From Xanthostigma xanthostigma (taxonomy: Eukaryota; Arthropoda; Insecta; Raphidioptera; Raphidiidae): a stretch of 64,000 nt of DNA. Position numbers and translations under genes: made by a program. How positions within the stretch are numbered: position 1 is the first letter of the stretch; the number at the start of each line of letters is the position of its first letter. The DNA lies in the NCBI GenBank assembly GCA_963575645.1, contig OY754469.1, positions 45,032,753 through 45,096,752 of the forward strand. The letters are read 5' to 3'. The notes under the pieces were generated by a model. The model was not told the DNA's origin and made no database searches. It saw nothing but the letters and a program-made list of their open reading frames with translations. This document shows positions 1 to 64,000 of this stretch, in pieces.

Positions 1-344
1 TTATATTTTTTGACTCTAGACTGTAAGATTGCATTCTTCAAATAAGTTTTTTTTTATATTTTAAAATTAACATACATACCTTAACTTTACAGTGTGACCT
101 GTGATTCTTAAATAAATTAATGCTGTTACACTTTGTGAATGCAATGATATTATATTTACATATCTACGTGCAGAAGTTTGCATACTAAGAGAGTAAGAAA
201 TATTTAGTAATTTACATTCCATAAACTGAATATTGTGGAATGCAGAATCAAAATATTACACAGCAAGCTTTTGAACAAGCAGTTACATCCAGTTTAGACG
301 TATATTTATATAATAGCATATTATTCCAAATTAATATTCGAGTA
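1..344. other. AT-rich stretch, nothing recognised
   Basis: No coding signature, terminal repeats or RNA gene could be recognised in this stretch. Confidence 0.5.
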
Positions 345-575
345 ATTACAGTGACGAATTTTTTGCAAAAAAGTTTTGTCTACTTCCATACGTAGCCAAA
401 ACTTTTTTTTCATAAAAAAAATTCGCCTCTGGGATTTGTAGTGTAATTCTTGGTCCTTAATTTAAATTTTACCAAAACTTTAAAAATAGCGTCATGAGAG
501 CTTAACCGTTATTAAGCGAGGGAAAATTATTTGAAATGAAAAGCGCAGGGGGGTATTTGTACATATTCATTGCTC
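345..575 (+). repeat. Diverged copy of a foldback-element arm
   Basis: The part from about 418 to 575 resembles the right arm of the foldback at 6,969-7,399: the same order of landmarks (ATTCGCCT, a TTTAAAAATAGCGTC block, a TTAAGCGAGGG block, GGGTATTTG) is present with many substitutions. The matching left arm is not visible, so this is a truncated or half copy. The match is direct; calling it one family is inference. Confidence 0.6.
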
Positions 576-1442
576 TTAAATTGATATAACGTCTATAATT
601 TTATAATTTCGTAACTTCGTTATCTGATAGCAACGAATCAGATTTTCTGACGGTGTTGTCTACAACCCGATATGAATCTCTTGGCACATACTTCTCGTGT
701 AGAGTGTTTTTGGCTTAGAGATCAAAGTTTTTGAAACTAATAATAACAGATTGAAATTATGAACCGGAATTATGCTTTAATAACCTTAGCACTTCGTAAC
801 CTTAAAAAATATATCGGTATCAATGAAAAATAACACAAATTAAAAATACACGATTCTAAAATAAAAAATCCTTGAAACGGCGCTAAATCTGTAATTAATT
901 AAAGCAATAACAAAACAAAGCAAAAACAGACAAAGCATTTTAAATTATGCTTACATATACAGATTATTACATTTTTAGTTGGCAAAAACAAATACGCGTA
1001 TGAAAATGTAATTGAGGAAACGGCCGATTTTTTCAGTTTGTTTGTCCTGTTTTATTTATTTTTGAGAGGCAATTAGCATTCTCAGCATTTTTTTACTAAC
1101 TGGGAAAATGACGGTACGCAGCTGGTGTTAATAGCTAGTGCTTACTGTCGATGGCTCCCTACAATGTAGAAATAAACAGCTGTTTTTGTTTTCATTTGCG
1201 CTACTCGCGTCAGTCATACATGTATTTTAAGTACACAGCGTTCAAGAATTACTCGCGTTATATAACGTCCACTACTACAATGTTGGATTGCTGAAAGCAA
1301 TGCCAAAAAATTTATTTGATAAATGTTTTTGCTGCTAGATTTGACTGCTAGGTTGCTGTGGCGCTGGGTTTCGTGATGGCTTTTATGTGTTCGCTTCACA
1401 CGATGCGTGTATTGCAGCTGGTTTTGTAAATGAGTTTGATGC
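576..1442. other. AT-rich stretch, nothing recognised
   Basis: A short open frame on the minus strand (about 80 codons near 1,214-1,456) has no domain, no signal peptide and no codon-use contrast with its surroundings. No gene is supported. Confidence 0.5.
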
Positions 1443-1700
1443 TGTAGTGGATACATACATTAAGTAGGTTAAGTTACGTATATTAATTGAAATGTAAACT
1501 ACAAAGGTAGTGTTGATTATAACACTTACTTAAGTGTTCTAGTTAAAACGCATGGGTTAACTTAATTTAAAATGAATTAACTGTAGTGGATACATACATT
1601 AAGTAGGCTAAGTTACGTATATTAATTGAAATGTAAACTGCAAAGGTAGTATTGATTATAACACTTACTTAAGGATATAGTTAAAACGCAAGGATTGCAT
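1443..1700. repeat. Two-copy tandem duplication, period 139 bp
   Basis: A unit starting TGTAGTGGATACATACATT begins at 1,443 and again at 1,582. The copies agree over more than 100 bases with a few substitutions and a small indel near the end. It is a simple local direct duplication with no coding content. Confidence 0.8.
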
Positions 1701-1903
1701 TTCAAATATGATATAAATATATGTATATTGGAAGTCGAGCTGGCTTATTTCGACGTTGGTGTTTGTAAATAAATATGATTAAATCAAATTAAAAAGTATT
1801 ACTAACTCAAAAAGAACCTGAACAACCACCAACAATATACATGGCGATCCTGCCAGCTCAAGGAAACAATACAATGCGCGCGCAGTGGCAGTTCGAATGT
1901 TAA

Positions 1904-2104
1904 CATAGAGATATTACAATAGAATACGCGAGAGAGCAGTGTCTGCAATTAAGAGAGAGAACGTATCTCTATTGTAACTAATGATGCAAAACAATGCTGA
2001 TTTGAGTAAACAAATTTCTGTTTTTTGCAGCGTTCTCTCTCCTAACTGCGAATACTTTCACTTATGGCAAGCAGTAGCGTACTCTAGTTACTTATATATC
2101 TATG
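1904..2104. mobile_element. hAT-like MITE, copy 1 (201 bp)
   Basis: Inverted ends CATAGAGATAT (left) and its near-complement (right) are flanked by a perfect 8-bp duplication, AATGTTAA, at 1,896-1,903 and 2,105-2,112. An 8-bp target duplication is the hallmark of hAT elements. The interior holds a GCAATTAAGAGAGAGAAC block and an inverted GTTCTCTCTC block. It has no coding capacity. Other copies are at 10,581-10,787 and, greatly expanded, at 25,954-27,012. Confidence 0.85.
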
Positions 2105-2130
2105 AATGTTAACAAAAGTGAACGTTTAAT

Positions 2131-2345
2131 GTCTCTGAACAGAACACACATTATGACGCCATGTTTACTTGTCGGCGTTTGCCCATATCGCCCACGTGAC
2201 AAGATACTGTTTTCTGATTGACTCTTGCTCAAGACAAGCACGAAAAATAGCCCCGGTTCTAATTTAGAAATCCATCTTGTGACCAAGCACGCGAGCCCGC
2301 AGTGAAGTCGTTTCCATCTTCGCAGCTAGCGCGCTAGTCGGCACA
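2131..2345 (+). repeat. Dispersed repeat, copy 1 (shared with 6,175-6,345)
   Basis: Starts GTCTCTGAACAG and contains GACAAGATACTGTTT, CTGATTG, TCTTGCTC and GCGAGCCCG blocks in the same order as 6,175-6,345, with indels between them. The class of element is unknown; no terminal repeats or coding region were found. Confidence 0.65.
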
Positions 2346-5311
2346 AATCCCGGCTGTGATTCCAGCGACAAAATCAGACACACTTACATGTGAGTCGCCT
2401 AGAAAGACACCTACCACATCGCCTTTGATAATGTCTACCTCAACTGCAAAACAATTTTGGCAACTGACTGCATAACCTTGACCATTTTTGAACATCGTGT
2501 ACACATGTTCTCTTTTCCTTTATTACAAAAATTCCAGTGTCCAATATGTTTCAATATAGCAAGATTCTAAATGATGTATGTTATAGGTGTGTATGTAGCT
2601 TGACGTTGCAAAGCTGTCCGTTCAATCCTTTGACGATTTTGTTGTATAATTTTTTTAACACTTTTTATAATAATTAAAATTAAATTTTTCTTGTTCTGTA
2701 ACCAGTATAAATGTAGTTTTAAGTTACGAAATGTTAACGTAACGGAATTTCGTAGACTTACCGAAGGTGGATAAATCGAAATTCGGCATCAGCTAGCAAT
2801 AGGGTTGGGTAACTGGTTGGATAACTCAGTTCTGAACCGGCTAAAAATAGAAGATCCGAGGAAGCCGACTCCCTTCTTTCTTACCCGATGGCACAACGGA
2901 TCAGTAACTTAGTTAAACAGATCCCCCCTCTGCCTACGACCTCAATACCAACAATACATACTGTTTTCTGATCTTCCAGTCGGCTATTAAACTTTAGCGT
3001 TGGTTGAGTAACTATTACACAATTTCCTATTATTGAATACTTCACACAGTACATTTATTTATCTCAGCAGTTACCTCAGTACTGCCCACGGTACTAACTG
3101 TCAATTTATGTCACAACTCGATGAAGCACAATGTCTCTGTATCCCGTGGTTTACATATCCGCTGGATAGTCTTTCTTTTCTTGCCTTCATTGTTGTCTGT
3201 AATTTGGCGATAAAGCCCTTTTTACCTACGCATATTGTTAGAACAACAATCAAGCCAATTGTTGTCTCCCAGAACAATATATGTGTAATTGTTAGAATGA
3301 CGAGTCGATTGTTGCTCCCACAACAATCTGTGTATCATTGTTTCGTCTCACGAAATTTTTTGTCGTCCCAACGGGGAGATTGTAACAGTATCTTCGGGTT
3401 CAGACGACATCTCTGATGTAGTTTGGACACTGTCCGGCGTATACCTACTGTCTGACTTTGTAAGCAGCTGAAGATTAACAACTGTTTCTTGTGTAGCGTC
3501 AAATCGGAACCCCGTTCGTTCTGTACTTCTATAGTATAGAATAAGTGTTATAGTAGCGGCATATAAAGTGTACCCAAGTCAGATCTTTCGTTAACGAGCA
3601 CCTGTCCCTCGGGATATCGCGTCTCCAGAACTTGTTAGCTCCAAACATCCATATATACATATGTAAGTTGCTGTTGCTAACCGACAAAGACTATACGGCG
3701 ACAAGGTAAGAGTGACAAAGCTTCTGCTTTAATAAAAGTCACTGTCCGTGAAAAAAATCAATGCGACACCTCTTTTAATTCGCTTTTGCACAACACTTAC
3801 AAAAGCGCCGTATTTACATCTACCTACATCATTTATTTATTTTCCTCTTTTAGTGGCGTTTGTGAGTCGGAGGACTGGTAAATATTTTGAGTCGGAATAA
3901 AACTACCTTCCCCCCCGTTTTCGAGGATGCTGAACACGATGGCGGCGTCAGAATTATTCGTTGGCGTCAAAAGTAAGTCTCCTGAAAATTTCATGAAAGA
4001 AATATCATTTTTGCAGGAGAAAAAATTAAAAACGAAAAACACGGTTTTTTCGATATTTCTCTGAATCTTTAAGGTTATGTGAAAAAATTATATTTATAAA
4101 AGTTGTAGATCCTTTTAATACCTACAACATTTCCATACAACATTTTTCGATTGGAGGTCAACTTTCGCCGGAAATAACGAAATACCGCGTTTGACCCCTA
4201 AAGCGCGCCTCTCACAGCCCTCCAACCTTTTACGCATTTAAATTTTTGGTTTCTGTATTTCTGACGGCAGTTTCTTCCCTTCCTCATGATTCGTTTTCTG
4301 TTACTAATTTTGTTCTTGTCAAAAGCTAACTTCACTGGTCTACTATGCCATGTAAGTTTTTGTTCAAGTATTTAAAGGTGCAAAGATATAACAATTCTGA
4401 AATACGTAAATTACAGTCTGATATTCTGTAGTTCATTAATAGAACCTACAGTTAAATGTGGCACTCTCGATCATTGTCTGACAAACTTGTTAACGCAGCA
4501 TACGTCGCTCTAGTTCCAATTTACATATCACATAAATTACCAACAATGCACCGCGCTGCTTTGGCTGATTAACGCAAAACCAACATACGTTATGCCTACC
4601 GAATACTAACCTCCCCATTTTCTATAGGTATATATCAAGTTCAATTCTACGTTTCAACTGTGATCGCGGTTTCTTAAAGTGATGTAGTGATATAATATAG
4701 TGATGTGTCGCTCCTGAGCTAGTCGTTCATAATGAACGACTTCTTTCTCGGAGCGGAGCGACTCGCTCTTTTTTTTGTGAGTGACTCACTCCGAGCGCCA
4801 TTGCTCTGTGCTGAGCTGTTTTGTACTGTTGCATTCGCACATTTGCAGAGCGCACACAGCACAGGGCCCAGAAACACTAGTGAACTTTGCACGTACGGAG
4901 TTATCTTTGCTGAGTCGTTTGAATAACACACTGTTTACAGTGACTTAAACCATTCACATTGACGTCGTTGACAAAGATATAATATTGTAACAATAAACAT
5001 TATTATTGTTAATCTTTTATTGTACTTTTTAGGAAAACACAGGGCTCAACTTGAAGTAAGATTTAGTTATTATTTTGTCGCAATTGGCTCATTCGATCAG
5101 AAGATATGCGAATTTAATGTTTTCAAAAAGTCATTAGTGCAACAAAGAAGTGTCTAGCTATTCGTAGCGTTGCACTAAAACAGTTTAGTATCCAGTGTGA
5201 TGGGATTCGACGAGGGGGTTTGGCAAAAAAGTGAATATAACCCCTTAAAGACAAATTCATATACTTTGAAACAAAAAGCTCGGAGGGTATTGGGATATAA
5301 TATAATAATGT
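2346..5311. other. Long gene-free stretch
   Basis: No convincing gene. A 127-codon open frame at 3,033-3,416 has no recognisable domain and runs across local AACAATC/GATTGTTG repeats (about 3,240-3,350), so it is probably chance. Region 3,900-4,230 holds low-complexity A/T runs; 4,700-4,930 holds GAGCG/CGCTC-rich inverted motifs. No terminal-repeat element could be bounded. Confidence 0.45.
4721..4741. repeat. Short perfect palindrome
   Basis: Two 10-bp arms AGTCGTTCAT and ATGAACGACT are separated by a single A. Further GAGCGGAGCG/CGACTCGCTC inverted motifs follow directly, suggesting the edge of an unbounded foldback element. Confidence 0.7.
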
Positions 5312-5745
5312 GTACTAGTGTGACCTGTGCGAATTATTCGCACTAAATAAGTATAATAATTATCACTTTACAAAATTGTTTTTTAAATATGATTGCAATT
5401 CGTTTCTAATTTTGCACACTGCTTATAACGTTCTTCTTTTTGTTGTATTACAATATGAAGCTCAGATGACAGATAAAAGAAATATTTTACTAAAATTGTC
5501 ATATAGAGGCGCAAGTAGCAAAAGTGTTGAGCTAAGCCGCCAGATGGCATCATGCAGCGTTGCCCGTCAGCGTTACTGTTAATTAATTTACAAAAACAAA
5601 AGCAATAATAATTTTTTTAGTTGTCGATGTCAGTAGAGTAAGCAATTATCTGTAAAATGATATATAGTTTATGTGGAGAAATTGTGTGGTTTTTTCTAAA
5701 AAGGGAGGCAAACATCTTAACCTTAACGTATTAATATAATATATG
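5312..5745 (+). repeat. Dispersed repeat, copy A (shared with 40,506-41,075)
   Basis: Begins ACTAGTGTGACCTGTGCG and ends near AACGTATTAATATA. The same sequence recurs at 40,506-41,075 with high similarity in both flanking thirds; the copies differ in the middle. Landmarks include TATAGAGGCGCAAGTAGC and GGAGGCAAACATCTT. There are no clear terminal inverted repeats or target duplications, so the class is unknown. Confidence 0.75.
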
Positions 5746-6174
5746 ATTTTAACATATTTCCAGTTTAATATGCTAGATATATATTTAATAAAATGCTCGG
5801 TTCATATTAATAATAACCGTGACAAAAGTTATTTTCTTTGTGAGTGTCGGTTGCAGATGACAACATTTTTACTTTTATCTCGCAATGTGCTTTTATAAAT
5901 ATACACAACCCGTTTTGAAACATAAAAGAATTGCATAATATCAACGTAGGTAGGTACATTATCTTTGAGCGTAAACGTAAATAAAAAATTGTACAAGATC
6001 ACACAAAAACAGCATCAATAGAACTTTAAAAGCACACGAAATGTTTCTAATTCACTTTAAACGTGTGCTTTTTATATTTAACGGCAGGTTTCATAGAACC
6101 AAATTTTGTTTTAAATCTATTGTACCTGTCCTCCGCGCATTTCAAAGATTCTGCCAAATTTCACATCGTTTATT
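5746..6174. other. AT-rich stretch, nothing recognised
   Basis: Only a weak hairpin (AAAGCACACG with CGTGTGCTTT, about 6,029-6,074) is seen. Confidence 0.5.
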
Positions 6175-6345
6175 GTCTCTGAACAGTGGGCGTTGACAAG
6201 ATACTGTTTCCTGATTGGTTCTTGCTCTGCACAAGCAGGGAACCTAACAAGAAAACAGTCCCACTTCTTATTTTAAAAATCCTACTTGTGAGTTAGCAGG
6301 CGAGCCCGGAGTGACGTCACTTCCAGCCTCGTATAGCCTGCCTGC
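6175..6345 (+). repeat. Dispersed repeat, copy 2 (shared with 2,131-2,345)
   Basis: Same block order as at 2,131-2,345 but about 45 bp shorter, lacking part of the first third. It runs directly into the 181-bp tandem duplication, with which it shares the GAGCCCGGAGTGACG segment. Confidence 0.65.
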
Positions 6346-6639
6346 CAGCCAGCAGACGTCCAAGCAGTGTTTCCAGCCTCGTGTGCAGCGGCCTTGATTT
6401 TGGAGCTCAGTTGTCGATTTGCCCGTTTGCCTGTACATTCCGCGGTTCCCATATACGCTATATTACTTACACGTGTGGTTGGGTGTCCGCAGTGACGTCA
6501 CTTCCAGCCTCGTAGCCTGCCTGCCGGCCAGCAGACGTCCAAGCAGTGTTTCCAGTCTCGTGTGCAGCGGCCTTGATTTTGGAGCTCAGTTGTTGATTTG
6601 CCCGTTTGCCTGTACATTCCACAGTTCCCTTATAAGCTA
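6312..6639 (+). repeat. 181-bp tandem duplication, second copy split by a pogo-like insertion
   Basis: The sequence from GTGACGTCACTTCCAGCC at 6,311 repeats at 6,492 with a period of 181 bp and few changes. The second copy is interrupted at 6,640 by the pogo-like element and resumes at about 7,620 (TTATACACGTGTG, matching TTACACGTGTGG of copy 1). The insertion therefore postdates the duplication. Confidence 0.85.
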
Positions 6640-7619
6640 CAGTAGAACGCCGATTAACCGAATCACCAATTATCCGAATCGGTCCTAAGCGTAATATAAA
6701 AAATTAAAACCAAGTAATTTTTCAATAAAAACAAGTTTTGTGGGGACGCAAGAATACAAAAATGCGAGTGACAATTGCCGTGTAGACTCTACAATGGTAT
6801 CAGCACACGTCGAAGTTGAAACTCGCTGGAGTCCAGATATATTTCAACTGTTATGGTTGAAAGCTAGAGGCAAAACACTACATAATTATAATTATTCAAT
6901 ACGCACATAAATTTGGAAAAAATTAGATGAAAATAACAAAGAAATCCTTTCCAAAAATGTGTATTTTCAATTAAGAGTATTCGTCCCTGCAAATACCCCC
7001 TGCACCCTTCATCTCAAATCTTTTCCCCTCGCCTAAAAACGGTTCGCGCTCTCCCGACGCTATTTTTAAAGCTAGAGAGTTCTGGTAAACGCCAAATGAA
7101 AGACAAAGAATCAGACTACAGATCCTTCAGGCGAATTGTTTGAAAAACAGTTTCGCCTACGTGTGAAATATTACGTAACTTATTATTTTTTTCAAAAGGT
7201 TGTAAGTTTTTTCGGGAATTTTTTTTCAAAAAATTCGCCTGAAGGATCTGTAGTCTGATTCTTTGTCTTTCATTTGGCGTTTACCAGAACCCTCTAGCTT
7301 TAAAAATAGCGTCGGGAGAGCGCGAACCGTTTTTAAGCGAGGGGAAAAATTTGAGATGAAGGGTGCAAAGGGTATTTGCAGGGACGAATACTCTTAATTA
7401 ATTAAGCGCTTTTGGACAATTATAAATCCATCTTCAAAAAAGTTTTTTTATAAAAATCATAAAAATTATCAAAACTTAAAAACTATCACTAAAAAGGAAT
7501 TCAAGACACTGCGTTTTGCGTCGTTTTTCTTTATTGCCAGTCTATGTCCGACTATCCGAATTTGCGATTATCCGAATCGACCCCGGTCCCAAATAATTCG
7601 GATAATCGGCGTTCTACTG
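6640..7619. mobile_element. Pogo/Tigger-like non-autonomous element (980 bp)
   Basis: Ends are CAGTAGAACGCCGATTA and its exact complement TAATCGGCGTTCTACTG, followed inward on both sides by TCCGAAT motifs. TA precedes the left end; the right flank reads TT, a probable decay of the expected TA. TA duplication and CAG-type termini with internal TCCGAAT repeats fit pogo-like members of Tc1/mariner. No transposase remains. A 431-bp foldback is nested inside (6,969-7,399). Confidence 0.8.
6969..7399. mobile_element. Foldback element nested in the pogo-like element
   Basis: The left arm of about 178 bp (from AATTAAGAGTATTCGTCCC) and the right arm ending GGGACGAATACTCTTAATT are near-perfect complements, separated by about 75 bp. 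It has no coding capacity. A diverged half copy lies at 345-575, so this is a mobile family and not a local inversion. Confidence 0.85.
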
Positions 7620-7915
7620 TTTATACACGTGTGTTTGGGTGTGTGGATGTTATACATGCGTGGAGAGTGGTTTATATCGCGAACAGTGTCTTCCTTCCTA
7701 CTTTCTTTTTCACACTATTTACCGCAATCTAATTCCCTTAAAGTGGTTTACGCTCGCAAGTACTTTATGCTAATGTTTCAAAAGTAATCATTTCAGTGCT
7801 CAGAGATGAAACGTCTTCGTACGAGAAGAAAGCCGGACACACAATTCAAAAAAAAAAAACGAGTGTGCTTTAGACCGTGACTGTTTTATAAATAAAAGTC
7901 TTATACAGTATGTAA

Positions 7916-8461
7916 ACGCGTAAGGTGCACATAAGGAAATTAACATTGGGAAAAAATGCCTGGATCAGAGTGAGCCTTGAATCTTGTTTTTCAATTTGAC
8001 AGATAATATTCTTTTGCAAAATGGATGTCTATACTACCGAAGAAAATATTCAAATGATTACAACATAATCGGACTTTTTTTATTAATGGGACATTTAATT
8101 CCCAAAAATACTTAAATATGGTGCGAGATCAAATATCTCCGCCTATTCGTGTTGAACCTAAAGACATTGGGTCACTGAATTACCAACGCGCATACGTCAT
8201 ACCAGTCAGACAATTTTTGAATGAAATGTTTCCAAACAGATAGACTTGTTTTTTTGTTTTATTTTTGTACAAAAAAATAATAGTTTATAAAAGCTTTTTG
8301 TTATTAGAAAAGCCAACTAAATAAAAATAAATCAAAATAAAATAGAAATCCTTAAGATTACCACGATAACTCAATAGAAATAACAATTAATGCAGTCATG
8401 GCTAACTCTGATCCAAGTATTTTTTCTCAATCCTATGTGCACCTTACGCGTTTACATACTG
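7916..8461 (+). mobile_element. Tc1/mariner-like element, internally deleted (546 bp)
   Basis: Long inverted ends start CAGTATGTAAACGCGTAAGG and extend for about 70 bp (GTGCACATA, TGGATCAGAGT blocks on both sides). TA dinucleotides flank both ends (7,914-7,915 and 8,462-8,463), as Tc1/mariner elements require. The interior keeps only a short DDE-type transposase remnant (8,064-8,243). Confidence 0.85.
8064..8243 (+). pseudogene. Transposase remnant of the mariner-like element
   Basis: A frame of 60 codons ending in TAG at 8,241 reads a FFINGTFNSQKYLNM segment and later RQFLNEMFPNR. This pattern is typical of the stretch just before the third catalytic residue in Tc1/mariner-type DDE transposases. 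A complete transposase of this superfamily is about 340-350 residues, so most is lost; the stop falls at the usual FPNRW(I/L)GR position. There is no start codon in context. It lies inside matching inverted ends, which supports the assignment. Not functional. Confidence 0.6.
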
Positions 8462-8500
8462 TATACTTACCTACATAAATAAATAATTAAAATAATTTTC

Positions 8501-8889
8501 ACAAACGGTTTTTCTTGTGATATTGAGGATGTACCCAGTCATTTACAAATGAACGTGATTGAGGTCCAATCTAATGATACTCTCAAAACTCTTCCTTTGA
8601 AATCAAAGATCTTGTTAAATTTTATGGCAGTTTGCTATCTAATTTTGACGAATTGAAAAGGTTTACTCTGCAATTAATTACAATTTTTGGTAGTACTTAC
8701 TTATGCGAACAAACCTTTTCGATTCTCAATTACAGAAAAAATAAATATGCTTCTCGTCTCACAGATGAGCATTTGAGAGCTATTCAACAAATTGCAACTA
8801 CAAACCTGGAAACTAACATACAACAAATAGCCACTCAAATACAGCCTCAACGTCACACTAATTTTTGTAAAAGAAAAGTTCTCGTTTAA
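8501..8889 (+). pseudogene. hAT transposase C-terminal remnant, frameshifted
   Basis: The open part from 8,632 encodes a hAT C-terminal dimerisation region: FGSTYLCEQTFSILNYRKNK followed by RLTDEHLRA, a hallmark order in hAT transposases of the ZBED5/GTF2IRD2-like group. Upstream, at about 8,519-8,592, a second frame reads DIEDVPSHLQMNVIEVQSND, which belongs before it in the family; the two are separated by a frameshift near 8,593. Everything N-terminal of this is missing. A hAT-like right terminus follows at 9,006-9,024. Only about 85 C-terminal residues are intact against more than 500 for a full protein, so it is a pseudogene. Confidence 0.75.
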
Positions 8890-9072
8890 ATTTTTAATAA
8901 AATTCAAATAAAATGTTTTCGAATTTTTAATATCACAAATACCTATTATTAAAATTATGAACAAGTGCGGCCCTTTATTTTGCCACTATGTGGCCCTTGC
9001 CTGCCAAAAGGTTACCGACCGCTGTTTTAGACCACACGACTGAAGTAAATCTTATTTAGCTCCATCTATATA

Positions 9073-9330
9073 AGGGTCGGCAACCTTTTGAGACGGAACA
9101 GCCAAAAATTACAATTTACAAAATTTCCCAGTTTTTAAAGAGCCACTAAACATTTTCGTTTCAGAATTATAGTATTTGCTTATATAGGTATAATATATAT
9201 ATATCCGAGGACGACACGTCGCGACGGGGACGGTGCGGATGAGACGCGAGTGGAAATGACTGAGAGATAGACATGGTGCTAAATCATGGATCGATTGGAT
9301 GATTTTTACGGGTTTATATATATAAGGGCT
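9073..9330 (-). mobile_element. Truncated hAT MITE, sister of 32,311-32,653
   Basis: Reads GGGTCGGCAACCTTTTGAGA, then AAGAGCCACTA, TCCGAGGACGACACGTCGCG and ATCATGGATCGATTGGA, all matching 32,311-32,653 in opposite orientation. The far terminus is missing and replaced by TATATA-rich sequence, so this copy is truncated. Confidence 0.75.
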
Positions 9331-9746
9331 TATAAAAAAAGTATGAACGCAAGTAACGGTCTGCTATAATGTGTATTTGCTTTATAACTAGTGTTTTCGA
9401 CAATGTTTTCTTTCTTTTTTTCTTCCTTTTTTGTATCTAATGCTATTCAGCGTTTATTTTTCGTCTTTATGTAAACCCATTTTTCAAAAATGCATTCAAC
9501 GTATAATGGCCCTGCTTAAGATAAACGCTCCATAGTTTTATATCAAAGTATACTTTGTAATGTAATACTATTCTCTATATTTACACTAAAATATTTTCAT
9601 ACGTTTTTTATTGGTCTTATTAAAAAAAAATCAATTCTTGCAAAATTTATAATATAAGATAGTTATTTAGTCAGTCGAGATTTTCAAAATCTATTTGACA
9701 TGTCAGAAACACAAAATAAAACATTTAAAATACAATCAGATACACA
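9331..9746. other. AT-rich stretch, possible LINE 3' untranslated region
   Basis: No coding content. The part adjoining 9,747 is probably the 3' untranslated tail of the non-LTR remnant encoded on the minus strand at 9,747-9,974. That is inference from position only. Confidence 0.35.
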
Positions 9747-9974
9747 TTAAAATTTAGAAGATAAAAACTCATCAACGCTATAAAAACATTTATCTAATAA
9801 AAAACATTTTAATTTATTTTTAAAATTTGTTAAGGTTTTTGCATCTTTAATAATTAAAATAGGTATTTTATTGTAAATCATACCGCAAACATACTTCGGA
9901 CTTTTTTTAAATAAACAACAAATAGAAAAAGAACTAGGGCACCGTTCACTATAAAAAATGTTTTTTTTTTTCAA
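9747..9974 (-). pseudogene. Non-LTR retrotransposon reverse transcriptase, C-terminal scrap
   Basis: A 75-codon frame ends with the pattern YNKIPILI...FKNKLKCFLLDKCFYSV followed by DEFL. This 'YN-LP ... FK--LK-FLL---FYSV-E(F/Y)' ending is shared by many insect Jockey/CR1-type ORF2 proteins. A full ORF2 is around 900 residues; only the last part remains, consistent with 5' truncation. The first Met is probably not a real start. There is no poly(A) or short-repeat tail that I can define. Identification is from family pattern, not from a database search. Confidence 0.55.
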
Positions 9975-10572
9975 ATATCACCTCCGTTATTTTGCAATGA
10001 TTCTATTTTCCAAAAAATCTAGATTTATCATTCCGCTGATTATTGCATTATATAACGCGCAAATAAGAAATTAAGGACATCGTTATCCAGTTTCTATTGA
10101 TTATCGCTTAAAACAGTTATTATATCAATAAATCGCGCTACTTGGGAATTTATTTATAACATAACAACATAAATATAACAACATTATACATATTAAATTA
10201 TTTCGTTGAACAGCTTGCAGGAAGTTCACGAAACATTTTTATTGGATGCGACAAAATAATCCAGCAACTTTTTATATAAAATAGAAGTATTGGAATTTTT
10301 TTGTAATTATTTAACATATAAATTATAACGTGTCATCTTAGGCCAGTAAAATGAAGACGATTTGACCCTAAATATTTCCACAAAATCACAAAACGGTGCA
10401 TATTTTAGGGAACATTTATATATGATTCACACTCCGTCAAAATTGCACCTTCGTGCAATGACGGCAACTTATTAAAAAAGAGTTACAAAACTGTGTTTCA
10501 TCAGTTTAGTGCTTGTATCTTGTCTAAATTCAATATTGTTGCCATGGAAAAGTTCTTCTAATTTTCAAATTA
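9975..10572. other. AT-rich stretch, nothing recognised
   Basis: No gene, terminal repeats or RNA gene recognised. Confidence 0.5.
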
Positions 10573-10580
10573 GTGGACAC

Positions 10581-10787
10581 CATAGAGATATAAGTAACTA
10601 GAGTTCGTTAGTTCGTATGCTTGCCATAACTGAAAGTGTCCTCAGTTAAGAGAGAGAACGCTACAGAAAACCAGATATATGTTTACTCAAATCAGCATTG
10701 TTTTCTATCATTAGTTACCATAGAGATAAGGAACTTTTCTCGCTCTGAATTGCAGACACTCGCGTACTCTAGTCTAATATCTCTATG
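10581..10787. mobile_element. hAT-like MITE, copy 2 (207 bp)
   Basis: The ends CATAGAGATATAAGTAACTA and their complement match the copy at 1,904-2,104. The flanks are GTGGACAC (10,573-10,580) and GTGGAAAC (10,788-10,795), an 8-bp duplication with one mismatch. The internal GTTCTCTCTC-type arms are in inverted orientation. Non-coding. Confidence 0.85.
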
Positions 10788-10795
10788 GTGGAAAC

Positions 10796-11754
10796 TGACT
10801 TCGTCATTTTACTAGCATAATCTGACTGTACCTAATTTTGTTTTCTTGTGAATTTTTTATTGCTGTTTTAATTTTTTCCTTAACTTAGATCTATCTGAAA
10901 CTTACTCAGTTGAGCTTAAAGTATGCACCGTGAAAAGTCTGTCATTGCTTTAAAATCTTCTTCTTAAGGAGGTTGATCCGTTACAGTCCCTATCAAAAGT
11001 AAGTCGAATTCTAAATGGGAACTTTTCCATAATAAATTTTTACAAAAGGTTAAAAGTCGATGGTACCAATAAATTATTGTCATAAAGGCATAAATAAATA
11101 TTTTTTTTAATATTAATTAATTATTTCAGTATTTTACTTAATGGATTAACTTTTGAATTTTTTGTACAAAGTTAGGTTAGAAAAAATAAATTTATATAAA
11201 TATCTGTATTTTACATATTTTTTGCAGTAAATAATTAAAAAATGAAATTAGAAGTAAAAAAAATTAAAATTAAATCATTAAATAGTTGAAAATTCAGTTA
11301 AAGTTGTTAAAATTGTCAAGAATAAAAGTCCATAATCGAAAAGTGCTAAGGTTTAATTATTTTTTTTATTGATTAAAAGTCTCCTAATTAAATTGGAAAA
11401 ATATTAAAATATGCGTAAGACATCGATGCTTTACATAATTAGTTTTCGGAACTGCTGACATTATTTGGTTATTTGCAAAAAATTAAAATGTACCGTTTGC
11501 ATGCTAGGTTGACATATTTTCCATAAGACTACATGTAAAAGTTTTTTTTAATTTTTAACTTTATAAATCTCCTAATGATTTTGGATTTTTTACAGAAAAT
11601 TTTGTCATAAAAAAATCTATTAAAAAAACTTTATTTCAGATTTTTTTCATTATCTTCGTAAAACGGCTCAACCTCCTTAACTTTTACAGGTCAAAAAAAT
11701 TAGTTATATATTAATTCCAGTTTAAGGCCTTAGCTTCGCTTAGCTTGGTGATCC
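10796..11754. other. AT-rich stretch, nothing recognised
   Basis: Strongly A/T-rich with long T runs. No bounded element or gene could be recognised. Confidence 0.5.
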
Positions 11755-12280
11755 ATACGCTAGGAAAGTATCTTTTGACAGGCGACTTTTGCGCCCTCTC
11801 GTGGTTTTTTTCTCTAATCTGGTTCAGTCAAAACCTTAGTGTCATATTATGTTATACGTGCGTTTTAATAAGGATTAATTGTCGAATAAAATGGGAAAAA
11901 AGCTATCAAATCGGAAGTGCTGTGTTGTTAAGATACACCAACTAAACATCCAGAATTACAATTCCACCGTTTTCCTGGATTTTCTTACGAATTAGAGAGG
12001 AAAAAAATGGACTGCAGCAGTACGTCGTCAAGGGTAATTAAATTTTATTTTACGTCTGTAATCATTATTAAATACATGAAAAATAAGATTTAAAAAATTT
12101 AGAAATTAAAAATGTATATCATTTATGTAGTTTTTTTACTGACATTTTGCGTAAATATTTTTTTATAATTAAGAATAACGCTGGTTTCCATGTGTTTGTA
12201 AGTTTTGGGTGAACCACTTTTGAAAAATCAAACACGAGATGGTGCGAAGGTCGCGTGTCAAAGATACTTTCCTAGCGTAT
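11755..12280 (+). mobile_element. P-like element with long terminal inverted repeats and a THAP remnant
   Basis: The inverted ends begin ATACGCTAGGAAAGTATC and correspond over about 50 bp (TTTGACA, GCGAC and TCTCGTG blocks on both sides). Between them lies a THAP zinc-finger-like coding remnant, the DNA-binding domain typical of P-element transposases. The flanks GGTGATCC and AGGTATCA are only loosely alike, so the target duplication is decayed or the ends are misplaced by a base or two. At 526 bp it cannot encode a full transposase. Confidence 0.65.
11891..12033 (+). pseudogene. THAP-domain first-exon remnant, frameshifted
   Basis: An ATG at 11,891 opens a frame with KCCVV, giving the first Cys pair. 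A second frame then reads KHPELQFHRFPGFSYELERK followed by KWTAAVRRQG, which matches the THAP signature (FHRFP, then a basic/aromatic KKW stretch). The two segments are out of frame, so at least one indel has occurred around 11,930-11,946. The second segment runs into GTAATT at 12,034, a plausible splice donor. The later zinc ligands (C-x2-H) are missing. THAP domains bind DNA in P-element transposases; here it is a broken fragment within a mini-element. Confidence 0.6.
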
Positions 12281-13118
12281 AGGTATCAAAGACTGATCAC
12301 AGCCGAAAATTCATGCCAATAAGGCAAGAGTGTCATTCTAAACCGCGCATTCATTAACCAACAAATCAAATCTGATAACCGTTGGGTTTCTTTTGCAGCA
12401 CCCTATATAATAAAACCATGTAGATGAGTTTCTTGTTGATTTATTGAACCTTAAGATGAAAGTATTTTAATAACATTACAAAGACAATCGAGCTCTGAAG
12501 AAATCCATCTTAATTTCACGATCCTTTTTATATCATCGGCAATTATTATAAAAATGAGCCAAGAAGCTCATAACATCGTACGATAAACTACTTATAAAAT
12601 TAAATTCTTCCATCCTTATGTTGTTTAAGAATGTAATTATCTTTTTCGTGGCTATGTCAATTTTCAAATTTAAGTGAAATATGTAAATTTACTGCGACAT
12701 AAATTTATTAATTATTTTGAACATGCAAGAAAATGGATAGCTATATATACGCTACTTAAAACCTCTACATTAAATGACAAAAATTTTAAACAACCGATAG
12801 TTTATACGTCTAATTCAAAAAGTAAAAAATATATAAATTTAATATTTTATTAACACGTAATACGTATTTAATTTGACTAATTATATTTAATATTGGGATG
12901 TTTATAGCTAACATATTTTTACACTGTATTTGAAAATTGAAATACTTTAAGATAGTACGAGTACCAAGGCAATTTTAAATAAAAGGCTTGATATTTTTTT
13001 ATATGAAGTTGGACTATGTCTAAACCAATTCTGAAAATTTTAGGGGCGGTTGCCCGATTATTTAAATAAATAAATGACTTCAAAAGTAGGCATATTTAAC
13101 ATTGGCTTTATGGTAAAA
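12281..13118. other. AT-rich stretch, nothing recognised
   Basis: No gene or bounded element found. Confidence 0.5.
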
Positions 13119-13425
13119 CGGTAGATGGATGATATGTTTTCATTGATTTCTCCAAAACTAGTCGGTGGAAATAAAAAAAAAACTATTTAAATTAAAGTTA
13201 AAACCTTAATAAATTATTGAAAACAAAAAAAAAAAACCGTTGTGTCCGACTAATTATAAATGATATTTAATTAAAAAGATTAAATATCTTTTTAATTAGT
13301 CGGGCACAACAGGTTTTTTTATTTTCAATAATTTATTAAGGTTTTAACTTTAATTTAAATAATTTTTTTTTTATTTCCACCGCCTAGTTTTGGAGAAATC
13401 AATGAAAACATATCATCCATCTATC
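13119..13425. repeat. 307-bp near-perfect palindrome (foldback)
   Basis: Left arm from CGGTAGATGGATGATATG and right arm ending CATATCATCCATCTATCG are complementary over about 150 bp each. The centre (AAAGATTAAATATCTTT) is itself palindromic, so there is practically no loop. Mismatches are few. There is no coding content, and target duplications are not obvious. Confidence 0.9.
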
Positions 13426-13469
13426 GAAATATAAAAAAAAGCCTTTTGTTTAAAGTTGCATTTATCAGA

Positions 13470-13816
13470 ATAATAATAATTTTATTTATTGCCGAGGCAA
13501 TAGGACACAGATTCAATCCTATAGGATTGGTCTTTTTGATTACCGATATAAATATAAAGACAAACAAAATTAATATAAAAGGTAGGCATTAAAATACTAT
13601 AAAAATTAAAAGTCCATAAAAATATAAAAATTGAAAGATTCCCTAGATTGGTCGATGCATTAGTTGTTTCTCTAAAAGATATTTTTGGATTTTTGTTGAC
13701 ACATTACTATTGTATTCATACCAGGTAACTATGTCATGAAAATCGTTTAATAATTTAGGGGCTAAATATGAAAATGATTTCTTAAAGTTTGAGGTAAAAT
13801 GTGGTGGGATTTTAAA
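13470..13816 (-). mobile_element. 5'-truncated non-LTR retrotransposon with (ATT)n tail
   Basis: On the minus strand, the last 57 codons of an ORF2 (13,643-13,816) are followed by about 160 bp of 3' untranslated sequence, ending TTGCCTCGGCAATAAATAAA and an (ATT)n-type tail at about 13,470-13,481. A short simple-repeat tail in place of poly(A) is typical of several non-LTR clades. Confidence 0.65.
13643..13816 (-). pseudogene. ORF2 C-terminal remnant of the non-LTR element
   Basis: The uninterrupted 57-codon frame ends in TAG at 13,643-13,645. It reads KIPPHFTSNFKKSFSYLAPK and then LLNDF, the 'IP-H-TS-FK-SFSYL-PKL-N' pattern seen near the end of Jockey/CR1-like ORF2 proteins. In-frame stops lie upstream, so the copy is truncated and dead. 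The tail position and orientation agree with the coding direction. Confidence 0.65.
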
Positions 13817-14469
13817 AGTGATCTGGTAATTAGTATATCACTAATTTACCCAGATGTCTACTTATACAAGAGTTTTTTTAAAGTTTAACAATTAACACTG
13901 TGTCAGAAAGAAGACATTTCAGTTCAATATTTCATAAAGAATGTGTTTTAAAAATCCTCGCCATTGCTTCTGAAAGTACTAATAGAAAACGCTACAGTAT
14001 TTTTTTCATTAGTGAATTTTATGTCTGGCTGATTCATAATAATTGATAGTAAATTAATAAAATATCAACGTATTTATTATATTGCAGAATTTACGATTAT
14101 CTTTACGGTCCGTATTTATCACTTCCGTTATTGCCTTTCAACTATAAACCAAAGATTAATACAGTTTATAGAAGTATTGCAATATAACTTCTGTCCATGT
14201 AGGTAAAAAAAGTAACGATTGAATTACGGTCTGTACTGTCCTTATATGAAATAAAAATAAACGAAATAAATACTCTCCCTCTTTGCGGACATCTCTTTTT
14301 ATTAGCCCCGTAACGAGGGTCTGGCAATCGGGGCCCGCGCCAGTGGCTCAAACCCGGGAGGACGCAATCAGCAATATGATTATGATTGTTTTATTTGAAT
14401 ACTAACGACGCAGCCTGGTTTCACCCTGGTTCTATAGTTCTACAAAATGTATTTCGTTTACGGATGGGC
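13817..14469. other. Gene-free stretch
   Basis: A short GC-rich patch around 14,305-14,365 (GGGGCCCGCGCC) stands out from the AT-rich surroundings but matches nothing I can name. No gene supported. Confidence 0.45.
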
Positions 14470-14477
14470 GTCTGAAC

Positions 14478-14735
14478 TAATAGCTTTGAGCATTTTCTAC
14501 CAGATGTCGCTATTTGGTACTAAAACAGTTTTTTTTTGTTTACTTCTGAACTATAGTTTTGAGCAAATTCTACCAGATTTGCTTCAGAAACTAATAGCTT
14601 TGAGCAAATTGTATAAAATGTCGCTACTTGGTACTAAAACAGCTTTTTTTTGTTTACTTGTGAACTATAGCTTTAAGCAAATTGTACCAGATTTGCTTCT
14701 GAACTAAAAGTTTTGAGCAAACTCTATCGTGACAG
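14478..14735 (+). repeat. Minisatellite with alternating 73/41-bp units (part 1)
   Basis: The motif TAG(C/T)TTTGAGCAAATT recurs at 14,481, 14,554, 14,595, 14,668 and 14,708, giving spacings of 73, 41, 73 and 40. Long units contain GTCGCTA..TTGGTACTAAAAC; short units contain CCAGATTTGCTTC. The higher-order period is about 114 bp. The array resumes at 15,948 after about 1.2 kb of inserted elements. Confidence 0.8.
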
Positions 14736-14945
14736 GATATAGATATACTTTATATATGTATAAGGACAGTATCTCTCTTTCCGTCTCTCCCTGTTTTTTG
14801 CAATAAAAAAAAATTAAAAACTATCCTATAGCGTAAGTTGGACCAAGCAAGACACATTTACAAAATTTCATTAAAATCGGTTCAATGGTTTCGGAGATTA
14901 ACACGGACGAACATCGTGACACGAGATTTTTATATATACCTATAA
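14736..14945 (+). mobile_element. 3' fragment of a retroelement or Helitron-type repeat
   Basis: Contains TTTCATTAAAATCGGTTCAA, GTTTCGGAGAT, AACATCGTGACACGAGA and a TATATA-type tail. This wording is typical of highly repeated insect elements (RTE-type 3' ends or Helitron interiors). No coding remains and the boundaries are not clear. Confidence 0.4.
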
Positions 14946-15364
14946 ATATCAACGAATAAAATTTTGAGGGCGCGGAATCGAAATCTTGCCATGGGCGCCG
15001 ATGTACCTAGCTACAGTACTGATAAAACTAAGCCTGAAAAATGCGCGTGAGTACAAAGGTTTGCATATCACTGGCCTATGAAAAAATCACAGGTCCTAAG
15101 CACTATCTACCTATTAAAGTAAACGACTCAACCTAAAATATAACTCGTGTAGAACGGGAATGATTGTTTTTCATGACACGTGTACAATTAAGGAATTAAG
15201 ATATACTTTTTGCGTGACTATCGTCCATCGAATGAAACCGCCGTAATCGTGTACTTCTCAGACATACTGTTGTTTATCATTGTGACATATCTATATCGAC
15301 CTCATTAATAATGTCAGTTTACACGAGACACTGCGTACTAACCGACACCACAAATATTATTATA
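14946..15364. other. Gene-free stretch
   Basis: Nothing recognised between the repeat fragment and the Helitron. Confidence 0.45.
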
Positions 15365-15936
15365 TCTATACTAATATATAAAACTGAAGAGTTTGTTTGT
15401 TTGTTTGAACGCGCTAATCTCAGGAACTACTGGTTCAAATTGAAAAAAAATTTTTTTGTTGGATAGCCCATTTATTGAGGAAGGCTATAGGCTATATAAA
15501 ATCAGGCTACGACCATTAGGAGCGGATCATTAATGAAAAATGTTGCAAAATGTATCTCAAAATATTAGCATCGTCAGAATACAATGCCGGCCAGCTCTAT
15601 CGGTAGAGCACACGACTGTCAATATCAGGGTCGTGGGTTCGAGCCCTACGTTGAGCGAATGCATTATTATTTTTTTTTTATTTTCTACATTGCTTTCTTC
15701 TAAGGTTTACATTTAAATTTATTTTAATTTTATTTAATTATTTAAAAAAAAAATATTAGTTACAAAAAGTATAAATACTGCTTTTTATCGACAAGAACAT
15801 TTGAACGGTAACTCCGATCATCATGAAATTTGGACACAACATTGATCTCGGTAAACTAAGATGAATGTGTGTACTCATGTTCCTCCCTTCTACATTCGTT
15901 CTTTTACACCCGGGTGAAACCGGACGGGACCGCTAG
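15365..15936 (+). mobile_element. Non-autonomous Helitron, complete (572 bp)
   Basis: The 5' end TCTATACTAATATATAAA and 3' end ..GGGACCGCTAG are followed by T and preceded by A, so the element sits exactly within an AT dinucleotide, as Helitrons do. A GC-rich hairpin (CCGG with CCGG around GTGAAA) lies just inside the 3' end. The 5' region includes GAACGCGCTAATCTCAGGAA and CGAGGAAGGCTATAGG-like text known from insect Helitrons. No Rep/helicase is encoded. A tRNA-Lys-like segment sits in the middle (15,586-15,657). Confidence 0.85.
15586..15657 (+). pseudogene. tRNA-Lys-like pseudogene inside the Helitron
   Basis: The 72-base stretch matches insect tRNA-Lys in the D arm (GCTCTATCGGTAGAGC) and the T arm (GTGGGTTCGAGCCCTAC), so both internal pol III boxes look intact. 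The acceptor stem has lost a C, and the anticodon stem (CACGA against TATCA) no longer pairs. The loop would read GTC instead of a Lys anticodon. A T-run follows, which could stop pol III. It is a tRNA relic or a captured tRNA/SINE head, not a working tRNA. Confidence 0.7.
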
Positions 15937-15947
15937 TAGTATATAAC

Positions 15948-16090
15948 TAACAGCTTTGGGCGAATTTTAACAGATGTCGCCACTTGGTACTAAAATAGTT
16001 TTTTTTGTTTGCTTCTGAACTAAAGCTTTGAGCAAATTCTATCAGATGTCGCTACATGTTACTAAAACAATTTTTTTCACGAAACACCGT
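15948..16090 (+). repeat. Minisatellite, part 2 (displaced by insertion)
   Basis: Two further units (AGCTTTG..CAGATGTCGC, TTGGTACTAAAA) occur at about 15,952 and 16,023, spacing 71 bp. They match the long units at 14,478-14,735. The array is split by the repeat fragment and Helitron between them. Confidence 0.75.
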
Positions 16091-16789
16091 AATTTTGAAG
16101 TAAAACTAAATTTTAAAATATCAGAATTAAAGAACCGCTAGTCTACAGTTTAGAAGGGAGGCTCTTATAAGAGTATGTCTTTAGTGTTCAATGCCTCATT
16201 AAAATCTAAAACGAGGCAACTCATCTACAAAGTGAACACATTAACGTTTTAATAGCCGTTATCGCTCCGAACTACTATTAGATATTGTTATAACATCCTA
16301 CATTCTAATGTCATCAATTACTATGGTGTCGTGAACTGTACCTGCTATAATTCATTCACCGGTCCCTCACACCATTCACACTTTAATGTCTTCTCCTCGT
16401 CCTTTTAGACAGAGAGCCGATCGTCATTCCCTATGTATTTCTTTTAAAAAATTCCAGCCAATCGGGCGACGGGACCATTCAAACTTCAAAAATGTTGACA
16501 TTTGATTATAATAAAGAAAATAAAATTTCTGATATCGTGTGAGGTGACGCGGGTAATGGCTAGTATTCAATATGATATTTGTTATTCGTTGCCATGGTTA
16601 CCTACATAAGTTCCACGTAATGTAAAAATTAATCAAAGCATGCCGAACTAGTTTATTTCTGACAGATTCATAACACAAAAGAGCGCCTGATTTTTTTTTA
16701 GTTTCAAAATATATCCCAAACTATAAAGTTTAGAAAAAAACAATATTAACGAAACTTTCTTGAAAAAATAAATATTATAATAATCCGTT
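16091..16789. other. Gene-free stretch
   Basis: A short segment ATTCGTTGCCATGGTTACCT at about 16,585-16,604 recurs near 22,819, marking another dispersed repeat. No gene supported. Confidence 0.45.
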
Positions 16790-16935
16790 CTGAAAATTAT
16801 ACCATTATTATATAAAAAAACACCGTTATAGCATATATCTCTTCTGCGCATGCGCCGATTTTCCCCAAAAACAATAGGGCTCTTCATATTTGCATACGAA
16901 ACATCCTCCTAAAATTTGGTTTCAATCCGCTCATC
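16790..16935 (-). repeat. Fragment of the repeat family at 19,409-20,376
   Basis: On the minus strand this reads GATTGAAACCAAATTTTAGG, AGGATGTTTCGTATGCAAAT, TTTTTGGGGAAAATCGGCG and CATGCGC, the same order as 19,950-20,190. It shows that the roughly 320-bp block absent from the copy at 36,652-37,271 belongs to the older, longer form of the family. Confidence 0.7.
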
Positions 16936-17374
16936 CATTTGACCTGTACAGTGTTCACAGACTTAAACAGACGCACAGAGTTTTTTCAAAAATATGTTTT
17001 TTGGATTCGGGGGACCTCAAAACGGAAAGATATTCTAAATTTTTTGAAAAGTGATTTTTGACCTAAACTAGTTCCATTCCCCACTTGTGGGTTGGAATGG
17101 TAAAATGATAAAAAATGGAAATTCTAATTCCAAAATCCTATTATTATTCAACGGAACGAGGTAACCTCTGTAATCTACTCACCTTGAGTGTCATGTACCT
17201 ATTTGGCCTATTTAGAACGTAGACTATACAGACAAATGACGTCACGCCTTGTTCGATAGGTGGGCAATTTTTTTTCTATATAAAACGCGCTCAGCTACAA
17301 AGGCTATATGCGCGGGTGGGGGTGCTAGTGCAAGAGTAGGAGCTTTTTAATTAACTATAATTTTATTTTTTATT
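16936..17374. other. Gene-free stretch
   Basis: Contains a small hairpin CCATTCCCCACTTGTGGGTTGG near 17,073-17,097. No gene. Confidence 0.4.
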
Positions 17375-17560
17375 CAAATAAATAAAGTTATCGACCAATT
17401 TTTTAAGACTGTATATTGACAAAAAATTATAAAATTATACTTCAATAGACGAAGAAGATCCAAATCCGGACCGAAACGTCATCTATTGAATTTTTGAATT
17501 ATAATTTTTTGTCAATATACAGTCTGAAAAAATTGGTCGATAATTTTATTTACTTGAAGA
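17375..17560. mobile_element. Penelope-like terminal repeat with hammerhead-like core
   Basis: Arms ATTATCGACCAATTTTT.. and their complement (about 70 bp, including TGTATATTGACAAAAAATT) flank a centre reading GAAGAAGATCCAAATCC and then GGACCGAAACGTC. Penelope-like elements carry hammerhead ribozyme motifs in such inverted terminal repeats, with GAAACGTC as the conserved 3' core. Here the CUGAUGA box is replaced by GACGAAGAAG-type sequence, so cleavage activity is doubtful. No coding region is adjacent. Confidence 0.5.
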
Positions 17561-18104
17561 GTTCTATTCAGACGTTAATCTAAGATTTGTTTATTTTTTA
17601 TTGATATTTTTGAAAATGATAAATACGGATAAATTATTTTTCTTTATTAGTCAATTTCAATAATCAGTGAAAAATGGGACAGTACCCAATTTTATTCTGA
17701 CGTATCATATTTTTCATTTTTAGAATTGTCTTCTTATGTCGTCGATTAAATAACATTGACGTCAAAATATCGATCTCAACGAATACTTCGTCCTGCCGCT
17801 GTCCCTCGGCAGCCTTGATTTGTAAATTTTCGGCAGAATAAAAGCAACAATATTTATGACTTTCTATTTATTTTCCCCAATTCGACAATTATGAAATCCG
17901 ACGGTAGACTCTACGCCTACTTCGTCTCAATACTTATTGCGCATCCTCCATTTACGTACCTATACCTATAAGCATCCATATTATGAAAACTTAACCCTTT
18001 AAAGGACAGATCATGCCATTTTGCAAAACTTTAATCGGCCGTCCTACATCAACAGCTGCTTCTATCGGGCTCAAATCTCCAATGCTGTATACAGAATGTC
18101 TCAC
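17561..18104. other. Gene-free stretch
   Basis: Nothing recognised. Confidence 0.45.
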
Positions 18105-18560
18105 ATGTAAAACTGAGTATTTTCAGGACATATTCCTTGTAAATAATTCGAATTGTTTTTGTTATTTAAGTATAATATTCTGATATTTCGACTATAATAA
18201 TATTTAAATAACAAGTTAAAAATATTCAAATATGTGGTGGAAGTACCGGTGCTGGTGGTGGAAGAACGCGTCTTTAGTCGTTTTAGCAAGTTTTTTTTTT
18301 ATAATGTAATATAATTAACAAAAATTCAACATAAAGTAGATAAAAAGAGTATTTTCACGACATGTTCCTTGTAGAAATACGAATTATTTTTGTTATTTAA
18401 GTATAATATTCTGATATTTAGACTATAATAATATTTAAATTACAAGTTAAAAATATTAAAATATGTGGTGGTAGTTCTGGTGCTGGTGGTGGAAGAACGT
18501 GTCTCCAGTTGTTTTTGCAAGCTATTTTTTATATAATATACAAAAATTCAAAAACAAATT
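18105..18560. repeat. Two-copy direct duplication, period 232 bp
   Basis: A unit beginning GAGTATTTTCA(G/C)GACAT occurs at 18,115 and 18,347. It includes TTTAAGTATAATATTCTGAT and GGTGCTGGTGGTGGAAGAAC in both copies, with scattered substitutions. Non-coding. Confidence 0.8.
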
Positions 18561-19285
18561 AATTAAAAACAAACTTTTGTTAAAATGTAGTAAAAAAAAT
18601 AAAAGACATCTAATTATGAACCTAAGTTAAATATCTGGTTGTTTTAAAAAAATATCTATTTTTTATGGTTAGTTCTTTTTTTCATTTTGACTTGCTAGAA
18701 TGCTAGTTAATTGTTCAATTATCTGATTTTTTAATTATTCAAACAGGACTCGATTCAAATAATTTCGACTACATTAATCTACTATATTTTTGTGCTTTTA
18801 AGGCACCCTCTAATAAATTCTATTTTTTTTTTAAGAAATTATTCTGACATTGTGCCACCGTGCTTTTCTGAATCAACCAATGTAGTGCACTAGGGGGGGC
18901 ACTTAGAACGTTCATATAATATCATTTATGATGTAATTTTAGTATGATGCTTTTTCTCATAAATCATGCCCCCTCTGACAAAGATACTGCGTACACCCTT
19001 GTCAGTACATCTAGTACGTACAATTAGGAAAGAAGGCTACGTAAGAAATGTTACAAAATAAATCTCAAGCGAGTGGTGCGTGAAATGACTAAATGAAACA
19101 AACTTCTGTTGTGATATAAAGATATAAACTTGCAACTGAGAGACCTCAAAACCAGACCAAACCAGAAAGGTACATCATCAGTATATATACCACAGTACTT
19201 AGACCAAAGACAAACTTACTGAAGACGATATACAGGTGTTTAGAAAGTAGCTCAATAATGCCCTGTAAAAATATTAATCTAAAAA
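18561..19285. other. Gene-free stretch
   Basis: No gene. Poly-A/T runs and one G run (18,892-18,898). Confidence 0.45.
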
Positions 19286-19335
19286 CTCGTCTTTTTTGTC
19301 TTACCTGTTGAGAATAAATTTATTATTATTATTCA
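19286..19335 (+). mobile_element. Possible non-LTR 3' end with (ATT)n tail
   Basis: AATAAATTTATTATTATTATT resembles the simple-repeat tails of non-LTR elements, as in the element ending at 13,470. The body upstream could not be recognised. Confidence 0.35.
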
Positions 19336-19351
19336 CTCTCATACGGCAGCC

Positions 19352-19408
19352 GTTGTGGAACAAAGCCATACAGACGTTTGTTTGTGCTCATTGGATTCAG
19401 CGTGTTTG
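19352..19408 (+). repeat. Right-arm fragment of the 320-bp satellite-family unit
   Basis: Reads CATACAGACGTTTGTTTGTG and then CTCATTGGATTCAGCGTG, identical in layout to the right hairpin arm of the units at 20,377-21,165. It is cut off by the element at 19,409-20,376, after which the unit continues (TTTTTTTTCTCTAAACATGG). Confidence 0.75.
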
Positions 19409-20376
19409 TGACGTGATAACGTCTTATAAATTGATGAATCACCAATCTTATAAATTGATAAAACACCGGCTGCATGCACGAAAAAGTGTAACGTTCCTAA
19501 CGCGTAACGTTCCGCCTGACCCTGTGCGTGCTTTTTGCTAATTTCTCGCTCAATTTAAATCAGATCGGTTTGAAACTAGTCTTAAACGAAAGAGGAGAAC
19601 ATTTTACATAAATTTCGTATAACAGAATTTGCCTAAACAGTTTTTTTATACAAATTTATATAGAAAAATAGCTGTATAAATGCAATGTTGTATAATGCAT
19701 GACGCGACGCGGTCGTTCGTCTTTGTTTGCCGTACATGGAAATTAGAAAATAACGTATGTCTTGTCTTAACATGAAAACGGCTGCATTTCTAATGTTTAA
19801 TTCAATTTTTTGACATTAGTATTTTGTGAAATGCAACGCCTTCTAAGTTAACTATTGGAATAACTAATTATTATTAGAACATAATACTTTGACAGTTGCA
19901 AACGTCACTTTTGACATTTCTTATCATTCCGACACCAAGGATAAGCGGATTGAAACCAAATTTTGGGAGGATGTTTGATATGCAAATATGAAGTGGCCTA
20001 TTGTTTTTGGGGAACATCGGCGCATGTGTAAAAGAATATATCTCTTATAATGATGTTTTATATAATAATAATATAGTTTTTAAAACGGTTTTTACTCTAT
20101 CTATTTTTACTAGAAATTTTTGTAAATTTTTTGGGGAAAATCGGCGCATGCGCAAAAGAGATACATGCCATAGTTGTTTTTTATATAATAATAGTGTACT
20201 TTTTATAGTGTTTTATTATTCTACTTAATAAAATTTACCTAAATTTGAAGCGAAAGATGCAATATCATAGATTCGAATTATTATAATTATTATATAAATT
20301 TAGGTTATGTATTACGGAATACGTTATCACGTAAAACTATCGTCCGTAAACCGACTTTACAGACAACCAATTTTTT
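19409..20376 (+). mobile_element. Dispersed element, copy A (968 bp), inserted in the 320-bp repeat
   Basis: Starts TGACGTGATAACGTC and ends CGACTTTACAGACAACCAAT. The same sequence lies inverted at 36,652-37,271, except that copy A has about 322 extra bases (19,981-20,302). That extra block contains a direct duplication of a GGGGAA(C/A)ATCGGCGCATG unit. Near the right end ACGTTATCACGT complements the left-end ACGTGATAACGT. The flanks on both sides are satellite-family sequence, so this is a clean insertion. No transposase; the superfamily is unknown. Confidence 0.7.
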
Positions 20377-21165
20377 TTTCTCTAAACATGGTGATTCTGC
20401 CAAAGTTCCGAAAAATTTCGGTTTTCGTAAAAAATCGCGTTTTTCTTAAAGGGGGTATGACTTCAAAAAATTGCAAAAATCGAATTCTTTAATATACTTT
20501 TGAAATTGACAATGCTTGCTGGAAAAAAACACGCTGAATTTAATGAGCGTAAGCAAACGTCTGTATGTCTTTTAGTTTGGAAACTACGGCCATTCGAAGG
20601 TTTTATATGATTTTTTGAAAACTATAAACGCAAATAACTTCTAAACCAAAAGACATACAGACGTTTGTTTATGCTCATTGGATTCAGCTTGTTTTTTTCT
20701 ATAAACATGATGGTTTTGCCAAAGCTACGAAATATTTTGGTTTTCGTCAAAAATCGCATGTTTTTAAAAAAGTAGGTATGCCTTGAAAAGTTTGCAAAAA
20801 TCGAATTCTTTAATATACTTTTGAAATTAAGACTGCTTGCAGAAAAAAACACGCTGAATTCAACGAGCGTAAGCAAACGTCTGTATGTCCTTTAGTTTGG
20901 AAACTACGGCCATTCGAAGGTTTTATATGATTTTTTGAAAACTATAAACGCAAATAACTTCTAAACCAAAAGACATACAGACGTTTGTTTGTGCTCATTG
21001 GATTCAGCTTGTTTTTTTTCTATAAACATGATGGTTTTGCCAAAGGTACGAAAGATTTCAGTTTTCGTCAAAAATCGCGTTTTTTTTAAAAGGGTATGCC
21101 TTGAAAAAATTGCATTATTTAGAAATTTAGAAAGCTTACAAAAAACAGTAACAGCTCTTAGTAAT
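20377..21165 (+). repeat. Short tandem array, 320-bp period, same family as the 640-bp satellite
   Basis: ACGCTGAATT occurs at 20,531 and 20,851, exactly 320 bp apart, and the surrounding sequence repeats for about 2.5 units. Each unit has left-arm text (GCTGAATTTAATGAGCG, CGTCTGTATGTCTTTTAG) and a complementary right arm (ACTTCTAAACCAAAAGACAT, then CAGACG..GCTCATTGGATTCAGC), so each folds into a hairpin. The core GCTGAATC(C/G)AATGAGC is shared with the satellite at 41,727-64,000, whose 640-bp monomer is two such units. Confidence 0.85.
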
Positions 21166-21181
21166 GCATTGTAAGCAGCAA

Positions 21182-21212
21182 GCGACGGTGGTTCAGTGGT
21201 ATAATGCTCAAA
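21182..21212 (+). pseudogene. tRNA-Gly-like 5' half
   Basis: GCGACGGTGGTTCAGTGGTA followed by TAATGCTC matches the 5' half of tRNA-Gly, including box A. The 3' half is not recognisable and a C run of 13 follows at about 21,217-21,230. This may be a broken SINE head. Low confidence. Confidence 0.4.
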
Positions 21213-21259
21213 CTTGAGCCCCCCCCCCCCGTGCTTCAGCGCCCCAGGCGGTCCCCCGA

Positions 21260-21634
21260 TTCTTCCACCCTTTCTACCGAGCCTGTACTAGGTTTACACC
21301 AACTTCAGTTAATTTCACTAATTTGATAATATCAAAACAAAATCTAAGAATTAAATCTAGTTAAGTATGATGAAAACTTGTCTGTTCATTTCTTTACACA
21401 AATGCGAGAATATAATTTGTTTTAAAAACTTTTCTTTCATCTCGTTCACAGTAACCTTAAATTTGAAACAGCAAAGTTTACACTAATAAATTGAATTAGT
21501 AATTAAGAATGTAATTTAACTTACTTTTCTTATTCATATTCGTTGGTTTCTACATGACAAATTCTGTAAGACAAATTAGTGTGTGATATGATATTCATAT
21601 TCGTGGCAATGTTCCAACTCATCTATACATATAT
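21260..21634. other. Gene-free stretch
   Basis: Nothing recognised. Confidence 0.45.
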
Positions 21635-22055
21635 GTTACGGTCAAAGACCGAAATAAATGCGCAAAACTAGTTTTGACCAACGAATATTGCCCAAACCCG
21701 AAATCTTACATTTAAACGGGTATTGACTGTTATAAAATGAGCAAAACTAGTTTTGTGCATTTTCAATGGGACAAAACTAGTTCTGTCCATTTCTGAACGA
21801 ACAGTATTAGTATGGCATCAGAATCTTCTTTGCGTTTTTTAATTAACTTTTCACATCAATGATACTTATTATATCAAAGCGATTTATTCTTCTGTATTGT
21901 TTAACAGACAGAGGTTTTAATTCAGCTTTCAACAAATTTGCTTTCTTAACCTCACTTAGTGTAGTAAGATTTCGGGTTTGGGAAATATTCATTGGTCAAA
22001 ACTAGTTTTGCGCATTTATTTCGGTCATTGACCGAATTCGGGTTTAGACTGTAAC
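21635..22055. mobile_element. Non-autonomous element with palindrome-studded inverted ends (421 bp)
   Basis: Inverted ends GTTAC..GTAAC are followed by GGTCAAAGACCGAAATAAAT, GCGCAAAACTAGTTTTG and CCCAAACCCGAAATCTTAC blocks, with complementary counterparts on the right (about 85-90 bp each). The 14-bp palindrome CAAAACTAGTTTTG, or a one-base variant, occurs four times. The flanks read ATAT on both sides. Non-coding; superfamily unclear. Confidence 0.8.
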
Positions 22056-22697
22056 ATATATAAAAATCTCGTGCATTTTCGAAAAAAAAGTTTTCAACGA
22101 AAGTTGTATTTTTTGCACACTCAATCAAAATACGTCATAAAAAATGGGGGAGGATTGGGGTAAAGGGGATGAGTGTGCCCCCGAACGATGTCCCTCTAAC
22201 AACTGTACAACTTTTGTTGGAAAATTTTTTTTTAACCCTACTATTTTCAAACATCTGCTTGGTAAGATTAAAATGGCACACCCTGTATACTGAAGTAATT
22301 TTTAATGTTCGCATTTAGGATATGGGAATTAAATAAAACCACAGCACAATTAATTGGAAGAATATCTAATTTTCATAAAATCAAAAAAGTTTAAACAACT
22401 TTATACGTACATAATACAGAGCAGATATGCGCTAGTTTAGGTAGGAAGAATTAAATCTCATACTAAATTAATCACAATTGCGTATGTCAGCAGTCATTCT
22501 TCTTTTGCCACTTTCTTTTAATATATTCAAAACTCACATCAGCGCTGCCGCTATTCAAAATGTTTACCCGTGTTATGACACTCCTGTCCACATATTATAT
22601 TAAAACAACAAAAAAACCAAAATCCTTTTTAAATTCGACTCCAATCAGCTCAAAATAACTTTCAACTGGATCGCTTAAAAAATATATCTGCAATATA
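22056..22697. other. Gene-free stretch
   Basis: Contains a G-rich patch (22,146-22,176). No gene supported. Confidence 0.45.
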
Positions 22698-23214
22698 ATA
22701 TAGTCTAAGATCCCATTTGGCTCGATCTTCGCCCATCGAGTTTTCGAATGAAATTTCAAGTTTGATAATATATTGTACTTATAATGAAAAATTGATTTGG
22801 TTGTCATTTAATTTCTTGATTCGTTGCCATGGTTACCTACATCTAATATGCTCCACGTGTACGCAATAAAATTATCTACATTTTCATATATGACAATATA
22901 GAAAACCCTATAACTGCAAAATACTAATTCGCAGGTGCCTGTCTACCTGGTTTTATGCAAGGAATCAAAATGTCGACCAAACTTTGCATTTTATATACTT
23001 TCGATTAGTATTAAATTTATCTGAAAACTCTACAACTACATTTCAGAAATAAAATTAACAACTTTAATTTTTTTATTAAAAATAGTTGTGCCAAGAAATT
23101 GAACGACAACCAAACTAATTTTTCTTTATTAATACATTATATTATCAAATTTCAAATTTCATTAGAAAACTCGATGGGTGAAGGTCGAGCCAAATCGGGA
23201 TCTTGTACTAATAT
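22698..23214. repeat. Foldback element with arms of about 125 bp
   Basis: The left arm (GATCCCATTTGGCTCGATCT .. ATCGAGTTTTC .. GGTTGTCATTTAATTTCTTG) is complementary to the right arm (CAAGAAATTGAACGACAACC .. GAAAACTCGAT .. CGAGCCAAATCGGGATC). The spacer of about 265 bp contains the dispersed CGTTGCCATGGTTACCTAC segment also seen near 16,585. Non-coding. Confidence 0.75.
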
Positions 23215-23811
23215 AACATTTTGTAGCTGGGGTTGCCTGGTCACTTGCCTAGGATATCAAGATATTGTAACATCAACATCGTGACTATAGAAACGGGTGT
23301 ATTTCATGGCCACACTATACAATCTGAATTTTTACAATTTTATCTCAGTATAGATATTTCATATCACTACTTTTTAGGGTTCTCTACCGTAGGGTCTAAC
23401 GGAACCCTATTGTTGGCGCAACGTTATCCGTCCGTCTGTCAGTCAGACTAACTTCTAAACGAAGTGAGATATCGGCTTGAAATGCACGCAACATGTAAAT
23501 CCTTGCCCCAAAGACGAAAATCATATTCAAAGAGGACACCACAGCTGTAAGCATTGGAGAGAAAAAAAATTGTTTCTATACCTATGCTTGTGGGGTATCG
23601 TTGGAAAGAGCATTGCTAGCAGAGCACAAATGTATTTTTAAAAGTTTTATTTTTTTAAATTAAATTAGTACTTTTAGGGGCCATCAAAATCATATTTTAA
23701 AGACATATTTTGTTACCAGATTTATCACAAAAAATGGCTTTACACGAAAAACTGTAAATTATGTACAATATTATCGACACACTGTACTTAACAAATATTA
23801 AAAACAATCAA
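23215..23811. other. Gene-free stretch with a repeat fragment
   Basis: Around 23,377-23,450, AGGGTTCTCTACCGTAGGGT and AACGGAACCCTATTG with GTCCGTCTGTCAGTC resemble the 'GGTTCCGTA..GGAACCCTA..TCTGTC' head of common insect repeats. No coding content. Confidence 0.4.
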
Positions 23812-24103
23812 TACTTTGACGGACACTTAAAAATTCAGTTTTGTTCCAATTTTGACACTATAGTTTTTTTTCATATGTTTGAAATTGAATTACTTTTATA
23901 AGTTGTTATGTTGTGACAATATTGCCTTAGTAGATATTTGTACGGTGATACAAAGCACACAGGGTATGTATTCTACACTGGAAAATAGACTGCTACACCC
24001 GTCTGGCTATAAAACGTTCCGTAGTATACGACGGCTTCAGCCGACGTGTCAAACTTTTGAAGTTTTGTTTATGACGGTCTAAGCCGGTTTGTCCGTCAAA
24101 GTG
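23812..24103. mobile_element. piggyBac-like MITE (292 bp)
   Basis: The right end ..TTTGTCCGTCAAAGTG abuts TTAA (24,104-24,107). The left end (C/T)ACTTTGACGGACA is preceded by TCAA, one change from TTAA. TTAA-flanked inverted ends fit piggyBac-type insertion. The inner part contains GACGGCTTCAGCCGACGT. There is no transposase, and the terminal triplet CAC is not the classical CCY, so the superfamily call is moderate. Confidence 0.55.
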
Positions 24104-24227
24104 TTAATTATATAACTGAAAAAAGTTGTTAGTAATTTATACGAACAAAAATATTTGACAAGCGTCTAGGGGGCATCAAGTCGACATTATATCATATTAT
24201 TATTGAGTACAGATATGTAAACAAGTC

Positions 24228-24300
24228 AATTCGATGGTTTGAAAGCAGAAGGTTGCTGATTCGATCCCGGACAACACCAGTATTGTTTTTGCCTTTTTTT
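24228..24300 (+). pseudogene. tRNA-like 3' half (SINE relic?)
   Basis: GGTTGCTGATTCGATCCCGG resembles a T arm with box B, and a long T run follows at 24,293-24,301. No D arm or box A is recognisable upstream. Weak call. Confidence 0.3.
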
Positions 24301-24760
24301 TAGCAATTTAACAACAGTACGGAACACTCAGTGTGCGAGATCAAGACGCATTTATACCGGTTTTTTTATTTTAATTTTACTAACAGTAAAGTATATTATC
24401 GACGGAAAAACTGCTATGCACACATGCATGCAAGTATTCTTTACTTTAACAATGAAAATGAAATAAATTGTGATTATATAGACGTGGATATCAATAATGA
24501 GAACAAATAATTTAACTTTATAAACATTCACATTGTCGTGTTGTAATGAAACACACGCGATCAGCGGCTTTGACGTTACAATATCATTCAATAAAGGTAA
24601 TCCTTGTTACAAAGTATAGTACTGATTAATGACGTCATCTAGCGCTTAGATAACTTCGAAACGTCATTGGCTCTTCAATTACAGCTCACGTGGACACAAA
24701 ACTACTAAATGGAAGTTCTTTTAACCTTTTTTAATAAATCATATTTTGATATTGTTACAG
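24301..24760. other. Gene-free stretch before the candidate exon
   Basis: No coding signature. A polypyrimidine-type stretch with TATTGTTACAG ends at 24,760 and could be a 3' splice site. Confidence 0.4.
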
Positions 24761-24813
24761 GTTGAGCTGCATGGTTGAGAGCGGAGACGTTGAACCAAGC
24801 TGTAGATCTGTCG
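24761..24813 (+). CDS. Candidate 53-base internal exon of an unknown host gene
   Basis: The segment is bounded by a good acceptor (T-rich tract ending TTGTTACAG) and a good donor (GTATGTTTG). Its base composition is balanced, unlike the AT-rich DNA on both sides. Two of the three frames contain stops; the remaining one reads LSCMVESGDVEPSCRSV. An ATG at 24,771 lies in that frame, so it could also be a first coding exon. I do not recognise the peptide. Exons this short cannot be proved from one genome. If real, the gene would lie on the plus strand with introns spanning the repeat-rich region, unrelated to the minus-strand kekkon gene. Confidence 0.25.
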
Positions 24814-25945
24814 GTATGTTTGTTTACATTATAAAGCATTTATTTTATTATAAATTTACCGCACTGCGTGTCTGCCGCGAAAATATGAACAAATTATTAA
24901 TTATTCAACACTTTAAAATAATGCTAATATATTTACAAATTTTTATGCTTTTTCTAAGTATGTATAAATATGTACAATTAGTTTAAAAAAATTGATATTT
25001 CATAATGTTGATAATTCATGTTGAATAATTAACATTTTTTTAAATAATATAAGGCCTTTAGCAATAATAAAAATTTCCAGACATTCTAATCTGCATTACT
25101 CTTAGTTAGCCAACATCCTACGGATAAGGATGCCATTACAACTAAAAACAACATTATTTTAAAAGTTTACCTGTGAAGAAAAAACACAATTAACACATTT
25201 AAAATCTCCCAAAGAACTTCAATAATTCGACCAGCAATTTTATTTTTCAATGAGTAATAATAACCAAAATAGATATAATTGATTCTGATTATTGTTTAGA
25301 GGTTTGACATAATATTTTGTGGGTATGTTTTTTATGTTTTCGTTTTTTTATTTTTTGGTCCCGATATACAACTGTTGTAAAGTCTATTTTCATCGAAAAG
25401 TTCTGGAAAAGATACGGTCGATTACAAAACAAGGTAATTAATTAAAAAATAATGGCAAACGCATGTTCAGCTCCGACCACTTCTCGTCGTTACCAGAGTC
25501 AGTAGGTTGAAGTTTGAGGGATAACGTATTTCGCACTCAGTCCTCTCTCTCACTCTTCAACCTACGCGTAGCGTCTTACTCGCACTCACGTATAACAGAC
25601 AGTTTTGTAACCGCCCGGCAGACATTTATACCCGACTAAATGATCTGGCTTATTTATTTGTTATTTTATTCGATACTAAATTTGAAGGTATATTAAAATT
25701 TCAAAATGCTTCAAGAACTCTTTTTGCAAATAAAATTTCGCCAAGTTAAAAATTCATAGCTAGGCCCCACTACCCTGCAGCCAGGTCTTCGATTTTGCGT
25801 TTAGACATTACAAAAGAAGTGTTACACAAATTTTCACACTACCTCAAATACCTACCCAAAAAAATGTTTGATAGCTCTGCTACTATTACAACATAGTGAA
25901 TGTTTACCAAACTTTTTATAACAATAATTTAATGTAATTTGATAT
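24814..25945. other. Gene-free stretch
   Basis: Around 25,500-25,570, AGGTTGAAGTTTGAGGGAT and CTCTTCAACCTACGCG form a loose inverted pair in a GC-richer patch. No gene supported. Confidence 0.4.
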
Positions 25946-25953
25946 GGATTCAC

Positions 25954-26421
25954 CATAGAGATATTAGACTAGAGTACCTACGCGAGATAGCAGTGAAAGT
26001 GTCTGCAATTAAGAGAGAGAACATTGTCTTATCTCTATGATAACTAATGATGCAAAACAATGCTGATTTGAGTAATCAAATTTCCGGTTTTCTGCAGCGC
26101 TCTCTTTCTTAACTGAGGACACTTTCACTTATGGCAAGCGTATGAGAGAGCAGTGAAAGTGTCTGCAATTAAGAGAGAGAACAGTTCGTTATCTCTATGG
26201 TAACTAATGATGCAAAACAATGCTGATTTGAGTAAACACGTTTCCGGTTTTCTGCAGCGTTCTCCCTCTTTCTTAACTGAGGACACTTTCACTTATGGCA
26301 AGCGTATAAGAGAGCAGTGAAAGTGTCTGCAATTAAGAGAGAGAACAGTCTCTTATCTCTATGATAACTAATGGTGCAAAACAATGCTGATTTGAGTAAA
26401 CAAATTTCCGGTTTTCTGCAA

Positions 26422-26466
<45 letters not shown>

Positions 26467-27012
26467 CTGAGGACACTTTCACTTATGGCAAGCGTTGAGA
26501 GAGCAGTGAAAGTGTCTGCAATTAACAGAGAGAACAGTCTTTTATTTCTATGGTAACTAATGATGCAAAACAATGCTGATTTGAGTAAACAATTTTCCGG
26601 TTTTCTGCAGCGTTCTTTCTCTTAACTGAGGACACTTTCACTTATGGCAAGCGTATGAGAGAGCAGTGAAAGTGTCTGAAATTAAGAGAGAGAACAGTTC
26701 CTTATCTCTATGGTAACTAATGATGCAAAACAATGCTGATTTGAGTAAACAAATTTCCGATTTTCTGCAGCGTTCTCTCTCTTAACTAAGAACATTTTCA
26801 CTTATGGCAAGCGTATGAGAGAGCAGTGAAAGTGTCTGCAATTAAGAGAGAGAAAACAGTTCCTTATCTCTATGATAACAAATGATGCAAAACAATACTG
26901 ATTTGAGTAAACAAATTTCCGGTTTTCTGCAGCGCTCTCTCTCTTAACTGAGGACACTTTCACTTATGGCAAGTATACGCACTAGCGTACTCTAGTTACT
27001 TATATCTCTGTG
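25954..27012. mobile_element. hAT-like MITE with internally amplified core (1,059 bp)
   Basis: The outer ends CATAGAGATATTAGACTAGA and TCTAGTTACTTATATCTCTGTG match the short MITE copies (201 and 207 bp). The flanks GGATTCAC and GGATTTTG agree at five of eight positions. In place of a single core there are six tandem units of about 160 bp, starting with CAGTGAAAGTGTCTGCAATT at 25,991, 26,151, 26,315, 26,504, 26,664 and 26,824. One spacing is longer because of a CT run. Each unit has inverted AGAGAGAGAAC/GTTCTCTCTC arms. Confidence 0.9.
26423..26462. repeat. (CT)n microsatellite
   Basis: About 20 CT repeats lie inside the third amplified MITE unit. They grew from the unit's own CTCTCTCT arm and account for the longer 189-bp spacing there. 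Confidence 0.9.
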
Positions 27013-28586
27013 GGATTTTGTCGTAACAACAATAAATCATATTATTGAAGTTCACATTTCATGAGTTGCTTGCAAAAAAGATCATTATTCAGGCCCACTG
27101 TGTGAGCACTCACGACACCTTTTAAAAGTCGGAGCCTGTAGATGACAACATGTGTTTAATATTAATTTTAAAGTTAATTATTGTGTTTTTAGTAACACAT
27201 CCTGTTTTTCGGTATGCATATTGTTTAATTTGTTGATTAGTCACATATAAAAACACATCATCAACATTTATATAAATGTGTAATTTTATATACCAGCTCT
27301 ACTTTGAATATGGATGAGATAAAAATATATCTTTTTGTTCCTTTGTCGTGAATGTAACTCAGAATTTTACTAAAAACAATATTAGTATCGATGTTGAAAA
27401 TAAAATCACAACATTAAGAACCAATTATATGAAGTTTGTAACAATATTTTTAAAACAATAATAGTTCATTTAAATTCTAAAAACCAATAAAAAAATATTA
27501 ACATACCACACCATCATAAATCTTTTTCTGTATCATATTTACAAAATTCGCTTCATATATTATTCAAGCCTATTCTATCGATAACCACGGTGACTAAATG
27601 CTTAGTAAAATAATCACTCTGGGTAATCACTTTTGTTTGCATTTATTCTGCTAAGCAAAGTGACTACCTAAATAGCATGGTAAACATTAATTTTACTTAC
27701 GAACAGTGCTTATAAATTTTGTAATCACTGTGGTTACATAAGAATAGTAACTAAAACACATATAATAGAATATTGCCAAATATCTTTCACTATATAATGT
27801 GTTTAACTGAAGGTTTATAACAAATTCGTTTACAAAAAACAACGTCATGCATAAACAACAACGCTCAAACGATCTCAGTTATTCTTCAACTCTTCCTGCG
27901 TAATTTCAGGAACGCTCTATCGTCATGATCTATAGATTTCGAGTTAACGCAAAAACTGCTGAAGCGGTTTTAATGAAATTTGTATAGTAGAAACCCTAGA
28001 AGTTGCTGACATTTTTTTTTTTATTACGAGATTTCGTGTAAAGTCTATACTATTTTTGCTGTCGTCTTGCTTATACAAAAATAACGGCGGAATCAATTTT
28101 GAAAACATTTTTTTCGAATCACATCATCGTTAATACTTGTCGATTGGTACCCTAACATAGTCATAATCGTTTTTTTTATTCTCGAAATTTCGTTATAGGA
28201 AGAAATGACCACATACGTACGTAGTAGAGAGAGACCTCTTTTGAAAAATTTTGTAAGAATGTTGTAGTGGCCTTGAAACAAAAAAAAACCGTTAAAAAAT
28301 TGGATTTATATTTAACGGACCCATTCAATCATTTCCCAATGTAGTCAGAGAGCCCGTCGGCAAAAATTTTACTGACACATATTCTCCCCAAACTTTGTAT
28401 ATGGCTTCATTAGGCCTAGTCTGACACCTATTTCCTCTATGACTTTTCTTTATTTTGGGGCGTTTTCCCTCTAAATTTTCCGAAAGATGTCGTTTTGACG
28501 ACACGTAAAAATTTATAGATACTGTTTGTTTTTTTTAATTGGATAGCTTAAAAACTTCAACCAAAACGCTAAAAGAATGTTTTCTG
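27013..28586. other. Gene-free stretch with a repeat fragment
   Basis: 27,945-28,045 reads AAAACTGCTGAAGCGGTTTTAATGAAATTTG and ACGAGATTTCGTG-like text, wording shared with Helitron or RTE interiors. Otherwise nothing recognised; no gene. Confidence 0.4.
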
Positions 28587-28679
28587 ACAAATAACATGAA
28601 CCATTTAAAATGTCTGACACCTCGAATATGTCGAACATATTCGAGGTGTCAGATATTTTAAATGGTTCATGTTATTTGT
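28587..28679. repeat. 93-bp near-perfect palindrome
   Basis: Left arm ACAAATAACATGAACCATTT.. and right arm ..AAATGGTTCATGTTATTTGT pair across the whole length, with ACCTCGAATATGT next to a three-base centre CGA. Only one mismatched position is seen. There is no loop, coding or terminal signature, so it is either a collapsed foldback element or a cruciform-type inversion. Confidence 0.95.
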
Positions 28680-29251
28680 GATAATAACTGAGGCATAAAT
28701 TCAATTTTACAAAAATTGTTGCTTATGCCTTTGTGAACACTAACCCTCGATATGTTTAAATAGGAACTTGTTTTCTTAAATTGACCTTGAGTTCGAAGTT
28801 TTCGACATCACTCTGTATATTTGGAAAATCCACACTGCAGTCTCGTTTCAGATTTTCATTATTGAAAAAAAAAGTATTTAAATATGTAAAAACTAAAAAG
28901 CTGACATATGAATTGTTTAAAAAGCTAAAATTAAATTCGCTACGCCCTAATGAAAATTTTTAATTAATAAACACTATACGTTAATTCTTTTAAATGTAAA
29001 CAATGACAGTGAGACCTGCATAAAGCGGAACTTTATTAAAATAAAAATGATTACTTTTTTTATCCCCTTCAAAAATAGATATTTAATGTAAATAAAATTA
29101 TATCTGTTTATGCCGGAAACTGCCTAGCGTGAACCGGAAAAGTAGGTACGATTAAATATAATTACTCGTAATACATAATTATGAAGTTAGATCATTTGCA
29201 GCTTTAATCTTTATCAACATATTTTTTTTAATTTCTCGCTATTTAAATTTT
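28680..29251. other. Gene-free stretch
   Basis: Nothing recognised; small open frames have no domain content. Confidence 0.45.
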
Positions 29252-29628
29252 TGAAGTAAAACTTCTTTACGCACGCTTGACTTGGGGAGTAAGCTGGTGA
29301 ATGCGTGACGAAAGCCTTACGAAAAGTGTGATCATAACCAGTTACGTTTCGTATATCATAAGACACAGCACAGGCCTATTGTCTGTATCACACTGTAGGA
29401 GCAAGAGAGAGCAGTGCGCGCGCACATTTTCTTTCTCTCTTCCTCTCATAGTCAGTGCATGAAATATATGTATATCTCAGTCAGTAGTTCGTTTGCGAGT
29501 TTGCTAGCGGTGATTTCTTGATTATTTCGTAATTTCATTTCGTTCTTAAACAATTTTATATACATATGTATATGTATATACATGTATATATACATACATA
29601 TAGATGGAGCTAAAGAAGTTTTACTTCA
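29252..29628. mobile_element. MITE with 18-bp perfect inverted ends (377 bp)
   Basis: TGAAGTAAAACTTCTTTA at 29,252-29,269 and its exact complement at 29,611-29,628 bound a non-coding interior with a TATATG microsatellite (about 29,560-29,605). The right-flanking text (CATGTGGTCTAAAACACACTCG) recurs near 7,860 and 9,025-9,070, so the full family may extend beyond these ends. Target duplication not identified. Confidence 0.7.
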
Positions 29629-30048
29629 TTCATGTGGTCTAAAACACACTCGTTTTTTTTAAAACGGGAAGTTACTGATTTCGGTCCGTTTTTCGAAAAT
29701 CGAGTTTTAATCAGATTTCGACGTTTTGACTCCAAAGAAGACTATTTTTGGATAAACGTCCGTTCGTGTGTGTAAAGAAATTTTTGACGAACGACATCTT
29801 GAGATCGGGTTTGCGGCATTAGAAAAACTTTATTGGGACTTAGATTTGATTAGATTTTGGAGTCAATTAGTTCAGTAGTTTCAAAGCTAATCAAAGAATT
29901 AAAAAAAAATTGCTTTTCTTCTAATCTACTAGTTTATTCGGTGATCAGAAAAGTTCATTAGAACTTAAATTAAATAATAAATAAATAAATAGATTAAAAA
30001 AAATACAAATAATTTTGTTTTCCTTTTGATTCAGAAATTTTTAACTAT
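29629..30048. other. Gene-free stretch
   Basis: The first part continues the dispersed family seen near 7,860. Nothing else recognised. Confidence 0.4.
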
Positions 30049-30135
30049 TAATAAGAAAAATCGCAGGATTGTGGACAAAAAGTTAGATTTATTAATGTAC
30101 GACGTTTCGTCTATAGATTTAGACTTTCTCAAGTA
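30049..30135 (-). mobile_element. Penelope-like terminal repeat with hammerhead-like core
   Basis: On the minus strand, GAGAAAGTCTAAATCTATAG followed by ACGAAACGTCGTAC forms a stem II (GTCTA with TAGAC) next to the GAAAC core of a hammerhead. The expected CUGAUGA box reads TTGAGAA, so it is degenerate. The adjoining TTTTTGTCCACAATCCTGCG is an inverted copy of coding sequence at about 30,503-30,545. Its position just downstream of the endonuclease remnant fits the 3' repeat of a Penelope-like element. Confidence 0.55.
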
Positions 30136-30316
30136 CAATATGAAAATTCAAAACAATAATTATGAAAATAAACATTAATTACTAATAATAGCAATTAACA
30201 AAAATTAAGGTACGTAAGACAAAAACATAGCAACAAAATATAAATTTTTTAAACAATAAAAAATAATAAATAAAATAAAAATTCGAAAGTTAGTTCAATT
30301 TCATAACATAGTTGTA

Positions 30317-30556
30317 CTAACTACTTAAATTTTGAGTATCTGTTCTATAATTAATATAATTGTTTTTTCTAATAAAACACATTTTACTGATATTGCGTTT
30401 CTTCCAATTTGACTCTTTATCTAATATTTGAACTTCATTAAATAGAAATTTATGTCCAGTGTCGAAATGATGAGATGGCAACGCGGTCTTATTATCACTT
30501 AATAAATTTTTGTCCACAATCCTTCGATTTTTCTTAATTATTATCTCGATGAACAC
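30317..30556 (-). pseudogene. Penelope-like retroelement, GIY-YIG endonuclease C-terminal remnant
   Basis: The 79-codon frame contains LPSHHFDTGHKFLFNEVQIL followed by DKESNWKKRNISKM and a final NYRTDT, the characteristic C-terminal end of Penelope-like proteins (reverse transcriptase plus GIY-YIG endonuclease). The full protein is several hundred residues, so it is heavily 5' truncated. It is followed on the same strand by untranslated sequence and by the terminal repeat at 30,049-30,135. Penelope-like elements insert by target-primed reverse transcription; this copy is dead. Confidence 0.75.
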
Positions 30557-31617
30557 GATATCTAATATATATTTTTAACTATTTTGTATTGCTTTCTTTA
30601 ATGTTTTATAAACACAATAGTATCGATTTATTGTAACGTATTTAACAAAAAGAGGGGGGTTTTAGGGTTGGCCCGCAGGTCAACCGATTGTCACATTTTT
30701 TAGAGGAGACAATATAAATTTCAATTAAATGTCCCAACAAATTTTAAGTATATATATGACACGACTAAAGCAGTTTCCCAATGCCATACTACTGCTCTTT
30801 TGCCTTCATTACGAACAAAAAGCACCGCTTAGGCCGCAGGGGAGCTAAACTCATTCGAGCAGAAAACCTTCTCTTTTTAGTGTAACTCATACAGCACGGT
30901 CCACTGCAGACAAACAAAACAAAACATTCAAATCTTTTTCATCCAATTGAAATCATTCGAGCTCATTTTACATTATATATCGATTTTGCGGCAAAAACAA
31001 AAATTAAATTGCGACAATTTTTACTTATTTTTATTCTTTTATTTGTAACGGCTAGGGGTTTCAAACAAACCGTCGTGGGTCCCAGTTTGACACGCCTGAT
31101 TTAGGGATTCCTAGACAGATTTTTTTTAATTCGCTACAGAAGGTCAAAGGCCACACCTTCAGATGTAGAATCTCTTTAAGTCGAGCCCCGATAAAAGCGG
31201 GAAAAAGTTACAGCAGATGATGTCCTTAAGCAACAAACTACAATTTGAGCGAAAAAAAAAATAATATAAATCATCGTTTATTTTTTCAGCAAATTTTCCG
31301 ACGATTGGACTAACTCTATAGAAAGTTGGAAAGTGCCTTCATGGTACACTCTGTATAATAATCATCCATAATCAAAAGTTTTATATATTTTTCATAGGCG
31401 ACTGATTACACAGAAAGTTTTCATAGTTTTTACGAAATCATGTCTAGATCTAATCATGAATACCTATTAAAAATAAAATCAATTTTTATAGTGAACGATT
31501 GAAATAATGACTGTTTAAAAAAGGTACACATTATTTATTTATGCCAAAAACTATATTTTTTTTAATAATTATAAAAGTTTTGGTCTTTGTTTGCGCAATC
31601 AACCATCGTCGGTGTAA
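30557..31617. other. Gene-free stretch
   Basis: No gene. Short poly-A and poly-G runs only (30,652-30,658). Confidence 0.45.
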
Positions 31618-32230
31618 TCTAATATATAAAATTCTCGTGTCACAGTTTTCGTTGCCATACTCCTCCGAAACGGCTTGACCGATTTTGATGAAATTTTTTG
31701 TGCTTATCCGGTATCTATGAGAATCGGCCAACATCTATTTTTCATCCCCCTAAATGTTAGGGGTAGTCCACCCCTAAATTTTTTTTTTTATTTTTTAGAC
31801 AAAATTTTTAATTTCTATTTTTTTATGATACAACATACAAAAATACATACAATCCTCAATTTTCACCCTTCTACGATCAACCCTTATTTTTTAATAGCCA
31901 TTTTAGTAATTTAATCATTTTTCCTCTCCGGTCGAAAACTGATCAATCGTCATTTAATTAGTTATCCCCGCCAGATGTCTACAGGTGTCACTTCGCCAAC
32001 ATCTATTTTTCATCCCCCTAAATGTTAGGGGTAGTCCACACCTAAATTTTTTTTCTTCCTTCTCCATTCGTTCTTTTGCACCGGGCACGACGGCGCAGCC
32101 GGAGTGCTCGACATACACACATATACGTCCATGTATATTTTAAAATAAATAAAATAGATAGATAGATGTTCCAATTAAATTGTTTTATTATTTCACTTTA
32201 CACGTAGCGAAGCACGTACAGGGCCGCTAG
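31618..32230 (+). mobile_element. Non-autonomous Helitron, complete (613 bp)
   Basis: Starts TCTAATATATAAAATTCTCG after an A and ends ACAGGGCCGCTAG before a T. The 3' hairpin is ACGTAGCGAAGCACGT. The 5' text CGTTGCCATACTCCTCCGAA and ACGGCTTGACCGATTTTGAT is common in insect Helitrons. A 57-bp segment (GCCAACATCTATTTTTCATC .. TTAGGGGTAGTCCAC) is present twice, at about 31,727 and 31,998. No protein is encoded; a long minus-strand frame overlapping its end is not coding. Confidence 0.85.
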
Positions 32231-32310
32231 TAATAAATATATATTATGATACAGTGTGTCGCATTTAAAATGAAGACATTTCCATATTTTCGCTATTTGA
32301 AAGACTATAC

Positions 32311-32653
32311 CAGGGGTCTGAAACCTGCGGCTCGCGAGCAGCATGCGGCTGTTTTGATGTAAAGTTACAACTCTCCAGTTCCATACGCAAAAAATAATTA
32401 TTTTAATATATAAGCGCTTAAAAATCGTCCAATCGATCCATGATTGAGTATCATGTCTATCTCTTTGCCATTTCCACTCGCGTCTCACCCGCACCGTCCC
32501 CGACGCGACGTGTCGTTCTCGGATATATATATTATACCTATATAAGCAAATACTATACACTGAAACGAAAATGTGTAGTGGCTCTTTAAAAACTGGGAAA
32601 TATTGTAAATTGTAACTTTTGGCTCTTCCGTCTCAAAAGGCTGCTGACCCCTG
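32311..32653 (+). mobile_element. hAT MITE, complete (343 bp)
   Basis: Ends CAGGGGTC(T)G and C(T)GACCCCTG, flanked by 8-bp duplications GACTATAC (32,303-32,310) and GACTATAT (32,654-32,661), one mismatch. The inner text (GCGGCTCGCGAGCAGCATG on the left, TGGCTCTTCCGTCTCAAAAG on the right) is typical of a widespread hAT group. No transposase. A truncated inverted sister lies at 9,073-9,330. Confidence 0.9.
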
Positions 32654-34137
32654 GACTATATAGATTTGAATTTTTGCAGTCATACAGGTCGATGGACTCA
32701 TATTTAAGCTTACAACAAATTCGACAGGGTCAGTTCTCGATACTTTGCGTAGCGTTAGAGATATCGAAAAAAATATCATAAAAAATTGTTCTGAATATTA
32801 TTATTCTAACCTCATATACCGAGTTTCATGACAAAAAAAGTATTCTTATTTTTTTTCAAAATATGGACCAGTACCTAGGGTTGAAAACGTCAACTCGTTT
32901 TGTCAAATTTTCGCAGTATTTCAAATTAAACTGTATTTAAAAAGACAGAACGAAATTCCGGTCGGAACACTCCGGCAGACTGTTTTGAACATCCCTTACC
33001 TAACCTCAATTCTATGCACCGATTAAATACTTTATGTACAGTTCACTTGATTTCTATAATTGTATTGAAAAACGCTTTTCAACTGTTTCAGTTTTTTAGA
33101 CAGAATTTCTCGATCAAAAAAAAGCAATAATATTCTTTAACAGTGTTGCCAATATGTACATGCATGATTGCATCATTCATGTTTGAAAATAGCCGAGATC
33201 GTTAGACGTTTGGGCGTCGTTTTTTTACATCGTTTGCGCATAAATTTTTTGTTATAAACGTTCAGTTAACTGGCTTCTAATCTGAGAATTGGCGTATTAC
33301 ATGGATTCTGATTCAAGAATTAACGAAAATATTATAATTATTTCTTGTCATTATAAAAAAAAACGGTAACAAACTTAAAAATACGTATATACAGATACTA
33401 GTCCCAAATAGGCTTTGCGTTTGGCGACATCAAGTTAATTAATCTGGTTGCATGTGGACAGGAACGGCGTAAGAACTGTTTAAGCAGCAGCGCTAACCGA
33501 CTTTCCGAACTTAAAAAGTCCATAAATAATATAAATACATATAAATCTTTCTATCACCGTATTAATAAAAGTATGTACACTTTAATAAGTACAGATTATC
33601 GACTGCAATTTATATCTACATAATACATTTTATACAGCATATTATGTACTTATTTATTTTGATCGGTATTGGTTTTACAGTAGGCGTAGTATTTTGAACT
33701 ACACGTTGTTCTGAAAAGAACTTTACAGTTCTGTTTGTTACACTTACGCCCATATACTGAGCATAGGAATAAAATCGCAATCGAACCATTAGGGTGCAAA
33801 CATATACTTCTGTCTTTTTTTTTAAGCCGTAAGCACTGGACAAAACAAGCACGGGGGACCCGGCTTAAGAAATTTCTAATTTGCCCCCTCCTGGGCCAAA
33901 AGCTGGGTACGCCCATGTTAACGTTATAGAAAAAGACAAAGTTTTTGAAACAGAGATACTTTGTTCAGATTGAATGCAAGTACATCAACCAATCCTATCA
34001 TTGGAGAAATCAGGGAATTACATCGAAGAAAGAGAAGCAGATATATTTTCGATACGCTTTGTTGCCTTCTCTCACCGCACATTGAGTAGATAGACAATAG
34101 TCCGCTTGGTGTGAAATTTGAGCACGGCTATGTTATA
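32654..34137. other. Gene-free stretch
   Basis: No gene. Several overlapping short frames at 33,616-33,929 lie on both strands and lack domains. Confidence 0.45.
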
Positions 34138-34145
34138 TGGTATAT

Positions 34146-34755
34146 CGTTTCGCAGAGTGTGAATCGCGACCCGGCACCGGGTCGTAGAAGAATTGTGCCG
34201 GGTCGCGAAAAAAAAAATAATTTACTAAAGTTTTAAATGAATATAAATTATCGATAAGTTTTTAATTATATTAAAGTATTTTTCTTATATCATTATTTTG
34301 CAATTTTTGTGTATGAAATAAGCAAACAAATAACTTGATTTCTATGAAAAAAGAAAATTTGTTTTGTAAATAAATGTTTTTTCTTCATACCTCGATCGAA
34401 AGTACGTACTTTCGTCCCTTATAGCAGGGACGAAAGTTTGACATTTACTCCCTGTTATTTATTATATTAAATGACAGCGGTGTAACCCTAGTTACGAGTA
34501 TAAATACGCATGAGAAATTTTTTCCTCCCGCTGTTGTCACCAGGAGTAAATGTCAATCTTTCATCCCTGCTGACGAAAGTACGTACTTTCGAGCGGATAT
34601 GAAGAAAAATTGTATACACCACACGGGCCTTAAAAGTTGAAATCTCAATTCAACTTTCGGCCCTTGTGATGTAATATACTATTTTTTCATAAGGTGAGTC
34701 GCAAAAAATATTATAATTTCGTAGCGGACCGCGGTCAAAAAAGTTTGAAAAACGC
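34146..34755. mobile_element. hAT-like element with a nested MITE (610 bp)
   Basis: TGGTATAT is present at 34,138-34,145 and 34,756-34,763, an exact 8-bp duplication. The right end (complement GCGTTTTTCAAACTTTTTT, then GACCGCGGTCC) is typical of hAT families; the left end CGTTTCGCAGAGTG is more diverged. GGGTCGCGA-type motifs lie near the left end. The interior is non-coding and hosts the MITE at 34,383-34,604. Confidence 0.75.
34383..34604. mobile_element. MITE built on an 18-bp palindrome (222 bp)
   Basis: Ends CTTCATACCTCGATCGAAAG and CGAGCGGATATGAAG are inverted. Both contain the perfect palindrome CGAAAGTACGTACTTTCG. Further in, GACATTTACTCCCTG pairs with CAGGAGTAAATGTC. A truncated relative lies at 41,198-41,285. 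Nested inside the hAT-like element, so younger than it. Confidence 0.85.
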
Positions 34756-34763
34756 TGGTATAT

Positions 34764-35116
34764 ACCAACGGAACTAATGCAGATTAAAATACACAAGCTC
34801 TTTTTTTCCTGCACTATTTGAAAAAAAAATATTATCTATTAAATACCTGACAACGTGAAAGCGAAAATCGAATTATAAAGTTGTTAAAAAAAATTATTTT
34901 TTAAATATAAAATTTTGTCTCTAGATTCGAAATAATCTCAGTAATTTCGCCTAATCTACAGGCCCAGATAACGACCAGAAAACGAAAACGTTATTCCTTT
35001 GTTCACACAGCGCAGCGATTCAATTTTTTTTACCCAAACCGGTTTTCGAATTTTCGGGTACTCGCACACCTCAACAAAACGAGCACAATAGTGTTTATTT
35101 GTTGATATCCGTAAAG
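34764..35116. other. Gene-free stretch
   Basis: Nothing recognised. Confidence 0.45.
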
Positions 35117-35335
35117 GAATTTTATTTAAAATGCAATATAGACATGAGTTTTATTGATATGGTAACTATGGAACATGCATTACAGCAAATCGTTCCACAT
35201 AAAATGCAGCATAGACCGGACGCCCAAGGGAGGTTCGTATATCTATTTTATGTGGAACAATTTTCTGTAATGCATGTTCCATATCTATACCATCTTGATA
35301 AAACTCATATCTAGATTGCGTTTTAAATGAAATTC
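35117..35335. repeat. Foldback, 219 bp
   Basis: Left arm from GAATTTTATTTAAAATGC and right arm ending GCGTTTTAAATGAAATTC are complementary over about 90 bp, including GGAACATGCATTACAG with CTGTAATGCATGTTCC. The spacer is short (about 35 bp). Non-coding. Confidence 0.85.
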
Positions 35336-35700
35336 ACTGTAGAATATTCTTTACGAAATCTTATAAATTTTAATGTCATTGTTTTATAAGCCAGTGCGCT
35401 AAATAAATAACCGATATAAATATATCAAAAGAAACAAATCAAGGTGACACTGCATCTCTTAAAAGAACTTATGGATTTTTACCCTGGAAGTCTAGCCTGT
35501 TTAGATCAATAAGGTCATAACTCATTGGTCCATTTTTTTGCACTAGTCAATCCTGGGACAAGCGTAACAAACAGAACTTTTTTTATAGGTAGTCGAAAGT
35601 TTACGAGAATCTATTTTAAAGAAAATACATATTTTACAGGAGTTGTACAGATTTGTACAGATGTCATGTGGTCTCAAGACAAAATGGATCATATTATTAT
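35336..35700. other. Gene-free stretch
   Basis: Nothing recognised. Confidence 0.45.
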
Positions 35701-36488
35701 AGTCCGGTCAAAATAAACAAGAAAAATTGTGGTAGGTTTACAATAATTCGCATAGAGCTGAAAATTGGTACAGGTCTTAGGTACACTATTACAAATGAAA
35801 TATCAAACCCCACCGATCCTACATCTGCTTAAAATTTATGCAAGGTCAAAGGTTAAAAGTATCGGATTTTTGCAATTTTCTCGTAAACGATAAATGTTAT
35901 CTAAAAATAGGTCAGACAAAAGTTGTAGAGCATACAATTATCTACAAGAATTGTTCTTATACTTTTTTCCCTACGAATCACCATTTTTTTGAAATGGTGA
36001 TTTCATACTTCGAAAATACTAATACGCATATTAATATTTAACGTTATTTTCGATAAATACGTTCAGTGCGTACATAGATATTTTCATTTTCTTTACCAGA
36101 CAGCACAATATACCTCAACAATTAACTCGTAAGAATCCCTACCCTAGAACTGGCATTGCCAAGTTGGGTAGGAAAACTCAATAAATATTGTATTGTATTG
36201 TATCTCAGGAATAGTGATTCGTAGAGAAAAAAATATAAGAACAATTTTTGTAGACAATTGCATGATCTACAACTTTTGTCTGATCTATTTTTAGATACCA
36301 TTTACAGTTTACGAGAAAAATGCATACAACCGATACTTTTGACCTTTGACCTTGAATAAATTTTTAAACGGATGTAGGATCGGTGGAGATTTTTGATATT
36401 TCATTTGTAATAGTGTACTCAAGACCTGTGCCAATTTTCAGCTCTATGCGAATTATAATGAATTGAAATGTTTATTTTGACTGGGCTT
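35701..36488. mobile_element. Element with inverted ends of about 300 bp
   Basis: From CCGGTCAAAATAAAC (35,704) inward, the left arm matches the complement of the right arm ending GTTTATTTTGACTGGG (about 36,485). Landmarks include CGCATAGAGCTGAAAATTGG, AGGTCAAAGGT and CAGACAAAAGTTGTAGA. The arms are imperfect (roughly 1 in 8 changed by eye). The spacer includes a short inserted retroelement-like tail at 36,113-36,212. Non-coding. Confidence 0.8.
36113..36212 (+). mobile_element. Short retroelement-like 3' end with (ATTGT)n tail
   Basis: ACTGGCATTGCCAAGTTGGG is followed by TAGGAAAACTCAATAAATATT and then TGTATTGTATTGTAT. An AATAAA-type signal before a short-repeat tail suggests a truncated non-LTR or SINE copy lying in the spacer of the long inverted-repeat element. 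Confidence 0.45.
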
Positions 36489-36651
36489 AAAAAAATCAAT
36501 AACGAATTAAACCTCCAGTGACGTATGAGTTACAAAAGTGACATCCAGTTGTCTATTTTTAACCACCGTGAAAAAGATTGCCAATCGCATTCTTCTACGT
36601 AAGCGTCGTGAACGACGACTGTAACATCGTCCATTTTAAATAAAAAATTGG

Positions 36652-37271
36652 TTGTCTGTAAAGTCGGTTTACGGACGATAGTTTTACGTGATAACGTATT
36701 CCGTAATACATAACCTAAACCTCCCAAAATTTGGTTTCAATCCGCTTATCCTTGGTGTCGGAATGATAAGAAATGTCAAAAGTGACGTTTGCAACTGTCA
36801 AAGTATTATGTTCTAATAATAATTAGTTATTCCAATACTTAACTTAGAAGGCGTTGCATTTCACAAAATACTAATGTCAAAAAATTGAATTAAACATTAG
36901 AAATGCAGCCGTTATCTTCTAATTTCCATGTACGGCAAACAAAGACGACCGACCGAGTCGCGCCATGCATTAGACAACATTGCATTTATACAGCTATTTT
37001 TCTATATAAATTTGTACACAAAACTGTTTAGGCAAATTCTGTTATACGAAATCTATGTAAAATGTTCTCCTCTTTCGTTTAAGACTGGTTTCAAACCGAT
37101 CTGATTTAAATTGAGCGAGAAATTAGCAAAAAGCACGCACAGGGTCCGGCGGAACGTTACGCGTTACGAACGTTAGGATTTAGGAACGTTACACTTTTTC
37201 GTGCATGCAGCCGGTGTTTTATCAATTTATAAGATTGGTGATTCATCAATTTATAAGACGTTATCACGTCA
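36652..37271 (-). mobile_element. Dispersed element, copy B (620 bp), inverted relative to copy A
   Basis: On the minus strand it starts TGACGTGATAACGTC and ends GACAACCAATTTTTT like copy A at 19,409-20,376, but lacks the 322-bp middle block. The junction is CCAAATTTTGGGAGG joined directly to TTTAGGTTATG. The sequence beyond the left end (36,530-36,640) holds a short frame starting MDDVTVVV that is absent from copy A. Confidence 0.7.
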
Positions 37272-37704
37272 AAAAATAATGAGATTCTCGACAGGAGTTG
37301 CACCGTGCCGAATGACTAAATGAATTTGTTAGACTTGTCGCTCGTGGCGCTCCTGTGATAGTAACTCAAGACATATCACCTCTTTTCATTGGAGCAAAAA
37401 ATAGATTACCGGATAATCTACATTTAACGGTGTCACTGGAGATTAAATAAGTCGTTTTGAAAATTTTATTTGGCGTGTAGAGATAAAACGTTTTTACACA
37501 AAATTGAGTTAAAAAAATGTTATTTAAAAAAAACTATCAAAAATTCAGGCCACTTTGCCTTGAAGCCCCAAATGTATAACTCTAGGTACATAGTCGGTAC
37601 TTACATTATTATTATGAAACAATCGTAGATATTATATAAAAACTCAGTTGCTGTTGTACAAAAAGATTGCAGGTTGCATATAACACCTACTAAACGTATT
37701 GATG
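37272..37704 (-). other. 3' flank of the kekkon gene
   Basis: AT-rich, downstream of the stop codon on the minus strand. Contains a possible polyadenylation signal at 37,465-37,470. No element recognised. Confidence 0.5.
37465..37470 (-). terminator. Possible polyadenylation signal of the kekkon gene
   Basis: TTTATT on the plus strand is AATAAA on the gene strand, 235 bases after the stop. It is the nearest canonical hexamer I see, but the genome is AT-rich, so chance is possible. Confidence 0.35.
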
Positions 37705-39750
37705 TTATAACGATACAAATTCTCCAGTGTGCGGTGTACAATTTGGAGGCGGCGGGGGCGGCGGTATGTCTGTCGGCACGACGAGGCCATCAGCATCGGG
37801 AAGAGAAAGTGTCGAACAGCTTCCACCGCCGGCGGTGACTCGCGGTCCCATATTATCGTAGTGCGGACCGTGCCGCGGAACTCTTCTGGTCTCCTGATGA
37901 TCGACCGACGACTGTTTGGGTAGTTGCGATCGCGGCCGTCGCGGTATCGTAGCGTACGCGTCGGCCGCACCGCAGTACGGTATGTCGGGTCCCGTAGCAA
38001 CACTCTGAACAGCCTGATGATGTTTGCCACCACCGCGAGCCGGGTGCGGAATATCGAGCAGGTCCGGATAGCGTTGAACGTCTATGCCGGCCGGATCTTG
38101 ACTAACCGACACCGAAATAAATATGTTGCCGAACGCGCCGGCCGGGAGGATACTCGTCGAGAATTCGGGCGGCGGCGGAAATACACTGAGCGTCGCCGGA
38201 TAACCGGTCGCACTTGCCGGCGACAGGCTCGACGCCGGAGCCGCCGCCTGCATCAAACCGGCTTCGGAAGCGTGACTCTCGATCGTTATGTGAACCGGAG
38301 GCTCGCACAGTTCCATTTGCTGCACAGAACCCGGTGACTGTTCGGCACGGCAGCTGTCGAGGTCCGGTTGCGAACTCAGTACTTCGCAGCTGTCGGTCGC
38401 CGACGGTCGTTCGGTCGTCGTTATGCTGACGTCGAGCAATTTTTTCTCTTGGTCCGTGAAACTGATGCTGCCTTTTAACTTGCCTTTTCTCCGATGCCGT
38501 TTGCGTCGCCTCCGCTCGCGACCGCACAGGCAACAGGTGCACGCGACACCGACTAGCACCGTACACAGTGCGGCAACACCGCCACTGACCACGCCGAACA
38601 CAAGCCACGATTCCGTTTTGCTGACCGTCGTCGCAATCATCACTTCCGGCAGAACGAGGGTCACGTTGCCGGTGATGTTACCCTGCGTGTTTCGCGCCGC
38701 GCACGAATAATCACCCGCGTCTAATTCGGATACGTTAAACAAACTTATATTGAACCACTTATCGAGGAGACCTTCCTCGACCTCTATTAAGAGCACTTGG
38801 TCCGGATGAGTGGCGTTTCCCGAACCGATAATCCGGCCGTTATAAAGCCACGTCACTTCGGGTTCGGGATCGCCGCTCACGTGACAGCTGAACGTGACGT
38901 TGTCGCCGGCCTGGGCGTGCACCAGGTCCTCGACGAGTGCAACGGTTGGCGCACACGCGAAATCAACAGCCGGCACGTCTTCCCACTGACGACCGCCGAG
39001 TCTGGCCGGTTCCTTGCACCTCAGAGGTATCGACGTCAATTTACTGGCCAAAAACCAAGTGCGGAAACCGCGCAACCTACAATCGCACCGCCACGGATTC
39101 CCGTCCAACGCCAACGTTTTCAAACGAGCTATCAACATAAAAACAGTTTCCGACAATTCGGACAGTTTATTGTTCTTTAAATTCAACGATTCGAGCTGTT
39201 CAACGTTTACGAACGCCTTCCGGTGTATCGCGGTCAATTTACAATCTTCAAGTTCTAGAGTGCGTAAATGTGGTAAAACCGGAAACTGTGCGGCTTGTAA
39301 TTGCCGCAACGGATTGCCGCTAAGGTACAACACGCGCAAACGATCGTTTCCCTCGAATGTTTCTGGGTGAATACTTTCCACTAAATTTTCCGAAAGATCC
39401 ACTTCGATCAGTATAGTCAACTCCCTGAAAGCATCTTTGTGTATTTCACGTACGCGCGCCTGTCTTATTTTGATGCGTTGAAGATTGATTAGGCCGACCG
39501 ACTTGAAAGCGTCTTTGGTAAGATACGGTATCGCGTTGCCGGTGAGGTCAAGTACTTGCATGTCCGAGTTTAGCGACGCCGGCAAAGCCGTGAAACCGGC
39601 CTCGCGACACAATGCGGTTTTCTTGCCGCCGGACCATTTGCACCGACACGCCGTCGGGCAATCGGTCCAGTCGGGTGCGGTGGTCCCGAAAGCGATGCAT
39701 ATGACCGCGACCACCACCGCCACGGCCCAGCAGGGTTCGGTGGCGCCCAT
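37705..39750 (-). CDS. kek5: Kekkon-family LRR-Ig transmembrane protein (probably Kek5)
   Basis: A 681-residue cell-surface protein in one uninterrupted frame. Residues 1-24 form a signal peptide; an LRR N-cap has Cys 31, 35, 37 and 48. About seven leucine-rich repeats span 65-215, and the LRR C-cap begins NPWRCDC (218-224) with Cys 245 and 266. One Ig domain follows (Cys 289 and 350, Trp 301, DAGDYSC at 344-350), then a membrane span at about 383-409 and a basic stop-transfer run (RERRRRKRHRRKGK). Six N-glycosylation sequons lie outside. The cytoplasmic tail has SISFTDQEKKLLD at 428-440, which I recall as a Kek5 feature, a proline run, and C-terminal FVSL, a possible class II PDZ ligand. Kekkons are arthropod modulators of EGFR or BMP signalling. 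The ATG at 39,750 follows an in-frame TGA at 39,775-39,777. Codons are GC-rich, unlike the surroundings. The family is certain; the member is less so. Confidence 0.93.
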   Translation of the reverse strand: MGATEPCWAVAVVVAVICIAFGTTAPDWTDCPTACRCKWSGGKKTALCREAGFTALPASLNSDMQVLDLTGNAIPYLTKDAFKSVGLINLQRIKIRQARVREIHKDAFRELTILIEVDLSENLVESIHPETFEGNDRLRVLYLSGNPLRQLQAAQFPVLPHLRTLELEDCKLTAIHRKAFVNVEQLESLNLKNNKLSELSETVFMLIARLKTLALDGNPWRCDCRLRGFRTWFLASKLTSIPLRCKEPARLGGRQWEDVPAVDFACAPTVALVEDLVHAQAGDNVTFSCHVSGDPEPEVTWLYNGRIIGSGNATHPDQVLLIEVEEGLLDKWFNISLFNVSELDAGDYSCAARNTQGNITGNVTLVLPEVMIATTVSKTESWLVFGVVSGGVAALCTVLVGVACTCCLCGRERRRRKRHRRKGKLKGSISFTDQEKKLLDVSITTTERPSATDSCEVLSSQPDLDSCRAEQSPGSVQQMELCEPPVHITIESHASEAGLMQAAAPASSLSPASATGYPATLSVFPPPPEFSTSILPAGAFGNIFISVSVSQDPAGIDVQRYPDLLDIPHPARGGGKHHQAVQSVATGPDIPYCGAADAYATIPRRPRSQLPKQSSVDHQETRRVPRHGPHYDNMGPRVTAGGGSCSTLSLPDADGLVVPTDIPPPPPPPNCTPHTGEFVSL

Positions 39751-40505
39751 TTCGTTCGCACCAGCTCCTCCTGATCATGTTGCGGCGCGCCGCTGCCCGC
39801 TTCCCACGAGCATTTGGCGGTCGCGGGGGCGCTGACCCTACCCACTTCCACGTCCTATATTTACGCCCGTTATATTTTTTACTGAAACTCTACACCCACG
39901 CTCTTGTACTCTTATTTACACTCTCACCACCAACAGATCTGACACATTTTTTTAGTTAGTAGTTGAAAAGTTACATTTTTAACATCAACCACAACACGTT
40001 CCACAGTCCACTCACACCAAAACACCTAAGTAATGTAAATACATCGTTTGATAAACATACACAAAATTTTATATTGTACATCAACATTCAATACAGTTGA
40101 AACCACTATATTATGGAGACGAGTATTTGATAGAACATAGTACATACAGAGCTATTCCCAGTATACTGACTGACTGACTGACTAACTGACCCGAGTTCGG
40201 TCGTTCTATTGGCACTGCGCATTGTTGCGTCGGGAAACGTCGTACCGCACGACCGACGCCAAACGACGCCGTTCAACAGCTTGCTCGCGCCACATATTAT
40301 ACCGGTGCACAAACTGCAACAATCGTACCGCAACTGCCGCAGCTACACGCGTGCCTCAAGAGCGTTCGGTGTTTCGTGTTCGCACTACGTTAGTTCGGAC
40401 GCTGTTGAAAAGATGGCAGTGTCACGATTCATTGAGTCGACAAGGCAAAGAAGGGGATTTGAAAGATTCAAAATGAAAATCTGGGAATTTCGTGTTAATT
40501 TTAAT
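39751..40505 (-). promoter_or_regulatory. CpG-rich 5' flank / probable 5' untranslated region of kekkon
   Basis: The flank stays richer in CG dinucleotides than the surroundings up to about 40,480, as expected for a 5' untranslated region and promoter. Two ATGs upstream of the start (39,778 and 39,851) open other frames that overlap the kekkon start, so they would be inhibitory uORFs if transcribed. A TTCAGT initiator-like motif at about 39,885 has a GGACG near +29, one base off the usual DPE spacing. A CTGA tetranucleotide run lies at about 40,164-40,190. No TATA box is evident. The start site is unproven. Confidence 0.35.
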
Positions 40506-41075
40506 ACTAGTGTGACCTGTGCGAATTATTCGCACTAATTAAATATAATAATTATCACTTTACAAAATTATTTTTTAAATATGATTGCAGGTATTCAACG
40601 TTCTTCTTTTTGTTGTATTACAATATGAAGCTCAGTTGATATATATTTTACTAAAATTGTCATATAGAGGCGCAAGTAGCAAAAGCGTTGAGCTAATCCG
40701 TCAGATGGCATCATGCAGCATTGCTGTGACGTTGTTCAGCGTTGCTCGCTGTTTCATAATTATAACCGTCAGATGGCAGTATGCAGTATTGTGTATGTTG
40801 TTAGTTGTATTACAATATGAAGGTCAGATGACAGATCGAAGTGTTGACGTTGTTTCAAAATTTAAACCGTCAGATGGCAGACGTTGTTCAGCGTTGCTGT
40901 ATTTTAATTAATTTACAAAAACAAAAGCAATAATAAATTTTTTAGTTGTCGATGTCAATAGAGCAAGCAATTATCTGTAAAATGATATATAATTTATGTG
41001 GAGAAATTGTGAGGTTTTTCTAAAAAGGGAGGCAAACATCTTTTACCTTAGCGTATTAATATATTATGTGATACG
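40506..41075 (+). repeat. Dispersed repeat, copy B (shared with 5,312-5,745)
   Basis: Begins ACTAGTGTGACCTGTGCG like copy A and ends at the same AGCGTATTAATATA text. It is about 135 bp longer because the middle has partial re-duplications of an (A/C)CGTCAGATGGCA unit (about 40,700, 40,768 and 40,868). It lies immediately upstream of the kekkon 5' flank. Confidence 0.75.
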
Positions 41076-41197
41076 TAAAATACAAAAATAGCAGTTATAC
41101 AGACTGTGTATTGCTTTGACTCAAAATTGAAAATCGTGTTAAGAAATAATATTTGATAATTTTATTCTGAGGGGGAGGGGGCGGAAAAATATTTTCT

Positions 41198-41285
41198 CCA
41201 TACCTCGATCGAAAGTACATACTTTCGGCATCTATTGTAACTTATAAAGTCTAACATTTACTCCTTGGTAGGATTAAACGCACCA
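41198..41285 (+). mobile_element. Truncated relative of the palindromic MITE at 34,383
   Basis: CTCCATACCTCGATCGAAAG followed by TACATACTTTCG, then AACATTTACTCCTTGG, matches the left half of 34,383-34,604 with one change in the palindrome. The right half is missing. Confidence 0.7.
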
Positions 41286-41726
41286 ATACGGGAAGTTCGT
41301 ACGTTAGGGCGGTAGTAAAGCAAAAACAACCAATCAACTGTTGTTTAGATGTCGTCAAGACCGTAGCCAGGAATTCACTTCGGGGGGGAGGGGGCTCGAA
41401 CTCTAGACCAGAGACAATAGGTAACAAATTTATTTATGTAAAATTATAATATATGCTTAATGCAGTATAATTTAACATAAATAAAAAATTTAATTGAAAG
41501 GCAACAGACGCGGATTGTCACCAGAAATAAAGCGCGGGACAAAGATCTCTGGACTGATCTCGACATCACGATGAACGCTCATCAAGACTAATCCAGTCAG
41601 TCGTGACTGTCCCACGCTGTTTCTCAAACAGTTTTTAGCCTCCTCAACGATGAAAAAGTACGCTCTGGTGTCGCCTTTGACACAGATAGCGTCACGAGTA
41701 TTGACAGTACTTTTTCAATATTGTAG
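41286..41726. other. Junction DNA before the satellite
   Basis: Contains a G-rich run (41,382-41,394) next to CCGTAGCCAGGAATTCACTT, wording I associate with common insect repeats. No gene. Confidence 0.4.
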
Positions 41727-42437
41727 TTTTCATTTTAAATAAAGTGCAGTATCGACCGGAAATTTATATAATATATGGTTGAAAATGACTTGGTCCTATG
41801 CAAAAAATCATGCTGAATCGAATGAGCGTATCTAGAAGTCTGTAGCTATTGTAGTTTTCAAGTTATAGGTTTTTAATTTTTGCAAGAAAAATTTATAAAA
41901 ACGCGTGTATCTCCTAAACCAAAAGAGATACAGAGTTGCGGGTGGTTTTATTGGATTCAGCGTGATTTTTTGCATAAGTACACATTATATTAACCGCATC
42001 GGAAGGCTCTTAGTGCCCCGAAAAGCCGCCGATTTGCGAAAACATCGAAAAACTTCAATTTTTTCAATTTTTTGGAAAATATAAAAGTGTCACGGATATG
42101 CCTGAATTTACTCGACCTTATAGAAAAAAGTGCGCTGAATCGAATGAGCACAAGCGCAGAACTGTATCTCTTCTGGTTTCGAAGTTATGAGCATTTAAAG
42201 TTTGAAAATTTCAAACTCGATTATCTCCGAAACTAGACAAGATACAGAGCTGCGCCTGTGCTCATTGGATTCAGCGTGTGAAAATCTACCGGGTAACCTT
42301 AATATCGACCCGTTCTGGGAGACTTCGATTTTGAAAATTTTTACAGGGGGGGCCGACGATTATTTTTTCATTTTAAATAAAGTGCAGTATCGACCGGAAA
42401 TTTATATAATATATGGTTGAAAATGACTTGGTCCTAT

Positions 42438-42612
42438 GCAAAAAATCATGCTGAATCGAATGAGCGTATCTAGAAGTCTGTAGCTATTGTAGTTTTCAAG
42501 TTATAGCGTTTTTAATTTTTGCAAGAAAAATTTATAAAAACGCGTGTATCTCCTAAACCAAAAGAGATACAGAGTTGCGGGTGGTTTTATTGGATTCAGC
42601 GTGATTTTTTGC
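42438..42612 (+). repeat. Hairpin A of a representative monomer
   Basis: GCAAAAAATCATGCTGAATC on the left pairs with GATTCAGCGTGATTTTTTGC on the right with one mismatch, and the arms continue imperfectly for about 75 bp. The apex contains AAATTTATAAAAACGCG. The same structure recurs in every monomer. Confidence 0.85.
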
Positions 42613-42770
42613 ATAAGTACACATTATATTAACCGCATCGGAAGGCTCTTAGTGCCCCAAAAAGCCGCCGATTTGCGAAAACATCGAAAAACTTCAATTT
42701 TTTCAATTTTTTGGAAAATATAAAAGTGTCACGGATATGCCTGAATTTACTCGACCTTATAGAAAAAAGT

Positions 42771-42916
42771 GCGCTGAATCGAATGAGCACAAGCGCAGAA
42801 CTGTATCTCTTCTGGTTTCGAAGTTATGAGCATTTAAAGTTTGAAAATTTCAAACTCGATTATCTCCGAAACTAGACAAGATACAGAGCTGCGCCTGTGC
42901 TCATTGGATTCAGCGT
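42771..42916 (+). repeat. Hairpin B of a representative monomer
   Basis: GCGCTGAATCGAATGAGCAC pairs with GTGCTCATTGGATTCAGCGT, then AGCGCAG..CTGTATC with GATACAG..CTGCGC and TTTCGAAGTTAT with ATCTCCGAAA, to a central TTTGAAAATTTCAAA palindrome. The arms are about 70 bp, roughly 80% paired by eye. The outer ends are closely related to hairpin A and to the units at 20,377-21,165. Confidence 0.85.
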
Positions 42917-45900
42917 GTGAAAATCTACCGGGTAACATTAATATCGACCCGTTCTGGGAGACTTCGATTTTGAAAATTTTTACAGGGGGGGGCCGACGAT
43001 TATTTTTTCATTTTAAATAAAGTGCAGTATCGACCGGAAATTTATATAATATATGGTTGAAAATGACTTGGTCCTATGCAAAAAATCATGCTGAATCGAA
43101 TGAGCCTATCTAGAAGTCTGTCGCTATTGTAGTTTTCAAGTTATAGCGTTTTTAATTTTTTCAAGAAAAATTTATAAAAACGCGTGTATCTCCTAAACCA
43201 AAAGAGATACAGAGTTGCGGGTGGTTTTATTGGATTCAGCGTGATTTTTTGCATAAGTACACATAATATTAACCGCATCGGAAGGCTCTTAGTGCCCCAA
43301 AAAGCCGCCGATTTGCGAAAACATCGAAAAACTTCAATTTTTTCAATTTTTTGGAAAATATAAAAGTGTCACGGATATGCCTGAATTTACTCGACCTTAT
43401 AGAAAAAAGTGCGCTGAATCGAATGAGCACAAGCGCAGAACTGTATCTCTTCTGGTTTCGAAGTTATGAGCATTTAAAGTTTGAAAATTTCAAACTCGAT
43501 TATCTCCGAAACTAGACAAGATACAGAGCTGCGCCTGTGCTCATTGGATTCAGCGTGTGAAAATCTACCGGGTAACCTTAATATCGACCCGTTCTGGAAG
43601 ACTTCGATTTTGAAAATTTTTACAGGGGGGGGCCGACGATTATTTTTTCATTTTAAATAAAGTGCAGTATCGACCGGAAATTTATATAATATATGGTTGA
43701 AAATGACTTGGTCCTATGCAAAAAATCATGCTGAATCGAATGAGCGTATCTAGAAGTCTGTAGCTATTGTAGTTTTCAAGTTATAGCGTTTTTAATTTTT
43801 TCAAGAAAAATTTATAAAAACGCGTGTATCTCCTAAACCAAAAGAGATACAGAGTTGCGGGTGGTTTTATTGGATTCAGCGTGATTTTTTGCATAAGTAC
43901 ACATAATATTAACCGCATCGGAAGGCTCTTAGTGCCCCAAAAAGCCGCCGATTTGCGAAAACATCGAAAAACTTCAATTTTTTCAATTTTTTGGAAAATA
44001 TAAAAGTGTCACGGATATGCCTGAATTTACTCGACCTTATAGAAAAAAGTGCGCTGAATCGAATGAGCACAAGCGCAGAACTGTATCTCTTCTGGTTTCG
44101 AAGTTATGAGCATTTAAAGTTTGAAAATTTCAAACTCGATTATCTCCGAAACTAGACAAGATACAGAGCTGCGCCTGTGCTCATTGGATTCAGCGTGTGA
44201 AAATCTACCGGGTAACCTTAATATCGACCCGTTCTGGGAGACTTCGATTTTGAAAATTTTTACAGGGGGGGGCCGACGATTATTTTTTCATTTTAAATAA
44301 AGTGCAGTATCGACCGGAAATTTATATAATATATGGTTGAAAATGACTTGGTCCTATGCAAAAAATCATGCTGAATCGAATGAGCCTATCTAGAAGTCTG
44401 TAGCTATTGTAGTTTTCAAGTTATAGCGTTTTTAATTTTTGCAAGAAAAATTTATAAAAACGCGTGTATCTCCTAAACCAAAAGAGATACAGAGTTGCGG
44501 GTGGTTTTATTGGATTCAGCGTGATTTTTTGCATAAGTACACATAATATTAACCGCATCGGAAGGCTCTTAGTGCCCCAAAAAGCCGCCGATTTGCGAAA
44601 ACATCGAAAAACTTCAATTTTTTCAATTTTTTGGAAAATATAAAAGTGTCACGGATATGCCTGAATTTACTCGACCTTATAGAAAAAAGTGCGCTGAATC
44701 GAATGAGCACAAGCGCAGAACTGTATCTCTTCTGGTTTCGAAGTTATGAGCATTTAAAGTTTGAAAATTTCAAACTCGATTATCTCCGAAACTAGACAAG
44801 ATACAGAGCTGCGCCTGTGCTCATTGGATTCAGCGTGTGAAAATCTACCGGGTAACCTTAATATCGACCCGTTCTGGGAGACTTCGATTTTGAAAATTTT
44901 TACAGGGGGGGGCCGACGATTATTTTTTCATTTTAAATAAAGTGCAGTATCGACCGGAAATTTATATAATATATGGTTGAAAATGACTTGGTCCTATGCA
45001 AAAAATCATGCTGAATCGAATGAGCCTATCTAGAAGTCTGTTGCTATTGTAGTTTTCAAGTTATAGCGTTTTTAATTTTTTCAAGAAAAATTTATAAAAA
45101 CGCGTGTATCTCCTAAACCAAAAGAGATACAGAGTTGCGGGTGGTTTTATTGGATTCAGCGTGATTTTTTGCATAAGTACACATAATATTAACCGCATCG
45201 GAAGGCTCTTAGTGCCCCAAAAAGCCGCCGATTTGCGAAAACATCGAAAAACTTCAATTTTTTCAATTTTTTGGAAAATATAAAAGTGTCACGGATATGC
45301 CTGAATTTACTCGACCTTATAGAAAAAAGTGCGCTGAATCGAATGAGCACAAGCGCAGAACTGTATCTCTTCTGGTTTCGAAGTTATGAGCATTTAAAGT
45401 TTGAAAATTTCAAACTCGATTATCTCCGAAACTAGACAAGATACAGAGCTGCGCCTGTGCTCATTGGATTCAGCGTGTGAAAATCTACCGGGTAACCTTA
45501 ATATCGACCCGTTCTGGGAGACTTCGATTTTGAAAATTTTTACAGGGGGGGGCCGACGATTATTTTTTCATTTTAAATAAAGTGCAGTATCGACCGGAAA
45601 TTTATATAATATATGGTTGAAAATGACTTGGTCCTATGCAAAAAATCATGCTGAATCGAATGAGCCTATCTAGAAGTCTGTTGCTATTGTAGTTTTCAAG
45701 TTATAGCGTTTTTAATTTTTTCAAGAAAAATTTATAAAAACGCGTGTATCTCCTAAACCAAAAGAGATACAGAGTTGCGGGTGGTTTTATTGGATTCAGC
45801 GTGATTTTTTGCATAAGTACACATAATATTAACCGCATCGGAAGGCTCTTAGTGCCCCAAAAAGCCGCCGATTTGCGAAAACATCGAAAAACTTCAATTT

Positions 45901-48900
45901 TTTCAATTTTTTGGAAAATATAAAAGTGTCACGGATATGCCTGAATTTACTCGACCTTATAGAAAAAAGTGCGCTGAATCGAATGAGCACAAGCGCAGAA
46001 CTGTATCTCTTCTGGTTTCGAAGTTATGAGCATTTAAAGTTTGAAAATTTCAAACTCGATTATCTCCGAAACTAGACAAGATACAGAGCTGCGCCTGTGC
46101 TCATTGGATTCAGCGTGTGAAAATCTACCGGGTAACCTTAATATCGACCCGTTCTGGGAGACTTCGATTTTGAAAATTTTTACAGGGGGGGGCCGACGAT
46201 TATTTTTTCATTTTAAATAAAGTGCAGTATCGACCGGAAATTTATATAATATATGGTTGAAAATGACTTGGTCCTATGCAAAAAATCATGCTGAATCGAA
46301 TGAGCCTATCTAGAAGTCTGTTGCTATTGTAGTTTTCAAGTTATAGCGTTTTTAATTTTTTCAAGAAAAATTTATAAAAACGCGTGTATCTCCTAAACCA
46401 AAAGAGATACAGAGTTGCGGGTGGTTTTATTGGATTCAGCGTGATTTTTTGCATAAGTACACATAATATTAACCGCATCGGAAGGCTCTTAGTGCCCCAA
46501 AAAGCCGCCGATTTGCGAAAACATCGAAAAACTTCAATTTTTTCAATTTTTTGGAAAATATAAAAGTGTCACGGATATGCCTGAATTTACTCGACCTTAT
46601 AGAAAAAAGTGCGCTGAATCGAATGAGCACAAGCGCAGAACTGTATCTCTTCTGGTTTCGAAGTTATGAGCATTTAAAGTTTGAAAATTTCAAACTCGAT
46701 TATCTCCGAAACTAGACAAGATACAGAGCTGCGCCTGTGCTCATTGGATTCAGCGTGTGAAAATCTACCGGGTAACCTTAATATCGACCCGTTCTGGGAG
46801 ACTTCGATTTTGAAAATTTTTACAGGGGGGGGCCGACGATTATTTTTTCATTTTAAATAAAGTGCAGTATCGACCGGAAATTTATATAATATATGGTTGA
46901 AAATGACTTGGTCCTATGCAAAAAATCATGCTGAATCGAATGAGCCTATCTAGAAGTCTGTTGCTATTGTAGTTTTCAAGTTATAGCGTTTTTAATTTTT
47001 TCAAGAAAAATTTATAAAAACGCGTGTATCTCCTAAACCAAAAGAGATACAGAGTTGCGGGTGGTTTTATTGGATTCAGCGTGATTTTTTGCATAAGTAC
47101 ACATAATATTAACCGCATCGGAAGGCTCTTAGTGCCCCAAAAAGCCGCCGATTTGCGAAAACATCGAAAAACTTCAATTTTTTCAATTTTTTGGAAAATA
47201 TAAAAGTGTCACGGATATGCCTGAATTTACTCGACCTTATAGAAAAAAGTGCGCTGAATCGAATGAGCACAAGCGCAGAACTGTATCTCTTCTGGTTTCG
47301 AAGTTATGAGCATTTAAAGTTTGAAAATTTCAAACTCGATTATCTCCGAAACTAGACAAGATACAGAGCTGCGCCTGTGCTCATTGGATTCAGCGTGTGA
47401 AAATCTACCGGGTAACCTTAATATCGACCCGTTCTGGGAGACTTCGATTTTGAAAATTTTTACAGGGGGGGGCCGACGATTATTTTTTCATTTTAAATAA
47501 AGTGCAGTATCGACCGGAAATTTATATAATATATGGTTGAAAATGACTTGGTCCTATGCAAAAAATCATGCTGAATCGAATGAGCCTATCTAGAAGTCTG
47601 TTGCTATTGTAGTTTTCAAGTTATAGCGTTTTTAATTTTTTCAAGAAAAATTTATAAAAACGCGTGTATCTCCTAAACCAAAAGAGATACAGAGTTGCGG
47701 GTGGTTTTATTGGATTCAGCGTGATTTTTTGCATAAGTACACATAATATTAACCGCATCGGAAGGCTCTTAGTGCCCCAAAAAGCCGCCGATTTGCGAAA
47801 ACATCGAAAAACTTCAATTTTTTCAATTTTTTGGAAAATATAAAAGTGTCACGGATATGCCTGAATTTACTCGACCTTATAGAAAAAAGTGCGCTGAATC
47901 GAATGAGCACAAGCGCAGAACTGTATCTCTTCTGGTTTCGAAGTTATGAGCATTTAAAGTTTGAAAATTTCAAACTCGATTATCTCCGAAACTAGACAAG
48001 ATACAGAGCTGCGCCTGTGCTCATTGGATTCAGCGTGTGAAAATCTACCGGGTAACCTTAATATCGACCCGTTCTGGGAGACTTCGATTTTGAAAATTTT
48101 TACAGGGGGGGGCCGACGATTATTTTTTCATTTTAAATAAAGTGCAGTATCGACCGGAAATTTATATAATATATGGTTGAAAATGACTTGGTCCTATGCA
48201 AAAAATCATGCTGAATCGAATGAGCCTATCTAGAAGTCTGTTGCTATTGTAGTTTTCAAGTTATAGCGTTTTTAATTTTTTCAAGAAAAATTTATAAAAA
48301 CGCGTGTATCTCCTAAACCAAAAGAGATACAGAGTTGCGGGTGGTTTTATTGGATTCAGCGTGATTTTTTGCATAAGTACACATAATATTAACCGCATCG
48401 GAAGGCTCTTAGTGCCCCAAAAAGCCGCCGATTTGCGAAAACATCGAAAAACTTCAATTTTTTCAATTTTTTGGAAAATATAAAAGTGTCACGGATATGC
48501 CTGAATTTACTCGACCTTATAGAAAAAAGTGCGCTGAATCGAATGAGCACAAGCGCAGAACTGTATCTCTTCTGGTTTCGAAGTTATGAGCATTTAAAGT
48601 TTGAAAATTTCAAACTCGATTATCTCCGAAACTAGACAAGATACAGAGCTGCGCCTGTGCTCATTGGATTCAGCGTGTGAAAATCTACCGGGTAACCTTA
48701 ATATCGACCCGTTCTGGGAGACTTCGATTTTGAAAATTTTTACAGGGGGGGGCCGACGATTATTTTTTCATTTTAAATAAAGTGCAGTATCGACCGGAAA
48801 TTTATATAATATATGGTTGAAAATGACTTGGTCCTATGCAAAAAATCATGCTGAATCGAATGAGCCTATCTAGAAGTCTGTTGCTATTGTAGTTTTCAAG

Positions 48901-51900
48901 TTATAGCGTTTTTAATTTTTTCAAGAAAAATTTATAAAAACGCGTGTATCTCCTAAACCAAAAGAGATACAGAGTTGCGGGTGGTTTTATTGGATTCAGC
49001 GTGATTTTTTGCATAAGTACACATAATATTAACCGCATCGGAAGGCTTTTAGTGCCCCAAAAAGCCGCCGATTTGCGAAAACATCGAAAAACTTCAATTT
49101 TTTCAATTTTTTGGAAAATATAAAAGTGTCACGGATATGCCTGAATTTACTCGACCTTATAGAAAAAAGTGCGCTGAATCGAATGAGCACAAGCGCAGAA
49201 CTGTATCTCTTCTGGTTTCGAAGTTATGAGCATTTAAAGTTTGAAAATTTCAAACTCGATTATCTCCGAAACTAGACAAGATACAGAGCTGCGCCTGTGC
49301 TCATTGGATTCAGCGTGTGAAAATCTACCGGGTAACCTTAATATCGACCCGTTCTGGGAGACTTCGATTTTGAAAATTTTTACAGGGGGGGGCCGACGAT
49401 TATTTTTTCATTTTAAATAAAGTGCAGTATCGACCGGAAATTTATATAATATATGGTTGAAAATGACTTGGTCCTATGCAAAAAATCATGCTGAATCGAA
49501 TGAGCCTATCTAGAAGTCTGTTGCTATTGTAGTTTTCAAGTTATAGCGTTTTTAATTTTTTCAAGAAAAATTTATAAAAACGCGTGTATCTCCTAAACCA
49601 AAAGAGATACAGAGTTGCGGGTGGTTTTATTGGATTCAGCGTGATTTTTTGCATAAGTACACATAATATTAACCGCATCGGAAGGCTCTTAGTGCCCCAA
49701 AAAGCCGCCGATTTGCGAAAACATCGAAAAACTTCAATTTTTTCAATTTTTTGGAAAATATAAAAGTGTCACGGATATGCCTGAATTTACTCGACCTTAT
49801 AGAAAAAAGTGCGCTGAATCGAATGAGCACAAGCGCAGAACTGTATCTCTTCTGGTTTCGAAGTTATGAGCATTTAAAGTTTGAAAATTTCAAACTCGAT
49901 TATCTCCGAAACTAGACAAGATACAGAGCTGCGCCTGTGCTCATTGGATTCAGCGTGTGAAAATCTACCGGGTAACCTTAATATCGACCCGTTCTGGGAG
50001 ACTTCGATTTTGAAAATTTTTACAGGGGGGGGCCGACGATTATTTTTTCATTTTAAATAAAGTGCAGTATCGACCGGAAATTTATATAATATATGGTTGA
50101 AAATGACTTGGTCCTATGCAAAAAATCATGCTGAATCGAATGAGCCTATCTAGAAGTCTGTTGCTATTGTAGTTTTCAAGTTATAGCGTTTTTAATTTTT
50201 TCAAGAAAAATTTATAAAAACGCGTGTATCTCCTAAACCAAAAGAGATACAGAGTTGCGGGTGGTTTTATTGGATTCAGCGTGATTTTTTGCATAAGTAC
50301 ACATAATATTAACCGCATCGGAAGGCTCTTAGTGCCCCAAAAAGCCGCCGATTTGCGAAAACATCGAAAAACTTCAATTTTTTCAATTTTTTGGAAAATA
50401 TAAAAGTGTCACGGATATGCCTGAATTTACTCGACCTTATAGAAAAAAGTGCGCTGAATCGAATGAGCACAAGCGCAGAACTGTATCTCTTCTGGTTTCG
50501 AAGTTATGAGCATTTAAAGTTTGAAAATTTCAAACTCGATTATCTCCGAAACTAGACAAGATACAGAGCTGCGCCTGTGCTCATTGGATTCAGCGTGTGA
50601 AAATCTACCGGGTAACCTTAATATCGACCCGTTCTGGGAGACTTCGATTTTGAAAATTTTTACAGGGGGGGGCCGACGATTATTTTTTCATTTTAAATAA
50701 AGTGCAGTATCGACCGGAAATTTATATAATATATGGTTGAAAATGACTTGGTCCTATGCAAAAAATCATGCTGAATCGAATGAGCCTATCTAGAAGTCTG
50801 TTGCTATTGTAGTTTTCAAGTTATAGCGTTTTTAATTTTTTCAAGAAAAATTTATAAAAACGCGTGTATCTCCTAAACCAAAAGAGATACAGAGTTGCGG
50901 GTGGTTTTATTGGATTCAGCGTGATTTTTTGCATAAGTACACATAATATTAACCGCATCGGAAGGCTCTTAGTGCCCCAAAAAGCCGCCGATTTGCGAAA
51001 ACATCGAAAAACTTCAATTTTTTCAATTTTTTGGAAAATATAAAAGTGTCACGGATATGCCTGAATTTACTCGACCTTATAGAAAAAAGTGCGCTGAATC
51101 GAATGAGCACAAGCGCAGAACTGTATCTCTTCTGGTTTCGAAGTTATGAGCATTTAAAGTTTGAAAATTTCAAACTCGATTATCTCCGAAACTAGACAAG
51201 ATACAGAGCTGCGCCTGTGCTCATTGGATTCAGCGTGTGAAAATCTACCGGGTAACCTTAATATCGACCCGTTCTGGGAGACTTCGATTTTGAAAATTTT
51301 TACAGGGGGGGGCCGACGATTATTTTTTCATTTTAAATAAAGTGCAGTATCGACCGGAAATTTATATAATATATGGTTGAAAATGACTTGGTCCTATGCA
51401 AAAAATCATGCTGAATCGAATGAGCGTATCTAGAAGTCTGTAGCTATTGTAGTTTTCAAGTTATAGCGTTTTTAATTTTTGCAAGAAAAATTTATAAAAA
51501 CGCGTGTATCTCCTAAACCAAAAGAGATACAGAGTTGCGGGTGGTTTTATTGGATTCAGCGTGATTTTTTGCATAAGTACACATAATATTAACCGCATCG
51601 GAAGGCTCTTAGTGCCCCAAAAAGCCGCCGATTTGCGAAAACATCGAAAAACTTCAATTTTTTCAATTTTTTGGAAAATATAAAAGTGTCACGGATATGC
51701 CTGAATTTACTCGACCTTATAGAAAAAAGTGCGCTGAATCGAATGAGCACAAGCGCAGAACTGTATCTCTTCTGGTTTCGAAGTTATGAGCATTTAAAGT
51801 TTGAAAATTTCAAACTCGATTATCTCCGAAACTAGACAAGATACAGAGCTGCGCCTGTGCTCATTGGATTCAGCGTGTGAAAATCTACCGGGTAACCTTA

Positions 51901-54900
51901 ATATCGACCCGTTCTGGGAGACTTCGATTTTGAAAATTTTTACAGGGGGGGGCCGACGATTATTTTTTCATTTTAAATAAAGTGCAGTATCGACCGGAAA
52001 TTTATATAATATATGGTTGAAAATGACTTGGTCCTATGCAAAAAATCATGCTGAATCGAATGAGCCTATCTAGAAGTCTGTTGCTATTGTAGTTTTCAAG
52101 TTATAGCGTTTTTAATTTTTGCAAGAAAAATTTATAAAAACGCGTGTATCTCCTAAACCAAAAGAGATACAGAGTTGCGGGTGGTTTTATTGGATTCAGC
52201 GTGATTTTTTGCATAAGTACACATAATATTAACCGCATCGGAAGGCTCTTAGTGCCCCAAAAAGCCGCCGATTTGCGAAAACATCGAAAAACTTCAATTT
52301 TTTCAATTTTTTGGAAAATATAAAAGTGTCACGGATATGCCTGAATTTACTCGACCTTATAGAAAAAAGTGCGCTGAATCGAATGAGCACAAGCGCAGAA
52401 CTGTATCTCTTCTGGTTTCGAAGTTATGAGCATTTAAAGTTTGAAAATTTCAAACTCGATTATCTCCGAAACTAGACAAGATACAGAGCTGCGCCTGTGC
52501 TCATTGGATTCAGCGTGTGAAAATCTACCGGGTAACCTTAATATCGACCCGTTCTGGGAGACTTCGATTTTGAAAATTTTTACAGGGGGGGGCCGACGAT
52601 TATTTTTTCATTTTAAATAAAGTGCAGTATCGACCGGAAATTTATATAATATATGGTTGAAAATGACTTGGTCCTATGCAAAAAATCATGCTGAATCGAA
52701 TGAGCCTATCTAGAAGTCTGTTGCTATTGTAGTTTTCAAGTTATAGCGTTTTTAATTTTTTCAAGAAAAATTTATAAAAACGCGTGTATCTCCTAAACCA
52801 AAAGAGATACAGAGTTGCGGGTGGTTTTATTGGATTCAGCGTGATTTTTTGCATAAGTACACATAATATTAACCGCATCGGAAGGCTTTTAGTGCCCCAA
52901 AAAGCCGCCGATTTGCGAAAACATCGAAAAACTTCAATTTTTTCAATTTTTTGGAAAATATAAAAGTGTCACGGATATGCCTGAATTTACTCGACCTTAT
53001 AGAAAAAAGTGCGCTGAATCGAATGAGCACAAGCGCAGAACTGTATCTCTTCTGGTTTCGAAGTTATGAGCATTTAAAGTTTGAAAATTTCAAACTCGAT
53101 TATCTCCGAAACTAGACAAGATACAGAGCTGCGCCTGTGCTCATTGGATTCAGCGTGTGAAAATCTACCGGGTAACCTTAATATCGACCCGTTCTGGGAG
53201 ACTTCGATTTTGAAAATTTTTACAGGGGGGGGCCGACGATTATTTTTTCATTTTAAATAAAGTGCAGTATCGACCGGAAATTTATATAATATATGGTTGA
53301 AAATGACTTGGTCCTATGCAAAAAATCATGCTGAATCGAATGAGCCTATCTAGAAGTCTGTTGCTATTGTAGTTTTCAAGTTATAGCGTTTTTAATTTTT
53401 TCAAGAAAAATTTATAAAAACGCGTGTATCTCCTAAACCAAAAGAGATACAGAGTTGCGGGTGGTTTTATTGGATTCAGCGTGATTTTTTGCATAAGTAC
53501 ACATAATATTAACCGCATCGGAAGGCTCTTAGTGCCCCAAAAAGCCGCCGATTTGCGAAAACATCGAAAAACTTCAATTTTTTCAATTTTTTGGAAAATA
53601 TAAAAGTGTCACGGATATGCCTGAATTTACTCGACCTTATAGAAAAAAGTGCGCTGAATCGAATGAGCACAAGCGCAGAACTGTATCTCTTCTGGTTTCG
53701 AAGTTATGAGCATTTAAAGTTTGAAAATTTCAAACTCGATTATCTCCGAAACTAGACAAGATACAGAGCTGCGCCTGTGCTCATTGGATTCAGCGTGTGA
53801 AAATCTACCGGGTAACCTTAATATCGACCCGTTCTGGGAGACTTCGATTTTGAAAATTTTTACAGGGGGGGGCCGACGATTATTTTTTCATTTTAAATAA
53901 AGTGCAGTATCGACCGGAAATTTATATAATATATGGTTGAAAATGACTTGGTCCTATGCAAAAAATCATGCTGAATCGAATGAGCGTATCTAGAAGTCTG
54001 TAGCTATTGTAGTTTTCAAGTTATAGCGTTTTTAATTTTTGCAAGAAAAATTTATAAAAACGCGTGTATCTCCTAAACCAAAAGAGATACAGAGTTGCGG
54101 GTGGTTTTATTGGATTCAGCGTGATTTTTTGCATAAGTACACATAATATTAACCGCATCGGAAGGCTCTTAGTGCCCCAAAAAGCCGCCGATTTGCGAAA
54201 ACATCGAAAAACTTCAATTTTTTCAATTTTTTGGAAAATATAAAAGTGTCACGGATATGCCTGAATTTACTCGACCTTATAGAAAAAAGTGCGCTGAATC
54301 GAATGAGCACAAGCGCAGAACTGTATCTCTTCTGGTTTCGAAGTTATGAGCATTTAAAGTTTGAAAATTTCAAACTCGATTATCTCCGAAACTAGACAAG
54401 ATACAGAGCTGCGCCTGTGCTCATTGGATTCAGCGTGTGAAAATCTACCGGGTAACCTTAATATCGACCCGTTCTGGGAGACTTCGATTTTGAAAATTTT
54501 TACAGGGGGGGGCCGACGATTATTTTTTCATTTTAAATAAAGTGCAGTATCGACCGGAAATTTATATAATATATGGTTGAAAATGACTTGGTCCTATGCA
54601 AAAAATCATGCTGAATCGAATGAGCCTATCTAGAAGTCTGTTGCTATTGTAGTTTTCAAGTTATAGCGTTTTTAATTTTTTCAAGAAAAATTTATAAAAA
54701 CGCGTGTATCTCCTAAACCAAAAGAGATACAGAGTTGCGGGTGGTTTTATTGGATTCAGCGTGATTTTTTGCATAAGTACACATAATATTAACCGCATCG
54801 GAAGGCTCTTAGTGCCCCAAAAAGCCGCCGATTTGCGAAAACATCGAAAAACTTCAATTTTTTCAATTTTTTGGAAAATATAAAAGTGTCACGGATATGC

Positions 54901-57900
54901 CTGAATTTACTCGACCTTATAGAAAAAAGTGCGCTGAATCGAATGAGCACAAGCGCAGAACTGTATCTCTTCTGGTTTCGAAGTTATGAGCATTTAAAGT
55001 TTGAAAATTTCAAACTCGATTATCTCCGAAACTAGACAAGATACAGAGCTGCGCCTGTGCTCATTGGATTCAGCGTGTGAAAATCTACCGGGTAACCTTA
55101 ATATCGACCCGTTCTGGGAGACTTCGATTTTGAAAATTTTTACAGGGGGGGGCCGACGATTATTTTTTCATTTTAAATAAAGTGCAGTATCGACCGGAAA
55201 TTTATATAATATATGGTTGAAAATGACTTGGTCCTATGCAAAAAATCATGCTGAATCGAATGAGCCTATCTAGAAGTCTGTTGCTATTGTAGTTTTCAAG
55301 TTATAGCGTTTTTAATTTTTTCAAGAAAAATTTATAAAAACGCGTGTATCTCCTAAACCAAAAGAGATACAGAGTTGCGGGTGGTTTTATTGGATTCAGC
55401 GTGATTTTTTGCATAAGTACACATAATATTAACCGCATCGGAAGGCTCTTAGTGCCCCAAAAAGCCGCCGATTTGCGAAAACATCGAAAAACTTCAATTT
55501 TTTCAATTTTTTGGAAAATATAAAAGTGTCACGGATATGCCTGAATTTACTCGACCTTATAGAAAAAAGTGCGCTGAATCGAATGAGCACAAGCGCAGAA
55601 CTGTATCTCTTCTGGTTTCGAAGTTATGAGCATTTAAAGTTTGAAAATTTCAAACTCGATTATCTCCGAAACTAGACAAGATACAGAGCTGCGCCTGTGC
55701 TCATTGGATTCAGCGTGTGAAAATCTACCGGGTAACCTTAATATCGACCCGTTCTGGGAGACTTCGATTTTGAAAATTTTTACAGGGGGGGGCCGACGAT
55801 TATTTTTTCATTTTAAATAAAGTGCAGTATCGACCGGAAATTTATATAATATATGGTTGAAAATGACTTGGTCCTATGCAAAAAATCATGCTGAATCGAA
55901 TGAGCCTATCTAGAAGTCTGTTGCTATTGTAGTTTTCAAGTTATAGCGTTTTTAATTTTTTCAAGAAAAATTTATAAAAACGCGTGTATCTTCTAAACCA
56001 AAAGAGATACAGAGTTGCGGGTGGTTTTATTGGATTCAGCGTGATTTTTTGCATAAGTACACATAATATTAACCGCATCGGAAGGCTCTTAGTGCCCCAA
56101 AAAGCCGCCGATTTGCGAAAACATCGAAAAACTTCAATTTTTTCAATTTTTTGGAAAATATAAAAGTGTCACGGATATGCCTGAATTTACTCGACCTTAT
56201 AGAAAAAAGTGCGCTGAATCGAATGAGCACAAGCGCAGAACTGTATCTCTTCTGGTTTCGAAGTTATGAGCATTTAAAGTTTGAAAATTTCAAACTCGAT
56301 TATCTCCGAAACTAGACAAGATACAGAGCTGCGCCTGTGCTCATTGGATTCAGCGTGTGAAAATCTACCGGGTAACCTTAATATCGACCCGTTCTGGGAG
56401 ACTTCGATTTTGAAAATTTTTACAGGGGGGGGCCGACGATTATTTTTTCATTTTAAATAAAGTGCAGTATCGACCGGAAATTTATATAATATATGGTTGA
56501 AAATGACTTGGTCCTATGCAAAAAATCATGCTGAATCGAATGAGCCTATCTAGAAGTCTGTTGCTATTGTAGTTTTCAAGTTATAGCGTTTTTAATTTTT
56601 TCAAGAAAAATTTATAAAAACGCGTGTATCTCCTAAACCAAAAGAGATACAGAGTTGCGGGTGGTTTTATTGGATTCAGCGTGATTTTTTGCATAAGTAC
56701 ACATAATATTAACCGCATCGGAAGGCTCTTAGTGCCCCAAAAAGCCGCCGATTTGCGAAAACATCGAAAAACTTCAATTTTTTCAATTTTTTGGAAAATA
56801 TAAAAGTGTCACGGATATGCCTGAATTTACTCGACCTTATAGAAAAAAGTGCGCCGAATCGAATGAGCACAAGCGCAGAACTGTATCTCTTCTGGTTTCG
56901 AAGTTATGAGCATTTAAAGTTTGAAAATTTCAAACTCGATTATCTCCGAAACTAGACAAGATACAGAGCTGCGCCTGTGCTCATTGGATTCAGCGTGTGA
57001 AAATCTACCGGGTAACCTTAATATCGACCCGTTCTGGGAGACTTCGATTTTGAAAATTTTTACAGGGGGGGGCCGACGATTATTTTTTCATTTTAAATAA
57101 AGTGCATTATCGACCGGAAATTTATATAATATATGGTTGAAAATGACTTGGTCCTATGCAAAAAATCATGCTGAATCGAATGAGCCTATCTAGAAGTCTG
57201 TTGCTATTGTAGTTTTCAAGTTATAGCGTTTTTAATTTTTTCAAGAAAAATTTATAAAAACGCGTGTATCTCCTAAACCAAAAGAGATACAGAGTTGCGG
57301 GTGGTTTTATTGGATTCAGCGTGATTTTTTGCATAAGTACACATAATATTAACCGCATCGGAAGGCTCTTAGTGCCCCAAAAAGCCGCCGATTTGCGAAA
57401 ACATCGAAAAACTTCAATTTTTTCAATTTTTTGGAAAATATAAAAGTGTCACGGATATGCCTGAATTTACTCGACCTTATAGAAAAAAGTGCGCTGAATC
57501 GAATGAGCACAAGCGCAGAACTGTATCTCTTCTGGTTTCGAAGTTATGAGCATTTAAAGTTTGAAAATTTCAAACTCGATTATCTCCGAAACTAGACAAG
57601 ATACAGAGCTGCGCCTGTGCTCATTGGATTCAGCGTGTGAAAATCTACCGGGTAACCTTAATATCAACCCGTTCTGGGAGACTTCGATTTTGAAAATTTT
57701 TACAGGGGGGGGCCGACGATTATTTTTTCATTTTAAATAAAGTGCAGTATCGACCGGAAATTTATATAATATATGGTTGAAAATGACTTGGTCCTATGCA
57801 AAAAATCATGCTGAATCGAATGAGCCTATCTAGAAGTCTGTAGCTATTGTAGTTTTCAAGTTATAGCGTTTTTAATTTTTGCAAGAAAAATTTATAAAAA

Positions 57901-60900
57901 CGCGTGTATCTCCTAAACCAAAAGAGATACAGAGTTGCGGGTGGTTTTATTGGATTCAGCGTGATTTTTTGCATAAGTACACATAATATTAACCGCATCG
58001 GAAGGCTCTTAGTGCCCCAAAAAGCCGCCGATTTGCGAAAACATCGAAAAACTTCAATTTTTTCAATTTTTTGGAAAATATAAAAGTGTCACGGATATGC
58101 CTGAATTTACTCGACCTTATAGAAAAAAGTGCGCTGAATCGAATGAGCACAAGCGCAGAACTGTATCTCTTCTGGTTTCGAAGTTATGAGCATTTAAAGT
58201 TTGAAAATTTCAAACTCGATTATCTCCGAAACTAGACAAGATACAGAGCTGCGCCTGTGCTCATTGGATTCAGCGTGTGAAAATCTACCGGGTAACCTTA
58301 ATATCGACCCGTTCTGGGAGACTTCGATTTTGAAAATTTTTACAGGGGGGGGCCGACGATTATTTTTTCATTTTAAATAAAGTGCAGTATCGACCGGAAA
58401 TTTATATAATATATGGTTGAAAATGACTTGGTCCTATGCAAAAAATCATGCTGAATCGAATGAGCCTATCTAGAAGTCTGTTGCTATTGTAGTTTTCAAG
58501 TTATAGCGTTTTTAATTTTTTCAAGAAAAATTTATAAAAACGCGTGTATCTCCTAAACCAAAAGAGATACAGAGTTGCGGGTGGTTTTATTGGATTCAGC
58601 GTGATTTTTTGCATAAGTACACATAATATTAACCGCATCGGAAGGCTCTTAGTGCCCCAAAAAGCCGCCGATTTGCGAAAACATCGAAAAACTTCAATTT
58701 TTTCAATTTTTTGGAAAATATAAAAGTGTCACGGATATGCCTGAATTTACTCGACCTTATAGAAAAAAGTGCGCTGAATCGAATGAGCACAAGCGCAGAA
58801 CTGTATCTCTTCTGGTTTCGAAGTTATGAGCATTTAAAGTTTGAAAATTTCAAACTCGATTATCTCCGAAACTAGACAAGATACAGAGCTGCGCCTGTGC
58901 TCATTGGATTCAGCGTGTGAAAATCTACCGGGTAACCTTAATATCGACCCGTTCTGGGAGACTTCGATTTTGAAAATTTTTACAGGGGGGGGCCGACGAT
59001 TATTTTTTCATTTTAAATAAAGTGCAGTATCGACCGGAAATTTATATAATATATGGTTGAAAATGACTTGGTCCTATGCAAAAAATCATGCTGAATCGAA
59101 TGAGCCTATCTAGAAGTCTGTTGCTATTGTAGTTTTCAAGTTATAGCGTTTTTAATTTTTTCAAGAAAAATTTATAAAAACGCGTGTATCTCCTAAACCA
59201 AAAGAGATACAGAGTTGCGGGTGGTTTTATTGGATTCAGCGTGATTTTTTGCATAAGTACACATAATATTAACCGCATCGGAAGGCTCTTAGTGCCCCAA
59301 AAAGCCGCCGATTTGCGAAAACATCGAAAAACTTCAATTTTTTCAATTTTTTGGAAAATATAAAAGTGTCACGGATATGCCTGAATTTACTCGACCTTAT
59401 AGAAAAAAGTGCGCTGAATCGAATGAGCACAAGCGCAGAACTGTATCTCTTCTGGTTTCGAAGTTATGAGCATTTAAAGTTTGAAAATTTCAAACTCGAT
59501 TATCTCCGAAACTAGACAAGATACAGAGCTGCGCCTGTGCTCATTGGATTCAGCGTGTGAAAATCTACCGGGTAACCTTAATATCGACCCGTTCTGGGAG
59601 ACTTCGATTTTGAAAATTTTTACAGGGGGGGGCCGACGATTATTTTTTCATTTTAAATAAAGTGCAGTATCGACCGGAAATTTATATAATATATGGTTGA
59701 AAATGACTTGGTCCTATGCAAAAAATCATGCTGAATCGAATGAGCCTATCTAGAAGTCTGTAGCTATTGTAGTTTTCAAGTTATAGCGTTTTTAATTTTT
59801 GCAAGAAAAATTTATAAAAACGCGTGTATCTCCTAAACCAAAAGAGATACAGAGTTGCGGGTGGTTTTATTGGATTCAGCGTGATTTTTTGCATAAGTAC
59901 ACATAATATTAACCGCATCGGAAGGCTCTTAGTGCCCCAAAAAGCCGCCGATTTGCGAAAACATCGAAAAACTTCAATTTTTTCAATTTTTTGGAAAATA
60001 TAAAAGTGTCACGGATATGCCTGAATTTACTCGACCTTATAGAAAAAAGTGCGCTGAATCGAATGAGCACAAGCGCAGAACTGTATCTCTTCTGGTTTCG
60101 AAGTTATGAGCATTTAAAGTTTGAAAATTTCAAACTCGATTATCTCCGAAACTAGACAAGATACAGAGCTGCGCCTGTGCTCATTGGATTCAGCGTGTGA
60201 AAATCTACCGGGTAACCTTAATATCGACCCGTTCTGGGAGACTTCGATTTTGAAAATTTTTACAGGGGGGGGCCGACGATTATTTTTTCATTTTAAATAA
60301 AGTGCAGTATCGACCGGAAATTTATATAATATATGGTTGAAAATGACTTGGTCCTATGCAAAAAATCATGCTGAATCGAATGAGCCTATCTAGAAGTCTG
60401 TTGCTATTGTAGTTTTCAAGTTATAGCGTTTTTAATTTTTGCAAGAAAAATTTATAAAAACGCGTGTATCTCCTAAACCAAAAGAGATACAGAGTTGCGG
60501 GTGGTTTTATTGGATTCAGCGTGATTTTTTGCATAAGTACACATAATATTAACCGCATCGGAAGGCTCTTAGTGCCCCAAAAAGCCGCCGATTTGCGAAA
60601 ACATCGAAAAACTTCAATTTTTTCAATTTTTTGGAAAATATAAAAGTGTCACGGATATGCCTGAATTTACTCGACCTTATAGAAAAAAGTGCGCTGAATC
60701 GAATGAGCACAAGCGCAGAACTGTATCTCTTCTGGTTTCGAAGTTATGAGCATTTAAAGTTTGAAAATTTCAAACTCGATTATCTCCGAAACTAGACAAG
60801 ATACAGAGCTGCGCCTGTGCTCATTGGATTCAGCGTGTGAAAATCTACCGGGTAACCTTAATATCGACCCGTTCTGGGAGACTTCGATTTTGAAAATTTT

Positions 60901-63900
60901 TACAGGGGGGGGCCGACGATTATTTTTTCATTTTAAATAAAGTGCAGTATCGACCGGAAATTTATATAATATATGGTTGAAAATGACTTGGTCCTATGCA
61001 AAAAATCATGCTGAATCGAATGAGCCTATCTAGAAGTCTGTTGCTATTGTAGTTTTCAAGTTATAGCGTTTTTAATTTTTTCAAGAAAAATTTATAAAAA
61101 CGCGTGTATCTCCTAAACCAAAAGAGATACAGAGTTGCGGGTGGTTTTATTGGATTCAGCGTGATTTTTTGCATAAGTACACATAATATTAACCGCATCG
61201 GAAGGCTCTTAGTGCCCCAAAAAGCCGCCGATTTGCGAAAACATCGAAAAACTTCAATTTTTTCAATTTTTTGGAAAATATAAAAGTGTCACGGATATGC
61301 CTGAATTTACTCGACCTTATAGAAAAAAGTGCGCTGAATCGAATGAGCACAAGCGCAGAACTGTATCTCTTCTGGTTTCGAAGTTATGAGCATTTAAAGT
61401 TTGAAAATTTCAAACTCGATTATCTCCGAAACTAGACAAGATACAGAGCTGCGCCTGTGCTCATTGGATTCAGCGTGTGAAAATCTACCGGGTAACCTTA
61501 ATATCGACCCGTTCTGGGAGACTTCGATTTTGAAAATTTTTACAGGGGGGGGCCGACGATTATTTTTTCATTTTAAATAAAGTGCAGTATCGACCGGAAA
61601 TTTATATAATATATGGTTGAAAATGACTTGGTCCTATGCAAAAAATCATGCTGAATCGAATGAGCCTATCTAGAAGTCTGTTGCTATTGTAGTTTTCAAG
61701 TTATAGCGTTTTTAATTTTTTCAAGAAAAATTTATAAAAACGCGTGTATCTCCTAAACCAAAAGAGATACAGAGTTGCGGGTGGTTTTATTGGATTCAGC
61801 GTGATTTTTTGCATAAGTACACATAATATTAACCGCATCGGAAGGCTCTTAGTGCCCCAAAAAGCCGCCGATTTGCGAAAACATCGAAAAACTTCAATTT
61901 TTTCAATTTTTTGGAAAATATAAAAGTGTCACGGATATGCCTGAATTTACTCGACCTTATAGAAAAAAGTGCGCCGAATCGAATGAGCACAAGCGCAGAA
62001 CTGTATCTCTTCTGGTTTCGAAGTTATGAGCATTTAAAGTTTGAAAATTTCAAACTCGATTATCTCCGAAACTAGACAAGATACAGAGCTGCGCCTGTGC
62101 TCATTGGATTCAGCGTGTGAAAATCTACCGGGTAACCTTAATATCGACCCGTTCTGGGAGACTTCGATTTTGAAAATTTTTACAGGGGGGGGCCGACGAT
62201 TATTTTTTCATTTTAAATAAAGTGCATTATCGACCGGAAATTTATATAATATATGGTTGAAAATGACTTGGTCCTATGCAAAAAATCATGCTGAATCGAA
62301 TGAGCCTATCTAGAAGTCTGTTGCTATTGTAGTTTTCAAGTTATAGCGTTTTTAATTTTTTCAAGAAAAATTTATAAAAACGCGTGTATCTCCTAAACCA
62401 AAAGAGATACAGAGTTGCGGGTGGTTTTATTGGATTCAGCGTGATTTTTTGCATAAGTACACATAATATTAACCGCATCGGAAGGCTCTTAGTGCCCCAA
62501 AAAGCCGCCGATTTGCGAAAACATCGAAAAACTTCAATTTTTTCAATTTTTTGGAAAATATAAAAGTGTCACGGATATGCCTGAATTTACTCGACCTTAT
62601 AGAAAAAAGTGCGCTGAATCGAATGAGCACAAGCGCAGAACTGTATCTCTTCTGGTTTCGAAGTTATGAGCATTTAAAGTTTGAAAATTTCAAACTCGAT
62701 TATCTCCGAAACTAGACAAGATACAGAGCTGCGCCTGTGCTCATTGGATTCAGCGTGTGAAAATCTACCGGGTAACCTTAATATCAACCCGTTCTGGGAG
62801 ACTTCGATTTTGAAAATTTTTACAGGGGGGGGCCGACGATTATTTTTTCATTTTAAATAAAGTGCAGTATCGACCGGAAATTTATATAATATATGGTTGA
62901 AAATGACTTGGTCCTATGCAAAAAATCATGCTGAATCGAATGAGCCTATCTAGAAGTCTGTTGCTATTGTAGTTTTCAAGTTATAGCGTTTTTAATTTTT
63001 GCAAGAAAAATTTATAAAAACGCGTGTATCTCCTAAACCAAAAGAGATACAGAGTTGCGGGTGGTTTTATTGGATTCAGCGTGATTTTTTGCATAAGTAC
63101 ACATAATATTAACCGCATCGGAAGGCTCTTAGTGCCCCAAAAAGCCGCCGATTTGCGAAAACATCGAAAAACTTCAATTTTTTCAATTTTTTGGAAAATA
63201 TAAAAGTGTCACGGATATGCCTGAATTTACTCGACCTTATAGAAAAAAGTGCGCTGAATCGAATGAGCACAAGCGCAGAACTGTATCTCTTCTGGTTTCG
63301 AAGTTATGAGCATTTAAAGTTTGAAAATTTCAAACTCGATTATCTCCGAAACTAGACAAGATACAGAGCTGCGCCTGTGCTCATTGGATTCAGCGTGTGA
63401 AAATCTACCGGGTAACCTTAATATCGACCCGTTCTGGGAGACTTCGATTTTGAAAATTTTTACAGGGGGGGGCCGACGATTATTTTTTCATTTTAAATAA
63501 AGTGCAGTATCGACCGGAAATTTATATAATATATGGTTGAAAATGACTTGGTCCTATGCAAAAAATCATGCTGAATCGAATGAGCCTATCTAGAAGTCTG
63601 TTGCTATTGTAGTTTTCAAGTTATAGCGTTTTTAATTTTTTCAAGAAAAATTTATAAAAACGCGTGTATCTCCTAAACCAAAAGAGATACAGAGTTGCGG
63701 GTGGTTTTATTGGATTCAGCGTGATTTTTTGCATAAGTACACATAATATTAACCGCATCGGAAGGCTTTTAGTGCCCCAAAAAGCCGCCGATTTGCGAAA
63801 ACATCGAAAAACTTCAATTTTTTCAATTTTTTGGAAAATATAAAAGTGTCACGGATATGCCTGAATTTACTCGACCTTATAGAAAAAAGTGCGCTGAATC

Positions 63901-64000
63901 GAATGAGCACAAGCGCAGAACTGTATCTCTTCTGGTTTCGAAGTTATGAGCATTTAAAGTTTGAAAATTTCAAACTCGATTATCTCCGAAACTAGACAAG

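Follow-up and report, generated by a model that had tools for sequence, protein, structure and literature searches.

A tandem array of a 640-bp monomer was found on the plus strand at 41729..64000 of the window, that is, the whole stretch of 64,000 bp that was analyzed (contig C6, 45,032,753-45,096,752, in a genome assembly of 623 Mb and 28 contigs, of which C1 to C13 measure 18-84 Mb and C14 measures 24 kb). Sequence identity at a lag of 640 bp was 97.8% over 41727-64000, vs about 35% at a lag of 639 bp. The array opens with a left-edge copy of 638 bp (copy 0; 41729..42366, +), which departs from the consensus by five substitutions and two 1-bp deletions, and the first copy in the 640-bp register (42367..43006, +) served as the query monomer. 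Thirty-three copies of exactly 640 bp span 42367-63486, which together with copy 0 makes 34 complete copies, and a partial copy of 514 bp (63487..64000, +) is truncated by the window end. The copy number, the exact 640-bp spacing and the scarcity of substitutions given in the original prediction were borne out by the lag identity and the consensus, and the array does run off the window, as had been stated there. It continues to the window-equivalent position 70419 (G000 C6 45,074,481-45,103,171), so that its right end is now located 6,419 bp beyond the window; its total length of 28,691 bp comprises 44 complete copies followed by a partial one at the right edge. For an array of 28.7 kb with defined edges, the label "megasatellite" was too strong; being arranged head to tail, homogenized and non-coding, and one of several such arrays in the same genome, it corresponds to satellite DNA. 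The array was missed by TRF because the maximum period of that program was 500.

The 33 window copies of 640 bp differed from their consensus by a mean of 1.0 base per copy; 11/640 columns were variable among them, and 15 of the 33 were identical to the consensus. Three variable columns recurred at an exact distance of eight copies, and runs of identical copies on C6 reached six. Differences from the consensus in the edge copies amounted to seven in copy 0, five in copy 1 and 10 in copy 43, and the last, right partial copy was 96% identical with a 9-bp deletion within hairpin B (described below). Open frames reached only 75-80 aa, so that a protein-coding monomer was rejected, and no protein product is proposed for the 640-bp monomer. 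In the window, no match to Rfam was obtained at gathering scores and no self-cleaving motif (hammerhead, retrozyme) was found; a ribozyme or known RNA in the monomer was rejected on this basis.

Beside the array, a single long open frame was identified on the minus strand (37705-39774), which is GC-rich, encodes leucine-rich repeats and an Ig domain (Pfam LRR_8 and I-set), and is presumably kekkon-like. The window also contained a tandem array whose periods are ~160 bp and related values (25984-26973), part of which is copied at 10580-10790 and 1904-2104, and a weak match to the C-terminal part of a hAT transposase, below the Pfam cut-off (8578-8886, +).

Two related inverted repeats had been predicted in each monomer, and both were found. 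In the first register copy, hairpin A lies at 42435..42615 (+; consensus 69-249) and hairpin B at 42772..42917 (+; consensus about 406-551), and each repeats every 640 bp. Symmetric alignment gave 88 aligned pairs for hairpin A, including 66 Watson-Crick pairs, and 71 for hairpin B, including 55. Folded as DNA, hairpins A and B reached -36.7 kcal/mol (z -8.9) and -47.8 kcal/mol (z -10.7), respectively, and none of 200 dinucleotide shuffles was as good in either case (0/200 each). Both hairpins thus fold far above chance. The alignment of hairpin A with hairpin B had a z of 13.3 over dinucleotide shuffles, which shows the two halves of the monomer to be related. Inverted repeats of tens of bp or more, which form long dyads, are present in each monomer.

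A diverged relative, hereafter the C array, was identified at 20372..21114 (+); it comprises 2.3 copies of a unit of ~320 bp, which bears the same hairpin. Its hairpin C1 (20522..20699, +; z -13.0 folded as DNA) folds better still than hairpins A and B, and its hairpin C2 lies at 20843..21018 (+). The right-arm fragment of a C-type hairpin (19362..19407, +) is separated from the remainder of the C array by an insertion; the repeat inserted inside the C array (19405..20379, unstranded) has an inverted copy, with part missing, at 36639-37275. The arms of the A, B and C hairpins, with the right arms reverse-complemented, and the direct repeats of a locus on contig C13 aligned as one module of ~70 nt (12 arm sequences). 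Short blocks of the module recur in the aligned arms, even in the direct-repeat family of C13 (L245, 7594-8256), where a 459-bp tandem unit contains two directly oriented copies of the arm module, spaced by about 138 and 321 bp. The A, B and C units have lengths of 323, 317 and 320 bp. Their hairpins are alike (z about 10-13 in global alignment), and their spacers, trimmed by 20 bp, scored no higher than dinucleotide shuffles or random segments of the flanks. Covariance-model matches near the arrays (L226, L227, L228, L231, L247), which the sequence model missed there, were taken as unrelated palindromes.

The array is not an isolated locus; other arrays of the family were found on contig C1 and at contig ends. 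On contig C1, the 640-bp monomer was found in the opposite orientation from 10,990,985 down past 10,967,501. In the stretch retrieved, which sets a lower bound, this array measures at least 23.5 kb with 36 full copies, 27 of them identical to their own consensus and up to 11 identical copies in a run. The consensus sequences of the contig C1 and C6 arrays differ at 11/640 sites, and at 8 of these 11 the C6 edge copy 43 has the contig C1 state. When both flanks of the C6 array were compared with the flank of the one contig C1 edge reached (6 kb each), nothing common was detected by blastn at E 1e-5. Both arrays are internal, being 5.8 Mb (C6) and 11 Mb (contig C1) from the nearer contig ends. 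In addition, a lone B unit, which has retained 78 bp of spacer on its left and 11 bp on its right, was found 79 kb to the right of the window end.

Further members of the family were identified at the ends of contigs. The first 2 kb of the left end of C7 consist of an array of an 886-bp monomer on the minus strand, which corresponds to the 640-bp monomer plus a second B unit and is 95-97% identical to C6. At the right end of C7, the last 400 bp and a 400-bp sample taken 20 kb inwards both belong to the family on the plus strand; the arrays at the two ends (left minus, right plus) point outwards. The 400-bp samples taken 100 kb from either end of C7 and 20 kb from its left end were outside the family. 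On the right, the terminal 400 bp of C11 contained a diverged hairpin. Relatives of the spacer were detected in C11 and at the right end of contig C1, where the last 71 bp are 75% similar to the B-to-A spacer. Overall, 22 contig ends were sampled (13 left and 9 right, over 2 kb at six of them and over 400 bp at the other sixteen, with the right ends of C2-C5 excluded), of which three contained hairpins of the family and one a spacer match. Hairpins were found in none of 11 sampled 10-kb pieces of C7-C13, and one C13 piece had the module in direct repeats.

The motif (TTAGG)2 was absent from all 22 contig-end stretches. At 10 of the 22 ends examined, a T-rich minisatellite of 20-23 bp of the type GGCCGTTTTTTCCCTTTTTT was found, which is a possible unusual terminal repeat (L249, L250, L252, L256-L261, L266). 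It occurred at the left ends of C1, C3, C4, C5, C6, C8, C9, C10, and C13 and, reverse-complemented, at the right end of C9, and a variant with AGCTCC was present on C1 and C6. Reading by eye also identified a 24-bp tandem unit containing ACGCGC at the left end of C12 (L263) and a 42-bp tandem unit containing TTAGGAAAAAACG at the right end of C6 (L251). The extreme left end of C11 (L262) looks, by eye, like the terminal part of a histone H2B gene.

We consider it likely that these loci belong to one satellite family that is built on the ~70-nt arm module, resides mainly at chromosome ends, and was spread and homogenized by recombination. The block structure, the arrays on contigs C1 and C6, the outward-pointing arrays at the ends of C7, the diverged hairpin at the right of C11, the divergence of the edges and the array-specific consensus are direct observations. 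In the block structure, a hairpin of ~145-180 bp consists of two inverted modules of ~70 nt, and the ~320-bp unit of a hairpin with its spacer. The 640-bp monomer is composed of two diverged units (A+B), and the 886-bp form of A+B+B. The home of the family would be mainly the chromosome ends, with the C6 and contig C1 arrays as interstitial outposts, which may have been seeded by ectopic recombination or by reinsertion of circular copies; transfer between chromosomes with no common flanks is suggestive of these two routes. Each array would subsequently have been enlarged and homogenized by unequal exchange and conversion. The homogeneous center, the divergent edges, the recurrence of variants at eight copies, the array-specific consensus and the doubled unit fit such a process, and a copy 43 carrying mostly contig C1 states is expected if the center was swept and an older type was left at the edge. 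Hairpins promote breakage and template switching in general. In the least certain step of the scheme, the hairpins may persist because extrusion or snap-back at replication would cause breaks, template switching and array growth. The preference for chromosome ends is a possible one, based on 22 contig ends that may be assembly breaks.

The likeness of the A, B and C hairpins, together with spacers that were not above shuffles or flank segments, would also be obtained if the hairpin were a MITE (a small inverted-repeat transposon) with repeated insertions into unrelated tandem sequences, with arrays forming around it, and the other, unrelated palindromes in the window are as in MITE-rich DNA. 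We regard this explanation as unlikely, because the spacer kept on both sides of the lone B unit argues against movement of the hairpin by itself, the spacer has relatives at the right end of contig C1 and in C11, and the lengths of the three units agree. MITE copies end at their terminal inverted repeats, whereas the lone unit, a single copy, extends past its hairpin on either side.

Evidence that the hairpin structure itself has been kept was mixed. Among four hairpins, changes on both sides of a pair were found in 15/64 pairs, whereas shuffles gave 6.4 and sliding the partner gave at most 5; among ten hairpins, they were found in 19/64 pairs, vs 12.2 in shuffles and at most 7 when slid. In the ten-hairpin set, of which six hairpins were independent of the derivation of the structure and the rows are related to each other, 89.1% of cells pair, vs 82.1% in shuffles. 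Further pair types in the ten hairpins were not above shuffles (105/500 reached the value). This compensatory signal would equally arise from arm-to-arm conversion, and the pairing may have no role. Slower evolution of hairpins than of spacers, considered as a sign of constraint, was not borne out, as it was not significant in six of the seven recent comparisons. Changes between contig C1 and C6 affected 6/327 hairpin and 5/313 spacer sites, and those between C7 and C6 affected 17/327 and 11/267, respectively; the sole significant comparison was that of the lone B unit (3/146 in the hairpin vs 10/88 in the spacer, p 0.005). The deep conservation of the hairpins may thus owe more to conversion and to the shared descent of the module than to constraint. 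The edges of two arrays fall in hairpin stems at near-mirror positions (contig C1 at consensus 411 and C6 at 542); however, array boundaries were not enriched in hairpins, as hairpin cores account for 51% of the monomer and contained two of the seven placeable boundaries.

The short module blocks recurring in the aligned arms, even in the C13 direct repeats, and the outward-pointing arrays at both C7 ends would suit an arm module that is the binding site of a protein (CENP-B-like or other) and is maintained in pairs because this protein is dimeric, with the array active in chromosome-end or kinetochore chromatin. This reading appears quite improbable. A CENP-B box was absent from the monomer, in which the best near-match had three mismatches at the nine fixed positions, and the hairpins have recently evolved no slower than the spacers. 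The internal position of the C6 and contig C1 arrays also speaks against it. With regard to a centromeric location, for which the main array would be expected at every centromere in CENP-A chromatin, the C6 array is small and internal, the contig C1 array is likewise internal, and the C7 arrays lie at both ends.

It is also conceivable, with a very low probability in our estimate, that the array is transcribed and that its RNA hairpins feed Dicer, as do the endogenous-siRNA hairpin-RNA loci of Drosophila. Long hairpins arranged in tandem suit such processing, the compensatory changes in pairing would agree with it, and hpRNA loci that silence selfish genes are on record in the portions of PMC10292708 and PMC10317233 used here. 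In contrast, G-T and A-C mismatches in the symmetric arm alignments of four hairpins numbered 25 and 22, showing no strand bias (18 and 15, respectively, in five other palindromes of the window). As there is no excess of G-T in the arms, nothing points to RNA, and recent substitutions were equally frequent in hairpins and spacers.

Another reading takes the outward-pointing C7 arrays as end caps, in which the paired module would start strand exchange, and the C6 and contig C1 arrays as scars of such exchange, so that the family would help to maintain chromosome ends by recombination in a genome that lacks TTAGG arrays at the contig ends sampled; we hold this to be a long shot. Multiplication of copies by the assembler has almost negligible probability: the runs of identical copies on C6 and contig C1 could not be placed without long reads, but true tandem arrays are indicated by the distinct variants, by the divergence at the edges and by the 11 consensus differences of an independent array, which reduces this concern and leaves it in part, the exact copy number alone being unsure.

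The array is thus real, young, homogeneous and structurally uncommon, and it belongs to a satellite family that may favor chromosome ends. The genome supplies a graded set of forms of one module, with two hairpins, three hairpins, one hairpin or direct repeats, in arrays that lie either within contigs of chromosome size or at the ends of contigs, and this set bears on whether dyad structure within a monomer has any effect. Should the family prove to reside at chromosome ends, it would be informative, too, about the construction of ends that lack TTAGG.

Chironomus has complex satellites of ~340-350 bp at its chromosome ends, which are thought to grow by recombination, and their likeness to this family is one of position and length only. 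Satellites of the parasitoid wasps Diadromus and Eupelmus were reportedly described by Rojas-Rousse et al. in 1993. They are similar to the present monomer in having a predicted dyad or cruciform, as far as the descriptions go, and the section of PMC8122249 consulted lists such predicted structures in satellites of Diadromus, Eupelmus, Tribolium, Trichogramma brassicae, and Chironomus pallidivittatus. The structure had been called unusual in the original prediction. This stands in so far as longer dyads inside a satellite monomer "are not so common", but long dyads of this kind are already recorded in insects, both according to extracts of PMC13081366. The same extracts give 80-bp inverted repeats in the 385-bp satellite of the wasp T. 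brassicae, which are about the size of the arms found here; compared by description only, the present family differs in that its 640-bp monomer carries two diverged hairpins and its 886-bp form three.

In Tribolium, again following the extracts of PMC13081366, the 1061-bp satellite of T. brevicornis contains inverted segments of about 470 bp, and the 704-bp TmSat2 of T. madens contains a dyad of ~600 bp with inverted segments of ~300 bp. Both resemble the present monomer in carrying long dyads inside the monomer, and TmSat2 also resembles it in being assembled from copies of a short ancestral block, although the inverted segments are much longer than the arms found here. Moreover, TmSat1 and TmSat2 make up about 38% of the genome and occupy putative (peri)centromeric regions in that account, whereas the arrays of this family measure tens of kb and are internal or at contig ends.

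At the level of sequence, the monomer had no match in phage and plasmid collections. Motif searches gave 88 matches in IMG/VR and at least 117 in GTDB contigs, two other IMG/VR patterns gave 0 matches and one further pattern 11 loci. Among the 205 listed IMG/VR and GTDB loci compared by blastn with the monomer, the C array and the left flank, one 42-bp match was obtained (L050); it falls on a viral contig, in a stretch that looks by eye like coding sequence, and was attributed to chance. Strings of the family searched in the literature, a comparison separate from insect sequence databases, occurred in none of the relevant papers, and a 12-mer occurred in each of six papers that by title concern other organisms. 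Satellites with long dyads are a known kind, to which this family adds a sequence that is new as far as the literature strings tell.
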